From Actinomyces denticolens (GTDB lineage: Bacteria > Actinomycetota > Actinomycetes > Actinomycetales > Actinomycetaceae), in NCBI RefSeq assembly GCF_002072185.1, contig NZ_MVIW01000007.1, positions 1-64,000 of the forward strand: a stretch of 64,000 nt of DNA, written 5' to 3'. A model generated the notes under the pieces. The model worked only from the letters and a program-made list of their open reading frames with translations. It made no database searches and was not told the origin of the DNA. Shown here in pieces: positions 1 through 64,000 of this stretch. The position numbers and the translations under genes were made by a program. Position 1 is the first letter of the stretch. Each line of letters opens with the position of its first letter.

Positions 1-423
1 CTCGCGGGGCTCGGTCCAGCTCCCGGGCTGGCCGGTCTCGGGGTCGGGGACCTGGTCGAGCGTGACGGCGTCGGGGTCGAGGCCCTTGCGCTCGGCGTAC
101 TCCTCGATGAGCTGGTCGGCGCGGTAGCGCTTGTGGGTGTGCAGGGACTCGACGAGCGGGTCGGTGAAGGCGCCCACGTGACCGGAGGCGACCCAGGTCT
201 CGCGGGGCAGGATGACCGAGGAGTCCAGGCCCACGACGTCGTCGCGGGAACGGACCATCGCCAGCCACCACTGCTTCTTGATGTTCTCCTTGAGCTCGAC
301 GCCGAGCGGCCCGTAGTCCCAGGCGGAGCGCGTGCCGCCGTAGATCTCGCCGCAGGGGAACACGAAGCCGCGGCGCTTGGCCAGATTGATGACGCGATCG
401 AGTGTGGAGGAGTTCTGTGCCAC
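1..423 (-). CDS. glyS: Glycyl-tRNA synthetase, N-terminal part (gene leaves the window)
   Basis: This gene charges tRNA-Gly with glycine in the cytoplasm. Only the first 141 codons are inside the window and the frame stays open to base 1. The visible part has the N-terminal features of the single-chain class II enzyme: [15 protein letters not shown] around residues 16-30, [15 protein letters not shown] around 36-50, and [19 protein letters not shown] around 69-87. The start is GTG at 423, chosen because an AGGAGA ribosome site lies about 8 nt upstream and homology begins directly after it. It is divergent from zur with 268 bp between them. The family assignment is secure; the C-terminal anticodon-binding part cannot be checked here. 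Confidence 0.95.
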
Positions 424-691
424 CGGGTGTCTCCTGAATCATTCCGTCGTTGTCCGCACCTGGATGGTGGGAACGAGTGCCGACAGTCTAAGCGCAGCGC
501 AGCGCCTCCCCGGCGACGCCCCGCCCGGCCTGCCGGGAGGCGGTCCTCGCCTGTGACGGGCATTGCCGCGCCGAGGCGCCGGTCGGTGAGATGATGAGGG
601 CGGGCCGGCGCTGGGCGCGCTCTCCCGCCAGGCCCCGGTATCCCTTGAGCACTGGCGCGATCGCGCCGACGATGAGAATCGAGGACTCATT
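424..691. other. Divergent glyS-zur intergenic region
   Basis: This stretch holds the promoters of glyS (minus) and zur (plus). Just before zur there is a small inverted repeat, ATGAG at 672-676 and CTCAT at 686-690, overlapping the zur ribosome site. It could be an autoregulatory operator but does not closely match a published Zur box from memory. I see no RNA gene or credible small ORF. Confidence 0.5.
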
Positions 692-1153
692 GTGAGCAGG
701 ACGGCGGACGGCACCCCCTCCAGGTCCACCGCGGGCTCGACGGCGGCCAGGCCCCGCGCCACGCGCCAGCGCGCCGCCGTCGCAGGGATCCTTCAGCGCA
801 CCGCCGAGTTCCGCTCCGCCCAGCAGATCCACGCCGCCCTGGAGGCGGAGGGCACGAAAGTGGGGCTGGCCACGGTGTACCGCAATCTCACGGCCCTGGC
901 GGACAGCGGACAGGTGGACCAGGTCCGCAGCGCCGACGGCGAGGTCCTCTACCGCTCCTGCGAGCGGGTGGGGCATCACCACCACATCGTGTGCCGCAAC
1001 TGCGGGCGCACCGAGGAGGTCGCCGGAGAGGAGCTCGAGGCCTGGATCGAGAGGGTGAGCGCGGCCGCCGGGTTCACCCAGATGGAGCACGTGGCGGAGT
1101 TCTTCGGGCTGTGCCGGGACTGCTCGGCGCGCGCCGAGGGCGACGACGCCTGA
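692..1153 (+). CDS. zur: Zinc-uptake regulator Zur (Fur family)
   Basis: This 153-residue protein is a Fur-family metalloregulator that probably represses zinc import when cellular zinc is sufficient. The N-terminal winged helix (about residues 20-85) includes the typical segment TVYRNLTALADSGQVDQVR. The dimerisation domain has HHHHIVCRNCG and later FGLCRDC, giving two CxxC pairs for the structural zinc plus the His-rich metal site. The start is GTG 692, with GAGGA at 681-685. The Zur rather than Fur call rests on the neighbours: the zinc ABC importer follows on the same strand after a 77-bp gap. PerR or Nur specificity is less likely. Confidence 0.88.
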   Translation: MSRTADGTPSRSTAGSTAARPRATRQRAAVAGILQRTAEFRSAQQIHAALEAEGTKVGLATVYRNLTALADSGQVDQVRSADGEVLYRSCERVGHHHHIVCRNCGRTEEVAGEELEAWIERVSAAAGFTQMEHVAEFFGLCRDCSARAEGDDA

Positions 1154-1160
1154 CAGACCC

Positions 1161-1210
1161 GCACTGACCTGCACTGACCCGCACTGGACTGCGCTGGACT
1201 GCATTGACTC
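1161..1210. repeat. Degenerate 10-bp tandem repeat between zur and znuA
   Basis: Five consecutive 10-mers of the form GCACTGACCY follow each other in exact register (gcactgacct, gcactgaccc, gcactggact, gcgctggact, gcattgactc). The array fills nearly the whole zur-znuA gap and ends just before the znuA ribosome site. Confidence 0.85.
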
Positions 1211-1230
1211 GCGCCCACAGGATAATGACA

Positions 1231-2196
1231 ATGAGTCCCGTGAGTGCTTCTCATCTCCGCCGCGCCTGCGCCATCGCCGGCGCGCTCGCCCTGACCGCCT
1301 CACTCGCCGCCTGCGGCGGGGACTCCACCTCCTCGAGCTCCGGGAGCCCGGACGGCGCGCTGAAGGTGTCCACCTCCTTCTACCCCGTCGAGTACCTCGC
1401 CAAGACCATCGGCGGGGACCACGTCACCGTCACCTCCGTGACCCCCACGAACGTCGAGCCGCATGACTACGAGCTCGCCCCCGCCGACGTCACCGCCTTG
1501 AACGACGCCGATGTCATCGCCTACGTCGCCGGCTTCCAGCCCTCGATGGACGACGCCGTCGCCCAGGCCTCCGGGCCCGCCGTCGTCGAGCTCTCCGCCT
1601 CGGTGGACCTCACGCATCACGACGGCGTCGAGGAGGAGCACGAGGACGGCGAGGGGGCCCACGACGATGCCGGCGCCGGAGAGGCCGCCGACCCGCACTT
1701 CTGGCTCGACCCGACTCGCATGAGGTCGGCCGCCACCGCCATCGAGGCGGCCCTGGCGACGGCCGACCCCGACCACGCCTCCGATTACGAGGCCAACCTC
1801 GCCACCTTGACCACCTCGCTCGACGGCCTCGACTCCAGTTACAGGACAGGCCTGGCCCAGTGCCGGCGCACGACTCTCGTCACCTCCCACGCGGCCTTCG
1901 GCTACCTCGCCGAGGCCTACGGGCTCACCCAGGTCTCCATCTCCGGGGTGGATCCCGACTCCGAGCCGAGCCCCGCGGACCTCGCGGGCGTCAAGAAGGT
2001 CGTCCAGGACACCGGCACGACGACGATCTTCACCGAGGAACTCGTCTCCCCCGCCACCGCCCAGACCGTGGCCGACGAGACCGGCGCCACTACCGCCGTG
2101 CTCAGCCCGATCGAATCCGCCCCCTCCGGCGGCGACTACGCTAGCGCCATGACGACGAACCTGGAGGCGCTGCGCACCGCGCTGTCCTGCCAGTGA
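1231..2196 (+). CDS. znuA: Zinc ABC transporter substrate-binding lipoprotein ZnuA
   Basis: This extracellular lipoprotein captures Zn2+ and delivers it to ZnuB. The N-terminal signal sequence ends in the lipobox LAAC, giving a lipidated Cys. The mature part is a cluster A-I binding protein: STSFYPVEYLAKTIGG, the metal-ligand region NVEPHDYELAP, a His/Asp/Glu-rich loop (about 60 residues, HHDGVEEEHEDGEGAHDD) typical of zinc-specific members, then DPHFWLDP, SHAAFGYLAEAYGL and FTEELVSPATAQTVADETG. ATG 1231 is preferred because AGGA (1219-1222) sits 8 nt upstream; TTG 1204 and ATG 1225 are alternatives. The AT-rich patch GATAATGACAATGAG (1221-1235) overlaps the start and could be a Zur operator. 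The acidic His loop argues for zinc over manganese. Confidence 0.92.
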   Translation: MSPVSASHLRRACAIAGALALTASLAACGGDSTSSSSGSPDGALKVSTSFYPVEYLAKTIGGDHVTVTSVTPTNVEPHDYELAPADVTALNDADVIAYVAGFQPSMDDAVAQASGPAVVELSASVDLTHHDGVEEEHEDGEGAHDDAGAGEAADPHFWLDPTRMRSAATAIEAALATADPDHASDYEANLATLTTSLDGLDSSYRTGLAQCRRTTLVTSHAAFGYLAEAYGLTQVSISGVDPDSEPSPADLAGVKKVVQDTGTTTIFTEELVSPATAQTVADETGATTAVLSPIESAPSGGDYASAMTTNLEALRTALSCQ

Positions 2197-2230
2197 CTCC
2201 CCGCCCAGCCGCGGACCCGCATTCAGACGG

Positions 2231-2280
2231 CCCGCGCCAGCCCGTGCCGGCCCGCGCCGGCCCGCGCCGGCCCGCGCCGG
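2231..2280. repeat. 10-bp tandem repeat between znuA and znuC
   Basis: Five copies of a 10-bp unit, consensus CCCGCGCCGG, lie head to tail; the last three are identical. The array ends 6 bp before the znuC ribosome site. It has the same period as the zur-znuA array but a different unit. Confidence 0.9.
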
Positions 2281-2296
2281 GGATGGAAAGGATCGC

Positions 2297-3088
2297 ATGA
2301 AGCATCCTCGCTCCGCCCAGGAGCCGACGACGACGCCGTCCGGGACCACCCGGGCGGCGTCGTCCGGTGCGCCCATCATCGAGGTCGACGACCTGAGCGT
2401 CGTCCTCGGCTCCGCCCTCGTCCTCGACCACGTCGACCTGACCGTGGGCGCCGGTGAGTCCGTCGCGCTCCTGGGGGCGAACGGCTCGGGCAAGTCCACC
2501 CTCGTCAAGGCGATCCTCGGGCTCCACCCCGCCCACTCGGGCAGCGCGCGCCTCCTCGGGCACGACGTCGCCCGGCGCTCCAGCATCGACTGGCGCCGCA
2601 TCGGCTACGTCCCCCAGCGGGTCGGGGCGGCCGCCGGGGTGCCCGCCACCGCCCTGGAAGTGGTGCGCTCGGGCCTGCTCGGACCGCGCCGTCCCCTCGC
2701 CGATCGGGGTCGGCGCGCCCGGGCGGTGGCGATGGAGGCGCTCGACGCCGTCGGGCTGGCCGATCGCGCCGACGACCACGTGCAGGTCCTCTCCGGGGGC
2801 CAGGCCCAGCGCGTCCTCATCGCCCGGGCCCTCGTGCGCCGCCCCGACCTGCTCATCCTGGACGAGCCCCTGGCGGGGATCGATCGCTCCAGCCGCGAGT
2901 CCCTGGCCGCGATCCTGGCCTCCCAGCGCTCCGAGGGCCTGACCCTGCTGACGGTCCTGCACGAGATGGGCGAGCTGACGGGGATCGTCGAGCGCGCAGT
3001 GGCCCTGGAGGAGGGGCGGGTGGTGTTCGACGGTCCCGCCGGCCCCATGGCGTCGACCACGTCCAATGAGGGGAGTCACTGCTCATGA
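2297..3088 (+). CDS. znuC: Zinc ABC transporter ATP-binding protein ZnuC
   Basis: This 263-residue cytoplasmic ATPase powers ZnuB. Walker A GANGSGKST is at residues 60-68, the signature LSGGQ at 165-169, Walker B LLILDEP at 185-191 and the switch His in TVLHEMGE. The first 25 residues are a low-complexity extension not needed for the fold. AAAGGA (2287-2292) precedes ATG 2297. The 3' end overlaps znuB by four bases (ATGA), indicating translational coupling. The family (metal-type ABC ATPase) is clear; zinc specificity is inferred from zur and the ZnuA loop. Confidence 0.93.
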   Translation: MKHPRSAQEPTTTPSGTTRAASSGAPIIEVDDLSVVLGSALVLDHVDLTVGAGESVALLGANGSGKSTLVKAILGLHPAHSGSARLLGHDVARRSSIDWRRIGYVPQRVGAAAGVPATALEVVRSGLLGPRRPLADRGRRARAVAMEALDAVGLADRADDHVQVLSGGQAQRVLIARALVRRPDLLILDEPLAGIDRSSRESLAAILASQRSEGLTLLTVLHEMGELTGIVERAVALEEGRVVFDGPAGPMASTTSNEGSHCS

Positions 3089-4062
3089 CCACCGCCGTCG
3101 CGGGACTCGGCGCGGCCAGTGCCCTCAGCGCCCTGGCCGCCCCCGCCGTTCCCGGCCCGCTGGCCGAGATGCTGTCGGCCCCCTTCATGCAGCGCGCCCT
3201 CATCGTCGCCGTGCTCGTGGGGCTCATCGCACCGATCGTCGGGACCTACCTCGTCCAGCGCGGTCTGGCACTGCTCGGGGACGGGATCGGGCACATCTCG
3301 CTCACCGGCGTCGCCCTGGGCTGGCTGGCCGGCTCCGCCGCGGGCACGAGCCCCCGGGATGCCTGGGCGGTCCCCGGCGCCATCGCGGCCTCGGTACTGG
3401 GGGCCGTCCTCATCGAGCTGATCCGCGCCCGCGGGCGCACGCGCGGCGACGTCGCCCTGGCCATCCTCTTCTACGGCGGCATCGCCGGGGGCGTCATCCT
3501 CATCAAGGTCGCCGGAGGCACCTCGACCAATCTCAACTCCTACCTCTTCGGGTCACTGTCCACGGCCTCCCGCTCCGACGTCGTCCTCACCGTCATCCTG
3601 GCCCTGCTCGTCCTGGCGGTGGGGGTGGGCCTTCGCGGCCCGCTGTTCTCCCTGTGCCACGACGAGGAGTTCGCCCGCTCCATCGGCCTGCCCACGGGCC
3701 TGCTCAACATCACGATCGCCGTCATGGCGGCGCTGACGGTGAGCGTGTCGATGAGGGTGGTGGGCTCGCTGCTCGTCTCGGCCGTCATGATCGTCCCGGT
3801 GGCGATCGCCCAGCTCCTCACCCACTCCTTCGGCCGCACCATGGCGCTGGCCATGGGCATCGGCGTGGCGTCCTGCGTGGCCGGACTCGTCATCACCTAC
3901 ATCATCCCGGTCTCGCCAGGAGCGATGATCGTCGTCCTCCTCGTGGGCGGATACGCCCTCACGGCGCTCATCGGTGCGATGATCTCTGCTGTTCGCTCCG
4001 CACCCCGCCGTCAGGAGGCAGTTGATGATCGACGAGCGCCCGGGCCGATCCCCCCGCGCTGA
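3085..4062 (+). CDS. znuB: Zinc ABC transporter permease ZnuB
   Basis: This 325-residue integral membrane protein forms the zinc channel of the ABC-3 (ZnuB/MntB) family. Successive hydrophobic segments begin around residue 35 (ALIVAVLVGLIAPIVGTYLVQRGLALLGDGIGHISLTGVALGW region), where the LVQRGLALLGDGIGHISLTG stretch is a family hallmark. About eight or nine membrane spans follow, ending at the charged tail RSAPRRQEAVDDRR. Its ATG overlaps the znuC stop, and its last 38 bp overlap the next gene. The length is slightly above the usual 260-300 because of both tails. Confidence 0.93.
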   Translation: MTTAVAGLGAASALSALAAPAVPGPLAEMLSAPFMQRALIVAVLVGLIAPIVGTYLVQRGLALLGDGIGHISLTGVALGWLAGSAAGTSPRDAWAVPGAIAASVLGAVLIELIRARGRTRGDVALAILFYGGIAGGVILIKVAGGTSTNLNSYLFGSLSTASRSDVVLTVILALLVLAVGVGLRGPLFSLCHDEEFARSIGLPTGLLNITIAVMAALTVSVSMRVVGSLLVSAVMIVPVAIAQLLTHSFGRTMALAMGIGVASCVAGLVITYIIPVSPGAMIVVLLVGGYALTALIGAMISAVRSAPRRQEAVDDRRAPGPIPPR

Positions 4063-4867
4063 CAGACCCGTCCCCGCGCGGCCCCTGCTCGTGGCCGTGT
4101 GCCGCGAGCCCGGGCCCATCGCCGACGACGAGCTCGCCACGCTCATCGAATGGGGCGGTCTCGACCCCGAGCGCGGCATCGAGACCATTCATCTCCTGGA
4201 GGCGGGCGCCCCCGAGCCCGAGGAGATCGACCTGGACCGCTACTGGGCGGTGGCGATCACGGGATCCCCCTTCGGCATCCGGCCCGATCCGGCCCACGAC
4301 GCCGCCCACCCTCCCGCCGGGGGGCCGGCGGCGCTGGAGCGGATGCGCCGTCGCGCGGTGGCGCTGGCCGGGAGGCTCGTGGCCGAGGACCGTCCCACCC
4401 TCGCCCTGTGCTTCGGGCTCCAGGCGATCGCGCTCGCCCTGGGCGGCGGCCTCACGAGCACCCAGGCCGAGGACCTGAGCGCGCCGCGCCTGAGCCCCAC
4501 CGAGGCCGGGCTCGCCGATCCGGTCGCGGGCAGGCTCCCCGCGGCGCTACGGGGCTATGTGGGGCACGCCGACTCCCTCGCCATCGGGCCCGATGGCACC
4601 CTTCCCGGCGGCGGAACGATCCTGCTGACCGGCACCACATGCCAGGTGCAGATGGCGCGCTGGGGCGAGCACGTGTACGGCACCCAGTTCCACCCGGAGA
4701 TCACCACCGCGGGCATGCGCATCCGCATCGCCCAGTACGGGGGCGCCTACTACCCGCCCGAGGAGCGCGCCGCCGTCATCGAGCGCTGCGACAGCGCCGA
4801 CGTCACCGGCGCCAACGCGCTCATCACCGCCTTCGCCAGCCGCTACGCGCACAGCCCCATCACGTAG
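4025..4867 (+). CDS. Class I glutamine amidotransferase-like protein
   Basis: This 280-residue cytoplasmic protein has the class I glutamine amidotransferase fold: nucleophile Cys129 in LALCFGLQAIALALGG, and the His/Glu pair in QFHPEI (223-225). It resembles GMP-synthase-type GATase domains but has no synthase domain, so it would hydrolyse glutamine or a gamma-glutamyl bond, or serve an unknown acceptor. ATG 4025 is chosen over TTG 4022 because AGGAGG (4013-4018) is 6 nt upstream. It starts inside the end of znuB and is followed 12 bp later by a YbdK-type ligase, so it should be co-transcribed with the zinc importer. The substrate is unknown. Confidence 0.8.
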   Translation: MIDERPGRSPRADRPVPARPLLVAVCREPGPIADDELATLIEWGGLDPERGIETIHLLEAGAPEPEEIDLDRYWAVAITGSPFGIRPDPAHDAAHPPAGGPAALERMRRRAVALAGRLVAEDRPTLALCFGLQAIALALGGGLTSTQAEDLSAPRLSPTEAGLADPVAGRLPAALRGYVGHADSLAIGPDGTLPGGGTILLTGTTCQVQMARWGEHVYGTQFHPEITTAGMRIRIAQYGGAYYPPEERAAVIERCDSADVTGANALITAFASRYAHSPIT

Positions 4868-4879
4868 GAGGGACCCGCC

Positions 4880-6010
4880 ATGTCCCTGAGATTCGCAGCC
4901 TCGGACCGCTCCACCATCGGGGTGGAGTGGGAGTTGCAGATCATCGACCCCGCGACGCTGTGCCCCATGCCCTGCGCCCCGGAGATCCTCGCCGAGTTCG
5001 CCCACGCCCACCCGGCCCATGGCCGGATCCATGCCGAGATGCTGCGCAACACCCTCGAACTGGTGAGCAGGCCCCGGCGGACGGTCGCCGGGTGCGCCGA
5101 GGATATGGGCATCGCCCTGGACATGCTCGCCCCCTTCGTCGAGGCGCATGAGGCCGTGCTGGTGGGATCGGGCACGCATCCCTTCGTCTCACCGGCCAGC
5201 CAGGGCGTGTCCGAGTCCGAGCGCTACGGCGCGCTGGTGGACCGCACCCGGTACTGGGGCCGTCAGATGCTCATCTTCGGCACCCATGTGCATGTGGGAG
5301 TGGAGGATCGGGCCAAGGTCCTGCCCATCGGCGAGCACCTGCTCGCCCACCTGCCCCATTTGCAGTCGCTGGCGGCGGCCTCGCCGTTCTGGGATGGGGA
5401 GGACACCGGCTACGCGGACAACCGCGCCTGGATCTTCCGCCAGCTGCCCCACGCGGGCCTGCCGGAGTGGCCGGAGGATTGGGAGGGGCTGGAGGCCCTC
5501 ACGGAGTCGATGATGCGGGCGGGGGCGATCAGGAGCTTCAACGAGCTGCGCTGGGATGTGCGCCCCTCCCCCGGCTTCGGGACGATCGAGGCGAGGATCT
5601 GCGACGCCTCCTCCAACCTCCTGGAGGTGCGGGCGATCGCCGCGCTCACGCAGTGCCTCGTGGAGTCCGCCTCGCAACGGCTCGATGAGGGGCTCCCCCT
5701 GGCCCGCCTGCCCCGGTGGTTCCTGGCGGAGAACAAGTGGCGCTCGGCCCGTTACGGACTGGACGCGACCATCGTGATGAGCCCCGACGGCGAGCAGATG
5801 CCCCTGCGCCAGTCCCTGAGCACCCTCGTGACCGAGCTCGAGCCGGTGGCGCGGCGACTGGGCTGCCTGGACGATCTGGCGCTGGTCGAGGGTGTCCTCG
5901 GCGGCGGTGCGGGGTACGAGCGCCAGCGGCGGGCCCACGACGACGCCGGTCTGGGAGGCGTCGTCGAGCAGCTCATCGGTGAGATGAGGGCGGGGCGCCC
6001 ACTGCCCTGA
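4880..6010 (+). CDS. YbdK-type glutamate-cysteine ligase / carboxylate-amine ligase
   Basis: This 376-residue cytoplasmic enzyme belongs to the GCS2 (YbdK/EgtA-like) family that joins the gamma-carboxylate of glutamate to an amine with ATP. The N-terminus STIGVEWELQIID is the family signature for the metal/ATP site; NTLELVSRP, TRYWGRQMLIFGTHVHVGVED, FNELRWDVRPSPGFGTIEARICDASSN and RYGLDATIV follow in the usual order. TAGGAGGGA (4865-4873) precedes ATG 4880. Family members make gamma-glutamylcysteine or related peptides; with the adjacent GATase, a gamma-glutamyl thiol or metal-binding peptide is possible but speculative. It is convergent with uppS across 18 bp. Confidence 0.82.
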   Translation: MSLRFAASDRSTIGVEWELQIIDPATLCPMPCAPEILAEFAHAHPAHGRIHAEMLRNTLELVSRPRRTVAGCAEDMGIALDMLAPFVEAHEAVLVGSGTHPFVSPASQGVSESERYGALVDRTRYWGRQMLIFGTHVHVGVEDRAKVLPIGEHLLAHLPHLQSLAAASPFWDGEDTGYADNRAWIFRQLPHAGLPEWPEDWEGLEALTESMMRAGAIRSFNELRWDVRPSPGFGTIEARICDASSNLLEVRAIAALTQCLVESASQRLDEGLPLARLPRWFLAENKWRSARYGLDATIVMSPDGEQMPLRQSLSTLVTELEPVARRLGCLDDLALVEGVLGGGAGYERQRRAHDDAGLGGVVEQLIGEMRAGRPLP

Positions 6011-6028
6011 GGCGGCGGCCGACCGGCG

Positions 6029-6847
6029 CTACTGCCCGCTCCCCGTCTCGCCCGCGATGGCGTCGATCGCTCCCCCGAAGCGGCGGTTCCTGGAGGCGTA
6101 GGCGACGCAGGCCCGCCACAGCTCGGCCCGGTCGAACTCGGGCCAGGGCAGATCGGTGAAGTAGAGCTCGGCGTAGGCCGAGGACCACATGAGGAAGTTG
6201 GAGGTGCGCTGCTCACCGGATGTGCGGATGAAGAGATCCACGTCGCGCATGGCCGGGGAGTAGAGGTGCCGCTGGATCGTCTTCTCCGTGATTGAGCCCG
6301 GCTTGAGGCGGCCGGCGGCGATCTCCTCGCCGATGGCGCGGGCGGCGTCGGCGATCTCGGCGCGGCCCCCGTAGTTGAGGCACATGTTGAGCACCATGGT
6401 GGAGTTGCCCGCGGTGATGCGCTCGGCGCGGCGCACCTCCTTGAGGACGGACTTCCACAGCCTGGGCTCGCGGCCGACCCACCGGACCTGCACGCCCCAG
6501 GCGTTGAGGTCGTCGGTCTGGGCGCGCAGGACGGTGCGGGCGAAGCCCATGAGGAAGCGGACCTCGGCGGGGCTGCGGCGCCAGTTCTCCGTGGAGAAGG
6601 CATAGACGCTCATCTCCTTGAGACCGAGCTCGACGCCGCCGGCGATGACGTCCATCATGGTGGCCTCGCCGACCCGGTGCCCCTCGGTGCGGGTCAGGCC
6701 CCGGCTGTTGGCCCAGCGGCCGTTGCCGTCCATGACGAGGGCGACGTGCTCGGGGAGCGCAGCCGCGGGGATGACCGGAGGAGTCAGCCCGTCGCGGTGC
6801 AGCGGAACGGATTCGGGCGCGGCGGTGGGGTCGGGGGCAGGAGGCAT
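6029..6847 (-). CDS. uppS: Isoprenyl transferase (undecaprenyl diphosphate synthase family)
   Basis: This 272-residue cis-prenyltransferase extends farnesyl or decaprenyl-type diphosphates with isopentenyl units, supplying the lipid carrier for peptidoglycan and wall polymers. The catalytic motif MDGNGRWA has Asp40; further family blocks are GHRVG, VYAFSTENWRRS (Asn/Arg substrate clamp), LNYGGRAEI, LFIRTSGEQRTSNFLMW and AELYFTD. The first 30 residues are a Pro-rich extension. ATG 6847 starts one base after the recO stop, consistent with an operon recO-uppS, the common actinobacterial order. Chain length cannot be told from sequence. Confidence 0.93.
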   Translation of the reverse strand: MPPAPDPTAAPESVPLHRDGLTPPVIPAAALPEHVALVMDGNGRWANSRGLTRTEGHRVGEATMMDVIAGGVELGLKEMSVYAFSTENWRRSPAEVRFLMGFARTVLRAQTDDLNAWGVQVRWVGREPRLWKSVLKEVRRAERITAGNSTMVLNMCLNYGGRAEIADAARAIGEEIAAGRLKPGSITEKTIQRHLYSPAMRDVDLFIRTSGEQRTSNFLMWSSAYAELYFTDLPWPEFDRAELWRACVAYASRNRRFGGAIDAIAGETGSGQ

Positions 6848-6848
6848 A

Positions 6849-7595
6849 TCAGGCTCTTTCGACGAGGGCGAGGGAGCGCAGGCGGCGCTCCAGGTGCCAG
6901 GTGGTGTAGGCGGAGACGAGGCCGGAGGCCTGGGCGCGATCCCGGGTGGTCGAGGCGTCGGCGAGGGGCCAGTCGCCGGACAGGAGGGCCCCCATGAGCG
7001 CCATGGCGCTGGGGTCGACGGTGACGCTCCCGGCGGGTCGGCAGCTCTCGCAGACGGCACCGCCGGCCTGGACGTGGAAGGCGGTGTGGGGCCCGGGGGC
7101 ACCGCAGATGGCGCAGTCGAAGCACGATGGCGCCCAGCCGGCCAGGGCGAGGGCGCGCAGGAGGTAGGAGTCGAGGACGAGGCCGGGGGCGTGGCGCCTG
7201 CGGGCCAGGGCGGCGAGGGCCCCGTAGAGGAGGAGGAACTGCTGTGGGGATTCGCCGGTGCCGAGGTCGCCGTCGTCCTCGGTGAGGCGCTCGGCGGTCT
7301 CGGCCATGGTCTGCGCGCAGGTGAACATGGCGTAGTCGGTGGCGATGGGGCGGCTGAAGGGGTCGAGGGTCTCGACCTGGGTGACGACGTCGAGGCTGCG
7401 CCCGGCATGGAGCTGGACGTCGATCATGGAGAAGGGCTCGAGGCGCGCGCCGAAGCGGGAGGTGGTGCGCCGCACGCCCTTGGCAACGGCCCGGACCTGC
7501 CCGTGGTGGCGGGTGAGCATGACGATGATGCGGTCGGCCTCACCCAGCTTGTGGGTGCGCAGGACGAGGGCCTCGTCGCGGTAGAGCCTCTGCAC
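6849..7595 (-). CDS. recO: DNA repair protein RecO
   Basis: RecO (248 residues) loads RecA on SSB-coated single strands in the RecF pathway. The N-terminal OB-fold begins [19 protein letters not shown]; the C-terminal part carries the zinc site with CAIC (161-164) and CESC (182-185). The GTG start at 7595 is chosen because it gives the canonical N-terminus and GAGAGGA lies about 8 nt upstream; the frame is open farther but without homology. The next gene uppS starts one base later. Confidence 0.93.
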
Positions 7596-7624
7596 GGGCC
7601 AGATCCTCTCACGCGCCGCGCCGT

Positions 7625-7658
7625 CCCGGGGCGAGGCGGAGCCGTGCCCCGCCCCGGG
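7625..7658 (-). terminator. Hairpin between leuA and recO
   Basis: A 9-bp perfect stem (7625-7633 with 7650-7658, CCCGGGGCG/CGCCCCGGG) lies 20 bp after the leuA stop and ahead of recO. There is no T-run, as is common for GC-rich actinobacterial terminators. Confidence 0.6.
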
Positions 7659-7677
7659 GGCCGTCCAGTGGGCGGCC

Positions 7678-9468
7678 TCAGCGCAGGGCGCGGTTGACGG
7701 CGGAGATGATCGCCTTGAAGGATGCGGTCGTGATGGAGGGGTCGATGCCGACGCCCCACAGGACCTGGCCGTCCACCTCGCACTCGACGTAGGAGGCGGC
7801 GGTGGCGTCGCGGCCCTCGGACAGGGCGTGCTCGGCGTAGTCGAGGATGCGGATGGACACGCCGGTCTGCTCCAGGGCGGAGGTGAAGGCGTCCACGGGT
7901 CCGTTGCCGGAGGCGGTGAGCAGGCGCTTGTCCCCCCCATCGGTGAGAGTGACGGTGAGGATCGAGTCCTCATCATGGGTGGAGGTGAGCGTGGCGCCCT
8001 TGAGCTCGAAGCGGCCCCAGGCCGTCAGGTCCTCCAGTCCGTCGCGGTGGATGACGGCGTCGATGGGCAGGTACTCGTCGGCGAAGATGCGCCAGAGCAG
8101 CGTCGCGTCGACCTCGCCGCCGTAGGTGTCCGTGTGGCGCTGGATGATGCGGGAGAACTCGATCTGGAGACGGCGCGGCAGGTCGAGGTTGTGGCTGTTC
8201 TTGAGCAGGTAGGCGACCCCGCCCTTGCCGGACTGGGAGTTGACGCGCACGACCGCCTCGTAGGAGCGGCCGACGTCGTGCGGGTCGATCGGCAGGTAGG
8301 GCATGGACCAGGGCACTGCGATCTCGGCGGCATCGCCCTCCAGTCCCTCGGCGCGCCTGGCCTCGACGGCCTTGGCGCGCGCGGCGAAGCCCTTCTTGAT
8401 GGCGTCCTGGTGGGAGCCGGAGAAGGAGGTGTAGACGAGGTCCCCGGAATAGGGCGTGCGCGGGGGGACGTCCATCTGGGTGGAGCGCTCGACGACGCGG
8501 CGCACCTCATCGATGTCGGACAGGTCGAGCATGGGGTCGACGCCCTGGCTGAAGAGGTTGAGCGCCAGGGTGACGAGGTCGACGTTGCCGGTGCGCTCAC
8601 CGTGACCGAAGAGGCAGCCCTCGACGCGCTGACCGCCCGCGAGCAGGCCGAGCTCGGCGGCGGCCACGCCCGAGCCGCGGTCGTTGTGGTTGTGCAGGGA
8701 CAGGCAGACGTGCTCGCGGTGGGACAGGTGGCGGCTCACCCACTCGATCTGATCGGCGTAGACGTTGGGGGTGGCGCGCTCGACGGTGGCGGGCAGGTTG
8801 AGGATGATCTCGCGCTCCTCGCCCGGCTCCCAGGCGCCCATGACGGCCTCGCAGACCTCCAGGGTGTAGTCGCGCTCGGTGTCGACGAAGATCTCCGGGG
8901 AGTACTCGTAGCCGAAGATCGTGTCCTCGGTGAGGATCTTCTCGGCGCGGGCCATGACCATGCGGGTGCCGTCGACGGCGAGCTCGCGGATGTCGTCCTT
9001 GCCCATGCGGAAGACGACATCCCGGAAGAGCGGGGAGAGCGCGTTGTAGAGGTGGACGGTGGCGCGCGGGATGCCGACGCAGGCGTCCAGGGTGCGGTCG
9101 ATGAGGTCCTCGCGGGACTGGGTGAGGACGGAGATGGTGACGTCCTCGGGAATGGCGCCGTCGTCGACGAGGCTGCGCACGAAGTCGAAGTCGGTCTGGG
9201 AGGCGGCGGGGAAGCCGACCTCGATCTCCTTGAAGCCGATGCGCACGAGGAGGTCGAAGATGGCGCGCTTGGCCTCGGGCCCCATGGGCTCGATGAGGCT
9301 CTGGTTGCCGTCGCGCAGGTCGGTGGACAGCCAGCGGGGGGCGGCGGTGAGGCGCTTGGTGGGCCAGGTCCGGTCCGGCAGGTCTGCGACGACGGTGTCC
9401 TGGAAGGGGCGGTACTTGGCGAAGGGCATGCCGGAGGGCTGCTGGGGCGCGGGGAGTGCAGTGCGCAT
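7678..9468 (-). CDS. leuA: 2-isopropylmalate synthase
   Basis: This 596-residue enzyme condenses acetyl-CoA with 2-oxoisovalerate, the first committed step to leucine. It is the long actinobacterial form: DIA of the HMGL-like barrel begins with [18 protein letters not shown] (Arg/Asp metal-site motif), followed by [45 protein letters not shown] (His-x-His metal ligands) and [16 protein letters not shown]. The last ~110 residues form the leucine-binding regulatory domain, so feedback inhibition is expected. AGGAA precedes ATG 9468. It is preceded by a leader peptide and hairpins (see 9497-9692), so leucine probably controls expression too. Confidence 0.95.
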
Positions 9469-9496
9469 GGTGGTGGTTCCTGTCAGTGGTGGCGAT

Positions 9497-9516
9497 CGGG
9501 CGCGGTTGGGCGCCCG
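9497..9516 (-). promoter_or_regulatory. Second hairpin in the leuA leader
   Basis: A 7-bp perfect stem (9497-9503 with 9510-9516, CGGGCGC/GCGCCCG, 6-nt loop) sits between the main attenuator hairpin and the leuA start. It may be a competing element of the leader. No U-run follows. Confidence 0.5.
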
Positions 9517-9534
9517 GCGGCTGGCAGCGCGGAT

Positions 9535-9575
9535 CGCCGCGGCGGGGTGCCGGCCTTTCAGGCCCCGCCGCGGCG
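9535..9575 (-). promoter_or_regulatory. Putative leucine attenuator hairpin
   Basis: A perfect 13-bp stem (9535-9547 with 9563-9575) closes a 15-nt loop that contains a smaller GGCC/GGCC stem. In the leuA transcript the 5' arm begins one codon after the three Leu codons of the leader peptide and contains the peptide's last codons. A ribosome stalled for leucyl-tRNA would cover the 5' arm and block the hairpin. The absence of a U-run leaves open whether it ends transcription or hides the leuA ribosome site. Confidence 0.7.
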
Positions 9576-9656
9576 GCTAAGCAGGAGGCCGTGGCCCGGG
9601 CATGCGACCCGGCGCACCCCTGGCATCCCTGCTGGCGTGGCTCGCTTCACTGACAT
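9558..9656 (-). CDS. leuL: leuA leader peptide (32 codons, three consecutive Leu)
   Basis: This short reading frame starts with ATG 9656 and stops with TGA at 9558-9560. Residues 24-26 are Leu (codons CTC CTG CTT at 9587-9579), followed by SRRGGA and the stop inside the attenuator hairpin. No ribosome site precedes the ATG; instead a TACGGT box ends 8 nt upstream, so the mRNA would start at or very near the ATG and be translated leaderless. An in-frame ATG at codon 11 is an alternative start. Leu-rich leader peptides before leuA are known in actinobacteria; assignment here rests on codons and hairpin geometry. Confidence 0.78.
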   Translation of the reverse strand: MSVKRATPAGMPGVRRVACPGHGLLLSRRGGA

Positions 9657-9663
9657 GGCCCCG

Positions 9664-9692
9664 ACCGTACTCCAAAGGCGACGCCCCGTCAG
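9664..9692 (-). promoter_or_regulatory. leuA operon promoter
   Basis: On the minus strand, CTGACG (-35, 9687-9692) and TACGGT (-10, 9664-9669) are separated by exactly 17 bp. The leader peptide ATG follows 7 nt after the -10 box. Confidence 0.75.
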
Positions 9693-9729
9693 GACGAACC
9701 ACACTCCGGACCCGTCGCCGCACCCCCTT

Positions 9730-9765
9730 CGCCGAGACCGGTCGAAAACGTCACCGAGACCGGCC
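9730..9765. repeat. 22-bp interspersed repeat, two cores (site 1)
   Basis: Two cores CGAGACCGG lie 22 bp apart (9733 and 9755) with the spacer CGAAAACGTCAC after the first. The same core and period recur at 56401-56454 and, inverted, at 58301-58376. Here the array lies between the divergent leu and ABC-transporter promoters. Confidence 0.85.
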
Positions 9766-9813
9766 CGCCGCTCACGCCCCTCCCGATCACCCTCCCCGCA
9801 ATCATCAGACTAC

Positions 9814-9843
9814 TTGCATGAAATGTAGTATTACTACTATATT
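9814..9843 (+). promoter_or_regulatory. Promoter with palindromic operator for the ABC-XRE operon
   Basis: TTGCAT (9814-9819) and TATATT (9838-9843) are 18 bp apart. The spacer holds the 13-bp palindrome GTAGTATTACTAC (9825-9837), directly abutting the -10 box, so a bound repressor would exclude RNA polymerase. The segment is strikingly AT-rich. The XRE regulator encoded at the end of this operon is the obvious candidate ligand. Confidence 0.72.
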
Positions 9844-9879
9844 CTGACGTAGACCTATCGATTGTTCGAGGAGACGCCG

Positions 9880-10728
9880 ATGAGCGCAGCCATCTCAGTG
9901 GAGGGCCTTGAGTTCTCCTACGGCGCGGGACCTGTCCTGCGCGGCATCGACCTGACGATCAGCGCCGGGGAGGTCGTCTGCCTGCTCGGCCCCAACGGCG
10001 TCGGCAAGACCACCCTCGTGGAGAACCTGCTCGGCTCGCTCGCCCCGGACGCCGGAACGGTCCGCGTCCTGGGCGCCGATCCCCGGCGGGTCGGCGCGCA
10101 CTTCTGGTCACGGGTGGGCCTGGTGCAGCAGAACTGGTCGGACCACGCCAAGTGGCGCGTCGCCGACCAGCTCGAGTGGATCCGCGCCATCCACGCCACC
10201 CAGTCCGGCGACCTGCTGACCGTCGAGGCGGTGCTCGACGCCGTCGGGCTGGCGGACAAGGCCAGGAGCAGGCTCTCCCACCTCTCCGGTGGGCAGCGGC
10301 GCTCGATCGACGTCGCCGCCGCCCTCATCGCCCGTCCCGAGGTCCTCATCCTCGATGAGCCGACCACCGGCCTGGACCCCGTCTCCAAGGCGCGCCTCCA
10401 CGACGTCATCCTCGACCGGGTCGACGACGCCGCGACCGTCCTCATGACGACCCATGACCTCGCCGAGGCGGAGCGGATCGCCTCCCGTGCGCTCATCATG
10501 AGCGAGGGCCGGATCCTGGCCGCCGGAACCGTCACCGAACTGCGCGAGAGCCTCACCCATGACGCCGAGGTCACCTGGACGCAGGACGGGCGTCGGCAAG
10601 TCCGCTCCACGCCATCCCCCGAGCGCTTCCTGGCCAGTACGGACCTGGCGGCCATCAGCGACCTCACCGTCACCCGCCCCACCCTCGAGGAGACCTATCT
10701 GGCCCTCGTGCGCAAGGAGGAGTCATGA
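9880..10728 (+). CDS. ABC transporter ATP-binding protein (exporter type)
   Basis: This 282-residue ATPase drives the ABC-2 permease encoded next. Walker A GPNGVGKTT is near residue 37, the signature LSGGQRRSIDVAAAL and Walker B VLILDEPTTGLDP follow; the D-loop and MTTHDLAEAERIA switch are intact. The C-terminal ~60 residues after LRESL are the usual extension of DrrA/CcmA-type ATPases. ATG 9880 is chosen over upstream TTG because AGGAG (9869-9873) is 6 nt before it. The stop overlaps the permease start (ATGA). Substrate unknown; related systems export drugs, bacteriocins or lipids. Confidence 0.88.
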   Translation: MSAAISVEGLEFSYGAGPVLRGIDLTISAGEVVCLLGPNGVGKTTLVENLLGSLAPDAGTVRVLGADPRRVGAHFWSRVGLVQQNWSDHAKWRVADQLEWIRAIHATQSGDLLTVEAVLDAVGLADKARSRLSHLSGGQRRSIDVAAALIARPEVLILDEPTTGLDPVSKARLHDVILDRVDDAATVLMTTHDLAEAERIASRALIMSEGRILAAGTVTELRESLTHDAEVTWTQDGRRQVRSTPSPERFLASTDLAAISDLTVTRPTLEETYLALVRKEES

Positions 10729-11561
10729 CCACCCCACTCGCCATCGCCCGCGCCGTGGGGCGCCAGATCGTCGGCGATCTCCGCCCCGTCATCCTGGGCA
10801 GCGGGATCTTCTCCGCGCTCGGCTCTGCGGCGGTCTTCGTGATCGCCGGCGCGGTCAGCACCAACCCGTTCGAGGACACCTCGATCGCCTTCGGCGCCAT
10901 GATGATGGCCGGGGCCGTGGGCGCCATCAGCGGATTCATCCCCCTGCAGATCGCTGCCGAGACATACAACGACCGGGTCGGCGGTGCTCTGGTGAGGGTG
11001 AGGATCCTCCCCCACGGCCCACTGGTGTGGTCCCTGGGAAAGCTGGCGACCTCCCTGATACAGACGCTCCTCATCCAGGGTACGATCCTGATCGGCGCGC
11101 TCCTGGCGGTGCGCTCCCTGCCGATCGGCCCGTCCCAGGTCGTCGTCTCCCTGCCTCTCATCCTGCTCGCCTCGGCCGCCTCCGCGCCCCTGGGGTTCGT
11201 GGCGGCCGCCGCCTCACGGGGCATGTACTCCATGCTGCTCGTCTTCCTCGGGATATCGGCGCTCGTGCTCACCGGCGGCTTCCTCTACCCCCTGCCGGCC
11301 ATGCCCACCTGGCTGCAGGCCGTCCAGCAGGCCCTCCCCACCTATTGGGCGGGGCACCTGAGCCGGTGGGCGCTCGTGGGCGATCCCGCTTGGGAGATCG
11401 GCGGCACCTTCCACCCGCTGCTGGCAGTAGGCGTGCTCGTGGGGTGGATGGTCATCGGCTTCGCCTGCGCACCCTTGATCGTGCGCCACTCCTTCCGCAA
11501 GGAGACCATCGGTAACCTTGCCCGCATGCAGTCCAAGCTCCGCTCCCAGTCAGGCCTGTGA
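10725..11561 (+). CDS. ABC-2 type transporter permease
   Basis: This 278-residue membrane protein has about six hydrophobic segments (for example ILGSGIFSALGSAAVFVIAG and SMLLVFLGISALVLTGGFLY) and the late ABC-2 signature GGFLYPLPAMPTWLQAVQQALPTYW. It partners the preceding ATPase, whose stop overlaps its ATG. Its own stop overlaps the next ATG by one base (TGATG). A translationally coupled ATPase-permease-regulator trio is a common layout for self-regulated exporters. Substrate cannot be inferred. Confidence 0.85.
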   Translation: MTTPLAIARAVGRQIVGDLRPVILGSGIFSALGSAAVFVIAGAVSTNPFEDTSIAFGAMMMAGAVGAISGFIPLQIAAETYNDRVGGALVRVRILPHGPLVWSLGKLATSLIQTLLIQGTILIGALLAVRSLPIGPSQVVVSLPLILLASAASAPLGFVAAAASRGMYSMLLVFLGISALVLTGGFLYPLPAMPTWLQAVQQALPTYWAGHLSRWALVGDPAWEIGGTFHPLLAVGVLVGWMVIGFACAPLIVRHSFRKETIGNLARMQSKLRSQSGL

Positions 11562-11785
11562 TGAGCGACGAGTCCGTCCACAACCGGATCGCCCTGCTGC
11601 GCACCGACCGGAGGATTTCCCGCCGGGACCTCGCCGAGGCGCTGGGGGTCCACTACCAGACGGTCGGTTACCTGGAGCGCGGCGAGTACGCCCCGTCCCT
11701 TCACCTGGCGCTGCGCATCGCCCGCTACTTCGATGTCCCCGTGGAATCGGTCTTCTCCCTGGAGGAGTTCCCCCCGCTGACGTGA
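11561..11785 (+). CDS. XRE-family transcriptional regulator
   Basis: This 74-residue protein is a stand-alone HTH_3 domain: NRIALLRTDRRISRRDLAEALGVHYQTVGYLERGEYAPSLHLALRIA is the five-helix Cro/CI fold, ending FDVPVESVFSLEEFP as in many small XRE regulators. It starts at ATG 11561, coupled to the permease stop; GTG 11558 is an in-frame alternative. It probably controls its own operon through the palindrome at 9825-9837. No ligand domain is present, so the signal may be the protein's own level or a partner. Confidence 0.88.
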   Translation: MSDESVHNRIALLRTDRRISRRDLAEALGVHYQTVGYLERGEYAPSLHLALRIARYFDVPVESVFSLEEFPPLT

Positions 11786-11818
11786 CACGCGGCGATCCGC
11801 ACTCCGCCGCGCGCTCTT

Positions 11819-11964
11819 GCGCCCTCGTGCCCCAGAAACCGTCTCGGCCCGGCCTTGCGCCCTCGAACTGCGAGGATGAGGGCGCAAGGCCGGGCCGAGA
11901 CCGCAAGAGCGGACCGAGACCGCACGGCCGGGGTCAGGCCGCAAGGCCGGGGCGAGACCGCTCA
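11819..11964. repeat. 146-bp perfect direct repeat, copy 1
   Basis: By eye this segment is identical base for base to 13124-13269. It contains a 24-bp perfect inverted repeat (11841-11864 with 11878-11901, 13-nt loop) and several CGAGACCG words. Its right edge is the stop codon of the acyltransferase gene, so it lies where a 3' terminator would. Copy 2 has the same relation to putA. Confidence 0.95.
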
Positions 11965-13047
11965 TGCCAGGCGAGCGTCGCCCCAATGCCGCATGCGCCG
12001 TTCCAGCGGGTGCTCGATGAATCGGTACAGCGCCCAGGCCAGGACGAGCGCCACCGCGAGCACCGGCGGATACCACATGAGACTCCCAGCGCTCTGGGGC
12101 TGAAGCCCGACGACGCCGCGAACCGCATACATGGCGGTGGCGTGGACGAGGTAGAAGGCGAAGGACCAGGTCCCCAGCCTCACCGCGAGCCGATGGCGGA
12201 GCCAGGAGCGTCCCTGGGCCAGGTCGCGGTTCGCGATGCCGAGGATGAGCAGGGCGAACAGGACGGCGAGGACCTGCAGCTCGAACCGCTGCGCGGTAAC
12301 CGACCAGGCGTCTGCCCACCTGTAGTGACGTGATAGGACGCACCAGCCGACGAAGGCGATGGTCGTGCTGTAGCCCATCCATGGGCGGGCCCACCGGCCG
12401 ACGCCGAGCTGCACGAGCCGGGCCATTACCATTCCCAGGGCGAACTCCCCCAGCCTCGCGACCGGTGGCGGCAGGCGCGCGGGCCAGCTCGCCGGGGCAT
12501 GAAGAGCCGCCGCCCGATGCGCCATGATGAGCACGACGACGCTCACGAGCAGGACGAGGACCCCTGGCTCGCGCATCCGCCTCAGCCCTCGGTGCGCCCA
12601 GGGATGCAGGAGGTAGAAGAACGCCTCAACGCCGAGGGTCCAGGCCGCCGGATTACCGGAGAAGAGGATGATGGGATCGTTGGACCAGCTCTGCAGCAGC
12701 ATCAGTGACAGGAGCAGGGGCGCCGCGGCGAGTTCCTTGACCCAGGGCTGACCGGGATCAGGCGCCTGGGAGTAGAACACCGGGATGGCCAGCAGGAGCG
12801 CGGCGACGTGAGCGGGGTGGATGCGGGCGAAGCGCCGCCAGTAGAAGTTGCGCGCCGTGGTGCCGGACTGGCCCGCGGACCAGGTGAGCACGAAGCCGGA
12901 CAGGACGAAGAAGAAGGCGACGCCGTGGTTGCCGAAGCGGGCGACCTCGCCGAGCAGCGGCACAGGGGCCAGATTCCTCATGTGGTAGAGGAAGACGGCG
13001 AAGGCCGCCCACCACCGCAGGCCTGTGAGGGAATCCAGGCGCCTCAT
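11962..13047 (-). CDS. Membrane acyltransferase (acyltransferase 3 / OafA-like)
   Basis: This 361-residue integral membrane protein is of the acyltransferase-3 family that O-acylates sugars or wall polymers. The N-terminus RRLDSLTGLRWWAAFAVFLYHMRN carries the hallmark R and H in the first span; ARNFYWRRFARIHPAHVAALLL and HGVAFFFVLSGFVLTW are further family blocks, and about ten hydrophobic spans follow. ATG 13047 is chosen because homology starts there, although the ribosome site is weak. The gene and its 3' element are precisely bracketed by two 146-bp repeats, suggesting insertion or duplication. The acceptor is unknown. Confidence 0.88.
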   Translation of the reverse strand: MRRLDSLTGLRWWAAFAVFLYHMRNLAPVPLLGEVARFGNHGVAFFFVLSGFVLTWSAGQSGTTARNFYWRRFARIHPAHVAALLLAIPVFYSQAPDPGQPWVKELAAAPLLLSLMLLQSWSNDPIILFSGNPAAWTLGVEAFFYLLHPWAHRGLRRMREPGVLVLLVSVVVLIMAHRAAALHAPASWPARLPPPVARLGEFALGMVMARLVQLGVGRWARPWMGYSTTIAFVGWCVLSRHYRWADAWSVTAQRFELQVLAVLFALLILGIANRDLAQGRSWLRHRLAVRLGTWSFAFYLVHATAMYAVRGVVGLQPQSAGSLMWYPPVLAVALVLAWALYRFIEHPLERRMRHWGDARLA

Positions 13048-13123
13048 GGCAGGCAGACCGGGATGGGCGGATATGTTCTCGGGGAGAAGAGCATGGCCAG
13101 ACGATACATGCGCGCTGCCTCCC

Positions 13124-13269
13124 GCGCCCTCGTGCCCCAGAAACCGTCTCGGCCCGGCCTTGCGCCCTCGAACTGCGAGGATGAGGGCGCAAGGCCGGGC
13201 CGAGACCGCAAGAGCGGACCGAGACCGCACGGCCGGGGTCAGGCCGCAAGGCCGGGGCGAGACCGCTCA
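13124..13269. repeat. 146-bp perfect direct repeat, copy 2
   Basis: This is the second copy of 11819-11964, offset by 1305 bp. Its right edge coincides with the putA stop codon. The internal 24-bp inverted repeat is at 13146-13169 and 13183-13206. It could act as the putA terminator and lies between putA and the downstream acyltransferase gene. Confidence 0.95.
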
Positions 13270-16200
13270 GATCAGGTCGGCGGCGAGGTCGAGGGGTGTG
13301 CCGAAGCGGTGGTTGGTGATCGCGATGGACTGCTCGCGGAGGAAGGGCAGGAGCTCGGTGTGCGGGCAGGGGGTGACCGCCCCCGTGTAGAGGGCGACAT
13401 CGGGGCTGCCGATGGTCAGCGACGTCGCCTCCTCCCAGACGGAGGCCTCGGGAACGCCGCGCGGAGCGAGGATCCGCACGCGCGCGCCCAGGGAGTCCGA
13501 GGTGCCCAGGTCCGCCAGGCGGGCGCTCCACACGCCCTCGGGCTCCAATTCCACGCGCACGCCCGCCGCCTGGGCGGCGGCGGTCAGGGCCGTCTGCAGC
13601 GGCGCCTCCACGGAGAGCTCCACGTCGGCGCCCGCGAGCACGCCCGCGGCGAGGACGCGCACGAGGTCGACCGTCTCCACGCCGAGCACGGAGCGCACGA
13701 TGACGGGGGTCGGCCGGTAGCGCAGGATATTGCGCTCGCAGGCCAGCCCCGTGGCATCGAGCGCCCGGCCGTAGCGCTCCTGCCAGGCGGCGGCGTCGGC
13801 GGCGAGGGCACGGCGCAGCCAGGCGGCGTCGGCGCGGACGAGCTCGTGGCGCACGGCCTCGAAGAGCCCCGTGACGCGCTCGTCGACGTCGGCCAGTGAG
13901 CCGCTCCCGACCTCCGCCTCGGCGCTCTCCTCCGGGCGGACCTCCCCCAGGCCGAGCAGGTAGGAGGGACCGCCGGCCTTCGTGGTGGCGCCGATGGCGG
14001 AGCGCTTCCAGCCGCCGAAGGGCTGGCGGCGCACGATGGCGCCGGTGATGCCGCGGTTGACGTAGAGGTTGCCAGCCTCGATTCCGTCGAGCCACTGGGC
14101 GAGCTCGGCGGGGTCGAGGGTCTGCAGCCCGGAGGTCAGCCCGTAGTCGACGGCGTTGACCACCTCGATCGCCTCTGCGAGCGTGTCCACCCGCATGATG
14201 CCGATGACCGGCGCGAAGTACTCGGTGAGGTGGTACTCGCTGCCGGGGGCCACTCCGGCGCGGATGCCGGGGCGCCACAGGCCCCCGCCCAGGTGCTTGG
14301 GGGCGAGCACCCAGTGCTCCCCGTCCCCCAGGGCGGTCAGCCCCCGCTGCGCCTTGGGGTCGTCCGGGACGACGATGGGCCCCACCTGGGAGTCCAGGTG
14401 CTCCGGCCCCTTGACCCGCAGGGAGGCGGTGGCGTCCACGAGCTGGCGGGCGATGCGCTCGGACCGGCCCGCCGAGCCGACGAGCACGAGGAGGGAGGCG
14501 GCCGAGCACTTCTGGCCGGCGTGCCCGAAGGCCGAGGCGACGGCGTCGCGCACGGCGAGGTCGGGATCGGCCGAGGGGGTGATGATGATGGCGTTCTTGC
14601 CGCTGGTCTCCCCCAGGAGGCGCATGGAGGGCTTCCAGGAGCGGAAGAGGCGGGCGGTGTCGTAGGAGCCGGTGAGGATGACGCGCTCGACGCCCTCATG
14701 GGTGACGAGACGCTGGGAGACGTCGCCGTCGTCGATGGGGGCGAGCATGAGGACGTCCTGCGGCACCCCGGCGGCGTGGAGTGCTCGCACGATCTCTGCG
14801 CCGCAGCGTCGGGCGGGCGGGGCGGGCTTGAGGACGACGGCGCTGCCCACGGCCAGGGCGGCAACGACTCCCCCGGTGGGGATGGCCAGTGGGAAGTTCC
14901 AGGGCGAGGCGACGACGCTCACCCGCGCGGGGGTGAAGCGGGCGCCGGTGAGGCAGCCGGGATCGGCCAGCTCCAGGGCCATCCGCGCGTAGTGGCGGCA
15001 GAAGTCGATGGCCTCGCTGACCTCGGGGTCGGACTGGTCGATGGTCTTGCCGGTCTCGGCGGCGGCCACTTCGATGAGCTCGGCCCGGCGGGAGGCGAGG
15101 ATGTCCCCGGCGTGGTCGATGATGGCGGCGCGCTCGGCGGCGGGCCGGGCCGCCCAGGCCCTCTGCGCGCTCGTGAGCCCGGCGATGGCGCTGTCCACGT
15201 CCTCGATGGTGGCCAAGAGGGCCTCGCCGGCGCGCACGTCGTCGATGCCGCGCTTCGAGCCGGGGATGGCGGCGGCGATGCGGCGCGCCCATTCGCGGTT
15301 GGCGGGCAGGGCCGGGTCGGAGTCCGGGGTTGGGGCGTACTCGGGCAGGGGCCCCGGGGCGGGCGGCCCGGGAACGGGGGCTCCCTGCTCGGCAAGGCGG
15401 TTCTGGGCTCGGCGGGGCGTCGGCACGGGGGCGTCGGGGTCGAGGTCGGCGAGGGCGTCGAGGAAGCGCTGCTGCTCGCGGGCGAAGACAGCGGGGTCGG
15501 AGGCGAGGTCGAAGACTCCCGACATGAAGTTCTCGGGGGCGGCGTTCTCCTCGAGGCGGCGCACGAGGTAGGAGATGGCGACGTCGAACTCGCCGGGGTC
15601 CACCACGGGCACGTACAGGAGGAGCTGGCCGACATCGCGGCGCACGACCTCGGCGATGCCGGTGGCCATGCCGGAGAGCATCTCGAACTCGACGTCGTCC
15701 TGGACGCCGCGGGCGGAGCGCAGTTCGTAGGCGAAGGCGATGTCGAAGAGGTTCTGGCCGGCCACGCCCAGGCGGATGTTGGCCAGGCGCTCCGGCGTCA
15801 TGGCCCACTGAAGCATCCGCTTGTAGTGGGTGTCGGTGGCCTGCTTGCTGGGCCAGGTGACCGGCTCCCAGCCGTGGATCTCGGCGTCGACGCGCTCCAT
15901 GGACAGGTTGGCGCCCTTGACGATGCGGACCTTGATCCTGCTTCCGCCGGAGGAGACGCGGGCGGCGGCCCATTCCTGGAGGCGCTCCATGGCGGCCAGG
16001 GAGTCGGGCAGGTAGGCCTGCAGGACGATGCCCGCCTCGTAGTCGCGCAGGTCGGGCTGGTCGAGGATGGCGGTGAAGACCTCGATGGTCAGGTCGAGGT
16101 CCTTGTAGTCCTCCATGTCGAGGTTGAGGAAGGTGCCGTGGTCGCGGGCGGTGCGGTACAGGGGCGTGAGGGCCTTCACGCCGTGGGCGACGACCTCCTC

Positions 16201-16818
16201 GTGCCCCCAGGGGTTGTGGGGGCCGGTGACGGCGGAGACCTTGATGGAGACGTAGTCGACGTCGGCGCGCGTGACGAGGCCCGTGACGGCGGCGAGGCGC
16301 CGCTCGGCCTCCTTCTCCCCCAGGACGGCCTCGCCCAGGAGGTTCACGTTGAGGCGGTTTCCGCCCTTGCGCAGGCGGGCGAGGGCGGGTCCGAGGTTGG
16401 CCTCGGTGGCGTCGACGACGAGGTCGCCGACGAGCTCGCGGAAGGTGCGGCGGGCGATCTTGGCGGCGGTACGCGGGGCCAGGCGCGCGGCGCGCCCGCC
16501 GACGCCGGTGGCGGCGCCGAGCAGCTTCGGCAGGAAGCTGGTGCGCTTGGCGGCCAGGCGGGCGAGCGCGGCCCCGGCGACGTCGAGGTCGGCGGGGCGC
16601 ACGACGTCGTCGGTGAAGCGGGTGGTGAACTCGAGGCCATCGGGGTCGGCCAGGATGCCGGCCAGGAGGGAGGCACTGCGCGGGACGGGCTCGTGGGCGG
16701 AGGCGTCGGCCCAGCGGCGGGCTCGGGCGGTGGCGCGCTGGCCGATGGCCCAGAGGTCGTCGGGGCAGGCGCGGGTGCGGGCGGGGATCGTCGGGGCCGG
16801 GTCGTCCTGGGTCGCCAT
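13267..16818 (-). CDS. putA: Bifunctional proline dehydrogenase / P5C dehydrogenase
   Basis: This 1183-residue protein oxidises proline to glutamate in two steps. The N-terminal half is the FAD-dependent PRODH barrel (NRLNVNLLGEAVLGEKEA, YVSIKVSAV, LNLDMEDYKDLDLT, GIVLQAYLPDS, KVRIVKGANLSMER). The C-terminal half is the NAD-dependent aldehyde dehydrogenase with SPWNFPLAIPTGGV, the general-base motif LLGETSGKNA and the catalytic Cys771 in GHAGQKCSAASLL. No DNA-binding ribbon-helix-helix is present, so unlike enterobacterial PutA it should not regulate its own gene. A Pro-rich linker joins the halves. ATG 16818 gives a sensible N-terminus; the ribosome site is weak. Confidence 0.93.
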   Translation of the reverse strand: MATQDDPAPTIPARTRACPDDLWAIGQRATARARRWADASAHEPVPRSASLLAGILADPDGLEFTTRFTDDVVRPADLDVAGAALARLAAKRTSFLPKLLGAATGVGGRAARLAPRTAAKIARRTFRELVGDLVVDATEANLGPALARLRKGGNRLNVNLLGEAVLGEKEAERRLAAVTGLVTRADVDYVSIKVSAVTGPHNPWGHEEVVAHGVKALTPLYRTARDHGTFLNLDMEDYKDLDLTIEVFTAILDQPDLRDYEAGIVLQAYLPDSLAAMERLQEWAAARVSSGGSRIKVRIVKGANLSMERVDAEIHGWEPVTWPSKQATDTHYKRMLQWAMTPERLANIRLGVAGQNLFDIAFAYELRSARGVQDDVEFEMLSGMATGIAEVVRRDVGQLLLYVPVVDPGEFDVAISYLVRRLEENAAPENFMSGVFDLASDPAVFAREQQRFLDALADLDPDAPVPTPRRAQNRLAEQGAPVPGPPAPGPLPEYAPTPDSDPALPANREWARRIAAAIPGSKRGIDDVRAGEALLATIEDVDSAIAGLTSAQRAWAARPAAERAAIIDHAGDILASRRAELIEVAAAETGKTIDQSDPEVSEAIDFCRHYARMALELADPGCLTGARFTPARVSVVASPWNFPLAIPTGGVVAALAVGSAVVLKPAPPARRCGAEIVRALHAAGVPQDVLMLAPIDDGDVSQRLVTHEGVERVILTGSYDTARLFRSWKPSMRLLGETSGKNAIIITPSADPDLAVRDAVASAFGHAGQKCSAASLLVLVGSAGRSERIARQLVDATASLRVKGPEHLDSQVGPIVVPDDPKAQRGLTALGDGEHWVLAPKHLGGGLWRPGIRAGVAPGSEYHLTEYFAPVIGIMRVDTLAEAIEVVNAVDYGLTSGLQTLDPAELAQWLDGIEAGNLYVNRGITGAIVRRQPFGGWKRSAIGATTKAGGPSYLLGLGEVRPEESAEAEVGSGSLADVDERVTGLFEAVRHELVRADAAWLRRALAADAAAWQERYGRALDATGLACERNILRYRPTPVIVRSVLGVETVDLVRVLAAGVLAGADVELSVEAPLQTALTAAAQAAGVRVELEPEGVWSARLADLGTSDSLGARVRILAPRGVPEASVWEEATSLTIGSPDVALYTGAVTPCPHTELLPFLREQSIAITNHRFGTPLDLAADLI

Positions 16819-16923
16819 GTGCGGCTCGCTCTCACTCGATGATCAGGGACTGATCCAAGTGTGCGGCACGGCGCCGCGACGTGCAGGACTTTCGGCCCTG
16901 AGCGTCGCGGGTCCTTGTCCGAG

Positions 16924-16951
16924 CGGGCCGCGGAGGCCCCTCGGCGGCCCG
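16924..16951 (-). terminator. Hairpin after era
   Basis: An 8-bp stem CGGGCCGC/GCGGCCCG (16924-16931 with 16944-16951) lies 29 bp after the era stop, before putA. No T-run. A likely end of the phoH-era operon. Confidence 0.5.
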
Positions 16952-16979
16952 TCGGCGCCGGGGCTCCTGGGGTGCGCGG

Positions 16980-18116
16980 CTAGAAGCCGAGCTTGGCGAG
17001 GGCCTTGGGATCGGACTGCCAGTCCTTGGCGGTGCGCACGTGGAGGTCGAGGTAGATCTTGCGGCGCAGGTAGTCCTCGATGCCGCGGCGGGCGCGCACG
17101 CCGATCTCCTTGAGGCGGGCCCCGCCCTTGCCGATGACGATGGCCTTCTGGGAGTCGCGCTCGACGACGAGGCTGACGCGCACCTGCATGCGGTTGCCGG
17201 CGCCCTTGACGGGGCCGAGGCTGCCGGGCGTGGTGCCGCGGGGGTCCATGACCTCGTCGACGATGACGGCCAGGGAGTGCGGGAGCTCATCGCGCACCCC
17301 CTCCAGGGCGGCCTCGCGGACGAGCTCGGCGATCATGAGGTCGCGGGGCTCATCGGTGATCTCACCGGTGGGGTAGAGCGGCGGCGAGGGCGGGAGGTGG
17401 CCGGCGAGGACGTCGGCGAGGACGTCGATCTGCTCGCCGCGCGCGGCGGCGACGGGCACGATGTCAGCCCAGTCGCCGAGCTCGTTGACGGCGAGGAGCT
17501 GGGCGGCCAGGGCCTCCTTGCCCACGGTGTCCGACTTGGTGACGACGGCGACGACGGGGGCCCGCAGATCGGCGATGTCGCGGGCGATGAAGCGGTCGCC
17601 GGGGCCGATCCTCTCATTGGCGGGGATGCAGAAGGCGATGACGTCGACGTCGGTGAGGGTCTCGCGGACGAGGTCGTTGAGGCGCTTGCCCAGGAGGGTC
17701 TTGGGGCGGTGCATACCGGGGGTGTCGACGAGGACGATCTGGGCGTCCTCGCGGTGGACGACGCCGCGCACATTGTGGCGGGTGGTCTGGGGGCGGTCGG
17801 ACATGATGGCGACCTTCGTGCCGACCAGCGCATTGGTGAGCGTGGACTTGCCGGCGTTGGGGCGCCCGATGAGGCAGGCGAAGCCGGCGCGGAAGCCCTC
17901 GGGGTAGTCGGGCAGGGCCGGCCCCGCGGCGGCGTCGCCGGCATCCCCCGCGCCGTCGGCGCCGTCGTCGGCCTCGGCGCCGGGCAGGGCGTTCTCACCG
18001 GCCATGAGCTCGGTGTCGGAGGGGAAGCGGATGGGCTCGGCGGGCCCGGTGAACTCAGTGGGCTCAGTGAACCCAGTGGGCTCGGCGTTGTCGTTCTCGG
18101 TGTTCTGGCCGGTCAT
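16980..18116 (-). CDS. era: GTPase Era
   Basis: Era binds the 3' end of 16S rRNA and helps mature the 30S subunit. The GTPase motifs are GRPNAGKST (84-92), the T-x-x G2 region QTTRHNVRG, DTPGMH (G3) and TKSD (G4). The C-terminal KH domain has VIGKGGARLKEIGVRARRGIEDYL. At 378 residues it is about 75 longer than usual because of an acidic, Glu/Ala/Gly-rich N-terminal tail; later Met residues were not preferred because the ATG at 18116 overlaps the upstream stop (ATGA). It is last in phoH-ybeY-corC-era, a conserved actinobacterial operon. Confidence 0.94.
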   Translation of the reverse strand: MTGQNTENDNAEPTGFTEPTEFTGPAEPIRFPSDTELMAGENALPGAEADDGADGAGDAGDAAAGPALPDYPEGFRAGFACLIGRPNAGKSTLTNALVGTKVAIMSDRPQTTRHNVRGVVHREDAQIVLVDTPGMHRPKTLLGKRLNDLVRETLTDVDVIAFCIPANERIGPGDRFIARDIADLRAPVVAVVTKSDTVGKEALAAQLLAVNELGDWADIVPVAAARGEQIDVLADVLAGHLPPSPPLYPTGEITDEPRDLMIAELVREAALEGVRDELPHSLAVIVDEVMDPRGTTPGSLGPVKGAGNRMQVRVSLVVERDSQKAIVIGKGGARLKEIGVRARRGIEDYLRRKIYLDLHVRTAKDWQSDPKALAKLGF

Positions 18117-19405
18117 GGGCGGTGATCGCTCTCGTCGTCGTGGGGGTTGGGGGTGCGGGTGGCCAGGAGGGTGGCGACCTGCCGGCGCCTGCCGGAGGCC
18201 TCTCCTGCGGTGAGACGGATGCCCTGCCAGTCGCCGACGGCGCCGGGCAGGGGGACTCGGCCGATGGCCTTGGTGAGCAGGCCGATGGCGGTGTCGACGT
18301 CGTCGTCGTCGATCTCGAGGCCGAAGAGCTCCCCGAGCTCGTCCAGGCCGAGGCGCGCGGGGAGGCGGTAGGCTCCGTCGCCGAGGTCCTCGACCTCGGG
18401 CTCGGCGTGGTCGTGCTCGTCGGTGAGCTCGCCGACGACCTCCTCCAGCAGGTCCTCCATGGTGACCAGGCCGGCGATGCCGCCGTACTCGTCGACGGCG
18501 AGGGCCATGTGGAAGCGGCCGGACTGCATGTCGCGCAGGAGGTCGTCGGCGGCCTTGGTCTCCGGGACGTAGACGGCCTCGCGGGTGAAGTCGACGACGG
18601 CGCGGGGCTCGTACTCGGGGTGCTCGGCGAGGCGGCGCAGGACGTCCTTGAGGTAGAGGATGCCGCGCACGTCGTCGGCATCGTCGCCGATGATGGGGAC
18701 GCGGGAGTACCCCGAGCGGATGAACAGGCGCATGGCGGCGGCCATGGGCTCGCCGGCCTCCATGGTGACCATGTCGGGGCGGGGCACCATGACCTCGCGC
18801 ACGAGGGTCTGGCCGAGCTCGACGACGCTGCGCATCATCTCGCGGTCCTCGTCCTCGATGGACTCCGATTCGCCGATCTCGTCGATCATCTCGCGAAGGT
18901 CCTGGGTGACGGCCTCACGGGCCTCGGCCTCGGTGAGGGTGGAGGCGCGCCCGAAGTGGGACTCCAGCCAGCGCCAGGGGGCGCCGAGGGCATCGACGCG
19001 GCGCAGGAGGCCGGCGAGGACGAGGAGTGCCCCCTCGGGGTCGCGGCGCCCGAGACGGCGCGGGGAGATGCCCACGACGAGCCCGAGGAGGACGGCGTTG
19101 ACCCCGGTGGCGGCGAGGAGGACCTGCCACCAGGAGGTGAGCAGGCCTGCGACGGCGAGGGTGACGAGGACGGCGGCGAGCATGTCGACGCCGATGCGCG
19201 CCGCGCCGATGGTGCCCAGGACCTCACCGCGGCGCTCGGCGAGGGCCAGGACTCCGGCGGCGCCCCGGCGACCGTCCTCGACGAGGTCCTCGGCGGCGGC
19301 GCGGGTCATGCGGGCCAGGGCGGCCTCCCCGGCGGAGAGGGTGGCGCCCAGGGCGAGGATGAGGACCGAGGCGGTGATGAGCAGGGCGACGGGGGTGCCG
19401 GTCAT
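18113..19405 (-). CDS. CNNM/CorC-type CBS-domain membrane protein
   Basis: This 430-residue hemolysin-C family protein has an N-terminal DUF21 membrane domain with three or four spans ([25 protein letters not shown] at the start), then paired CBS domains ([65 protein letters not shown]) and a CorC_HlyC C-terminal domain. Such proteins act in magnesium/cobalt efflux or homeostasis; the exact metal is unproven. It overlaps ybeY upstream and era downstream by four bases each, so translation of the operon is chained. Confidence 0.87.
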
Positions 19406-19856
19406 GCGCCCCTGCTCGCGAGGAAGGTGAGGAGGAGGGTGCGCTGGAGGTCGAACATCTCCTTCTTCTCCTCGGGCTCGGCGTGGTCGTAGCCGAGCAG
19501 GTGGAGGATGCCGTGGGTGGCCAGCAGCAGCATCTCCTCCGCGGCGGAGTGCCCCGCGGCGATGGCCTGCTTGGCGGCGACCTGGGGGCAGATGACGATG
19601 TCGCCGAGGGTGCCGGCGGGGGCGGGGTCGTCCTCGTCGCCGGGGCGCAGCTCGTCCATGGGGAAGCTCATGACGTCGGTGGGGCCGGGCAGGTCGAGCC
19701 AGCGGACGTGGAGCTCGGCCATGGGCTCGGGGTCGATGAAGAGGATGTTGAGCTCGGCCAGCGGGTTGACGTGCATGGCGGCCAGGACGTGGTCGGCCAG
19801 CGCGGCGAACTCGGCGCCGTCGATGGCGACATCCGTCTCGTTGTTGATCTCGGTGG

Positions 19857-19860
<4 letters not shown>
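19402..19860 (-). CDS. ybeY: Endoribonuclease YbeY
   Basis: This 152-residue zinc-dependent RNase takes part in 16S rRNA 3' processing and ribosome quality control. The metal site [11 protein letters not shown] (H-x3-H-x5-H) is complete, and DVMSFPMDE and [14 protein letters not shown] are family blocks. ATG 19860 overlaps the phoH stop by four bases; its own stop overlaps the corC-like start by four bases. Confidence 0.95.
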
Positions 19861-21068
<1,208 letters not shown>

Positions 21069-22131
21069 CGCGGCCGATCCTACCGGGGCGGGCAAGGGCG
21101 AGCGGACGGCGCGGACCGGAGCGCTGTCCGGCCCCGGTGGCCACCACCACGAGTTCGTCCCTTTTCCGCCGATTCCACCCCTTACGTACCGAAGCCGGCT
21201 TCAGAGGCACGAAGTCGGCGGTGGGGATGATGAGCCTGGTCAGTACCTCTGACCAACCCGCCCCGGTGGTACCCTCATCGCGTTGCGCAGCGCCGCGAAA
21301 CCCCGCGTCGCGGCAGGTCAGGGAGCATCAGGAGCTAGCAACTATGGCATTCCAGTGGAAGCGCACCGGGTCGGCACTGCCTTAGCATCCGAGCGGCAAA
21401 GCCCGCACGAGTTCCATCTCGCTATTGTTGACGATTATATTCAGAGCGGCGTTAGCCGCAGCTTCCACCATACCCGTAATATCTCATCTACTGCTCTTCA
21501 CGTTTTCAGCCGATCTCCCAGCCTCTTCAACCTCCGCGACCGCCGCCGCACGGGATTCATCCTGGGCATCGCCCGGCAGTTGAGGGCACCGTCTGGCCGT
21601 CTGGGGCGTCGGTGGGCCGTCCGGAGCATCGCGGGGAGCGCTGCCCTGGACGGCCCGGCGGTGCTCTGGACGTTCCAGCGCTGCTCCGGAGGGCCCGGCG
21701 CTGCCCTCGATGAGTGGGGAAGCGGGGGCACTGCGACCGCCAAACGCCATCACCTTCCACAACCTGACCCGACCGCACCCCACCAACGAGTCCATCAACC
21801 CCGGCCAGGACGACCCAGACCAACAAAACACACCCTATGAGCCAGGTGGGAGGACATCTCGTCGAACTCTTGGAAGCACGGCCGCCGAGAGGCGCCGACG
21901 CGGATGAGAATGACAGGGATGCAACATGCCCGGATTCGGTGGACTGCGCCGGGAAACTGTTCCGCCCGTCGATCGGGGCCCTTGCGGCTCTGCTCAGCCT
22001 CCTGATGCACCGCTGAATCGGCATCCCGCCACTGGGGGCCATCCGGCGGCCTCCGGGTGACTCCCTGCTATTGGGCCCCGGTCACGAGAGGTACGTCCAC
22101 TGCGGATCAGCAACCTGGGATCGCCGCGGTA
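21069..22131. other. 1.06-kb stretch with no recognisable gene
   Basis: Between divergent phoH and the 3' end of the EamA gene no open frame gives a recognisable protein. There is a perfect 7-bp inverted repeat, TGGTCAG (21237-21243) and CTGACCA (21249-21255). A patch at about 21420-21530 is clearly less GC-rich than its surroundings, and a GC-rich area at 21570-21720 repeats words such as GCGCTGCCCT. Possible contents are a degraded insertion or an untranslated RNA; neither can be shown by reading. Confidence 0.5.
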
Positions 22132-23001
22132 CTACAGCGCCATCGCGAGCGTACCGGCCGTCAGCAGGGCGAGGCCGGCCAGGTAGCGACGGCTCAGGCG
22201 CTCGCGCAGGATGAGGACGGAGAAGACGACCGTGACGAGGATGCTCAGCTTGTCGATCGGCACGATGACGCTCGCCGGGCCATCCTGCAGCGCCCGGTAG
22301 AAGCAGAGCCACGACGCCCCGGTCGTGAGCCCCGAGGCCAGCACCAGCGCCAGCTCGCGCCGGGGCAGGGAGCGCAGGGGACGGCGTCGTCCTCCCACGG
22401 CGACCATCGCCCATGCCATGACCAGGACCACGGCCGTACGGATCGCCGTCCCCAGGTTCGACTCCACGCCGACGATCCCGAGCTTGCCAAGGATCGCCGT
22501 CAGCGCGGCGAACACCGCCGACCCCAGCGCGTAGACCAGCCACCCCCGGGAACCCGGTCGCCCGGGATCGGGTCTCGCGGCGTCGGAGCGCTCCAGCATG
22601 AGCAGCGTGCCCACGACCATGAGGACCACGCCCGCTCCCCCGAGCGCCGTCAACGGCTCGCCCAGGAGGACCACCGCGAGCAGCACCGTGAGCACGGTGC
22701 TCAGCTTGTCTATCGGGGCGACCCTCGAAGCCTCCCCGAGCTGGAGGGCCTTGAAGTAGCACAGCCATGAGGCCCCTGTGGCCAGCCCGGAGGCGACGAG
22801 CCAGCCGAGGGTGGCGGCATCGATGCTCGCGATCTGAGCCTGCGAGCCCCGGAGGAGCACCATGGCGCAGGCCGCCACCAGCACCACGGGCGTGCGCAGG
22901 GCGGTGGCCAGGGTGGAGTCGATCTGCCGGATGCCCGCCTTGGCGAGCACCGCCGTCAGCCCGGCGAACAGGGCCGAGCCGCAGGCGAACACGATCCACA
23001 T
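22132..23001 (-). CDS. EamA-family transporter (drug/metabolite superfamily)
   Basis: This 289-residue inner-membrane protein consists of two EamA repeats of five spans each, with matching motifs in each half: ASGLATGASWLCYFKALQLG and ASGLTTGASWLCFYRALQDG, each followed by PIDKLS. The internal duplication is unusually clear. Members export amino acids, sugars or other metabolites; the substrate is unknown. ATG 23001 lies 6 nt after TAGCCT (23008-23013 on the complementary strand), suggesting a leaderless transcript. Confidence 0.88.
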   Translation of the reverse strand: MWIVFACGSALFAGLTAVLAKAGIRQIDSTLATALRTPVVLVAACAMVLLRGSQAQIASIDAATLGWLVASGLATGASWLCYFKALQLGEASRVAPIDKLSTVLTVLLAVVLLGEPLTALGGAGVVLMVVGTLLMLERSDAARPDPGRPGSRGWLVYALGSAVFAALTAILGKLGIVGVESNLGTAIRTAVVLVMAWAMVAVGGRRRPLRSLPRRELALVLASGLTTGASWLCFYRALQDGPASVIVPIDKLSILVTVVFSVLILRERLSRRYLAGLALLTAGTLAMAL

Positions 23002-23039
23002 GAGCCCAGGCTAGCCCGCCCGGTCTCCCAGCAGCCCCA

Positions 23040-23108
23040 CGAGTTCGTACTTTCGGTGACGAGTTCGGCGGGCGGAGGGACGAACTCGTCACCGAAAGTA
23101 CGAACTCG
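23040..23108. terminator. 28-bp perfect hairpin between ABC permease and EamA genes
   Basis: The arms 23040-23067 and 23081-23108 are perfect complements over 28 bp around a 13-nt loop. The arm itself contains two CGAGTTCG words. It lies 62 bp after the ABC permease stop and 38 bp before the EamA start, so it may terminate the ABC operon. A related partial sequence, CACGAGTTCGT, occurs near 21148. Confidence 0.75.
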
Positions 23109-23170
23109 ACGAGGCGCGCGCGTGCCGGCAGTGCCTTCCGTGATCGCTCGGCGGCAGCGCCTCCCGGTCC

Positions 23171-23917
23171 TCAGCGGGTCCTGCGGGGCATCGTCAGCGG
23201 GGCGGCGGTGAGCAGCACGAGTCCGATCACCGCCAGCACCACGGCGTCCATGACGAGGCCCTGCGTCACCGCCGCCCCCGCCTGGACCTCGCCGACGGCG
23301 TTGACCGCCCAGCTCATCGGCATCGCCTGGCTGACCGGTTCCAGGGCCGACGGCAGCTGGCCGCGGGGGACGAGCATCCCGCACAGGAAGACCTGCACAC
23401 CGATGAGCAGGGGCATGAACTGCACCGCCTGGAACTCCGTGCGCGACAGCGCCGATACCAGCAGCCCCATCGCCACGCCGACGAAGGCGTCCAGCAGCGC
23501 GGTCAGGATGATCCAGATCCAGTTCCCGGCGATCGTCACGCCCAGCGCCCAGGCGCACACGGCGGAGAGCACGAGGGCCTGCCCCACCGCGATCACCGTG
23601 AAGGCCGTCGCGTAGCCCATGAGGAGGTCGGCGCGCCGCATCGGCGTGGTCCACAGGCGCTCCAGGGTCCCGCTCACGCGCTCCTTGAGCATGGTGATGC
23701 TCGTGACCAGGAACATGACGGACATCGGCAGGATCGCGATCATCTGCACGGCCACCCGGTCGAACAGCGCGTCCCCGCCCGGGTAGTCCCTGTAGATGAA
23801 GTACAGGAGCGTCACCAGCAGCGCCGGGACCGCCAGGATGAGGGCGATCGTGCGCCTGTCATTGAGCAGTTGGGACAGGACTCGCCTGACCGTGGCGGCA
23901 TAGGTTCGCATTTTCAT
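23171..23917 (-). CDS. ABC-2 type transporter permease
   Basis: This 248-residue membrane protein has about six spans and the ABC-2 pattern: a first span IALILAVPALLVTLLYFIY, the loop KERVSGTLERLWTTPMRRADLLMGY typical of YhgE/NodJ-type permeases, and FLCGMLVPRGQLPSALEPVSQAMPMSWAVNAV near the end. Its ATG overlaps the ATPase stop by four bases. Together with the ATPase and the upstream TetR gene it forms a regulator-exporter unit; the substrate is unknown, with drugs plausible. Confidence 0.88.
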   Translation of the reverse strand: MKMRTYAATVRRVLSQLLNDRRTIALILAVPALLVTLLYFIYRDYPGGDALFDRVAVQMIAILPMSVMFLVTSITMLKERVSGTLERLWTTPMRRADLLMGYATAFTVIAVGQALVLSAVCAWALGVTIAGNWIWIILTALLDAFVGVAMGLLVSALSRTEFQAVQFMPLLIGVQVFLCGMLVPRGQLPSALEPVSQAMPMSWAVNAVGEVQAGAAVTQGLVMDAVVLAVIGLVLLTAAPLTMPRRTR

Positions 23918-24753
23918 CGGTTCATCTCCTTGCTCGCGGTGCCGACACTGCCGGCCCGCCCGACACCGCCGGCCCGCCCGGTGCTCTCGGCCGACTCGGC
24001 CTGACGGATGATGGTGAGGAAGGCGTCGTCGAGCGTCTCCGCCCCGGTGCCGGCCAGGAGCTCCGGCGCGGTGGCCTCGGCCAGGATGCGGCCCTCCCGC
24101 ATGAGCAGGACGCCGTCGCAGCGGAAGGCCTCATCCATGACATGACTGGAGACGAGGATCGTGGTGCCGCCCTCGGCGATGCGGCGGAAGGCCGCCCACA
24201 GATCCTCCCGGGTGACCGGATCCAGGCCGACCGTCGGCTCGTCGAGCACCAGCAGCTCCGGGGCGGCGACGAGCGCGCAGGCCAGCGAGACCCGGTTGCG
24301 CTGACCGCCGGAGAAGGTGCCCACCAGCCTCCCTGCGATGCCGGAGATGCCGACCTCCGCCAGGACCTCGTCGACGCCCCTGGCGCGCGGCCCGGCCAGG
24401 CGGGCGAAGTAGGCGACGTTCTGCCGAGCGCTCAGGTCCGGGTAGATCGAGGCCTCCTGGGTGAGGTAGCCGATGCGGCCGCGCAGCGATGCGCTGCCCG
24501 GCACGGCCCCGAGGACCTCCAGATCCCCCGAGTAGCGCTGCACTCCGACGATCGAGCGCATGAGCGTCGTCTTCCCGCAGCCCGACGGCCCGAGCAGGCC
24601 GGTGATGGAGCCCGGGGCCAGAGCCAGGTCGAGGCCATGGAGGATCTCGTTGCCGCCGCGAGTGACCACGAGGCCGGTGGCGCGCACGGCGGGCGCGGGC
24701 GCCGACGGCTCTGGAGTGGGGCCCTCTGATGAGGCATTCTCATTTTTCATCAT
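23914..24753 (-). CDS. ABC transporter ATP-binding protein
   Basis: This 279-residue ATPase drives the following permease. Walker A GPSGCGKTT, the Q-loop YLTQEAS, signature FSGGQRNRVSLACAL and Walker B LLVLDEPTVGLDP are all present. The start is one of two adjacent ATGs (24753 or 24750); a TATATT box ends 6 nt before the first, so translation is probably leaderless. The C-terminal ~25 residues are a Gly/Ser-rich tail. Export-type subfamily is inferred from the ABC-2 permease partner. Confidence 0.88.
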   Translation of the reverse strand: MMKNENASSEGPTPEPSAPAPAVRATGLVVTRGGNEILHGLDLALAPGSITGLLGPSGCGKTTLMRSIVGVQRYSGDLEVLGAVPGSASLRGRIGYLTQEASIYPDLSARQNVAYFARLAGPRARGVDEVLAEVGISGIAGRLVGTFSGGQRNRVSLACALVAAPELLVLDEPTVGLDPVTREDLWAAFRRIAEGGTTILVSSHVMDEAFRCDGVLLMREGRILAEATAPELLAGTGAETLDDAFLTIIRQAESAESTGRAGGVGRAGSVGTASKEMNR

Positions 24754-24788
24754 GTGATGAATATACGGGCGCGGGCCCGCATCGTCAA
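24746..24788 (-). promoter_or_regulatory. ABC exporter promoter with TetR-type operator
   Basis: On the minus strand TTGACG (24783-24788) and TATATT (24760-24765) are exactly 17 bp apart. The palindrome TTCATCA-N2-TGATGAA (24746-24761) overlaps the -10 box and both candidate start codons. A repressor bound here would block transcription start; the TetR gene directly upstream is the probable source. Confidence 0.78.
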
Positions 24789-24817
24789 GAGTCATCACTG
24801 GAGCCCGCCGCTTCCCG

Positions 24818-25432
24818 TCAGGCGGCCGACGAGGGCAGGTCCCCCGTCGCGTAGCGCTGGATGGTGGGGGCGATGAACGCCACTGCCTCCTCGATGTCGA
24901 GTGAGGCGATCTCATCGAGACGGGCCACCCAGCGCGCCATGCCGAATCCGATGAGCTGGCTGACGATGAGCTGGCCGCGCAGCTCGGGCCGGTCAGGGGC
25001 GAGCTTGTCCATGATGCTGCCCAGGATGCCGGTCACGATGAAGTCGCGGAAGGGCGCCAGGCTCTCGTCATCGCTCATAGCGGCTCGGATGACGGCGGAG
25101 AAGCGATCACCGCCGAGCCCGTCCCACAGGCCGACGAAGGAGCGGACGATCCCCTCCCCCAGCTCCTCGGGGGCGAGGCGCGAGACGGCCTGGGCCCGCT
25201 CGGAGATATCGACGGCGCCGGTCCCGGCCGCCGACGCGACGACTGCCTCGGCGAAGAGCTCGGCGCGATCCCTGAAGTAGTGGTGGACGAGGGCGGGATC
25301 GACGCCGGCATCCCGGGCGACGCCGCGCAGGGAGGTGCGGTAGCCGTCCCTGGCGAACGCCGCGCGGGCGGCGACGAGGATCGCCTCGCGCGCGTCCGGG
25401 CTCCCGGCGGGCCTGCGCCCGCGCGGGCTCAT
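24818..25432 (-). CDS. TetR-family transcriptional regulator
   Basis: This 204-residue repressor has the TetR N-terminal HTH: DAREAILVAARAAFARDGYRTSLRGVARDAGVDPALVHHYFRDRAELFAEAV, and an all-helical ligand domain with the TetR_C_17-like core FRDFIVTGILGSIMDKLAPDRPELRGQLIVSQLIGFGMARWV. It lies upstream and on the same strand as the ABC exporter, separated by 64 bp that hold the operator palindrome, so it most likely represses that exporter until an inducer binds. Start ATG 25432 gives the usual short basic N-terminus (SPRGRRPAGS). Confidence 0.9.
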   Translation of the reverse strand: MSPRGRRPAGSPDAREAILVAARAAFARDGYRTSLRGVARDAGVDPALVHHYFRDRAELFAEAVVASAAGTGAVDISERAQAVSRLAPEELGEGIVRSFVGLWDGLGGDRFSAVIRAAMSDDESLAPFRDFIVTGILGSIMDKLAPDRPELRGQLIVSQLIGFGMARWVARLDEIASLDIEEAVAFIAPTIQRYATGDLPSSAA

Positions 25433-25520
25433 CGCCGCCCCCTCACAGGTGATACCGGCATCGACAGCATGGCCGCAGTATGCCCCATGGGCGTTGGTCG
25501 ACGCCGAGCATCCCCGCGGC

Positions 25521-26309
25521 TCACCCCCAGAGACCGGCCCGTTGGGCGAGGACGGCCAGGGCCACGGGGCCGGCGGAGGCCGTGCGCATGACATGCGGGC
25601 CCAGGCGCACCGTCATCGCGCCCGCGTCCTCCAGGGCGACGACCTCCTCGGCACTGATGCCGCCCTCGGGACCGACGATCACGCCCACCACGCCGTCTCC
25701 GGGCGGCGCCGCGCCGCTGATGGGCGCCGTCGCCTCCTCATGCAGGACGAGCACTGCTCCCCCGTCGTCGACGACGCCTCTCACCCACGCGGCGAGACCC
25801 GCGGTTCTCCTGGGCTCGGCCACCTCCGGCACGCGGGCCCGGCGCGCCTGCTTGGCGGCCTCACGGGCCGTGGCCTCCCAGCGCGCCCGCCCCTTGGCGG
25901 CCTTCGGCCCCGCCCACACGGAGATCGAGCGCTCCGCCTGCCAGGGGATGATGAGATCCGCCCCGACCTCGGTGGCGGTCTCCACGGCCTGCTCGTCGCG
26001 GCCGCCCTTGGCCAGGGCCTGGACGAGGGCCAGCCGCACGGGCGGCGCCGCCTCCGCCGCGCGCTCGATCACCCTCACAGCCAGGCAGTCCTTCGCGCCT
26101 CCCTCACCGGCGGCTGTCACCTCGCAGACCAGGCGCAGGCCCATCCCATCCACGAGATCCACGCGCTCACCGGTGCGCAGCCGCCGCACCGCGACGGCAT
26201 GACGGGCCTCCGGGCCGGTGAGGACGAGGGCGTCCCCCGGCCCGGCCACCGCGGCTGCGCCATCGGGTTCAAGGGTCTCGGGGCGGTAGAGGAAAACAGG
26301 CGCGGTCAC
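25521..26309 (-). CDS. rsmE: 16S rRNA (uracil1498-N3)-methyltransferase
   Basis: RsmE methylates N3 of U1498 in helix 44 of 16S rRNA. The 262-residue protein has the N-terminal PUA-like part (LTGPEARHAVAVRRLRTGERVDLVDG) and the SPOUT domain with ALAKGGRDEQAVETATEVGADLIIPWQAERS, VGVIVGPEGGISAEEV and LGPHVMRTASAGPVALAVL, which form the SAM knot. GTG 26309 is 6 nt after TAGGCT (26316-26321), suggesting a leaderless start shared in a divergent region with yggS. It normally follows dnaJ; here yggS is inserted between them. Confidence 0.94.
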   Translation of the reverse strand: MTAPVFLYRPETLEPDGAAAVAGPGDALVLTGPEARHAVAVRRLRTGERVDLVDGMGLRLVCEVTAAGEGGAKDCLAVRVIERAAEAAPPVRLALVQALAKGGRDEQAVETATEVGADLIIPWQAERSISVWAGPKAAKGRARWEATAREAAKQARRARVPEVAEPRRTAGLAAWVRGVVDDGGAVLVLHEEATAPISGAAPPGDGVVGVIVGPEGGISAEEVVALEDAGAMTVRLGPHVMRTASAGPVALAVLAQRAGLWG

Positions 26310-26370
26310 GATCCCAGCCTACGGCCCCGCTCCCGACCCATCGACGGGCAGCGGTGCTAGCGTCCCGACC

Positions 26371-27174
26371 ATGACCCCCGACCCGCAGGACATCCCCTCC
26401 GCCCCAGGCGCGCCCGCTCCCGACCAGCAGTTCACGACAGCGCTCACGCCCGAGGACTTCGCCCGCAATCTCGCGGCGGTCCGCTCCCGCCTGAAGGCCG
26501 CCGCCGAACGCGCGGGCCGGCAGGTCTCTGAGATCCGTCTGCTGCCGGTCTCGAAGACCGTCCCGGAGGAGCGGCTGCGCTCCGCCGTCGCCGCGGGCAT
26601 CACCCAGATGGGCGAGAACAAGGTCCAGGAGGCCAAGCGCAAGAGCGAGAACCTGGCGGACCTGCCCATCCACTGGGCGCTCATCGGCCATCTCCAGACC
26701 AATAAGGCCAGGGACGCGGCGGCCTTCGCCCACGAGTTCCAGGCCCTGGACTCCCTGCGCGTGGCGGAGGCCCTCGACCGCCGTCTCCAGGCCCTGGGCC
26801 GCCCCCTGGACGTGTACGTGCAGGTCAACTCCTCGGGCGAGACCAGCAAGTTCGGCCTGGAGCCCGCGGACGTGCCCGCCTTCCTGGCGGCGCTGCCCGC
26901 CTATTCCTCCCTGCGGGTGCGCGGGCTCATGACGCTGGCCGCTCACACCGACGATGCGGCCCGCGTCCGCGCCTGCTTCTCCACCATGCGCGAGTTGCGC
27001 GACGCCGGGCTCCAGGCGGGCACCGTGGGCGACGGCCTGCTGTCCATGGGCATGAGCGGCGACTTCGAGATCGCCATCGAGGAGGGATCCACCTGCGTGC
27101 GGGTGGGTCAGGCGATCTTCGGGGCGCGTCCCGGCCCCGATGCCCAGTACTGGTCGGGGGCGCGCCAGGCCTGA
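26371..27174 (+). CDS. YggS family PLP-binding protein (PLP homeostasis)
   Basis: This 267-residue fold-type III PLP protein buffers pyridoxal phosphate and affects amino-acid pools. The PLP Lys is Lys62 in LLPVSKT; MGENKVQEAKRK, HWALIGHLQTNKA, VNSSGETSKFGL, GLMTLAAH, LSMGMSGDFEIAIEEGSTCVRVGQAIFG are family blocks in order. It is longer than the usual 220-235 because of a 25-residue Pro-rich start. ATG 26371 lies 7 nt after TAGCGT (26358-26363) and has no ribosome site, so the mRNA is probably leaderless. Usually near ftsZ/sepF, it is here opposed to dnaJ and rsmE. Confidence 0.92.
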   Translation: MTPDPQDIPSAPGAPAPDQQFTTALTPEDFARNLAAVRSRLKAAAERAGRQVSEIRLLPVSKTVPEERLRSAVAAGITQMGENKVQEAKRKSENLADLPIHWALIGHLQTNKARDAAAFAHEFQALDSLRVAEALDRRLQALGRPLDVYVQVNSSGETSKFGLEPADVPAFLAALPAYSSLRVRGLMTLAAHTDDAARVRACFSTMRELRDAGLQAGTVGDGLLSMGMSGDFEIAIEEGSTCVRVGQAIFGARPGPDAQYWSGARQA

Positions 27175-27184
27175 CCCGACCCCG

Positions 27185-27204
27185 GGGCCCGCCCCGGCGG
27201 GCCC
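27185..27204. terminator. Bidirectional hairpin between yggS and dnaJ
   Basis: An 8-bp perfect stem GGGCCCGC/GCGGGCCC with a 4-nt loop lies in the 47-bp gap between the convergent genes and could end both transcripts. Confidence 0.6.
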
Positions 27205-27221
27205 TCCCTCCCCGCGGCGGC

Positions 27222-28403
<1,182 letters not shown>

Positions 28404-29468
28404 TCAGTCCTGCGGTCCGGCGAGGAACCGGGACAGGTAGCGGGCGACGGCGCGCACAGCGGCCATGGTGGCCGGGTAGTCCATGCGGGTGGGGCCGATG
28501 ACCCCCAGGTGGGCGACGGCGTCGCCGACGCCCGGGCCGTACCCGGCGGTGACGACGCTGGCCTCGGCCAGGGCGTCCTCGTGGTTCTCCGAGCCGATGC
28601 TCACGCGCATCCCGGAGGCGTCGGCCGAGTCCCCTGAGAGCAGGCGCAGGAGGACGACCTGCTCCTCGATGGCGTCCAGGAGCGGTCCCACGGTGGTGAA
28701 ATCGGGGGTGGCGCGGGCCAGATTCGCGGTGCCGGCCACGGCGATGCGCTCCTCGGCGTCGGGGCGCAGGGCGGCGACGAGCTCGCCGGTGACAGCGGCC
28801 AGCAGCGCGCGCTCGTCGAAGGGGGCCTGCTCCGCCAGGCCCGCCAGCACGGGGGCGACGTCGTCGGCCCGCCGCCCCACGAGGGAGGCGTTGAGGCGGA
28901 TCTTGAGATGCTCCAGGGCGACGGGGTCGATGACGCCGCGCGCGCCGTCGTCCCCCGGGTCGGAGCGGTCGCCCATGAGGGTGATGGTGCGCTGCTCGAC
29001 GCGCCCGGTGTCCGTGATGATGACCATGAGCAGGCGCGTGGGCGCCAGGGCCACGAGTTCGAGGTGGCGCAGCGCGGTCAAGCGCAGGCTCGGGTACTCG
29101 ACGACCGCCAGCTGCCCGGTGAGCTGGGCCAGGACCCGCACGGTGCGGACCACCACCTGCTCCAGGTCCACCGCACCGGTCAGCAGCGCGGAGATGGCCG
29201 CGCGCTCGGGGGTGGACAGGGGCTTGACGCGGGCGACCTCGTCGACGAAGAGGCGGTAGCCCTTCTCGGTGGGGACGCGGCCCGCGCTCGTGTGGGGCTG
29301 GTGGATGTAGCCCTCGTCCTCCAGGGCGGCCATGTCGTTGCGGATGGTGGCCGGGGAGACGCCGAGGCGGTAGCGCTCGACGAGGGCGCGCGAGCCGACG
29401 GGCTCACGAGTGCGCACATAGTCCGTGACGATGGCGGACAGGACTTTGAGACGGCGGTCATCAGCCAT
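28404..29468 (-). CDS. hrcA: Heat-inducible repressor HrcA
   Basis: HrcA (354 residues) represses class I heat-shock genes by binding CIRCE. The N-terminal winged helix contains [51 protein letters not shown]; the GAF-like and insertion domains follow, with [21 protein letters not shown] and the late motif [26 protein letters not shown] 29468 is supported by GGAGGAGG about 8 nt upstream and the family N-terminus. A CIRCE operator is 30 bp upstream, so the gene is autoregulated together with dnaJ. Confidence 0.96.
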
Positions 29469-29497
29469 GGCGCTGCCCTCCTCCCGGCTCTCATGCG

Positions 29498-29524
29498 TTA
29501 GCACTCTCGGTCGACGAGTGCCAT
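29498..29524 (-). promoter_or_regulatory. CIRCE operator (HrcA site)
   Basis: TTAGCACTC (29498-29506), nine spacer bases and GAGTGCCAT (29516-29524) match CIRCE (TTAGCACTC-N9-GAGTGCTAA) except in the last three positions. It lies between the divergent hrcA and DUF3097 genes. Confidence 0.93.
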
Positions 29525-29585
29525 CCTACGCCCGGCCCGGCGGGTCTCCCGTTCGCCCAGCGTGAGCCTCGCTACCGTGCCCGGC

Positions 29586-30632
29586 GTGACTCCAGTTCAT
29601 CCCCACCGCCCCCAGGCCGTCCCCGGTGCGACGGCGGCCCGCCGCAAGGCCCTGCGCGAGCAGGGCGCCGCCCGCGCGCAGCAGCACGCGGCGGGGGCCG
29701 CGAGGACCGCCGCGCCCAGGTCGGCCCCCGCGCCGTCGATGTCCGACCGCTACGGGGGCGACGTGCTCGCCGCGGACCCGCATCGAGTGGGCCCGCGCGC
29801 CATCCGCCCGGAATCGGTCCATGTGGCCGTCGAGCGCGGCATGGTGCTGGAGGACCGTGAGACCGGCTTCGTGGGGGCGGCGGTTGCCGTGGAGAAGTCC
29901 GGGGGGCGCCGGATCGTCGTCCTGGAGGACCGCCACGGCACGCGGCGCGGCTTCACGCTGGGCCCGGGCTTCTGGCTGGAGGGGCGCCCCGTCATCCTCG
30001 ACCCCCCAGCGCCGGCGCGCCGTGCCCCGAGCGCCCCGGTGAGCGCCGGCGGGAGGCGCCTGACGGCGTCGGGCTCCTACGCGGTGGAGGGCGAGCGCGC
30101 CCGCACGGCCCGCGCCTCGAGGATCTGGGTGGAGGGCAGGCACGACGCCGAGCTCGTGGAGAAGGTCTGGGGCGATGACCTGCGCCATGAGGGCGTCGTC
30201 GTCCTCATGCTCGACGGCGTGGACAACCTCGAGGAGGTCATGGCGCAGTTCGCCCCGGGGCCGGCCAGGCGGGCCGGCGTCCTCGTGGACCACCTCGTGG
30301 CCGGTTCCAAGGAGTCGCGGATCGCCGAGCGCGTCCGCTCCATGCCTGGCGGGGACAACGTGCTGGTGCTGGGCCACCCGTATGTGGATGTGTGGCAGGC
30401 GGTGCGCCCCGAGAGGGTGGGCCTGCGCGCCTGGCCCGAGATCCCGCGTGGAACGGACATCAAGCACGGGACGCTCGCGGCGCTCGGCTGGCCGCACGCC
30501 ACTCAGGCGGATGTGGCGCGGGGCTGGCAGCGGATCCTGGCGACGGTGCGCTCCTACAAGGATCTGGAGCCGAGCCTGCTGGGCCGCATGGAGGAGCTCA
30601 TCGACTTCGTCACCGCCCCCGGCACCGCCTGA
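29586..30632 (+). CDS. DUF3097 family protein
   Basis: This 348-residue cytoplasmic protein matches the actinobacterial DUF3097 family, function unknown. Recognisable stretches are SDRYGGDVLAADPHRVGPR, VEGRHDAELVEKVWGDDLRHEGVVVL, GVLVDHLVAGSKESRIA, VLGHPYVDVWQAVRP and IPRGTDIKHGTLAALGWPH. The acid-rich pattern EGRHDAELVEKVWG followed by LDGVD and VDHLVAGSKE is reminiscent of a TOPRIM-like metal site, which is inference only. GTG 29586 is chosen because TACCGT (29573-29578) ends 7 nt before it (leaderless); in-frame GTGs at 29562 and 29577 are alternatives. The first 40 residues are basic and Ala-rich. Confidence 0.85.
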   Translation: MTPVHPHRPQAVPGATAARRKALREQGAARAQQHAAGAARTAAPRSAPAPSMSDRYGGDVLAADPHRVGPRAIRPESVHVAVERGMVLEDRETGFVGAAVAVEKSGGRRIVVLEDRHGTRRGFTLGPGFWLEGRPVILDPPAPARRAPSAPVSAGGRRLTASGSYAVEGERARTARASRIWVEGRHDAELVEKVWGDDLRHEGVVVLMLDGVDNLEEVMAQFAPGPARRAGVLVDHLVAGSKESRIAERVRSMPGGDNVLVLGHPYVDVWQAVRPERVGLRAWPEIPRGTDIKHGTLAALGWPHATQADVARGWQRILATVRSYKDLEPSLLGRMEELIDFVTAPGTA

Positions 30633-30762
30633 GGGGTCCGCCGGCCGGCTCGCCGGGGCGGGCCGCGCCCCATTGTGGCGCGTCACGATCGCCAGGTGAC
30701 CTATTGGAGAGGCAGAATTGATGGGTCGTCCATCCTGACGGCACCGATGAAGGAGCACAACG

Positions 30763-32157
30763 ATGTCCTCTGCCGACCAGCGCCCCCTGGGATTCCTCTC
30801 CGCGCCCCCCGCGCTGCCCCGCCTGCCCGATCATGAGATCGCGCCCACCTACAGGAGGTGGAGGGCCAGCGCCTTCATGGGGATCTTCATCGGCTACGCG
30901 GGGTTCTACCTGATCCGCAACAACGTGTCGCTCGTGGCCTCGATCCTCAAGGATCACGGCATCATGAGCGCCTCGGATATCGGACTGGTGGCCAATGCGG
31001 TGCTCTTCGCCTACGGGCTGTCGAAGTTCTTCATGGCAATGCTCTCCGACCGCGCCAACGCCCGCTACTTCATGCCCCTGGGACTGGCGCTGTCCGCCAT
31101 CATGAACCTGTTGATCGCCTTCGTTCCGGCCCTGACGGCCTCGGTGGGACTGTTCGCGGTCCTCATGTTCATCAATGGCTGGTTCCAGGGCATGGGATGG
31201 CCCCCATCCGGGCGCGTCCTCGTCCACTGGTTCTCCACGCGCGAGCGCGGCTGGAAGACCTCGATCTGGAACTGCGCGCACAACGTGGGAGGTGCCGGGG
31301 TCGGCCTCATCTCCGCCTGGGCGCTGGATTCCTTCGCCTCCGACGACGCCGACTGGACCCCCGCGTTCTGGGCGCCCGCGCTCGTCGCGCTCGCGGTCGC
31401 CGTCGTCGCGTTCCTGCTCATCCGCGACCGCCCCGAGGCCATGGGCCTGCCTCCGATCGAGGAGTACGCCGACGATCCCGCCAAGGTCGAGGCCGACGAG
31501 GGCAAGGAGGACTGGCGCTCGCTGCTGTTCAACCACGTGCTGAGGAGCCGCGTCATCCTGCTCCTGGCGGTGACCAACGTGTTCGTCTACACGCTGCGCT
31601 ACGGGGTGCTCAACTGGATCCCGGTCTACCTGACCGACTACATCCATGGCGCGAACGTGAAGGACGGAATCCTCGGATTCGCGATCTACGAGGGCGCGGG
31701 CATCGCCGGCACGCTCCTGTGCGGGTGGGTGTCCGACCGCGCGTTCCGCGGCTGGCGCTCGGGCGCGGGCATCCTGTTCCTCGGCGGCGTGGGGGTGGCC
31801 CTCGTCATCTACTGGCAGCTGCCGCCGACGGCCCCCATGGGCCTGTTCTACCTGTTCATCGCGATCATCGGCGGGCTCATCTACGGGCCGGTGATGCTCA
31901 TCGGGCTTCAGGCGATCGATCTGTCCCCGCGCAATGTGGCCGGCACGGCGGCGGGCTTCACCGGCCTGTTCGGCTACCTGCTGGGCGCGACGCTCGCCTC
32001 CAGCGGCGTTGGCCGCCTCATCGACTACGCGGGCTGGAATGTCACCTACATGTGCCTCGTGGGGGTGGCCGTGGTCGCCGTCGTCCTCATGATGATCGTG
32101 GGCCGCGATGAGCGCCGCCTCCTGCAGGAGCGCTCCGCGCACGTGGGCGAGGGCTGA
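30763..32157 (+). CDS. GlpT/UhpT-type organophosphate:phosphate antiporter
   Basis: This 464-residue MFS transporter has twelve predicted spans and GlpT-family blocks: RRWRASAFMGIFIGYAGFYLIRNNVSL at the first helix, FAYGLSKFFMAMLSDRANARYF between helices 2 and 3, GMGWPPSGRVLVHWFSTRERGWKTSIWNCAHNVGG in the centre and GHIYGPVMLIGLQAIDL-like (GGLIYGPVMLIGLQAIDLSP) in the second half. It probably takes up glycerol-3-phosphate or another sugar phosphate in exchange for phosphate. GAAGGAG lies 6-7 nt before ATG 30763. It appears to be transcribed alone, with a bidirectional terminator after it. Confidence 0.87.
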   Translation: MSSADQRPLGFLSAPPALPRLPDHEIAPTYRRWRASAFMGIFIGYAGFYLIRNNVSLVASILKDHGIMSASDIGLVANAVLFAYGLSKFFMAMLSDRANARYFMPLGLALSAIMNLLIAFVPALTASVGLFAVLMFINGWFQGMGWPPSGRVLVHWFSTRERGWKTSIWNCAHNVGGAGVGLISAWALDSFASDDADWTPAFWAPALVALAVAVVAFLLIRDRPEAMGLPPIEEYADDPAKVEADEGKEDWRSLLFNHVLRSRVILLLAVTNVFVYTLRYGVLNWIPVYLTDYIHGANVKDGILGFAIYEGAGIAGTLLCGWVSDRAFRGWRSGAGILFLGGVGVALVIYWQLPPTAPMGLFYLFIAIIGGLIYGPVMLIGLQAIDLSPRNVAGTAAGFTGLFGYLLGATLASSGVGRLIDYAGWNVTYMCLVGVAVVAVVLMMIVGRDERRLLQERSAHVGEG

Positions 32158-32173
32158 GCGCGGAGGAGAGCGG

Positions 32174-32216
32174 GAGGCGCGGCGGCCGGTCCTTAGAGGA
32201 CCGGCCTCCGCGCCTC
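32174..32216. terminator. Bidirectional terminator between GlpT-like and nhaD genes
   Basis: A 19-bp stem with one mismatch (32174-32192 with 32198-32216, loop TTAGA) fills the gap between the convergent genes. Confidence 0.75.
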
Positions 32217-32248
32217 CGCCTGCTCGCCCCTGCCCGCTCGGATCCCTC

Positions 32249-33685
32249 TCAGGCGTCCTGGATGGCCAGGCGGCGGCCGCGCAGGATGAGGGCGGCGTCC
32301 CAGGCGAGCAGGGCCGCCGTGAGCAGGCCGCCCAGGAGCTTGACCCACAGGGGCTGGGCGATGAAGAGCATAACCATGGCGGCCAGGATCGGCACGAGGC
32401 GCGTGGCGGTCTGCACGACGTAGCCGCCGAAGGAGGGCATGGCGACGTCATCCGACTCGGCCACGGACTTGACCATGAAGTTCGGGCCGTTGCCGATGTA
32501 GGTGATGGCGCCGCAGAACACCGAGCCGAGCGCGATGGGCACGAGGTAGAGCTCGGGGACGCCCGCGACGAGCGCGCCGCCCGGGGACTCCACGACCTTG
32601 CCGACCTCGAAGAAGGTGACGTAGGTGGGGGCGTTGTCGAGCACGGAGGACAGGCCGCCGGTGAAGACGAAGAAGGTGATCTCGTTCATCGGCAGGCTCG
32701 GGGCGATCTCGTCCAGGTACTCCAGGGCAGGGATCATGGTGAGGAAGATGCCGACGAACAGGGCGGCGACCTCCGCGATGGGCCCCCAGGTGAACTGGTT
32801 GTCCTCGTAGCGCACGCGCTTGTCCCCCAGGAAGTAGGCGGCGGCCGCGGCGCCGATCATGATGACCTCGCGGATCGGCAGCCAGTCGCCGAGGGTCGCG
32901 TGGCCCTCCTCGATGGCGTGGACGTCGATGGAGGGCGCCAGTGCCACGGCGGCGATGATGACGGCGAACCAGATGAAGTTCACGGTGCCGCGCAGCCCCA
33001 GGGGCTCGACCTCGGACTTGTCGCGCTTGATGTTGGAGCTGGGCTCCTGGGAGTGGAAGTAGGTGTCCAGGGCGAAGTAGGACACCAGCAGCATCCCGTT
33101 GACGAACAGCCACTCGCGGAAGAGGTGGAAGGTCCAGGTGAAGGGGACGCCCCGCAGGAAGCCGAGGAAGAGCGGCGGGTCGCCCAGCGGCGTGAGCAGG
33201 CCTCCGCAGTTGGCGACGATGAAGATCGTGTACAGGACCGTGTGGACGCGGTAGCGCCGCTCGCGGTTGGTGGCCAGCAGGGGGCGGATGAGCAGCATGG
33301 CGGCTCCGGTGGTGCCCACGAAGGAGGCCAGGACGCCGCCGATGGCCAGGAAGATCGTGTTGTTGCGGGGCGTGGCCTCGATATCGCCCTTGAGGTAGAT
33401 GCCACCGGCGACGACGAAGAGCGAGAGCAGCAGGGCGATGAACTGCCCGTACTCGACGACGGCGGCGAAGACCCTCTGCCAGCCCAGGGCGTGCCACATC
33501 CAGGCGGCCACCGGCAGGCCGAGGGCCGAGGCCAGGATGAGCTGATTGCGGTTCCTCTCCCACCAGTGCGCGGTGGCGGGGATGAGGGGGAGGGTGGCGA
33601 TGCTCGCGAGCATCGCCACGAACGGAAGGGTGGACCACCAGGGCAGGTGCACAACGTCTCCTCTGATTCTCGGCTTGTCCGCCAC
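32249..33685 (-). CDS. NhaD-type sodium:proton antiporter (ion transporter superfamily)
   Basis: This 478-residue membrane protein has around 12 hydrophobic segments and the NhaD/CitM-like motif NCGGLLTPLGDPPLFLGFLRGVPF, where the discontinuous helices carry the ion site. A second matching region, SSVLDNAPTYVTFFEVG and GAITYIGNGPNFMVKSVAE, is the inverted-repeat partner, as in Na+/H+ antiporters of this type. The probable role is sodium extrusion and pH homeostasis; a carboxylate or arsenite transporter of the same superfamily is possible but less likely. Start is GTG 33685. Confidence 0.85.
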   Translation of the reverse strand: MADKPRIRGDVVHLPWWSTLPFVAMLASIATLPLIPATAHWWERNRNQLILASALGLPVAAWMWHALGWQRVFAAVVEYGQFIALLLSLFVVAGGIYLKGDIEATPRNNTIFLAIGGVLASFVGTTGAAMLLIRPLLATNRERRYRVHTVLYTIFIVANCGGLLTPLGDPPLFLGFLRGVPFTWTFHLFREWLFVNGMLLVSYFALDTYFHSQEPSSNIKRDKSEVEPLGLRGTVNFIWFAVIIAAVALAPSIDVHAIEEGHATLGDWLPIREVIMIGAAAAAYFLGDKRVRYEDNQFTWGPIAEVAALFVGIFLTMIPALEYLDEIAPSLPMNEITFFVFTGGLSSVLDNAPTYVTFFEVGKVVESPGGALVAGVPELYLVPIALGSVFCGAITYIGNGPNFMVKSVAESDDVAMPSFGGYVVQTATRLVPILAAMVMLFIAQPLWVKLLGGLLTAALLAWDAALILRGRRLAIQDA

Positions 33686-33718
33686 CCACCATAGCCGACA
33701 GCGTTAAACCGCCCCGTC

Positions 33719-34750
33719 TCAATCCACCCATCCGGACAGCGCGCCGCGGGCCTGCTCGACCAGCGCGGCCACGCAGCCGGGCGCGTCATTGCCCCAGGGG
33801 ATGTAGTGGAAGTCCCCTCCCCCGGCGGCCGTGAAGGTCCTCCGGTTGAGCTGGTCGATCTCCTCGAGGGTCTCCAGGCAGTCGGCCATGAAGCCGGGGC
33901 AGATGACGTCGACGCGCGGGCAGCCGGCCGCGCCCAGCTCTGCGGCGGTGTCGATGGTGGCCGGCCCGATCCACTTCGCGGGCCCGAACACGGACTGGAA
34001 GGTGATGCGGATGAGGCCCTCGGGGGCGGCGAGCCGCGCGGCGAGGAGGTCGGCGGTGCGCTCGCACTCGGAGCGGTAGGGGTCCCCGGCGTCGTGCATG
34101 GCCCGGGGGATGGAGTGGAAGGACAGCAGGAGGCGCCCGCCGGCGGCCGGGTCGGGTGGGCCATGGCGCTCCCAGTGGTTCTCGATGGCGGTGGCCAGGG
34201 CCTCGATGTAGGCCGGGGAGTCCGGGAAGGAGCGGATGGTGCGCAGCTCGGGCTGATCTCGGCCGGCGAGGATGAAGCGGGCCGCCTCGTCGATGACGCT
34301 GCCCTGGCTGGAGGCGGAGTACTGGGGGTAGGCGGGCAGGACGGCGATGCGCCGGCAGCCCGCCTCCATGAGCTCGCCCATGACGCGCCTGAGGGCCGGC
34401 TCGCCGTAGCGCATGGCGATGCGGACCTGGACGGCGTCGCCGAGGGCGCTCGCGAGGAGCTCGCCCTGGCGCTCGGTGTGGTGCATGAGGGGCGAGCCGG
34501 AGTGGCTGGTCTCCTGGCCGGGGCGCCAGACGGTGGCGTACTTGCGGGCCGAGCGCGCCGGACGGATCGTCAGGACGATGCCCTCGAGGACGGGCCGCCA
34601 GAGGAGGGGATGGGTCTCGACGACGCGCCGGTCGGTGAGGAACTCGCGCAGGAAGGGGCGCACGTGCTTGGCGGTGGGGGCCTCGGGCGTGCCGAGGTTG
34701 GCCAGGATGAGCGCTGGGCGGGAATCAGGGCGGGGATGTGCGGGGGTCAC
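33719..34750 (-). CDS. hemH: Ferrochelatase (coproporphyrin III type in actinobacteria)
   Basis: This 343-residue enzyme inserts Fe2+ into a porphyrin; in actinobacteria the substrate is usually coproporphyrin III. Key parts are ILANLGTPEAP, SGSPLMHHTERQ, LPAYPQYSASSQGSV, the metal-site His212 in LLLSFHSIP, and PGFMADCLETLEEID. GTG 34750 is preceded by GAGGACC. No other haem-synthesis gene is adjacent apart from hemW, a haem-handling radical SAM protein, about 270 bp upstream; a repeat element lies in the gap. Confidence 0.93.
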   Translation of the reverse strand: MTPAHPRPDSRPALILANLGTPEAPTAKHVRPFLREFLTDRRVVETHPLLWRPVLEGIVLTIRPARSARKYATVWRPGQETSHSGSPLMHHTERQGELLASALGDAVQVRIAMRYGEPALRRVMGELMEAGCRRIAVLPAYPQYSASSQGSVIDEAARFILAGRDQPELRTIRSFPDSPAYIEALATAIENHWERHGPPDPAAGGRLLLSFHSIPRAMHDAGDPYRSECERTADLLAARLAAPEGLIRITFQSVFGPAKWIGPATIDTAAELGAAGCPRVDVICPGFMADCLETLEEIDQLNRRTFTAAGGGDFHYIPWGNDAPGCVAALVEQARGALSGWVD

Positions 34751-34859
34751 GGGGTCCTCGACGGCGTGGATGGCTTCATGACGGAGCGACGCGATTCGTC
34801 ACCTCCACGAGATTACCCGATCCCGGCCGGGCCAACCGGCGCGGGCGCCGGCGCGCGAA

Positions 34860-34983
34860 ATGGCGAAGTTTGAGGATTGCTTTCCACCCGCGTCGCCCTA
34901 GCATCGCACGGATCCGTGGAATCGCGGGGCTCTTGACTGTTCAACAGCCTCGGATCTGCGAAGCAATCCTCAAATCTCGCCAT
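34860..34983. repeat. 124-bp inverted-repeat element A
   Basis: The ends are 23-bp near-perfect inverted repeats (34860-34882 with 34961-34983, two mismatches), reading ATGGCGAARTTTGAGGATTG inward from each side. The element is the same length as element B at 41548-41671 and aligns with it along its whole length without gaps when one copy is inverted. It lies between hemH and hemW. It resembles a miniature mobile element or a structured RNA. Confidence 0.85.
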
Positions 34984-35023
34984 ATTCCAGCCGCTCGACA
35001 GCGCGCCCCCGCCGGTGTCAGTC

Positions 35024-36340
35024 TCAGGCGGTGAGGGCTCGGGTGACGGTGTCGGCCATGAGGCGGCCGCGCAGGGTGAGGATGGCTCGCCCGCGCAGGG
35101 CGGCCGCGCCGTCGAGCAGGCCATCGGCGACGAGCCGGCCCACCACGGGCACGAGTCCCCGAGGGGTGCGCCCGGCGCCGGAGCCCGGCTCATCGCCGCC
35201 CCCCTCAGCCGGCTCCCCCAGTTCCGTCAGGGCGATGCCCTCGCGCAGGCGGATGCCCAGCATGATCCGCTCCAGGAGCCGGGAGTCGGCGTCGATCACC
35301 TCGTGCCCGGCCACCGGGAGCCCTCCGTCGAGCGCCCGCGCCGCCCAGGCCAGGGGATGCTTGGCGTTCCACAGGCGCACGTCGCCCAGATGGCTGTGCG
35401 CCCCGGGGCCGGCGCCCCACCAGTCCCAGTCCTGCCAGTAGGCGCGGTTGTGCCGGCACTCGTGGCCGGGCAGCGCCCAGTTGGAGATCTCGTACCACTC
35501 GTAGCCGGCGCCCGCCAGGAGGCTGTCGGCCAGCTCGTACTTGGCGGCCTCATCGTCGTCACTGGGCATGGGCAGCTCGCCGCGCTGCACTTGGGCCCAC
35601 ATGCGCGTGCCCTCCTCGATGACGAGGCCGTAAGCGCTCAGGTGATCCGGGCCGATCTCCAAGACGGCCTCGATGGAGCGCTCCCAGTCATCCAGGGACT
35701 CCCCCGGCGCGCCGTAGATGAGGTCGAGGCTCGTGCTCAGCCCCGCGCGTCGCGCCCAGTCGACCACCAGTGGCACGCGGGAGGGCTCGTGCGTGCGGTC
35801 CAGGACCCTCAGCACATGGGGCACCGCCGACTGCATCCCGAAGGACACCCGGGTGAAGCCGGCCTCGGCCAGCGCCGCCAGGCCCGCCTCGTCCACCGAG
35901 TCCGGGTTCGCCTCGGTGGTCACCTCGGCGCCCTCGGCGAGCCCGAAGGCCTCCCTCACGAGTCCGATCATCGTGGCCAGGTCTGAGGGCGGGAGCATCG
36001 TCGGGGTGCCACCGCCCACGAAGACCGTGGCGGCCCGGCGCGCGGGAAGGCCCGCGTCATCCATCGCGGCGCGGGCGGCGCGCAGTTCGGCGGCCAGGGT
36101 GCTCACGTAGTCGCTCGCGGAGGCGCCCCGCCCCATGTCGAGGTTCGTGTAGGTGTTGAAGTCGCAGTAGCCGCAGCGCACCCGGCAGTAGGGCACGTGC
36201 AGGTAGACGGAGAACGGGCGCGCAGCGCCATCGGCGCTCCCGGGCCCCTCTGCCCCGCGCCGGGCTCCCGGCACCGGCGCGGCCACCTCGGGCGGCAGGC
36301 CGCCGACAAGGGGCGGCCCCACGGGCTGGGCCGGGCTCAC
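35024..36340 (-). CDS. hemW: HemW-type radical SAM haem chaperone
   Basis: This 438-residue protein is a HemN-like radical SAM protein of the HemW clade that binds and delivers haem. The 4Fe-4S motif is Cys52-x3-Cys56-x2-Cys59 in YCRVRCGYCDF; GGGTPTMLPP, TTEANPDSVDEAGLAALAEAGFTRVSFGMQS and DLIYGAPGESLDDWERSIEAVL are clade-typical. It lacks the extra residues of true coproporphyrinogen oxidase HemN. GTG 36340 overlaps the upstream transporter stop by four bases (GTGA), supporting this start over the longer frame. The first 40 residues are low complexity. Confidence 0.9.
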   Translation of the reverse strand: MSPAQPVGPPLVGGLPPEVAAPVPGARRGAEGPGSADGAARPFSVYLHVPYCRVRCGYCDFNTYTNLDMGRGASASDYVSTLAAELRAARAAMDDAGLPARRAATVFVGGGTPTMLPPSDLATMIGLVREAFGLAEGAEVTTEANPDSVDEAGLAALAEAGFTRVSFGMQSAVPHVLRVLDRTHEPSRVPLVVDWARRAGLSTSLDLIYGAPGESLDDWERSIEAVLEIGPDHLSAYGLVIEEGTRMWAQVQRGELPMPSDDDEAAKYELADSLLAGAGYEWYEISNWALPGHECRHNRAYWQDWDWWGAGPGAHSHLGDVRLWNAKHPLAWAARALDGGLPVAGHEVIDADSRLLERIMLGIRLREGIALTELGEPAEGGGDEPGSGAGRTPRGLVPVVGRLVADGLLDGAAALRGRAILTLRGRLMADTVTRALTA

Positions 36341-37674
36341 GCCCCCGCCTCCCCCATGAGGTCGGCGGGGCGAGTGACCCGGGAGGCGCCGCCCGCGGGC
36401 CATCGCGCTGCGATCTGCCCGCAGACCGTCATGAGCACGAGCGCCGCCACCACGACGGCGAAGGGCGCCACCCAGCCCCCGGTCGCCTCGCGCATCCAGC
36501 CCACGACGATCGGTCCCACCGCAGCGGCGCAGTATCCCACCGTCTGGATCAGCGCCGTGGTGCGCCGGTTGTCATCCAGTGACTCAGCGCGCTGGATGAC
36601 CAGGGAGAACAGGGCGGCGAAGAACGCTCCCTGCGCGATGCCGGACAAGAGGCACGGCACCAGCCAGGCGGTCGGCGCCACGATCATCGCCACCGGCAGC
36701 GCCAGCCAGCAGGCGCTCAGCACTCCCAGCATGCGCGCGCCGGACCAGCCCAGGGCCTCGAGCATGAGGGGCACGAGCATCGGGCCCGCGATCCCGGTCA
36801 TCGCGAACACCGAGGATGCCAGGCCCGCGGCGGACTCGCTCATCCCGGCGGTCTGCGCGAGCGCCGTCGGCAGCCAGCCGGAGATCGCGTAGAAGGAGAG
36901 GACGTGCCCGGTGAAGGCCAGCGCCATCACCCAGGCCAGCGGACGGCGCCACACGGGCCCGCCCATCGGCGTCCGCCCCGAGGCGCCGGCGGCCCCACGA
37001 TCGCTCCCGGCATCCTCGTGACCCCCGCCGGTCAGGGAGCGCTCCCCCACCCAGGCGCTCATGCCCGAGCGTTGCCGCAGGCCCTCACGCGGCGCAGTCG
37101 AGCCCGGCGGGTAGACCCACCACCAGGCGGCCGCTGCCAGGACCACGGGGATCACGGTCCACGCCAGGGCGGAGCCGCGCCAGCCGATCACCGCGGCGAG
37201 GGGGACGGCCAGGGCCGTCGCGGCCGTGACGAGGACATTGCAGGTGGCCGAGTACAGGCCCGTCATGAGCGAGGCCCGGTGCCAGAAGTCCCGGCCGATG
37301 ACCATCGGCGCCACGAGGTTGCCGATGGTCAGCCCCGCGCCGATGAGCACGGTACCCGCGAAGGCCGCCGCCGCGCCCCCGGCGGAGCGGAGCACGGCCC
37401 CGGCGACCACTGCGCCCATCATCACCAGGCCCGAGGCATTGACCCCCATCCGCCTCACCACGAGCGAGGCCACCGGGGTGAGCAGGCCGAAGCAGAGCAC
37501 CGGCACGCTGGTGAGCGCCCCGCGCGCCGCCCCGGACAGGCCCAGATCATCACCGAGGCGCTCCAGGAGCGGCGGGATGACGCCCACCGGCACCCGCAGA
37601 ACGGCGCAGAGCCCCAGGAAGCCGAGCACGATGATGGCGAGCCACGCCCGCCTGGGCAGTCGGACCCCGCTCAT
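36337..37674 (-). CDS. CynX/NimT-type MFS transporter
   Basis: This 445-residue membrane protein has twelve predicted spans in two blocks with a ~60-residue central cytoplasmic loop (PREGLRQRSG...RTPMGGPVW). RVPVGVIPPLLERLGDDLGLSGAARGALTSVPVLCFGLLTPVASLV is characteristic of the CynX/NimT cyanate- or nitroimidazole-linked branch. The substrate is unknown. Its stop overlaps hemW, and it starts 7 bp after trmB, so the three genes are probably one transcript although their functions do not obviously relate. Confidence 0.82.
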   Translation of the reverse strand: MSGVRLPRRAWLAIIVLGFLGLCAVLRVPVGVIPPLLERLGDDLGLSGAARGALTSVPVLCFGLLTPVASLVVRRMGVNASGLVMMGAVVAGAVLRSAGGAAAAFAGTVLIGAGLTIGNLVAPMVIGRDFWHRASLMTGLYSATCNVLVTAATALAVPLAAVIGWRGSALAWTVIPVVLAAAAWWWVYPPGSTAPREGLRQRSGMSAWVGERSLTGGGHEDAGSDRGAAGASGRTPMGGPVWRRPLAWVMALAFTGHVLSFYAISGWLPTALAQTAGMSESAAGLASSVFAMTGIAGPMLVPLMLEALGWSGARMLGVLSACWLALPVAMIVAPTAWLVPCLLSGIAQGAFFAALFSLVIQRAESLDDNRRTTALIQTVGYCAAAVGPIVVGWMREATGGWVAPFAVVVAALVLMTVCGQIAARWPAGGASRVTRPADLMGEAGA

Positions 37675-37681
37675 CGGGCCA

Positions 37682-38638
37682 TCAATCCGTCAGCCCCTCG
37701 GGCGCGAAGAGCTCGGGGGCGCCGTCGTCCAGGCGCTCCAGCGCGGTGGGGCGGGCGGCCGGGATCCACTGCTCCTCGGTGCGCACCGCCGTCAGGTCGC
37801 GGATCGTGCGGCCCTCGTCGATGCCTCGCTGCTCGAATCGGGTCATGGCGCGCCCGGCGAAGCGCTCCGACCATCCGCCGCGAGCGCCCGACGGCGAGCC
37901 GGGGTCCACCCCGTTGCCCGCGTCCCCGGCGACGGCGGTCGCCGCGCCCAGGTCGGGGCGCGCGCCGGCGTCGTCGTAGCGGAAGTAGGGGCCGGTCGAA
38001 TCGGCCTCGATGCCCTCGGGCAGGGCGGAGGCGCCCTCCAGGACGTCGCGCATCTGCCAGGCGTAGTCCGCCCAGTCCGTGGCCAGGCGCCACACGCCGC
38101 CGGGGCGCAGCACCCGGGCGACCGAGTCGGCGAAGGCGGTGTTCACCAGGCGGCGCTTGCGGTGCCTGGCCTTGCGCCACGGATCGGGGAAGAACACCCA
38201 CACCTCGCTCGCGCAGCCCACGGGCAGGGCGGTGGCCAGCAGCTCGGCGCCGTCGGCGGGCACGACGCGCACGTTGTGCAGGCCCTGGCGGTGGATCGAG
38301 GCGACGAGCCGGGCGATCGCGGTCTCCCAGACCTCGACGGCCAGGTGGTCGACGCCCGGGTGAGCGGCGGCGTGGGCGAGGATGGCCTCCCCCGAGCCCG
38401 AGCCGATCTCGACGACGAGGGGGCGGCCCGAGCCCTGGTGGCCGAACAGCGCCTCGGGGTCGAGGCGGAAGCCGGGGGCCACGGTGCGCACGGCGTCGCG
38501 CCTGGGCACGTCCACCACGTAGCGAGGGGCGAGCTCGGCCAGGGCCTCGGCCTGCGCCCCGCTGAGGCGCCCGCCGGCGCGGGAGTAGGAGCGCACTCGC
38601 GAGTGGATCGCGTGGGAGCGCGGTGGGTGCTGCTGCAT
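37682..38638 (-). CDS. trmB: tRNA (guanine46-N7)-methyltransferase
   Basis: TrmB methylates N7 of G46 in tRNA variable loops. The SAM motif VVEIGSGSGEAILAHA, the catalytic region VWVFFPDPWRKARHRKRRLVN and the C-terminal TRFEQRGIDEGRTI are clear. At 318 residues it is longer than the usual 220-250 because of an N-terminal ~60 residues and an insert around GAATAVAGDAGNGVDPGSPSG. GAGGGGGCG precedes ATG 38638. It is 15 bp after the MOSC gene. Confidence 0.93.
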   Translation of the reverse strand: MQQHPPRSHAIHSRVRSYSRAGGRLSGAQAEALAELAPRYVVDVPRRDAVRTVAPGFRLDPEALFGHQGSGRPLVVEIGSGSGEAILAHAAAHPGVDHLAVEVWETAIARLVASIHRQGLHNVRVVPADGAELLATALPVGCASEVWVFFPDPWRKARHRKRRLVNTAFADSVARVLRPGGVWRLATDWADYAWQMRDVLEGASALPEGIEADSTGPYFRYDDAGARPDLGAATAVAGDAGNGVDPGSPSGARGGWSERFAGRAMTRFEQRGIDEGRTIRDLTAVRTEEQWIPAARPTALERLDDGAPELFAPEGLTD

Positions 38639-38653
38639 CGGCCCGTCGCCCCC

Positions 38654-39475
38654 TCAGCCGATCCGCTCGTCGGCGGCGGCGGTCACGTACTTGCGCGTGA
38701 AGCCGGCCAGGCGGAGGTTCCCGAAGGCCTCGGAGGCGAGCATCGCCCGAGCATCGCGCGGATCGTGGTGGGCGAACCAGCGGTGGCAGGTGACGCGGTG
38801 CCCGGGGCTGGAGACGAGCCGGACCTCGTCGCCCGCGGCCACGCTCCCATCGCGCAGCACGGAGAGGTAGACGCCCACGCGGGCGCGCTCGGAGAAGACC
38901 TCCACCCAGTCGCCACGCCCCACGCCGCGAGCGAAGGTGGGGCAGGGGTTGCGCACGCCGGTGACCCTCACGAGGATGCCGCGCCGCTCCTGAGTCGGCT
39001 CCCCCTTGCCCGCCGCAGGGCCGATGGACAGGATCGCTCCGAGCTCGACGTCGTCGATACCGCCCGCGGAACTCGGCTCAACATCCATGTTCTCCCCCAG
39101 GTTCCCGGCGGCCAGGCCCCTCTCGGGGGCGAGGACACCGGCCCAATGCCGGGCCTCGGCGGCGTCCATGACGTAGAGGGCCTTGTCGAGGCCGCCGTGG
39201 TGCTCGCGATCCGCCTGCTGGTCCCCCAGGAGCCCGAGGGCGTTGACCGCCACGGGGCCGTTGACGGCGGCCTTGTGGATCGCGGAGACGCCGGGGGCGC
39301 CGCAGTCGGGGCGCAGGCGCGCGACGACGCACACGGCGCTCAGCACGCCCACGAGGTCGCCGTCGGAGAAGGGCGAGGGCTCGTCGCGGTGGCGCCCATC
39401 GGCACCCGCGTGCGGCTCGCCCAGCACCCGGGCGAGCCCGCGGGTGAGAACCAGATCAGCGCCGTCGTCCCTCAT
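38654..39475 (-). CDS. MOSC domain protein (YiiM-like)
   Basis: This 273-residue cytoplasmic protein carries a MOSC (molybdenum cofactor sulfurase C-terminal) domain. It shows the YiiM-type order: GVSAIHKAAVNGPVAVNALGLLGDQQADREHHGGLDKALYVM, GNLGENM, and the Cys motif VTGVRNPCPTFARG that would hold a cofactor sulfur. YiiM-like proteins can confer resistance to N-hydroxylated base analogues. The first 60 residues are an extra extension. ATG 39475 follows GGAGGA at a good distance. Confidence 0.86.
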   Translation of the reverse strand: MRDDGADLVLTRGLARVLGEPHAGADGRHRDEPSPFSDGDLVGVLSAVCVVARLRPDCGAPGVSAIHKAAVNGPVAVNALGLLGDQQADREHHGGLDKALYVMDAAEARHWAGVLAPERGLAAGNLGENMDVEPSSAGGIDDVELGAILSIGPAAGKGEPTQERRGILVRVTGVRNPCPTFARGVGRGDWVEVFSERARVGVYLSVLRDGSVAAGDEVRLVSSPGHRVTCHRWFAHHDPRDARAMLASEAFGNLRLAGFTRKYVTAAADERIG

Positions 39476-39541
39476 GACATCCTCCTGCTCCCCGCGGCCC
39501 GGCAGCCGATCGCGCCGAGCCGCCACTGGTGACGATTCTTC

Positions 39542-41422
39542 CTACTTGCCGTCCTTGCCGGTGGGATTGTCCGCGCCGAGCGCCGCGATGAAGGCCTCCT
39601 GCGGGACGTCGACGCTGCCGATCGCCTTCATCCGCTTCTTGCCCTCCTTCTGCTTCTCCAGCAGCTTGCGCTTGCGGGAGATGTCGCCCCCGTAGCACTT
39701 GGCGAGCATGTCCTTGCGCAGGGCGCGGATGGTCTCGCGGGCGATGATCCGCGAGCCGATGGCCGCCTGCACGGGCACCTCGAACTGCTGGCGCGGGATG
39801 AGCTCCTTGAGGCGCTTGGTGAGCTTGAGGCCGTAGGAGTAGGCGGCGTCCTTGTGGACGATGGCGCTGAAGGCGTCCACCTTGTCCCCATTGAGGAGGA
39901 TGTCCACCTTGACCAGGTCCGCGGACTGCTCGCCGTCCATCTCGTAGTCCAGGGAGGCGTAGCCGCGGGTCCGGGACTTCAGGGCGTCGAAGAAGTCGAA
40001 GACGATCTCCGCCAGGGGCAGCACGTAGTGCATCTCCACGCGCGTCTCGGAGAGGTAGTCCATGCCCTGCATGGTGCCGCGCCGCGACTGGCACAGCTCC
40101 ATGACGGTGCCCACGAACTCGCTGGGGGTCAGGATGGTCGCCCGGACCACCGGCTCCTGGACGTCGAGGATCTTGCCCTCGGGGTACTCCGAGGGGTTGG
40201 TGACGGTGTGGACGGCGCGGTCCTCGGTGGTGACCCGGTAGACCACGGAGGGTGCGGTGGAGATGATGTCGAGGTTGAACTCGCGCTCCAGGCGCTCCCG
40301 GATGATCTCCAAGTGCAGCAGGCCGAGGTAGCCGCAGCGGAAGCCGAAGCCGAGGGCCACCGAGGTCTCGGGCTCATAGGTGAGGGCCGCATCGTTGAGC
40401 TTGAGCTTGTCCAGGGCGTCGCGCAGCACGGGGAAGTCCGAGCCGTCCACGGGGAACAGGCCGGAGAACACCATGGGCTTGGGCTCCTGGTATCCGGCCA
40501 GCGGCTCGGCGGCCGGCGCGGCGGCGGAGGTGACGGTGTCGCCGACCTTCGACTGGCGCACGTCCTTGACCCCGGTGATGAGGTAGCCGACCTCCCCGGC
40601 GCCCAGCCCCGCCGTGGGGGCGGGCTCGGGGCTGATGACACCGATCTCGAGCAGGTCGTGGACGGCGGTGGTGGAGAGCATCTCGATGCGCTCGCGGGGC
40701 TTGAGGGCGCCGTCGACGACGCGCACGTAGGTGACGACGCCGCGGTAGGTGTCGTACACGGAGTCGAAGATCATGGCGCGCGTGGGTCCGGCGGGGTCGC
40801 CCACCGGCGCGGGGACGACCTCGACGATGCGGTCGAGCAGCTCGGGCACGCCGGCACCGGTCTTGCCGGAGACCCTCAGGATGTCTGCGGGCTCGCAGCC
40901 GATGAGCGAGGCGATCTCGTCGGCGTGGCGCTCGGGCTCGGCGGCAGGCAGGTCGATCTTGTTGAGCACGGGGATGATCGCGAGGTCGCCCTCGATGGCC
41001 ATGTAGAGGTTGGCGAGGGTCTGGGCCTGGATGCCCTGGGCGGCGTCGACGAGCAGGACGGCGCCCTCGCAGGCCGCCAGGGAGCGGTTGACCTCGTAGG
41101 AGAAGTCGACGTGCCCGGGGGTGTCGATCATGTTGAGCGCATAGGGGCGTATGGCGCCGTCGGGGCCTGGCGCGCCCCAGGGCATGCGCACGGCCTGGGA
41201 CTTGATGGTGATGCCGCGCTCGCGCTCGATGTCCATGCGGTCGAGGTACTGGGCGCGCATATCACGGGGGGCGACGACGCCGGTGGCCTGGAGCATGCGG
41301 TCGGCCAGGGTGGACTTGCCGTGGTCGATATGGGCGATGATGGAGAAGTTCCTGATCAGCGCGGGATCGGTCGCTGCCGGGGTGACGACGGCGGCCTGCT
41401 CGGGCGTGAGGATCGGTGACAC
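39542..41422 (-). CDS. lepA: Elongation factor 4 (LepA)
   Basis: LepA (626 residues) is the ribosome-bound GTPase EF4, involved in initiation or back-translocation. The G domain has [42 protein letters not shown] and NKIDLP; the C-terminal LepA-specific domain ends [24 protein letters not shown] 41422 is chosen because GGAAGG lies 7 nt upstream and the N-terminus then aligns; the frame is open ~80 codons farther but into the repeat element. Divergent from the membrane-protein gene at 41731. Confidence 0.96.
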
Positions 41423-41730
41423 GGATGCCTTCCGGACGGGCGCGGCGGGGCGCGCGGAACATACTGGGGCAGTCTCCCACGCCGCCGCCCGGGTCGGCGC
41501 GACCGAGGCCGGGTACGGGCCCGTAGCCTCAGAGATGACCGGCTGAAGTGGCGAGGTTTGAGGATCGCTCGGCCGAACCGAGGTGGTTGACCGATCAAGG
41601 ACCGCATGATCCTGCGGATCTGGCCGCTGCTGGCTGGATGCGCGGGAGAAGCAATCCTCAAACCTCGCCATTCCCGTCGGCCGCGGATGGCGCTTCGCGC
41701 GTCAGGTGAGGCTCGGCTAAGGTGCGGAGC
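41423..41730. other. lepA upstream region with element B
   Basis: This 308-bp gap holds the lepA promoter side and the 124-bp element B (41548-41671). On the plus strand a TAAGGT box (41718-41723) lies 7 nt before the next gene's GTG. No other gene is seen. Confidence 0.6.
41548..41671. repeat. 124-bp inverted-repeat element B
   Basis: Its 22-bp ends are near-perfect inverted repeats (41548-41569 with 41650-41671, two mismatches), the same sequence as in element A (34860-34983). The interiors of A and B have diverged by substitution only. It lies in the divergent lepA/membrane-protein gap and reaches within 60 bp of the latter's start. Confidence 0.85.
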
Positions 41731-42204
41731 GTGATCGAGCGGATCCACGAGCTCCACTTCGCCTGGGTGCTCCTCTTCTTCTGGTGCGGCGCCATGGCGC
41801 GCTCGAACGCCATGTACTGGACCGGGCGGTGCCTGGGCGCGGGGGCCTCGCGGAGCCGCTGGGCCCGGATCCTGCGAAGCCCGGCGTACGCGAGCGCCCA
41901 GGACTGGGCGGCGCGCTGGGGCATCTGGGCGGTCCCGCTCTCCTTCCTCACCATCGGCGCGCAGTCGCTCATTCAGGTCTCCGCCGGGGTCGCGCGCGTG
42001 CCCGTGCCGCGCTACCTGCTGGCCACGGCGATCGGCGCCCTCGCGTGGGCCGGGATCTACACGACCATCGGCATCGCGGTGCTGACCGGGTGGATGACGA
42101 GCCCCACGGGACGCTTGATGACAATCGTGGCCCTGGCGGCCGTGGCCGTCGCCATCCTGCTGCGCAGGAGGGGGCTGGGCAGGAGAGCCCCCGCATCGGA
42201 ATGA
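41731..42204 (+). CDS. Small membrane protein, possibly DedA/VTT-related
   Basis: This 157-residue protein has three or four hydrophobic segments (FAWVLLFFWCGAMARSNAMYW, WAVPLSFLTIGAQSLIQVSAG, RYLLATAIGALAWAGIYTTIGIAVL, MTIVALAAVAVAILLRRR). The central segment with RVPVPRYLLATAIGALAWAGIYTTIG recalls DedA/SNARE-associated (VTT) proteins, but the length is shorter than the family and key motifs are weak, so the function is open. GTG 41731 lies 7 nt after TAAGGT (41718-41723) and is taken as a leaderless start; GTG 41722 is in frame. Confidence 0.65.
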   Translation: MIERIHELHFAWVLLFFWCGAMARSNAMYWTGRCLGAGASRSRWARILRSPAYASAQDWAARWGIWAVPLSFLTIGAQSLIQVSAGVARVPVPRYLLATAIGALAWAGIYTTIGIAVLTGWMTSPTGRLMTIVALAAVAVAILLRRRGLGRRAPASE

Positions 42205-42329
42205 GCCCGGGCCCATGGCTCGGGGAGGCGCGGCCGCCTCGGCGCGTCGGGGACGCCGAGGGGAGCTCGGCGCCTGCGCTCGCCGGCCCCTCACCCCCAT
42301 CCCACGATATGAGCGCCGCCACGTCGGAT

Positions 42330-42359
42330 TTGCCGCCCGCTTCCCGGCTCCCCTACCGT
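42330..42359 (+). promoter_or_regulatory. trp operon promoter
   Basis: TTGCCG (42330-42335) and TACCGT (42354-42359) are 18 bp apart. The trpL ATG follows the -10 box by 7 nt, placing the transcript start at or next to the start codon. Confidence 0.75.
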
Positions 42360-42366
42360 TCCTCCC

Positions 42367-42408
42367 ATGACGACGACGCGCACCCGCTGCTGGTGGTGGC
42401 TCCCCTGA
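42367..42408 (+). CDS. trpL: trp leader peptide (three consecutive Trp codons)
   Basis: This 13-residue peptide, [13 protein letters not shown], has Trp at 9-11 (TGG x3 at 42391-42399) and a TGA at 42406-42408. It has no ribosome site and lies 7 nt after the -10 box, so it should be translated from a leaderless mRNA. Two downstream stems follow (42410-42416/42443-42449 and 42453-42461/42485-42493). This is the geometry of ribosome-mediated attenuation: stalling at Trp codons changes which stem forms. Known for trp operons of enterics and corynebacteria; assigned here from sequence pattern. Confidence 0.88.
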
Positions 42409-42452
42409 GGGCGAGCCACTGATACGTCGTACCCGACGCCCCGCTCGCCACG

Positions 42453-42493
42453 AAGGCGGGCGCGAGAGCGCGAGGAGTCCCCGGGCCCGCCTT
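42453..42493 (+). promoter_or_regulatory. trp attenuator hairpin
   Basis: The arms AAGGCGGGC (42453-42461) and GCCCGCCTT (42485-42493) are perfect 9-bp complements 36 bp before trpB. An earlier 7-bp stem (GGCGAGC 42410-42416 with GCTCGCC 42443-42449) ends 3 bp before it and starts right after the trpL stop. There is no U-run, so the hairpin may stop transcription inefficiently or act otherwise. Confidence 0.68.
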
Positions 42494-42529
42494 GAGAGCA
42501 TAACCACCCCTCCAAGGAAAGAGCCCCGC

Positions 42530-43867
42530 ATGAGCACCGCAGACGCCGCCCAGTCGGCCCCCACCGCCCACGACGCCGCGCCCCTTCCCGGCGCCGCCCC
42601 CACCGCCGGCCGCGTCCCGACCGGCCCGCTCGGCCCCGACGCCCCGGGATACACCGCCCCGGCCCCCGGCACGGACGTCCCCCGCCGCACGCTGCTGCCG
42701 GCCTTCTTCGGGCGCTTCGGCGGCCAGGAGGTCCCCGATTTCCTCCTACCCGCGCTCGACGAGCTCGAAGCCGCCTACACCGAGGCCGTCGACGATCCCG
42801 GCTTCCTCACCGAGCTCGAGGACCTGCGCGAGGGATACCTCGGCCGCCCCACGCCCCTGTACGAGTGCCGCGGCCTCTCGCGCCCCGGGACCCGCATCAT
42901 CCTCAAGCGCGAGGACCTCGTCCACGGCGGTGCCCACAAGGGCAACAACGCCCTCGGGCAGGCCCTCCTGGCCAAGCGCATGGGCAAGACCCGCCTCATC
43001 GCGGAGACCGGTGCGGGCCAGCACGGCACCGCCACCGCGATGGTCGCCGCCCTGCTGGGCATGGAGTGCACCATCTACATGGGCGCGCACGACGTCGAGC
43101 GCCAGCGCCCCAATGTGGAGCGCATGGAGCTCATGGGGGCCAGGGTCGTCCCCGTGACCACCGGCTCGCAGGGTCTCAAGGACGCCGTCGACACCGCCCT
43201 GACGCAATGGTGCGAGCGCCTGGAGTCCACCGCCTACGTCCTGGGCTCGGCCACCGGCCCCCACCCCTTCCCCACGATCGTCCGCTACTTCCAGTCGGTG
43301 ATCTCCATCGAGTCCCGCGCCCAGATGCTCGCCCGCTACGGGCGCCTGCCGGACGCCGTCATCGCCTGCGTGGGCGGGGGCTCCAACGCCATCGGCGCCT
43401 TCAGCGAGTACCTGGACGACGACGTCGAGCTCATCGGCGTGGAGCCCGCGGGCAAGGGCCTGAGCACCGGCCTCCATGGCGCCCCCATCTGCGCCGGCCG
43501 CACCGGCGTGCTCCACGGCACCCGCTCCTACGTCATGCTCGACGACGACGGCGCCGTCCTGCCCTCCCATTCCATCTCCGCCGGCCTCGACTACCCCTCC
43601 GTGGGGCCCGAGCACGCTTATCTGGCGGACACCGGGCGGGCCGAGTACGTCGGCATCACCGACGACGACGCCCTGGCCGCCTTCCGGGAGCTCTCCCGCT
43701 CCGAGGGGATCATCCCCGCCATGGAGTCCTCCCACGCCATCGCCGAGGCGCTGCGGATCGCCCGCGAGCGCGAGGCCGGTGGTCGGACCGGGGAGATGCT
43801 GCTCCTGGTCAACCTGTCCGGGCGCGGGGACAAGGACATGCACGAGGTCCGCGAGCACCTGTCCTGA
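42530..43867 (+). CDS. trpB: Tryptophan synthase beta chain, stand-alone copy at operon head
   Basis: This 445-residue PLP enzyme condenses indole with serine. The Lys that binds PLP is Lys137 in [19 protein letters not shown]; the catalytic Glu lies in [15 protein letters not shown] and the phosphate loop is [12 protein letters not shown]. It resembles enterobacterial TrpB1 rather than the TrpB2 class. The first 50 residues are a Pro/Ala-rich extension. AAGGAAAG precedes ATG 42530. The operon encodes a second TrpB fused to TrpC; this copy has diverged from it (for example [17 protein letters not shown] where the fused copy has [17 protein letters not shown]). Which copy pairs with TrpA is unknown. 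Confidence 0.93.
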
Positions 43868-43926
43868 CCCGCCCCGGGGATGATCGGAGACGATGAGGAG
43901 CGATAAGACGCGATGAGGAGCGCAGC

Positions 43927-45633
43927 ATGACTGTCACAGGCACTGCGGGATCGGCGGAGTCCGCGGATCCGATCCGGCCCGCCGAGCCCACGGTTCTGAC
44001 CCGAAAGGTCCACTGCCCCGACGATTCCGGGGCGCTCATGAGGCGCCTGGTTGAGGCCGGCGCGATCGCCACCACCGCGGACGGCGCGGACGGTGCCCGC
44101 AGGCCGGTGGACGTCGTCCTGCTGGAGAGCGCGGACATCACCACGGGGTCCTCGCGCACGACGGTCCTCATGCTCGAGGCGAGCGCGCGACTGACCTGCG
44201 AGGGGGACCAGGTGGTCATCGAGGCCCTGGACCGGGCCCGGCCCGACGGGGAGGCCGCCGTGGCGCGCGTGCGCGCATCCCTGGCGGATCGCGTCGTCGA
44301 GGAGGGGCCCGGCCGTCTGGCGGTGCGGATCCCCTCACCGGCCGACGACGCCGGGATGGAGGAGCGGGAGCGGCTGACGGCCCCCTCGACCCTGGATCCG
44401 CTGCGCGTGCTCGCCTCCCAGGAGGTCGACCACCCGCACCTGCCGCTCGTGGCGGGAGTATTCGCCTTCGATTACCTGGCGGGCTTCGAGCAACTGCCGC
44501 AGGTGGCCGCAGGACCGAACACCTGCCCGGACTACCTGTTCCACGCCGCGCGCATCCTCCTGGTCATCGATCACCCCACCGGTGAGGCGGCACTGGTGGG
44601 GGCGAGTGCGGATGCCGATGATCTCGCGCGCAGGATCGACGAGCTGGCCACCGTCATCGACGCCGCGGGGCCCGCGCCGGTCCCGGATGCGGGCGGGCCC
44701 GCGTCGCCGGCGGGAGGCGCCGGCCCAGTGGCCGGCCCAGCCGCCCGCCCGGTGGCCCGCGCCGTGCCCAGCATCTCGGACAGCGATTTCGCGGGGCTCG
44801 TGGCCGGGCTCCAGGAGTCGATCGCAGCCGGGGACGTCTACCAGGTGGTTCCGTCGCGGGCGTTCACGATCGACTGCCCGGATGCGCTGGAGGCCTACCA
44901 CGCGCTGCGCGAGTCGAATCCGAGTCCCTACATGTTCTACGTGGCGACTCCCGGCTTCGAGCTCCTGGGCGCCTCCCCCGAGTCCGCCCTGCTGCACAGC
45001 GCGGCCACGGGCGAGGTGGCCATCCGGCCCATCGCCGGCACTCGCCCGCGCGGGCTGGCCCCGGACGGCTCCGTGGACCATGAGCGGGACACCCGCCTGG
45101 AGTTGGAGCTGCGCACGGACGCCAAGGAGATCGCCGAGCACGTCATGCTCGTGGACCTGGCGCGCAACGACGTCGCCCGAGTCAGCGCGCCGGGCACCCG
45201 GCGAGTGCGCGAACTGCTGCGCGTGGACCGCTACAGCCGCGTCATGCACCTGGTCTCGGAGGTGTCCGGGCAGCTGGACCCGGGCCTGGACGCCCTGGAC
45301 GCCTTCCGCGCCTCGATGACCATGGGCACGCTCACCGGTGCTCCGAAGCTGCGGGCCGCCGAGCTCATCCGCGCCACCGAGGGCGTGCGGCGCGGCTCCT
45401 ACGGGGGCGCGGTGGGCTATCTGCGCGGCGACGGCGAGCTCGACACCTGCATCGTCATCCGCTCGGCCTTCGTGGCGGGCGGACGGGCCCTGGTGCAGGC
45501 CGGCGCGGGCGTCGTCGGCGCCTCCGATCCGGCCGCCGAGGCGGCCGAGACCGTCCACAAGGCCGGCGCGGTGCTGGCTGCCGTGGCGGCCGCCCGGGGC
45601 GCTGAGCTCGTCATCGAGACCGGGGAGGCCTGA
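43927..45633 (+). CDS. trpE: Anthranilate synthase component I
   Basis: TrpE (568 residues) makes anthranilate from chorismate with ammonia supplied by TrpG. The tryptophan feedback motif LLES is at 65-68, and the chorismate domain has QVVPSRAFTIDCPDALEAYHALRESNPSPYMFY, PIAGTRPRG, VDLARNDVARV, VMHLVSEVSGQL, MTMGTLTGAPKLRAAELI and RRGSYGGAVGYL. Its detailed order (FDYLAGFEQLPQV, CPDYLFHAARILLVIDH) follows enterobacterial TrpE much more than the usual actinobacterial one. GAGGAG precedes ATG 43927. TrpG starts 2 bp after the stop. Feedback inhibition by Trp is expected. Confidence 0.96.
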   Translation: MTVTGTAGSAESADPIRPAEPTVLTRKVHCPDDSGALMRRLVEAGAIATTADGADGARRPVDVVLLESADITTGSSRTTVLMLEASARLTCEGDQVVIEALDRARPDGEAAVARVRASLADRVVEEGPGRLAVRIPSPADDAGMEERERLTAPSTLDPLRVLASQEVDHPHLPLVAGVFAFDYLAGFEQLPQVAAGPNTCPDYLFHAARILLVIDHPTGEAALVGASADADDLARRIDELATVIDAAGPAPVPDAGGPASPAGGAGPVAGPAARPVARAVPSISDSDFAGLVAGLQESIAAGDVYQVVPSRAFTIDCPDALEAYHALRESNPSPYMFYVATPGFELLGASPESALLHSAATGEVAIRPIAGTRPRGLAPDGSVDHERDTRLELELRTDAKEIAEHVMLVDLARNDVARVSAPGTRRVRELLRVDRYSRVMHLVSEVSGQLDPGLDALDAFRASMTMGTLTGAPKLRAAELIRATEGVRRGSYGGAVGYLRGDGELDTCIVIRSAFVAGGRALVQAGAGVVGASDPAAEAAETVHKAGAVLAAVAAARGAELVIETGEA

Positions 45634-45634
45634 G

Positions 45635-46276
45635 ATGCGCGTCATCCTGCTGGACAACCGCGATTCCTTCGTCTACAACCTCGTCGACCAGCTCGCCGTA
45701 CTGGGCGTGGGCACCGAGGTCTATCGCAACACGGTGCCGGCTTCCGCGGTCCTGGCCGCGTTGGAGCCGACGGCGCGGGAGACGGCCGCGGGCCAGCGCC
45801 CCGCCCTGGTCCTCTCCCCCGGCCCCGGGCACCCCCGCCAGGCGGGTTGCATGATGGGGGTCCTGGGCGCCGCCCTGGAGCGCGGCCTGCCGACGCTGGG
45901 CATCTGCCTGGGCTTCCAGGCCATCGTCGAGGCCTGCGGTGGGAGCGTGGGGAGGGTCGAGCCGGTCCACGGCCGATGCACCCGCGCGGAGGTCACGTCC
46001 GCCGGGCGCGCCGATGCCGCCTTCGCCGTGCTCGACGGCGGGCCCCTGGATGTCGCCCGCTACCACTCGCTCGGCACGCGCGAACTGCCCGCCGACCTGG
46101 AGTGCCTGGCCCGCACCAGCGACGGGATCGTCATGGCCGCGCGCCACCGACGACGCCCCGCCGTCGGCCTCCAGTTCCACCCCGAGTCCATCCTCACCCC
46201 GGCCGGCCCCGCGATCCTGCGGGCCCTCATCGCCGGATTGACCACCACGACCGCAAGCGCAGGAGAGAACCGATGA
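45635..46276 (+). CDS. trpG: Anthranilate synthase component II (glutamine amidotransferase)
   Basis: TrpG (213 residues) supplies ammonia to TrpE. The nucleophile is Cys91 in LGICLGFQAIVEACGG and the catalytic His/Glu are in FHPESILT. DNRDSFVYNLVDQL, LSPGPGHPRQAGCM and DVARYHSLGTREL are conserved and resemble the TrpG domain of enteric TrpGD. It is a separate protein here, unlike the enteric TrpG-TrpD fusion. Its stop overlaps the trpD start by four bases (ATGA). Confidence 0.95.
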   Translation: MRVILLDNRDSFVYNLVDQLAVLGVGTEVYRNTVPASAVLAALEPTARETAAGQRPALVLSPGPGHPRQAGCMMGVLGAALERGLPTLGICLGFQAIVEACGGSVGRVEPVHGRCTRAEVTSAGRADAAFAVLDGGPLDVARYHSLGTRELPADLECLARTSDGIVMAARHRRRPAVGLQFHPESILTPAGPAILRALIAGLTTTTASAGENR

Positions 46277-47427
46277 CAGAGCCGACAACCGCGCCAGAGC
46301 CCACCACTGCCCCGGCCCCCTCGGCACCGGCCGTCGCCGGGGCCGAGGACGCCCACCGACTCCTGCGCGAGGTCATCCAGGGCCGCCGGCTCAGCCGGGA
46401 GGAGACCGGCATCGTCTTCGCCGCGCTCGGCGCCGGGGACCTCTCCGAGGCCGAGACCGCCGCCCTGCTCGCCGCCCTGCACTCCCGGGGCGAGACCGCC
46501 GACGAGGTCGCGGGAGCCGCGAGCGCCTTCCGCCGGGCCGCGCGCCCCTTCCCCGCCGTCGCCTTCCCGCTCGTGGACGTCGTGGGCACGGGGGGCGACG
46601 GCGTCGGCACGATCAACATCTCCACCGCGGCCGGGCTCGTCGCCGCGTCGATGGGCATCTCGGTGGCCAAGCACGGCAACCGGGCGGTGTCCTCCAGGAC
46701 GGGGGCGGCCGACGTCGTCGCGGCCCTGGGCCTGCCCCTGGACGTCACGGCCGAGCAGGCCGTCGAGCTGCTGGCGCGCGACCACTTCACGTTCCTGTTC
46801 GCCCAGGCCTATCACCCGGCGATGAGGCACGTGGCACCGATCCGCAGGGCCCTGGCCACGCCCACGATCTTCAACGTGCTCGGCCCCCTGCTCAATCCCG
46901 CGCACCTGACCTACCAGCTCATGGGCGTGTGGGATCCCTCCATGCTCGACATGATCGCCGAATCCATGGTCAAGCTGGGCCGCAAGCGCGCCCTCATCGT
47001 GCACGGGGCGGGCACCGATGAGATCGCCGTCCACGGCGCCACGCAGGTGCGGGAGGCCACCCCCCGCGGGGTCAAGGCCTACGAGGTCACCCCGGAGCAA
47101 CTCGGCGTGGCCCGCTGGGAGTTGAAGGACGTCCTGGGCGGTGAGGCCGCCGAGAACGCCGCCGCCCTGCGCGAGGCGCTCGCGGGCCGGGGAGAGCCGG
47201 CCCACCGCGATGCCATCGCCGTCAACGCCGGCGCCCTGCTCTACCTCGCGGGGCCCGCGGACAACCTGGCCGATGGCACCCGCATGGCCCTGGAGCAGAT
47301 CGCCTCAGGGGCGGCCGGCGGGCACCTGGACTCCATGACCACCGCGGCGCAGCTGGCGGCCCGCTCCGGACGGGCCGGCGGGGCGAGCGGCGAGGGCGCT
47401 GAGATCGCTGAGGAGGAGCGGGCATGA
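46273..47427 (+). CDS. trpD: Anthranilate phosphoribosyltransferase
   Basis: TrpD (384 residues) transfers phosphoribose from PRPP to anthranilate. The PRPP loop GTGGDG is at 105-110, followed by [34 protein letters not shown] and [37 protein letters not shown]. The first 25 residues are Pro/Thr-rich. Both ends overlap neighbours by four bases (ATGA), giving tight translational coupling from trpG through to the TrpC-TrpB fusion. Length is slightly above the usual 335-350. Confidence 0.96.
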
Positions 47428-49751
47428 GCGCCGGAGCGACCACGCGCAGCGCGCCGGCGCGCCCCGAGCGCGCGCCGATCGAGGAGCGCCTCATGGCCAC
47501 CGGCACGGTGCTGGACGCGATCGTGGCCGGGAGGCGCCGGCGCCTGCCCGAGCTGCGCGAGCGCTTCGGCCACCTGGAGGCCTCGGCCCTGCCCCGTTCC
47601 GGGCGCTCCTTCGAGGAGGCCCTGCGGCGCCGCACGGGCCCCTCCGCCGGCCCGCGCCCGGCGATCATCATGGAGTGCAAGGCGGCCTCGCCGTCGCTCG
47701 GCTCGATCCGGGCGGACTACGACCCCGCCGCGCTGGCCTCCTCCTACGCCCCCTACGCGGCGGCGATCTCCGTGCTCACCGAGCCTGACCGCTTCAACGG
47801 CGAGTACGAGGACCTGGCCCGGGTGCGCGCAGCGGTGGACCTGCCGGTCCTGTGCAAGGACTTCATCGTCGACCCCGTGCAGGTGCTCGCGGCCCGTCAC
47901 CTGGGGGCGGACGCGATCCTCCTCATGCTCTCCGTGGTGCCCGACGACGTCCACCGGGAGCTGGCGGGGCTGGCAGCCTCCCTGGGCATGGGCGTGCTCA
48001 CGGAGGTCTCCACCCCCGGCGAGATGAGCCGGGCGGCCGCCCTGGGCGCGCGGGTCATCGGCATCAACAACCGGGATCTGCGCACGCTGGACACGGACCT
48101 GTCGCGCACCGAGGAGTTGGCGCCCCTGGCGCCGGCCGGGGCGGTCCTCGTGGGCGAGTCCGGGGTCCATGGGCCGGGGGACGTGCGGCGCCTGGCCGGG
48201 ATCGTGGACGCCCTGCTGGTGGGCTCGAGCCTGTCGGGCTCGGCGGATGCCGGGGCCGCGGCCCGGGCGCTGGTGGAGGCCGTGCCGCTGCCGGGCGGGC
48301 CCTCCGGGGCGCGGGTCGGCGCCGACTCCCCGGCAGCCGAGGAGTCCCCGGTCTCCCCCGCGCTCAGGCGCGCGCGCCTGGCCGAGGCCGCTGCGGCGCC
48401 ACCGGGCCCGGACGGCCGCTGGGAGCACCCGCGCCTCGACCCCTACTTCGGGGGGTACGGGGGCCAGTTCGTGCCCGAGCTGCTCATCCCCGCCCTGGAT
48501 CAGTTGGAGGACGCCTTCATCGCCGCGAGCGCGGACCCCGCCTTCACCGCGGAACTCGATGAGCTCCTGCGCCGCTACCTGGGGCGCCCCACGCCGGTGA
48601 CCGAGCTGCGCAACCTGCCGCTTCAGGGCAATGCGAGGATCCTGCTCAAGCGCGAGGACCTCGTTCACGGCGGGGCGCACAAGGGCAACCAGGTGCTCGG
48701 CCAGGCGCTCCTGGCCAAGCGGATGGGCAAGCGGCGCATCATCGCCGAGACCGGTGCGGGCCAGCACGGCACCGCCACCGCGATGGTCTGCTCGCTGCTG
48801 GGCCTGGAGTGCACGATCTACATGGGCGCCACCGACGTCGTGCGGCAGGCCGCCAATGTGGAGCGCATGGAGCTCATGGGCGCGCGGGTGGTGCCCGTGG
48901 CCAGTGGCGCGGGCACCCTCAAGGACGCCGTCAATGAGGCGTTGAGGGATTGGACGGCCTCGTTCAAGGACACCCATTACCTGCTGGGCACCGCCGCCGG
49001 CCCGCATCCCTTCCCCACGATCGTCCACGCCTTCCACCGGGTCATCTCCACCGAGGCCCGCGCCCAGGTGCTCGCGCTCACGGGGCGCCTGCCCGATGAG
49101 GTGATCGCCTGCGTGGGCGGGGGGTCGAACGCCATCGGCATGTTCTCCGACTTCATCGACGACGCCTCCGTGGGGCTCATCGGCGTCGAGCCCGCGGGCG
49201 AGGGCCTGGACCGCCGCCACGGGGCGCCGATCAACGCCGGCGCCATAGGGATCCTCCACGGCGCCCGCTCCTACCTCATGCGCGACGACGACGGCCAGGT
49301 CGAGGAGTCCTTCTCCGTGTCCGCCGGCCTGGACTACCCCGGGGTCGGCCCTGAGCACGCGCGCCTGTCCGATACGGGACGGGCCCGGTACGTCGGCATT
49401 ACGGATGAGGAGGCGCTGGAGGCCTTCCGGCTGCTCAGCCGCCATGAGGGGATCATCCCGGCCCTGGAGTCCTCCCACGCCCTCGCCCAGGCCCTCAAGA
49501 TCGCCGAGGCGGTCCCCGATGGCGCCGAGCCGCCCATCCTGCTCGTGTGCCTGTCCGGGCGCGGGGACAAGGACCTCGACCAGGTGCGGGCGCGCATGGG
49601 CGGTTCGTTCAGCGACGACGGCGCGGTGGCCCGGGCGGCCGGGATGCTGCGACGGATGGGCAAGCGCGGTGAGTACGAGGCCATGGCCACCCGGGCCGGG
49701 GCCGCGCCGGCGGCGCCCGGAGTGGGCTCGAGTGATGAGGAGGAGCGCTGA
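47424..49751 (+). CDS. Fused indole-3-glycerol-phosphate synthase and tryptophan synthase beta (TrpC-TrpB)
   Basis: This 775-residue fusion joins two Trp enzymes. Residues ~20-285 are Trp[17 protein letters not shown] (catalytic Lys86), [50 protein letters not shown] and VGESGV. A ~50-residue Ala/Pro linker (about 286-335) follows. Residues ~336-730 are Trp[19 protein letters not shown] Lys420 in [39 protein letters not shown]. All expected catalytic residues are present in both halves and the frame is continuous, so it should make one polypeptide. It is coupled to trpD (ATGA) and trpA (TGATG). In enteric bacteria TrpC is fused to TrpF, absent here. Channelling of indole glycerol phosphate is conceivable but unproven. 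Confidence 0.93.
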
Positions 49752-50605
49752 TGGATCGCTACGAGTCGATGTTCACCGCCCTGCGCGAACGGGGCGAGGG
49801 GGCCTTCGTCCCCTTCGTCATGGTGGGCGACCCCAGCGCGGAGCTGTCCGAGGAGGTCATCGAGGCGCTCATCGCCGGGGGCGCGGACGCCCTGGAGCTC
49901 GGGGTGCCGTTCAGCGACCCCGTCGCCGACGGGCCCACGATCCAGCGCGCGCATATCCGCGCCCAGGAGGCCGGGGCCGCCCTGGCCGACTGCCTGGGGG
50001 TGGTGGCGCGCGTGCGCCGGCGCCACCCGGAAATGCCCATCGGCATGCTCATCTACGGAAACGTTCCCTTCGCCGTCGGCCTGGAGGCCTTCTACACCAG
50101 GTGCACCGAGGCGGGGATCGACTCGGTCCTGCTGCCCGATGTCCCCGTGCGCGAGTCGCCCGCCTTCTCCGCCGCCGCGGTGCGGGCGGGGATCGCCCCG
50201 GTGTACATCGCCCCGCCGTCGGCCGCGCCCCACACGCTCGACGCCGTGGCGGGCGCTTCGCGGGGCTACGTGTACGCGGTCTCGCGCGTGGGGGTCACCG
50301 GCGCCGAGCAGGCCGCCTCGACCGTGGGGCTGGCCGAGTCGGTGGCCAGGCTGCGGGCCGGTGCCGCGGCGCCGGTCATGCTCGGTTTCGGCATCTCCCG
50401 CCCCGAGCAGGTCGCCGAGGCGATCGCCGCGGGGGCCGATGGGGCGATCTCCGGGTCGGCGACGGTCCGGATCGTGGAGTCCCACGCCCCGGCCATCGCT
50501 GCGGCGCGGCCGGGCAGCCGCGCGAGGGAGGAGGCCGTCGAGGCGATGCGCGCGGAACTGCGCGGCTTCGTCGCCGCGATGAAGGCGGCCGCGCGGCCAC
50601 GGTGA
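49751..50605 (+). CDS. trpA: Tryptophan synthase alpha chain
   Basis: TrpA (284 residues) cleaves indole-3-glycerol phosphate to indole, passed to TrpB. The barrel signatures are FVPFVMVGDPSAELSEEVIEALIAGGADALELGVPFSDPVADGPTIQRA, containing the catalytic Glu and Asp, and DSVLLPDVPVRES, YVYAVSRVGVTG and GFGISRPEQV. Its ATG overlaps the fusion-gene stop by one base (TGATG). It closes the trp operon; no strong hairpin is seen right after it. It could pair with either of the two TrpB copies. Confidence 0.96.
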   Translation: MDRYESMFTALRERGEGAFVPFVMVGDPSAELSEEVIEALIAGGADALELGVPFSDPVADGPTIQRAHIRAQEAGAALADCLGVVARVRRRHPEMPIGMLIYGNVPFAVGLEAFYTRCTEAGIDSVLLPDVPVRESPAFSAAAVRAGIAPVYIAPPSAAPHTLDAVAGASRGYVYAVSRVGVTGAEQAASTVGLAESVARLRAGAAAPVMLGFGISRPEQVAEAIAAGADGAISGSATVRIVESHAPAIAAARPGSRAREEAVEAMRAELRGFVAAMKAAARPR

Positions 50606-50694
50606 GTCGGCACGGGACGGGGATCGGGGCGGCCAAGGCCTCGTGACGAGGAAGGATGGGGAGAACGACCTGCCAATTGGCGAGCATGAACCTC

Positions 50695-50723
50695 TTCACA
50701 AGTGATGCCCGCCACGTTAGATT
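50695..50723 (+). promoter_or_regulatory. Promoter of the exported-protein gene
   Basis: TTCACA (50695-50700) and TAGATT (50718-50723) are 17 bp apart, about 50 bp before the next gene. This supports an independent transcript after trpA. Confidence 0.6.
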
Positions 50724-50771
50724 GATGGGGTGTCCTTAATCGTTTCGAGACATTGTGAGAGAAGGCCTGCC

Positions 50772-52316
50772 ATGCGCCGAACACGTTCCATACCATCGTC
50801 CCCACTGCGCCGGATCCTCGGCCCCGTCCTGGCCCTGCCCATGGCGCTCGCCGCCCTGATCGCCGTCCCCGCCTCCGCGGCAACGACCGCTCCCAGCGGC
50901 GGCAATGACGACATCAGCGTCACCGGCTTCTACTCCCCCGGGGGCACCGGCTGCCAGGGCGCCGGCGATGCCGCCCACTGCCTCTTCTGGGGCGTGCGCA
51001 TCCCTGACACCGTGGCACCGGGCAGGGAGATGACCCTGACCCTCGAGGCCGACTCCCAGCCGGGCCAGTGGACCTGGAACTGCCCCTCGGAGCTGGGGGT
51101 CGCCGGTGCGGCCGCCCTCTACACCAGCGACAACCCGGACGGGCCGATCCGCCGGTACGGGTCATCGGGACTCGGACTGCTCTCCCGCATCTACGACCCG
51201 TACTCCAAGCACGGCGACTACTCCGCCTCCGCCGACAGCGTCTCCTGCTCCCCCGGGCATCTGAGCCTGACCTACACGGTCGACTTCTCGGGGCGCCCCT
51301 CCGGCTCCTACCTCGACCTGAGCATCGGGACGCTGGTCAACGCCCCGGGGGACCAGGCGCGCGACTACACGCTCAAGCCGACCCTGACGACCACCGAGGA
51401 CGCCACCCCTCACAGCCCCACGGCCACAGCGGTCAAGGAGCCGGCGAGCGCCACCCACGCCACAGTGACCACGAGCAAGCAGGACCTGCCCGCGGATGCG
51501 GCCAAGGACGCCGGCCGCTACACGGCCACCATCCACAACGACTCCACCACCGCCCTGTCGGGCTTCACGATCGCGGCCGCGAGCACGGAGGGCCCGGCCA
51601 CGATCACGAGGCTGAGCTGTGATCTGACCGCCTTCGGGGGCAGCGTCGTCACCGCGGAGGGCTCGGCCACGAGCCAGGAGGTCTCGGGGGGCGGGGCCGC
51701 CATCCCAGCGGGCCAGGAGGCCACCTGCCAGGTGGACCTGAGCGGCGTCGTCGGGCACAACACCATCTCCACCTCCGTCACCGCCCAGGACGGCAAGATC
51801 TTCTCCTCCCTCTACGAGGATGAGCGCGCCCGCGGCGACGCCTCGGCGACGGTCGCCCAGAGCGGCGTCACCGTGCAGGGCCCGGACGCCACGCACTCGA
51901 CGCCCCACGTCGTCGTCGACTACACCGTGACCCTCTCCAACACCACTGACGTGGTGGGCTGGACGCCGAATTTCACCCTGACCTCGAAGCCGCCGACAGG
52001 GATGAAGCTCGAGTACGCCGACCCCAGCGGCACCGCCTGGTGGCTGCACGACACCCTGTGGCCCGACGCCAATGGCACTATCCCCGTGGGCATGTCGAGC
52101 CCGCTGTACGGCAACTCCGACTACACGGTGACGCTGTCCGCCGTCTACTCGGTGGACAGCGCCGCGATCACCCCGGATGGCTGGAAGGCCCTGGGGACCT
52201 GCGACCCGAATGACCCGTCGAAGGGCCTGAGCGCCACGATCGACGTCAAGGGCAACGACACGATCGACACGGCCTCCTTCCCCCTGTGCACCACCGTGGC
52301 CCAGGCGAAGAAGTAG
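50772..52316 (+). CDS. Exported protein of unknown function, probably Ig-like folds
   Basis: This 514-residue protein has a clear signal peptide: basic RRTRSIPSSPLRR, a hydrophobic core with LALPMALAALIAVPASA, and likely cleavage after ASA near residue 37. The mature part is beta-rich, Ser/Thr/Gly-rich, with WTWNCPSELG and several Cys, and repeated patterns such as YTATIHNDSTTALSGF and YTVTLSNTTDVVGWTPNF that resemble Ig-like adhesin domains. There is no LPXTG sorting signal or C-terminal anchor, so it is probably released or loosely attached. GAGAAGG precedes ATG 50772. I do not recognise the family. Confidence 0.72.
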   Translation: MRRTRSIPSSPLRRILGPVLALPMALAALIAVPASAATTAPSGGNDDISVTGFYSPGGTGCQGAGDAAHCLFWGVRIPDTVAPGREMTLTLEADSQPGQWTWNCPSELGVAGAAALYTSDNPDGPIRRYGSSGLGLLSRIYDPYSKHGDYSASADSVSCSPGHLSLTYTVDFSGRPSGSYLDLSIGTLVNAPGDQARDYTLKPTLTTTEDATPHSPTATAVKEPASATHATVTTSKQDLPADAAKDAGRYTATIHNDSTTALSGFTIAAASTEGPATITRLSCDLTAFGGSVVTAEGSATSQEVSGGGAAIPAGQEATCQVDLSGVVGHNTISTSVTAQDGKIFSSLYEDERARGDASATVAQSGVTVQGPDATHSTPHVVVDYTVTLSNTTDVVGWTPNFTLTSKPPTGMKLEYADPSGTAWWLHDTLWPDANGTIPVGMSSPLYGNSDYTVTLSAVYSVDSAAITPDGWKALGTCDPNDPSKGLSATIDVKGNDTIDTASFPLCTTVAQAKK

Positions 52317-52354
52317 GAGCGGCGGACCGACCAGCGCCGTCGGCGCGCTCCACC

Positions 52355-52389
52355 GGGGGCGTCCCCAGCCCGCAGCTGGGGACGCCCCC
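52355..52389. terminator. 15-bp perfect terminator hairpin after the exported protein
   Basis: The arms 52355-52369 and 52375-52389 pair over 15 bp with a 5-nt loop. It lies 39 bp after the stop codon. No T-run. Confidence 0.8.
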
Positions 52390-52430
52390 TCGCCCCCTCT
52401 CGCCCGGCAGCGGACTGTAGGGTGGCGCCC

Positions 52431-53063
52431 ATGGCCAGCCTTCTCGACGGGATCCTGCGCGCGGTCGGCCGCGCCGCCACCGACGCCCTCGCCTCCACCC
52501 TGAAGCAGCGCGCGCGCCGCGCCGGCGGCGCCACTCGCCCCGGCCGCGGGGGCTCCGCTCATTCCCCGACCCCCACCGCCTCCCCCGCGCCCCGCCGCCG
52601 GAGAGGCGCGGCCCCCCGGACCACGCAGGCCCCCACCGGCGGGAGCGCCGGCATCCGGCCCTACGACGTGGCCTCCGCCGGGCTCCCCTCCTTCGACTAC
52701 GCCCCCGCCCCCGACGGCGACGCCGACCCCGGCGAGGTCGTGTGGACCTGGGTCCCCTATGAGGAGGACGCCTCCCAGGGCAAGGACCGCCCCGTCCTGG
52801 TCCTGGCCCGCAGCGGGGATCGCCTCATCGTCGCTCAGATGACATCGAAGGACCATGACCGCGACGCCGCCCAGGAGGCGAGTCACGGCCGCTACTGGTT
52901 CGACGTCGGCCCGGGGGCCTGGGACCCGAGGGGCCGCCCGAGCGAGGTCCGGCTCGACCGCCTCCTCGCCGTCGAGCCCTCCGCCATCCGCCGCGAGGGG
53001 GCCACGATGGGGCGGGGGACCTTCGACGCCGTCGTCGCCGCGCTGCGCGAGCACTGGGGCTGA
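52431..53063 (+). CDS. PemK/MazF-like protein, orphan
   Basis: This 210-residue protein has a C-terminal PemK/MazF-like barrel from about residue 100: GEVVWTWVPYEEDASQGKDRPVLVLARSGDRLIVAQMTSKDHDRDA and DRLLAVEPSAIRREGATM. MazF relatives are mRNA endoribonucleases, but this clade may have other roles, and the first ~90 residues (Arg/Ala-rich, basic) are unlike classical toxins. No small antitoxin gene is adjacent on either side. ATG 52431 is 7 nt after TAGGGT (52418-52423), consistent with a leaderless mRNA; GTG 52422 is an alternative. Confidence 0.75.
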   Translation: MASLLDGILRAVGRAATDALASTLKQRARRAGGATRPGRGGSAHSPTPTASPAPRRRRGAAPRTTQAPTGGSAGIRPYDVASAGLPSFDYAPAPDGDADPGEVVWTWVPYEEDASQGKDRPVLVLARSGDRLIVAQMTSKDHDRDAAQEASHGRYWFDVGPGAWDPRGRPSEVRLDRLLAVEPSAIRREGATMGRGTFDAVVAALREHWG

Positions 53064-53298
53064 CGAACGCGGGGAGGCCCGCAGGAGGAGCGCGACGCAC
53101 CTCACGCCGCCCGCCCACCCGCGGCGGGCGCCGGAGTGCGCCGTTTTGCTAGAGTGCGTTCCTGGACCTCTGGCCTGGCCGGCTTCGGGGTCCGGCGACC
53201 GGGCATCGCCAGGTGCTTCCACCACCTTCTCACGCCCGTGGCGCGAACCCTCTTTCCGGCCAATGACCATCTGACGATCGAGAAAGCAGCACTGAGCA

Positions 53299-53559
53299 GT
53301 GGCGAACATCAAGTCCCAGATCAAGCGCATCAAGACCAACGAGAAGGCCCGGCTGCGCAACCAGTCCGTCAAGTCCGAGCTCAAGACCTACGTGCGCCGC
53401 GTGCGCCAGGCCGTTGAGGCCGGGGACAAGGCCGCCGCCGAGGAGGGCCTCAAGAAGGCCTGCCGCAAGCTGGACAAGGCCGTCTCCAAGGGCGTCATCC
53501 ACAAGAACCAGGCCGCGAATCGCAAGTCGAAGCTGGCCAAGCGCGTCGCCTCCCTCTGA
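53299..53559 (+). CDS. rpsT: 30S ribosomal protein S20
   Basis: S20 (86 residues) binds 16S rRNA in the 30S body. The sequence begins [22 protein letters not shown] and has the basic helical pattern with [22 protein letters not shown] at the end. The start codon is GTG 53299. A TAGAGT box (53150-53155) would give a 5' leader of roughly 140 nt, which may carry autoregulation as in other rpsT genes. A strong hairpin follows. Confidence 0.97.
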
Positions 53560-53582
53560 GGCCACCGCCTCCGGCGATCAGT

Positions 53583-53621
53583 GGCCCGGTGGGCCTCCCT
53601 CGTGGGGAGGCCCACCGGGCC
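53583..53621 (+). terminator. 17-bp perfect terminator hairpin after rpsT
   Basis: The arms 53583-53599 and 53605-53621 pair perfectly over 17 bp with a 5-nt loop, 23 bp after the stop. A short GTTCC follows. Confidence 0.85.
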
Positions 53622-53787
53622 GTTCCGCATCCGCCCACCGCTCCGCGCCCATTAGTGGCTGCGTCACACGATGGCACCAACGGCGCCGCGTCACGCCGTC
53701 GTCATACTCGCGGGGGTTACGATGGCGCGCGGCCTGCGGCCGAATCGGCCGGCAGGCGGTTCGACCACTGCGACCCCAGGAGCCCAT

Positions 53788-55281
53788 ATGCCCATGCGAA
53801 TCGGATTCGACCGGGACAAGTACCTCAGGATGCAGTCCGAGCACATCGCGGAGCGGCGCAGGCAGTTCGGGGGCAAGCTCTACCTGGAGTTCGGGGGCAA
53901 GCTCGTCGACGACATGCACGCCTCCCGCGTGCTGCCCGGCTTCACCCCGGACAACAAGATCGTCATGCTGGCCGAGCTCATCGACGAGGTGGAGATCATC
54001 GTGGCCGTCAACGCCCGCGATTTCCAGCGCCGCAAGGTCCGCGCCGACCTGGGCATCGGCTACGAGGACGAAGTGCTGCGCCACATCGACGCCTTCCGCG
54101 ACTACGGGCTGTACGTGGGCAGCGTCGTCGTCACCCAGTGGACCGATGACAACCACGAGGCGCAGGCCTTCAAGACCAAGCTCGAGCGGCTCGGCATCAC
54201 GGTCTACCGGCACTTCCCCATCCCCGGCTACCCCGGTGACGTCGCCCGGATCATCTCGGCCCAGGGCTACGGGAGCAACGAGTACATCGAGACCGAGCGG
54301 GATCTCGTCGTCGTCACCGCGCCGGGGCCGGGCAGCGGCAAGATGGCGACCTGCCTGTCCCAGGTCTACCAGGACCACCAGAGGGGCCTGTCCTCCGGCT
54401 ACGCGAAGTTCGAGACCTTCCCCATCTGGAACCTGCCGCTGGACCACCCGGTGAACATCGCCTACGAGGCCGCCACCGCCGACCTCGACGACGTCAACAT
54501 GATCGACCCCTTCCACCTGGCCGCGCACGGGGTCCAGACCGTCAACTACAACCGCGACGTCGAGATCTTCCCCGTGCTCGTGCGCCTCTTCGAGCAGATG
54601 CTCGGGACGTGCCCCTACGCCTCCCCCACGGATATGGGCGTCAACATGGCCGGCCACTGCATCAGCGACGACGAGGCCTGCCGTGAGGCCTCCAAGCAGG
54701 AGATCATCCGCCGTTACTTCAAGGCCCTGGTCACGGAGAAGCAGGACGCGATCGACCCCGTCCAGTCCGAGCGGATCGCCCTGTCCATGGCGAAGGTCGG
54801 GGTGACGGTGGAGGACCGACCGGTGGTGCCGCCCACGCGAGAGCTGGCCGCCGCCACGGGCGCACCCGCCGCCGCGATCGAGCTGCCGGACGGTCGCATC
54901 ATCACCGGCAAGACCAGTGCCCTGCTGGGCTGCTCCTCGGCGATGGTGCTCAACGCCCTCAAGGCCCTGGCGGGGATCGACGAGGAGGTGCTGCTGCTCT
55001 CGCCCGAGTCGATCGAGCCCATCCAGACGCTCAAGACGACCCACCTGGGCTCGCGCAACCCGCGCCTGCACACCGATGAGGTGCTCATCGCCCTGGCCGT
55101 GTCCGCCTCCACGGACCCGAACGCCGCGCGGGCCATGGAGCAGATCGCCACGCTGCGGGGCTGCGATGTGCACACCTCGACGATCCTGGGCAGTGTGGAC
55201 GAGGGGATCTTCCGCTCCCTGGGCGTGCAGGTGACCAATGAGCCCGTCTACGCCACGAAGTCGCTGTACCGCAAGCGCTGA
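53788..55281 (+). CDS. DUF1846 domain-containing protein
   Basis: This 497-residue cytoplasmic protein is a full-length DUF1846 member: [51 protein letters not shown] at the start, [19 protein letters not shown] (a P-loop-like Gly-rich segment) in the middle, and [15 protein letters not shown] and [17 protein letters not shown] later. Function is not established; the family is found in many anaerobes and actinobacteria. ATG 53788 has AGGAG (53778-53782) 5 nt upstream; ATG 53794 is an alternative. It is convergent with holA. Confidence 0.92.
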
Positions 55282-55310
55282 GGCCGCCGGGCGGGGGCAG
55301 TGGCCCGGGG

Positions 55311-56342
55311 TCAGTGACGAGTGGCCAGGCGCCCCCGGCGGGCGGAGCAGATCGCCAGGACGGCGCGCTCGACGGCGTGCTCGGGGTCGCGACTGGCGCC
55401 CTTGGTCTCGGCGTCGGCGCGGGCGACGGCGATGATCGCCGCGGCGAGAGCGTCGTCGGACCAGCCGGAGAGCTCCGCGCGGGCGCGCTTGGCCTGCCAA
55501 GGGGACATGCCGAGCTCCTTGGGCCCCATGCCGGGACGGCCGCCCGCGGCGGCGACCCGGGCGAGCTGGCGCAGCTTGACGGCCAGGGCGGACACGATGA
55601 GCACGGGCGCGACGCCGGTGGCCAGGGCGTGGCGCAGGAGGGTGACGGCCCTGGCGACGTTGCCGGAGATGGCGGCGTCGGCGACGCTGAAGCCGGTGGC
55701 CTCGATGCGGCCGGCGTAGTAGGTGTTGACGTGGGCGACGGTGATGGTGCCCTCTGTGTCGGCCATGAGCTGGGCGACGGCGCTGGTGAGTTCGCGCAGG
55801 TCGGAGCCCAGGGCGTCGACGAGCGCCCCGATGGCCTCGGGCTCGATGCGGCGGCCGGCACGGCGCGCGTCGGCGTTGACGAGGGCCGCCTTGTCCCCGT
55901 CCTTCTTGATCGGCTCGCAGGTCACGACGGGGTATGGGGAGGCGCCGAGGGCGTCGAGGAGCTTCTTGCCGCGCTGGCCGGAGTTGTGACGCAGGATCAC
56001 GACGACGTCGGGGTCGGGGGCGGCGACGTAGGCGAGCAGGTCGGCCAGGAGCGCATCCGTCATCTGCTCGAGATTGGGCACGTGGACGAGCCTGGGCTCG
56101 CCGAAGAGCGAGGGCGAGACGAGGGTGTCGAGCATGTGGGGCTCGTAGGTGGCAGCGTCGAGGCGGACGACCTCCGTGGTGGGGTCCTTGGCCCGGGCCT
56201 GGGCGAGGAGCCGGTCGACGGCGCGCTCGCCGAGGAGCTCCTCCCCGCCGCGCACGAGGACGACGGGGGCGAGCTCCACCTGGTCCCACGACGGCCCCGC
56301 GGGACGGGGGCGCTTCGAGGCGGCGGGTCGTGCGGGCGGCAT
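55311..56342 (-). CDS. holA: DNA polymerase III subunit delta
   Basis: HolA (343 residues) is the clamp-loader delta subunit that opens the beta clamp. It shows the actinobacterial pattern VELAPVVLVRGGEELLGERAVDRLLAQA, LDTLVSPSLFGEPRLVHVPNLEQ, AYVAAPDPDVVVILRHNSGQRGKKLLDAL and the C-terminal ARVAAAGGRPGMGPKELGMSPWQAKRARAELSGW. ATG 56342 is chosen because the family N-terminus begins there. Its usual partner comEC is not adjacent, but rpsT lies nearby as in many genomes. Confidence 0.93.
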   Translation of the reverse strand: MPPARPAASKRPRPAGPSWDQVELAPVVLVRGGEELLGERAVDRLLAQARAKDPTTEVVRLDAATYEPHMLDTLVSPSLFGEPRLVHVPNLEQMTDALLADLLAYVAAPDPDVVVILRHNSGQRGKKLLDALGASPYPVVTCEPIKKDGDKAALVNADARRAGRRIEPEAIGALVDALGSDLRELTSAVAQLMADTEGTITVAHVNTYYAGRIEATGFSVADAAISGNVARAVTLLRHALATGVAPVLIVSALAVKLRQLARVAAAGGRPGMGPKELGMSPWQAKRARAELSGWSDDALAAAIIAVARADAETKGASRDPEHAVERAVLAICSARRGRLATRH

Positions 56343-56400
56343 GCCCCAAGCCTGCCACAGCCCCCGTCTCCTCCCCCGCGCTTCCCCTCCCCTCTCTCGC

Positions 56401-56454
56401 CGAGACCGGTTGTTGTTGTCATCGAGACCGGTTGAAGTGGTGGTCGAGACCGGT
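56401..56454. repeat. 22-bp repeat array, three cores (site 2)
   Basis: Three identical cores CGAGACCGGT begin at 56401, 56423 and 56445, exactly 22 bp apart, with 12-nt spacers TGTTGTTGTCAT and TGAAGTGGTGGT. A complementary array lies at 58301-58376, so the two arrays form an inverted pair around the two genes between them. Confidence 0.92.
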
Positions 56455-56457
56455 TCC

Positions 56458-56507
56458 TTGTCCACAGGGTGGGGTTGGTGGGGGTTGTGTTGGCTGGTTT
56501 GTCCACA
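56458..56507. promoter_or_regulatory. Two DnaA-box matches
   Basis: TTGTCCACA, the actinobacterial DnaA-box consensus, occurs twice in the same direction at 56458-56466 and 56499-56507. The first begins 4 bp after the last 22-bp core. Confidence 0.65.
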
Positions 56508-56668
56508 GATTGGTGGTGGGGTCTGGTGCTGGGGGAAGGTTGGTTCTAGGGTTGGGGTTCGACGGCGATGCCGCCGTCGTCTGGGGCCGACCTGGGGCCT
56601 CGAGCTGTTGTCCCCCTGGTCCGTGTCCGCCCATCCGCCCCCCTCTTTCTTGGAAGGCCCCAGATCCC

Positions 56669-57439
56669 ATGGCTCCCGTGTCCTGCCGCTCTCCGGTCCG
56701 CGCCGTCGGCGCCGTAGTGCTTCGGCGGCGCCGCTCCAGCGGCCCTGCGCCCGGCCGATGGCGCCGGGGTCTTGAGGCGCTGAGAAGACGCTGGGCGCTC
56801 CCGGTCGCCCTGACCCTACTGGCCTGCTGCGCCCCGGGCCCGGGGCTGCTGGCGGCCTGCGCCAACGACGCTCCTGCGCCTGAGGTCAGCGGAACGCTGC
56901 CCACGCGCTTCTTCTCCACCCCCGAGGCCAGCACTACCGCGACACCCACCACCAGCGCCGGCGCACCGGTCTCGCTCGGCCCCGAACTGGCCGCCCAGAG
57001 AGCCACCGCCCTGGCCGAGCCCAAACCGGTCAAACCGCCAGAGGCGAGCGAGAACACCCAGCAAGGCGCCGTCAACGCCGTCGTCCACTTCTTCAACCTC
57101 TACCGCTACGCCTTCATCACCGGCGACACCACCGACCTGGCCGCCATGAGCGAAGAGAGCTGCGTCTTCTGCCAATCGGCCATCGACAACGCCACCAAGC
57201 TCCACGAAGGCGGAGGCTGGGCCAACCCCTGGGACATCACAATCCAAGACATCAGTTACACGCCACCTGGGGCAGGAAAAGAGCACTCGGCCGTCCAAGG
57301 AAATCTAGTGATGGGAGCATCCACAACCATCAACAGTGCCGGTGAGCCCACTGAAGAAGGCAACGAAACGGCAAGAATATTCGTCGTCCTTCGCTACAGC
57401 GACGGAGAGTGGATCGTTCGAGGGGTGTCAGTCGAATGA
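56669..57439 (+). CDS. DUF6318-type lipoprotein
   Basis: This 256-residue protein is a predicted lipoprotein: a basic N-terminus RRRRSSGPAPGRWRRGLEALRRRW, a hydrophobic stretch and a lipobox LAAC around residue 70, then a Pro/Thr-rich spacer. The C-terminal domain NAVVHFFNLYRYAFITGDTTDLAAMSEESCVFCQSAIDNATKLHEGGGWANPWDITIQDI looks like DUF6318, seen in actinobacterial surface proteins, with a Cys pair C-x2-C. ATG 56669 follows GGAAGG. Its stop overlaps the next ATG (ATGA). The function is unknown; the surface location is inferred. Confidence 0.72.
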   Translation: MAPVSCRSPVRAVGAVVLRRRRSSGPAPGRWRRGLEALRRRWALPVALTLLACCAPGPGLLAACANDAPAPEVSGTLPTRFFSTPEASTTATPTTSAGAPVSLGPELAAQRATALAEPKPVKPPEASENTQQGAVNAVVHFFNLYRYAFITGDTTDLAAMSEESCVFCQSAIDNATKLHEGGGWANPWDITIQDISYTPPGAGKEHSAVQGNLVMGASTTINSAGEPTEEGNETARIFVVLRYSDGEWIVRGVSVE

Positions 57440-58290
57440 TGAGAAAGCTATTCGTCGCGACAGCGTCACTGTGCATCTTGACGACTGTCCCGACAAGTCC
57501 CTCGGAAGGAACCGATGAAAACTCAAGCCGAAATATCCACGCACAAGGAAATGATGATCACGTTACCCTTGAAACTGAAACCTACGAGGAGGTCCCAGTT
57601 TCGGGTGGGGCACCTGCGTCTAATGCAGGCGACGACAACGTCTCACCCAGCATCCCTGACTCAGGTGTGAGCGTAAGAGCGGCCTCCCCCTCCCCCGCAC
57701 CCGGCAGATGGGTGTGCATCGGGGGAAAACCCGATCGTCCCGGGGGCAAGATCGGCCAACTATGCACCCGCGCACCGCAAGAAGAAGCCCCTGCGGATCC
57801 GCCCGCCCCGGCCGGACCTGCTCCGGCCCCGGTGGTTGTGACCGCCCACGACGTGGCCACCCTCATCATCGACGGCTCGGGCATCACCCTCCAACCACCC
57901 GGGACCACCATCCTGCTCCACATGCCCCTGATCGCCCACACCAACCCCACCACCCGAGCACTATCCACCACCGTGGGCACCACCCCCATCGACGTCGAGG
58001 CCACCCCCACCACCTACACCTGGAACTGGGGAGACGGTACCACCACAACCACCACCGACCCCGGCCACCCCTACCCCAACCACACCATCACCCACCAATA
58101 CACCACCAACAACAACAACACCACCATCACCCTGACCACCACCTGGACCGCCCGCTACCGCCCCACCGGCACCACCACCTGGACACCCGTCACCGGCTAC
58201 ATCACCACCACCCAAACCACCCCGCCCCTAACCATCCAACGCCTCATCCCCTACCTCACCGACGACGCCCAAGAACACCACAACCACTAA
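57436..58290 (+). CDS. Secreted PKD-like protein, Thr/Asn-rich
   Basis: This 284-residue protein has a signal-type N-terminus (MRKLFVATASLCILTTVPTSPS), a low-complexity middle, CIGGKPDRPGGKIGQLC with two Cys, and a C-terminal PKD-like domain marked by YTWNWGDGTTTTTTDPGHPYPNHTITHQY. The last ~110 residues are extremely Thr/Asn-rich. The coding strand there is C/A-rich and nearly free of G, unlike its neighbours. It is coupled to the DUF6318 gene by ATGA. PKD domains occur in adhesins and surface enzymes; no anchor motif is seen. The function is unknown. Confidence 0.7.
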   Translation: MMRKLFVATASLCILTTVPTSPSEGTDENSSRNIHAQGNDDHVTLETETYEEVPVSGGAPASNAGDDNVSPSIPDSGVSVRAASPSPAPGRWVCIGGKPDRPGGKIGQLCTRAPQEEAPADPPAPAGPAPAPVVVTAHDVATLIIDGSGITLQPPGTTILLHMPLIAHTNPTTRALSTTVGTTPIDVEATPTTYTWNWGDGTTTTTTDPGHPYPNHTITHQYTTNNNNTTITLTTTWTARYRPTGTTTWTPVTGYITTTQTTPPLTIQRLIPYLTDDAQEHHNH

Positions 58291-58300
58291 CCCACCACCA

Positions 58301-58376
58301 ACCGGCCTCGACGACAACAACGACCGGCCTCGACGACGCTATCGACCGGCCTCGACGACATTTTCGACCGGTCTCG
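58301..58376. repeat. 22-bp repeat array, four cores, inverted (site 3)
   Basis: Four cores of ACCGGYCTCG begin at 58301, 58323, 58345 and 58367, exactly 22 bp apart, the reverse complement of the cores at site 2. Spacers are variable (ACGACAACAACG, ACGACGCTATCG, ACGACATTTTCG). It starts 11 bp after the PKD gene stop and ends about 30 bp before hisA's stop. Confidence 0.92.
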
Positions 58377-58407
58377 GCGAGGGGAGAGTGGGATGGGCGT
58401 GGGAGAG

Positions 58408-59130
58408 TCAGGCTGCGCGCGTGACCTCCAGGGCCTCCTCAAGGGTGAAATTGCCGTTGTAGAGGGCCTTGCCGACGATCGCGGAGTCCACCCCGATCCC
58501 CACCAGTCCGGTCAATGCGCGAATATCATCCAGTGAGGAGATCCCCCCGGAGGCCACCACGGGCGCGCTGGTGCGCTCGCACACCTGGCGCAGCAGTTCC
58601 GTGTTCGGCCCGGTGAGAGTCCCGTCGCGGGTGACGTCAGTGACCACGTAGCGCGAGCATCCCGCCGCGTTCAGGCGCTCCAGGGCCTCCCAGAGGTCGC
58701 CGCCCTCCTCCGTCCAGCCGCGCGCCGCCAGCGTCGTCCCTCGCACATCGAGACCCACGGCGATGGCCTCCCCGTGCTCGGCGATGGCCCGCGCCGTCCA
58801 GTCCGGGTCCTTCAGCGCGGCAGTGCCCAGGTTGACCCGTGCGGCGCCGGCGGCGAGCGCGCGCTCCAGGGAGGCGTCGTCGCGGATCCCGCCGGAGAGC
58901 TCCACCTTCACCCCGACCTCGCCGACGATGCGCGCCAGCAGCTCGGCGTTGGAACCCCGCTCGAAGGCGGCATCGAGATCCACCAGGTGGATCCACTCCG
59001 CCCCGGCGCGGGCCCAGTCGAGGGCGGCGTCGACGGGACTGCCGTAATCGGTCTCCGATCCGGCCTCGCCCTGGAGCAGGCGGACGGCCTTACCGTGGGC
59101 GACGTCGACGGCGGGAAGGAGCGTGAGCAT
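58408..59130 (-). CDS. priA: PriA-type ProFAR isomerase (HisA, probable dual HisA/TrpF)
   Basis: This 240-residue TIM barrel is a PriA-clade enzyme: [34 protein letters not shown] with the catalytic first Asp, [23 protein letters not shown], and the second catalytic Asp in [16 protein letters not shown], then [12 protein letters not shown]. It isomerises ProFAR in histidine synthesis; actinobacterial PriA often also isomerises phosphoribosylanthranilate for tryptophan. No trpF gene or domain exists in the trp operon of this window, which supports the dual role, not proven. AGGAGG lies 6 nt before ATG 59130. It follows hisH with an 86-bp gap. Confidence 0.9.
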
Positions 59131-59216
59131 GAGGGGCCTCCTGGATGGTCTCGGGGCGGAGCGCGAGGGGCGCGGCGGATATGCGGGTTCGGGTCAGTGG
59201 TGAGGGCGTGCGCGCG

Positions 59217-59855
59217 TCAGAGCGCGCCCAGCCAGTTGCGCAGGAGCTCGGCCCCGGCGTCGCCCGACTTCTCGGGATGGAACTGGGTGGCCGACAGCGG
59301 GCCGTTCTCGACGGCGGCCAGGAAGTCCTCGCCGTGATGGGCCCAGGTGGGCAGCGGCGGGCGCGTCGCGGAGGGCCCCAGCCCCGCCCCCGGGTCCGTC
59401 TTGGCGGCGTAGGAGTGAACGAAGTAGAAGCGCTGATCGGCGACGCCGTCGAACAGGGCACTGCCAGCGGGCGGGCGCACCTCGGACCAGCCCATATGCG
59501 GGACCACGGGGGCGTCGAGGCGGCTCACCTCCCCCTCCCACTGGGCGAGCCCCGGGATGGTGGAGCCGTGCTCCTGACTCGACTCGAACATGACCTGCAT
59601 GCCCACGCATATGCCCAGCACGGGGCGCCCCCCGGCAAGACGCCGCTCGATGAGCCGGGGGGCGTCCACGGCGCGCAGCATCTCCATGACGGCGCCGAAC
59701 GCGCCCACGCCGGGGACGAGGAGCCCATCGGCGGACTCCACGGCGCCGGCGTCGGCGGTGAGGTCGACCCGCGCGCCGACGCGCTCCAGGGCGCGAACGG
59801 CCGAGCGCACATTGCCGGAGCCGTAGTTGAGGACGACGACGCGAGGTGAGGGCAT
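59217..59855 (-). CDS. hisH: Imidazole glycerol phosphate synthase glutaminase subunit
   Basis: HisH (212 residues) supplies ammonia to HisF. The nucleophile is Cys83 in VLGICVGMQVMFESS; NYGSGNVRSAVRALERVGA, VPGVGAFGAVM, VPHMGWSEV and TQFHPEKSGDAGAELLRNW complete the family pattern. ATG 59855 lies 7 nt after TAGACT (59863-59868), a leaderless start, so hisH-priA has its own promoter, separate from hisC-hisB across the kinase gene. hisF is not within the window. Confidence 0.95.
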   Translation of the reverse strand: MPSPRVVVLNYGSGNVRSAVRALERVGARVDLTADAGAVESADGLLVPGVGAFGAVMEMLRAVDAPRLIERRLAGGRPVLGICVGMQVMFESSQEHGSTIPGLAQWEGEVSRLDAPVVPHMGWSEVRPPAGSALFDGVADQRFYFVHSYAAKTDPGAGLGPSATRPPLPTWAHHGEDFLAAVENGPLSATQFHPEKSGDAGAELLRNWLGAL

Positions 59856-59998
59856 GCCCGGGAGTCTACCGGCGACGTCGCGAGCGCCGCCCAGCGGTCC
59901 GGGGAGCGTATGGGCGTGGGCGCCCGGCGACGCCCCGGAGACGTCATCTACCGCCCGCGGGCGTGCGCCCGGCGGCGCGCTCAGGGCAGGATGCGACC

Positions 59999-61699
59999 AT
60001 GACCCTTCCCGAGCACTCCCCGTCGAGCGCACCGACCTGCGACTCGCAGTCCCCGGACCAGCAGCCGATGGCTCAGCCCCGGGCCTGGCCGGAGGTCCCC
60101 GGCGTGCGCATCGTCGGGATCGTCGGCCACGGCGGCTTCGCGACTGTCTACGAGGGCGTCCAGCTGTCGATGAACCGGCCTGTCGCCGTCAAGGTCGACT
60201 CGCGCAGCCTCGACGACGAGCGCAACCGCCGCCGTTACATGCGCGAGGTGAGCGCCACCAGCCGCATCAGCTCGCACCCCCACGTGATCTCCCTGATCGA
60301 CACCGGCGTCCTGCGCGATGGCCGCCCCTTCATCGTCATGGAGCTGTGCCCCGGCGGGAGCCTGGCGGACCTGGTGGAGCGGGGCCCCATGCCCGCGCCC
60401 GACGCCGTGGCGCTCGTCGAGGCCGCCGCCTCCGCGCTGGGGGCCGGTCACGCCGCCGGGATCCTGCACCGGGACGTCAAGCCCGGGAACATCCTGCTCG
60501 ATGCCTTCGGGGCACCGCGCCTGACCGATTTCGGGATCGCCTCGGTCGCCCGCGAGGGCCAGGACCCGACCGTCACCCTGGAGTGCCTCACGCCGGATTT
60601 CGCCGCGCCGGAGGCCTTCGCCATGGCCGTTCCCGCGCCGCAGGGCGACGTGTGGTCCATGGGAGCCGTCCTCTACACGATGCTCACCGGGCACTCCCCC
60701 AGGCGGCACACCACGGGCCGCTCGCTCAGCCTCCCCGAGATCGTCGAGGGGCTCAAGAACCCCATCGACCTGGGCGATCCGCGCGTCCCAGCGCTCCTGA
60801 CCCCGTTGCTCACGCAGGCTCTCGACCCTGATCCCGCCAGGCGGCACGCCGACGGCACGGCCTTGGCGCGGGCCCTGGTCCGGGCGCGCGAGGCGCTGGG
60901 CGATGGGGCCCTGACGGTGGCAGGGCCCCGGGCGGCCCTCCTCCAGGCGAACCGCCCCCGGGAGGACTCCCGGGGATGGCCCGCACCCTCCCCCGCGCCG
61001 GTCGGCCCGCGTCAGGCGCTGTCGGGCGGCGCGTCGTCAGCGCCATCGGCCCACCCCTCCGGCTCCCCACTCGCGGCACCGCCTACCACGGCCCCCTCCA
61101 CCGGCCGGCCTGCGCATCCCCGCCGTGGGCGCCGCCTGGCCGCGGCGGCCGCCGTCCTCGCCGTGGGCGCGGGGCTCGGCGCGGGCGGGGCATGGATCAT
61201 CGCTGAGAGGGGATCGGGGGCCACGACGGCGATCAGCCGCTCCTCGCCGGGGCCCGGCACGAGCCAGCAAGCGGGCCAGGAAGTGAACCAGGACAGCCGG
61301 CGGGCGGGCGCGGCCGCCCAGGACGGCACCTCGGGAACCGCGGGCGCGACGGGCTCCTCGGGCGCCCCCGTGCCCTCCGCATCCGAGCCGCCGCATCCGG
61401 AGGGGTCCTGCCTGGCCGGGATCACCTCGATCTCGGGCCAGTCCAGCGCCAAGGCGGTGGACTGCTCCCAATCCCACTCCTGGAGGGTGTTCGCCGTGGG
61501 GACCCTGGCCCCCTCGACCGCCTCCGGCTCGGACGAAAGCCTCGTGGCCGACGCCGAAGTGCTCGCGACTTGCACCACGGCCGCCGCCGAGGCCTCCGGC
61601 TACGCCGAAGCCGATGCCGCTCTCACCGTGCTCGGGCCCTCGGAAGCAGCATGGCAGGCCGGCAAGCGCGGGTTCTCCTGCCTGGTGGCCACCGGCTGA
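59999..61699 (+). CDS. Receptor-type serine/threonine protein kinase
   Basis: This 566-residue membrane kinase has a full catalytic domain at 35-290: Gly loop GHGGFATVY, Lys65 in VAVKV, HRD at 157-159, DFG at 177-179 and APE-like AAPEAF. A Pro-rich juxtamembrane stretch (320-375) leads to one transmembrane span (about 380-402). The external part has four Cys (CLAGI, DCSQSHSW, TCTTAA, FSCLVATG) and resembles septum-formation-type domains rather than PASTA repeats. ATG 59999 is 6 nt after CAGGAT, so leaderless. It lies opposite to and between the two his gene groups. The signal it senses is unknown. Confidence 0.88.
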   Translation: MTLPEHSPSSAPTCDSQSPDQQPMAQPRAWPEVPGVRIVGIVGHGGFATVYEGVQLSMNRPVAVKVDSRSLDDERNRRRYMREVSATSRISSHPHVISLIDTGVLRDGRPFIVMELCPGGSLADLVERGPMPAPDAVALVEAAASALGAGHAAGILHRDVKPGNILLDAFGAPRLTDFGIASVAREGQDPTVTLECLTPDFAAPEAFAMAVPAPQGDVWSMGAVLYTMLTGHSPRRHTTGRSLSLPEIVEGLKNPIDLGDPRVPALLTPLLTQALDPDPARRHADGTALARALVRAREALGDGALTVAGPRAALLQANRPREDSRGWPAPSPAPVGPRQALSGGASSAPSAHPSGSPLAAPPTTAPSTGRPAHPRRGRRLAAAAAVLAVGAGLGAGGAWIIAERGSGATTAISRSSPGPGTSQQAGQEVNQDSRRAGAAAQDGTSGTAGATGSSGAPVPSASEPPHPEGSCLAGITSISGQSSAKAVDCSQSHSWRVFAVGTLAPSTASGSDESLVADAEVLATCTTAAAEASGYAEADAALTVLGPSEAAWQAGKRGFSCLVATG

Positions 61700-61783
61700 G
61701 GCCGCGCCCACCGGCGGGCGCCCCGGCCCGCTCCGACTCCGCCCCGGTGCGCACATGGCGGGGCCCTCGAGAGACGGCCGGCC

Positions 61784-62491
61784 TCAGTCGGCGCCGGGGC
61801 GGCGCAGACCGCGCCCGATCCAGCGCATAGCGCGCCCGGTCTTGACCTCGCTGGTCTCCACGGCGCCGGGGGCAGCCTCCGGCCGGGTGATCCCGAGCAG
61901 GACGTCCTCGACGACCTGATCCATCTGGGACAGGATGAGGCCGGCGGAGGCCTCCTCGCCCGGCTTGCCGCCTACGAAGCGGCGCGCGGTGATCGTGCCG
62001 GACAGGCCCTCCTCGATGCCGACATCGGTGGCCAGGTCCGCGGTGAGCAGCACGGAGCCGCCGCGGCTCAGGCGGGACAGGGTGGCGGCGAGCTCGGCGG
62101 CCTCGGCCGGCTCGTTCTCCGATCCGCCCAGGAGCTCGGCGATGTCCCATTCGGCGTGGGCGGAGGCGAACTCCTTGACGGCGAAGGCGCCCGTGGAGGC
62201 GGGCACGACGACGCAGTCGAGCCCGCTCATGGCGCACAGGGAGGCGAGGGCCTCGGCGGTGGGCAGAGGCGTGAGGACGACTGCGATCTTGAGGGCCCGC
62301 GCGGCCGGAGCGGCGGAAGAAGTGCCGTCGCCCGGCGCCTTCGCGGCCCCGTCCTCCCCTGCCACCGCGGGGCCCTCGCCCGCCACCTGGGCGCCGTCCA
62401 GGTCGAGGCCCTCCACGAGGGCGGCGAACTCGTCGTCGACGCGGTCGGCGTCATCGGGGCGGGCGCCGTCGGGTGTGGCCTGGTCGTTCAT
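61784..62491 (-). CDS. SseB-like protein of the his operon
   Basis: This 235-residue protein has an acidic, low-complexity N-terminal 70 residues and a compact alpha/beta domain: LKIAVVLTPLPTAEALASLCAMSGLDCVVVPASTGAFAVKEFASAHAEWDIAELLGG and LSRLSRGGSVLLTADLATDVGIEEG. This looks like the SseB/type III-like or an uncharacterised family that sits between hisB and hisH in several actinobacteria. It has no obvious catalytic residues. ATG 62491 overlaps the hisB stop by one base, with AGGGAG upstream; GTG 62494 is an alternative. A role in histidine synthesis is inferred only from position. Confidence 0.55.
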   Translation of the reverse strand: MNDQATPDGARPDDADRVDDEFAALVEGLDLDGAQVAGEGPAVAGEDGAAKAPGDGTSSAAPAARALKIAVVLTPLPTAEALASLCAMSGLDCVVVPASTGAFAVKEFASAHAEWDIAELLGGSENEPAEAAELAATLSRLSRGGSVLLTADLATDVGIEEGLSGTITARRFVGGKPGEEASAGLILSQMDQVVEDVLLGITRPEAAPGAVETSEVKTGRAMRWIGRGLRRPGAD

Positions 62492-63117
62492 CACAGGGCT
62501 CCCTTCGTGGAGGGGATGCCGTCCACCCGCGGGTCGGGCTCGACGGCGGTGCGCAGGGCTCGCGCGAGGGCCTTGAACTCGGCCTCGGCGATGTGGTGGG
62601 GATCGCGCCCTGAGATGACGCGCACGTGCAGGCAGATACCGGCGTGGTAGGCGATGGCCTCCAGGGCGTGGCGGACCATGGAGCCGGTGAAGTGCCCGCC
62701 GATGAGGTGGTGGACGAAGGCCTCGGACTCGCCGCCGTGGACGAGATAGGGGCGTCCGGAGATGTCGACGACGGCGGTGGCCAGGGCCTCATCGAGCGGC
62801 ACGGAGGCGTCCCCGAAGCGGCGGATGCCGCGCTTGTCGCCCAGGGCCCGGCGCAGGGCCTCGCCGATGCAGATGGCGGTGTCCTCCACGGTGTGGTGGA
62901 CATCGATGTGGGTATCCCCCGTGGCCCGCACGGTGAGGTCCATGAGGGAGTGCTTGCCCAGCGCGGTGAGCATGTGGTCCCAGAAGGGGACGGAGGTGGA
63001 GATGTCGGTGTCGCCGGTGCCATCGAGGTCGACCTCGACGACGACACTGGACTCGCTCGTGGTCCGCTCGACGCGGGCGGCACGGGTGAGGCCGGCAGGG
63101 CTGGTGGTGCTGCTCAT
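62491..63117 (-). CDS. hisB: Imidazoleglycerol-phosphate dehydratase
   Basis: HisB (208 residues) dehydrates imidazole glycerol phosphate. The duplicated metal-site motifs are present: [13 protein letters not shown] with [17 protein letters not shown] in the first half and [27 protein letters not shown] with [20 protein letters not shown] in the second. It is the monofunctional form, without the phosphatase domain of enteric HisB. Its ATG overlaps the hisC stop by four bases, and its stop overlaps the SseB-like start. Confidence 0.96.
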
Positions 63118-64000
63118 GCGGGTTCCTGGGGGTCGGGGCCGACGGCGCAGGCGCCGCTGAGGGCCTTGGTCAGGGCGGCGCGGAGGGCCGCCATCTCCTC
63201 GGGCGTCCCCACGCTGGCGCGCAGGAACCCCTCGGGGCCGACGACGCGGATGAGCACGCCGTCGTCAAGGAGATCCTGCCAGACGCGGTGGCGATCGGCG
63301 AAGGGGCCGAAGAGCACGAAGTTGGCGTCGGACTCGTGGGCGGTCAGGCCCTGGGAGCGCAGCCAGGCCACGAGGGAGTCGCGCTCGTCGCGCAGGGAGG
63401 CGACCTGGCCCATGAGCTCCTCCCGGTGGGCCAGCGCCGCCAGGGCGGCGGCCTGGGTGATCGCGGAGAGGTGGTAGGGCAGGCGCACGACGCGCAGCAT
63501 GTCGATCAGCTCGCGGGAGGCGGCGAGATAGCCCAGGCGCAGGCCGGCGGCGCCGAAGGCCTTGCTCATCGTGCGGGACACGGCCAGGTGGGGGTTGCCC
63601 TCCAGGAGCTCCAGGGCGCTGGGAACGCCGGGCCGGCGGAACTCCGCGTACGCCTCGTCGATGACGACGACGCAGTCGGTGGGGGCGCCGTCGGCGGCGG
63701 CGGGCCCGTTGCCGCAGGCGGCCTCCAGCAGGGCGCGCGCGGCGGTCAGGGGCAGGGCGGTGCCGGTGGGGTTGTTGGGGCTGGCGATGATGATCACGGC
63801 GGGGCGATGCTCGGCGACGGCGTCCGCAATGGCATCCACGTCGATGGTGAAGTCGTCCCGGCGCGGGATCGTCACGTACTCGGTGAGGGTGTCGCGGGCG
63901 TACTCGGGGTACATGGAGTACGTGGGAGTGAAGGACAGGCAGATCCTCCCGGGCCCGCCGAAAGCCTGGAGGATGTGGAGCATGACCTCGTTGGAGCCAT
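63114..64000 (-). CDS. hisC: Histidinol-phosphate aminotransferase (5' part outside window)
   Basis: HisC makes histidinol phosphate from imidazole-acetol phosphate with glutamate and PLP. The ~295 codons visible contain [14 protein letters not shown] at the window edge, [41 protein letters not shown] and the PLP Lys motif [18 protein letters not shown]. The start codon lies beyond base 64000. Its stop overlaps hisB by four bases. It probably begins or continues a hisD-hisC-hisB operon read toward lower coordinates. Confidence 0.94.

Follow-up and report, generated by a model that had tools for sequence, protein, structure and literature searches.

A TrpC–TrpB fusion of Actinomyces that probably arose by loss of TrpF from an acquired tryptophan operon

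Proteins in which TrpC is followed by TrpB on one polypeptide, with no TrpF domain between them, already form a named NCBI family (NF010375, PRK13802). TrpC is also known joined to TrpF (NF006945, PRK09427), and TrpF joined to TrpB (NF010376, PRK13803). According to the accessible text of PMC5404923, PriA became SubHisA in certain species of Corynebacterium, and deletion of priA in Actinomyces oris MG-1 yields a tryptophan auxotroph that is nevertheless a histidine prototroph, which is left unexplained. Attenuators of trp operons are published for Corynebacterium and Streptomyces (accessible text of PMC1262725). Here we analyze a window of 64,000 nucleotides of Actinomyces denticolens (positions 1 to 64,000 of contig NZ_MVIW01000007.1, assembly GCF_002072185.1), in which an earlier note had described, from the letters alone, a TrpC–TrpB fusion in a trp operon that has no trpF.

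The fusion gene and its operon

The fusion gene of the window is a single intact frame from ATG to stop (Table 1). As the earlier note had claimed, this one frame holds a complete TrpC with Lys86 and a complete TrpB with Lys420, the architecture of NF010375: the frame is free of stops, Pfam places IGPS at residues 30–283 (262.9 bits) and PALP at residues 386–700 (138.2 bits), the protein scores 577.7 bits against the TrpB model TIGR00263 (cut-off 392.45), and Lys86 and Lys420, the PLP lysine, sit in the motifs MECK and AHKGN, respectively. The TrpC half keeps all six IGPS residues (E, K, K, E, N, and S), and E84, K86, K145, E194, N215, and S246 of IGPS together with K420, E442, and S711 of TrpB, which we take to be the catalytic positions, do not vary among 14 aligned fusions. 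The product would be a bifunctional indole-3-glycerol-phosphate synthase/tryptophan synthase beta subunit in which both halves are predicted to be active. An AlphaFold2 model built from the 14-row alignment has a confident TrpC barrel, a pLDDT below 50 over residues 290–357, a poor TrpB half, and a pTM of 0.45 that does not settle how the domains pack.

Table 1 Features of the trp operon and of priA in the window.
Feature	Position	Strand	Remarks
Leader peptide	42367..42408	+	13 aa, three tandem Trp codons (WWW); 163 bases 5' of solo trpB
Stand-alone (solo) trpB	42530..43867	+	445 aa, first operon gene here; TIGR00263 561.4 bits, cut-off 392.45; own TrpB subfamily (tree)
trpE	43927..45633	+	Proteobacterial type; above cut-offs of NF010079 and TIGR00565 (trpE_proteo)
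trpG	45629..46276	+	TIGR00566 124.2 bits, cut-off 121.05
trpD	46273..47427	+	TIGR01245 372.3 bits, cut-off 199.05
trpCB fusion gene	47424..49751	+	775 aa; start overlaps trpD stop, stop overlaps trpA start
TrpC (IGPS) domain	47511..48272	+	Residues 30-283; E84, K86, K145, E194, N215, S246 kept
Linker	48273..48437	+	Residues 284-338; hypervariable, predicted disordered
TrpB domain	48438..49589	+	Residues 339-722; PLP Lys420
trpA	49751..50605	+	TIGR00262 285.4 bits, cut-off 102.35; start overlaps fusion stop codon
priA (HisA/TrpF dual isomerase)	58408..59130	-	TIGR01919 385.4 bits, cut-off 306.45

The linker, which had been described as Ala/Pro, is indeed rich in Ala, Gly, Ser, and Pro (22.5%, 14.6%, 10.5%, and 9.4%, respectively, in the middle part of 41 distinct linkers). 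Approximate dN/dS values from four sequences were 0.32–0.93 for the linker, 0.15–0.39 for TrpC, and 0.07–0.15 for TrpB; these ranges touch, and the linker appears to tend toward faster evolution than both domains. The fusion of A. timonensis (L008/L135) is a mosaic, with a TrpC that is 92% like that of the window and a TrpB that is 98% like that of A. oris L141; the TrpC halves of A. timonensis and L141 are only 77% alike, and recombination near the linker is the likely cause.

The same architecture occurs as a single frame, read from the DNA in each case, in 52 of 213 genomes of the family, namely 45 of the 49 of the genus (a count that includes the window's own genome) and 7 of the 164 elsewhere (G080, G083, G090, G151, G157, G160, and G163, picked among the matches listed in family scans). 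Two strains of A. oris other than MG-1 (L136 and L141) carry it. As 45 of the 49 genus genomes encode TrpC and TrpB in one stop-free frame, chance or a sequencing artefact can be ruled out. The frame of the window likewise shows no stop or frameshift. The remaining four genus genomes comprise two in which the TrpC and TrpB halves lie in different frames (G016 and G030, the latter being locus L092) and two (G004 and G049) in which no fusion-type TrpC was found. G016 (L091) is a single-contig genome, and its frame difference may reflect a genuine split or an error in the sequence.

The operon runs leader, solo trpB, trpE, trpG, trpD, trpCB, trpA; its first two elements, the leader and solo trpB, had escaped the earlier note. 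The overlaps between stops and starts at the trpD/trpCB and trpCB/trpA junctions suggest translational coupling. The leader with its three tandem Trp codons is a probable attenuator. Folding of the leader region gave a z of -2.3, no terminator-like site was found on the plus strand at the leader, a promoter and terminator scan of 42150–51000 returned nothing useful, and Rfam had no match over 41000–60000. Of 34 fusion-type operon loci (a set that includes the two frame-split genomes and several second records of one genome), 33 have a WWW peptide upstream, the exception, L085, having only WW. The leader precedes solo trpB in the window and likewise at locus L135 of A. timonensis and loci L200 and L205 of Corynebacterium; it lies between solo trpB and trpE in the Actinomyces loci L092, L097, L138, L143, L144, and L172. 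Thus, among the Actinomyces loci read, solo trpB stands behind the leader only in the window's lineage. Solo TrpB forms a separate subfamily (support 99) that includes the upstream TrpB of two Corynebacterium loci as well as orphan TrpBs of relatives, for which the 12–13 kb fetched contain none of the other trp genes searched for; it may be an indole-salvage enzyme.

TrpF, PriA, and the native his-trp site

No trpF (PF00697) was found in the window's genome, which is 99.9% complete, in a search in which all 14 control genomes were positive, or in any of the 52 fusion genomes. TrpF does occur in 11 of the 213 family genomes, none of them a fusion carrier. The absence of trpF from the operon, as noted earlier, therefore extends to the rest of the genome, and the fusion is not confined to genomes that retain trpF. 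A PriA-family protein is present in 52 of the 52 fusion genomes, in 45 of them above the curated cut-off; the other seven (G048, G080, G083, G151, G157, G160, and G163) have a divergent copy only. In all eight operons mapped outside the form typical of the genus, from these seven genomes and G090 (L083–L090), a priA homologue 39–48% identical to that of the window is the next of the searched genes after trpA, and this divergent homologue is probably the SubTrpF type of PMC5404923, for which it is a candidate.

Five family genomes (G081, G082, G116, G119, and G171) encode TrpCF, and four Actinomycetaceae (G082, G116, G119, and G171) keep it with a separate trpB. There was no HisA/PriA match in G081 and G082, and TrpCF occurs together with a PriA above the cut-off in G116, G119, and G171, which indicates that PriA allows TrpF to be lost without making its loss inevitable. 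The earlier note had also assigned the isomerase step to PriA, and this is supported by the occurrence of the PriA family in every fusion genome and by the A. oris deletion mutant, which establishes that PriA is needed for tryptophan synthesis in that species (accessible text of PMC5404923). The earlier note had proposed testing priA loss for tryptophan and histidine auxotrophy; the published A. oris mutant already provides part of that test, and shows the first but not the second.

A second TrpC homologue, which we call pseudo-IGPS (L098:6252-7076, minus strand; G000:C1:111254-112075 in the window's own genome), has homologues in all 49 genus genomes. Its counterparts of K145 (N in 47, H in 2) and N215 (D in 47, S in 2) are lost in 49/49, S246 is replaced by G in 49/49, and E194 is changed in 12/49. 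The protein has 74 invariant columns, with dN/dS values of 0.10–0.42 where computable among eight copies, and persists in G004 and G049, which are without a fusion-type TrpC; the second TrpC copies read outside the genus keep all six residues. Pseudo-IGPS is thus a conserved protein with a putative new function. It adjoins lgt-pyk in 8 of the 8 genus loci examined, with hisI beside it in seven and hisF in six, and gene content marks hisF-hisI-..-lgt-pyk as the native his-trp site, where the genus loci examined have only this degenerate TrpC. We considered the idea that pseudo-IGPS beside hisI accounts for the histidine prototrophy of the A. oris priA mutant. In addition to the adjacency of hisI in those seven loci, A. 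oris CCUG 34288 (G021, L141) has pseudo-IGPS; against the idea, G048 keeps pseudo-IGPS and neither hisF nor hisI was found within the surrounding 13 kb.

Origin of the fusion

A scan of named genomes with a TrpC alignment gave, as its best 80 loci, 65 TrpC–TrpF loci and 15 loci of the present fusion. Among the matches listed, all 15 fusion loci belong to Actinomycetaceae (Actinomyces and Boudabousia liubingyangii), and all 65 non-fusion loci encode TrpC–TrpF in a single frame with trpB behind it; most of these come from Corynebacterium and gammaproteobacteria, with others from Canibacter, a Mycobacteriaceae MAG, and an Actinomycetaceae isolate. In a TrpC tree of 82 rows, 23 fusions form one group (support 100) that is sister to the TrpCF proteins of Corynebacterium and Actinomycetaceae (support 82), with the gammaproteobacterial TrpCF next, and with native actinobacterial TrpC and the fusions of another family of the order (f3) placed elsewhere. 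A TrpB tree of 95 rows agrees in outline: the fusion group has a support of 92, and its sister is the solo trpB subfamily. These are quick trees that come with long-branch warnings, the TrpC tree included. NF006945 is the best of the models whose best stretch covers the TrpC part, with 297.7 bits (below the cut-off of 380), and on this score and the TrpC tree we assign the TrpC half to the TrpC–TrpF lineage.

We consider it highly probable that a horizontally acquired trp operon, WWW leader included, lost its TrpF domain, that TrpC was joined to TrpB, and that PriA is the isomerase. The intact fused frame, the kept catalytic residues, the failure to find trpF, the presence of PriA, and the phylogeny are the observations that carry this explanation; the order of TrpF loss and of joining we infer, as we do any benefit of proximity. 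An ancestor within Actinomycetaceae would have acquired a whole operon of the enteric or corynebacterial type (WWW leader, trpE-G-D-CF-B-A), whose TrpF the resident PriA would have made redundant; the TrpF domain would then have been lost, and a flexible linker would have come to connect TrpC with the product of the neighboring trpB. In the present-day pathway TrpC would make indole glycerol phosphate (IGP), TrpA would cleave it, TrpB on the chain of TrpC would make tryptophan, and PriA would perform the isomerization. Loss of TrpF from a trpCF-trpB array of the corynebacterial or enteric type had been proposed in the earlier note, and the relatives, both trees, and the count of 0/52 for trpF speak in its favor. 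Some observations sit less easily with the explanation. TrpF is retained beside PriA in G116, G119, and G171, three of the family's five TrpCF genomes; the fusion group is a sister of the TrpCF proteins from Corynebacterium and Actinomycetaceae rather than nested among them, and the support of that join is only 82; and, given the patchy distribution of the operon in the family, exchange among genera may have obscured how events followed one another. Moreover, the 53 loci yield 41 distinct linkers, and in none of these did an HMM built from 68 TrpCF proteins detect a remnant of TrpF (best E 2.4); the case for TrpF loss consequently rests on phylogeny.

A linker free of TrpF remnants would also fit a two-step course, in which deletion of TrpF put trpC and trpB side by side as separate genes and the two were fused later; we regard this course as possible though not favored. 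PriA would make the unfused stage viable, and G113 has a trpB-trpA pair of the TrpCF type in a genome where TrpF and a TrpCF-type TrpC were not found; it is no clear intermediate, because trpB lies right at the start of its contig and the completeness of the genome is 91%. Against this course, no trpF-less operon of the TrpCF type with separate trpC and trpB was seen other than the frame splits G016 and G030, which belong to the fusion-bearing genus. We think it very improbable that the fusion stems from a native actinobacterial trpC-trpB pair by stop loss, or from one event shared with the NF010375 fusions, even though many genomes have native trpC next to trpB and the fused version spans both domains in all 17 f3 genomes tested. 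Both halves group with the TrpCF-type set and not with the native set; a single origin of all TrpC–TrpB fusions is rejected by AU tests in which they were constrained to one clade (p 8.4e-9 for TrpC and 3.9e-5 for TrpB, quick trees); and the distance from the TrpC motif to the TrpB motif is 41–110 residues (59 loci, repeats of one genome counted) as against about 35, measured likewise, in L118, which is among the four f3 proteins listed. By these tests the TrpC–TrpB fusion appears to have arisen at least twice in one bacterial order, with the f3 fusions separate from that of Actinomyces.

Role of the joining and comparison with known fusions

IGP, the product of TrpC, is the substrate of TrpA and not of TrpB. 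The remark in the earlier note that the fusion could pass IGP or indole locally therefore needs correction, and a gain from proximity is possible only if TrpA docks on the TrpB half. The fusion most likely works as two independent active sites on one chain. That it is a neutral by-product of deletion, leaving two independent enzymes linked, seems to us somewhat the better bet and is compatible with either origin: the linker is hypervariable and predicted to be disordered, the single-contig genome G016 has the two parts in different frames, and it is TrpA that consumes the product of TrpC. Neutrality explains less readily that 45 of the 49 genus genomes still have the single frame and that a TrpC–TrpB fusion became fixed at least twice. 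A more speculative reading, which we hold to be rather unlikely, is that TrpC, TrpB, and TrpA form an assembly in which TrpA docks on the TrpB half and the tethered TrpC feeds IGP to it locally, a solution that would have evolved twice in one order, here after PriA had freed TrpC from TrpF; Corynebacterium would then be the reverse case, having retained the acquired TrpF while its PriA turned into SubHisA. The occurrence of at least two fusion events allows a fair test of a kinetic benefit against a by-product of deletion, and with TrpCF relatives surviving in the same family, the notion that gene loss drives domain fusion is directly testable.

The closest described architecture is that of NF010375 (PRK13802), which the fusion of the window shares, but the window fusion scores 601 bits against a cut-off of 1386, and the f3 members, whose domains are of the native actinobacterial kind, have a shorter linker and arose separately. 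Within f3, presumably Bifidobacteriaceae, 17 of 23 genomes matched the window fusion protein and six gave no match; all 17 have a stop-free frame over both domains of NF010375 and nine are above its cut-off. NF010375 was also run over 396 genomes of the phylum at E 1e-150, a threshold that the window fusion itself misses, which makes the scan blind to its type, and the 12 matches that reach both domains all have an internal stop. Similarly, in a scan of 297 genomes of the order, which showed no f3 fusion as a spanning match and can miss divergent fusions, all 19 spanning matches listed outside the family have at least one internal stop. Judged by domain content and by the AU tests on quick trees, the window fusion is a member of an already named architecture that has a different parent and an independent origin, and does not share common descent with the NF010375 fusions. 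Among the matches listed in the open-access literature, including the accessible texts of PMC2395257 and PMC1854888, there was no description of a TrpC–TrpB fusion; most subscription papers lie outside that scope. The TrpF–TrpB fusions (NF010376, PRK13803) likewise have TrpB with an N-terminal barrel of the trp pathway, but their barrel is TrpF whereas that of the window is TrpC, and the window protein scores 584.6 against 819.

TrpC–TrpF (NF006945, PRK09427), of which we take the structure 7etx to be the C. glutamicum protein, includes the closest kin of the TrpC half among the matches listed, shares the operon order, and has the WWW leader upstream in 48 of the 65 named TrpCF loci (the non-fusion loci among the best 80 relatives listed; a few possibly by chance); the window fusion differs from it in having no TrpF domain and in having TrpB attached instead. 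The PriA, SubTrpF, and SubHisA2 enzymes of Actinomycetaceae (PMC5404923) account for the missing TrpF step, although the words trpC, trpB, and fusion have no occurrence in a word search of the main text of that paper. Taken together, these comparisons suggest that the same kind of operon transfer led to a redundancy of TrpF and PriA that was resolved in opposite ways, Corynebacterium having kept TrpF, and Actinomyces having kept PriA, without TrpF and with TrpC joined to TrpB.
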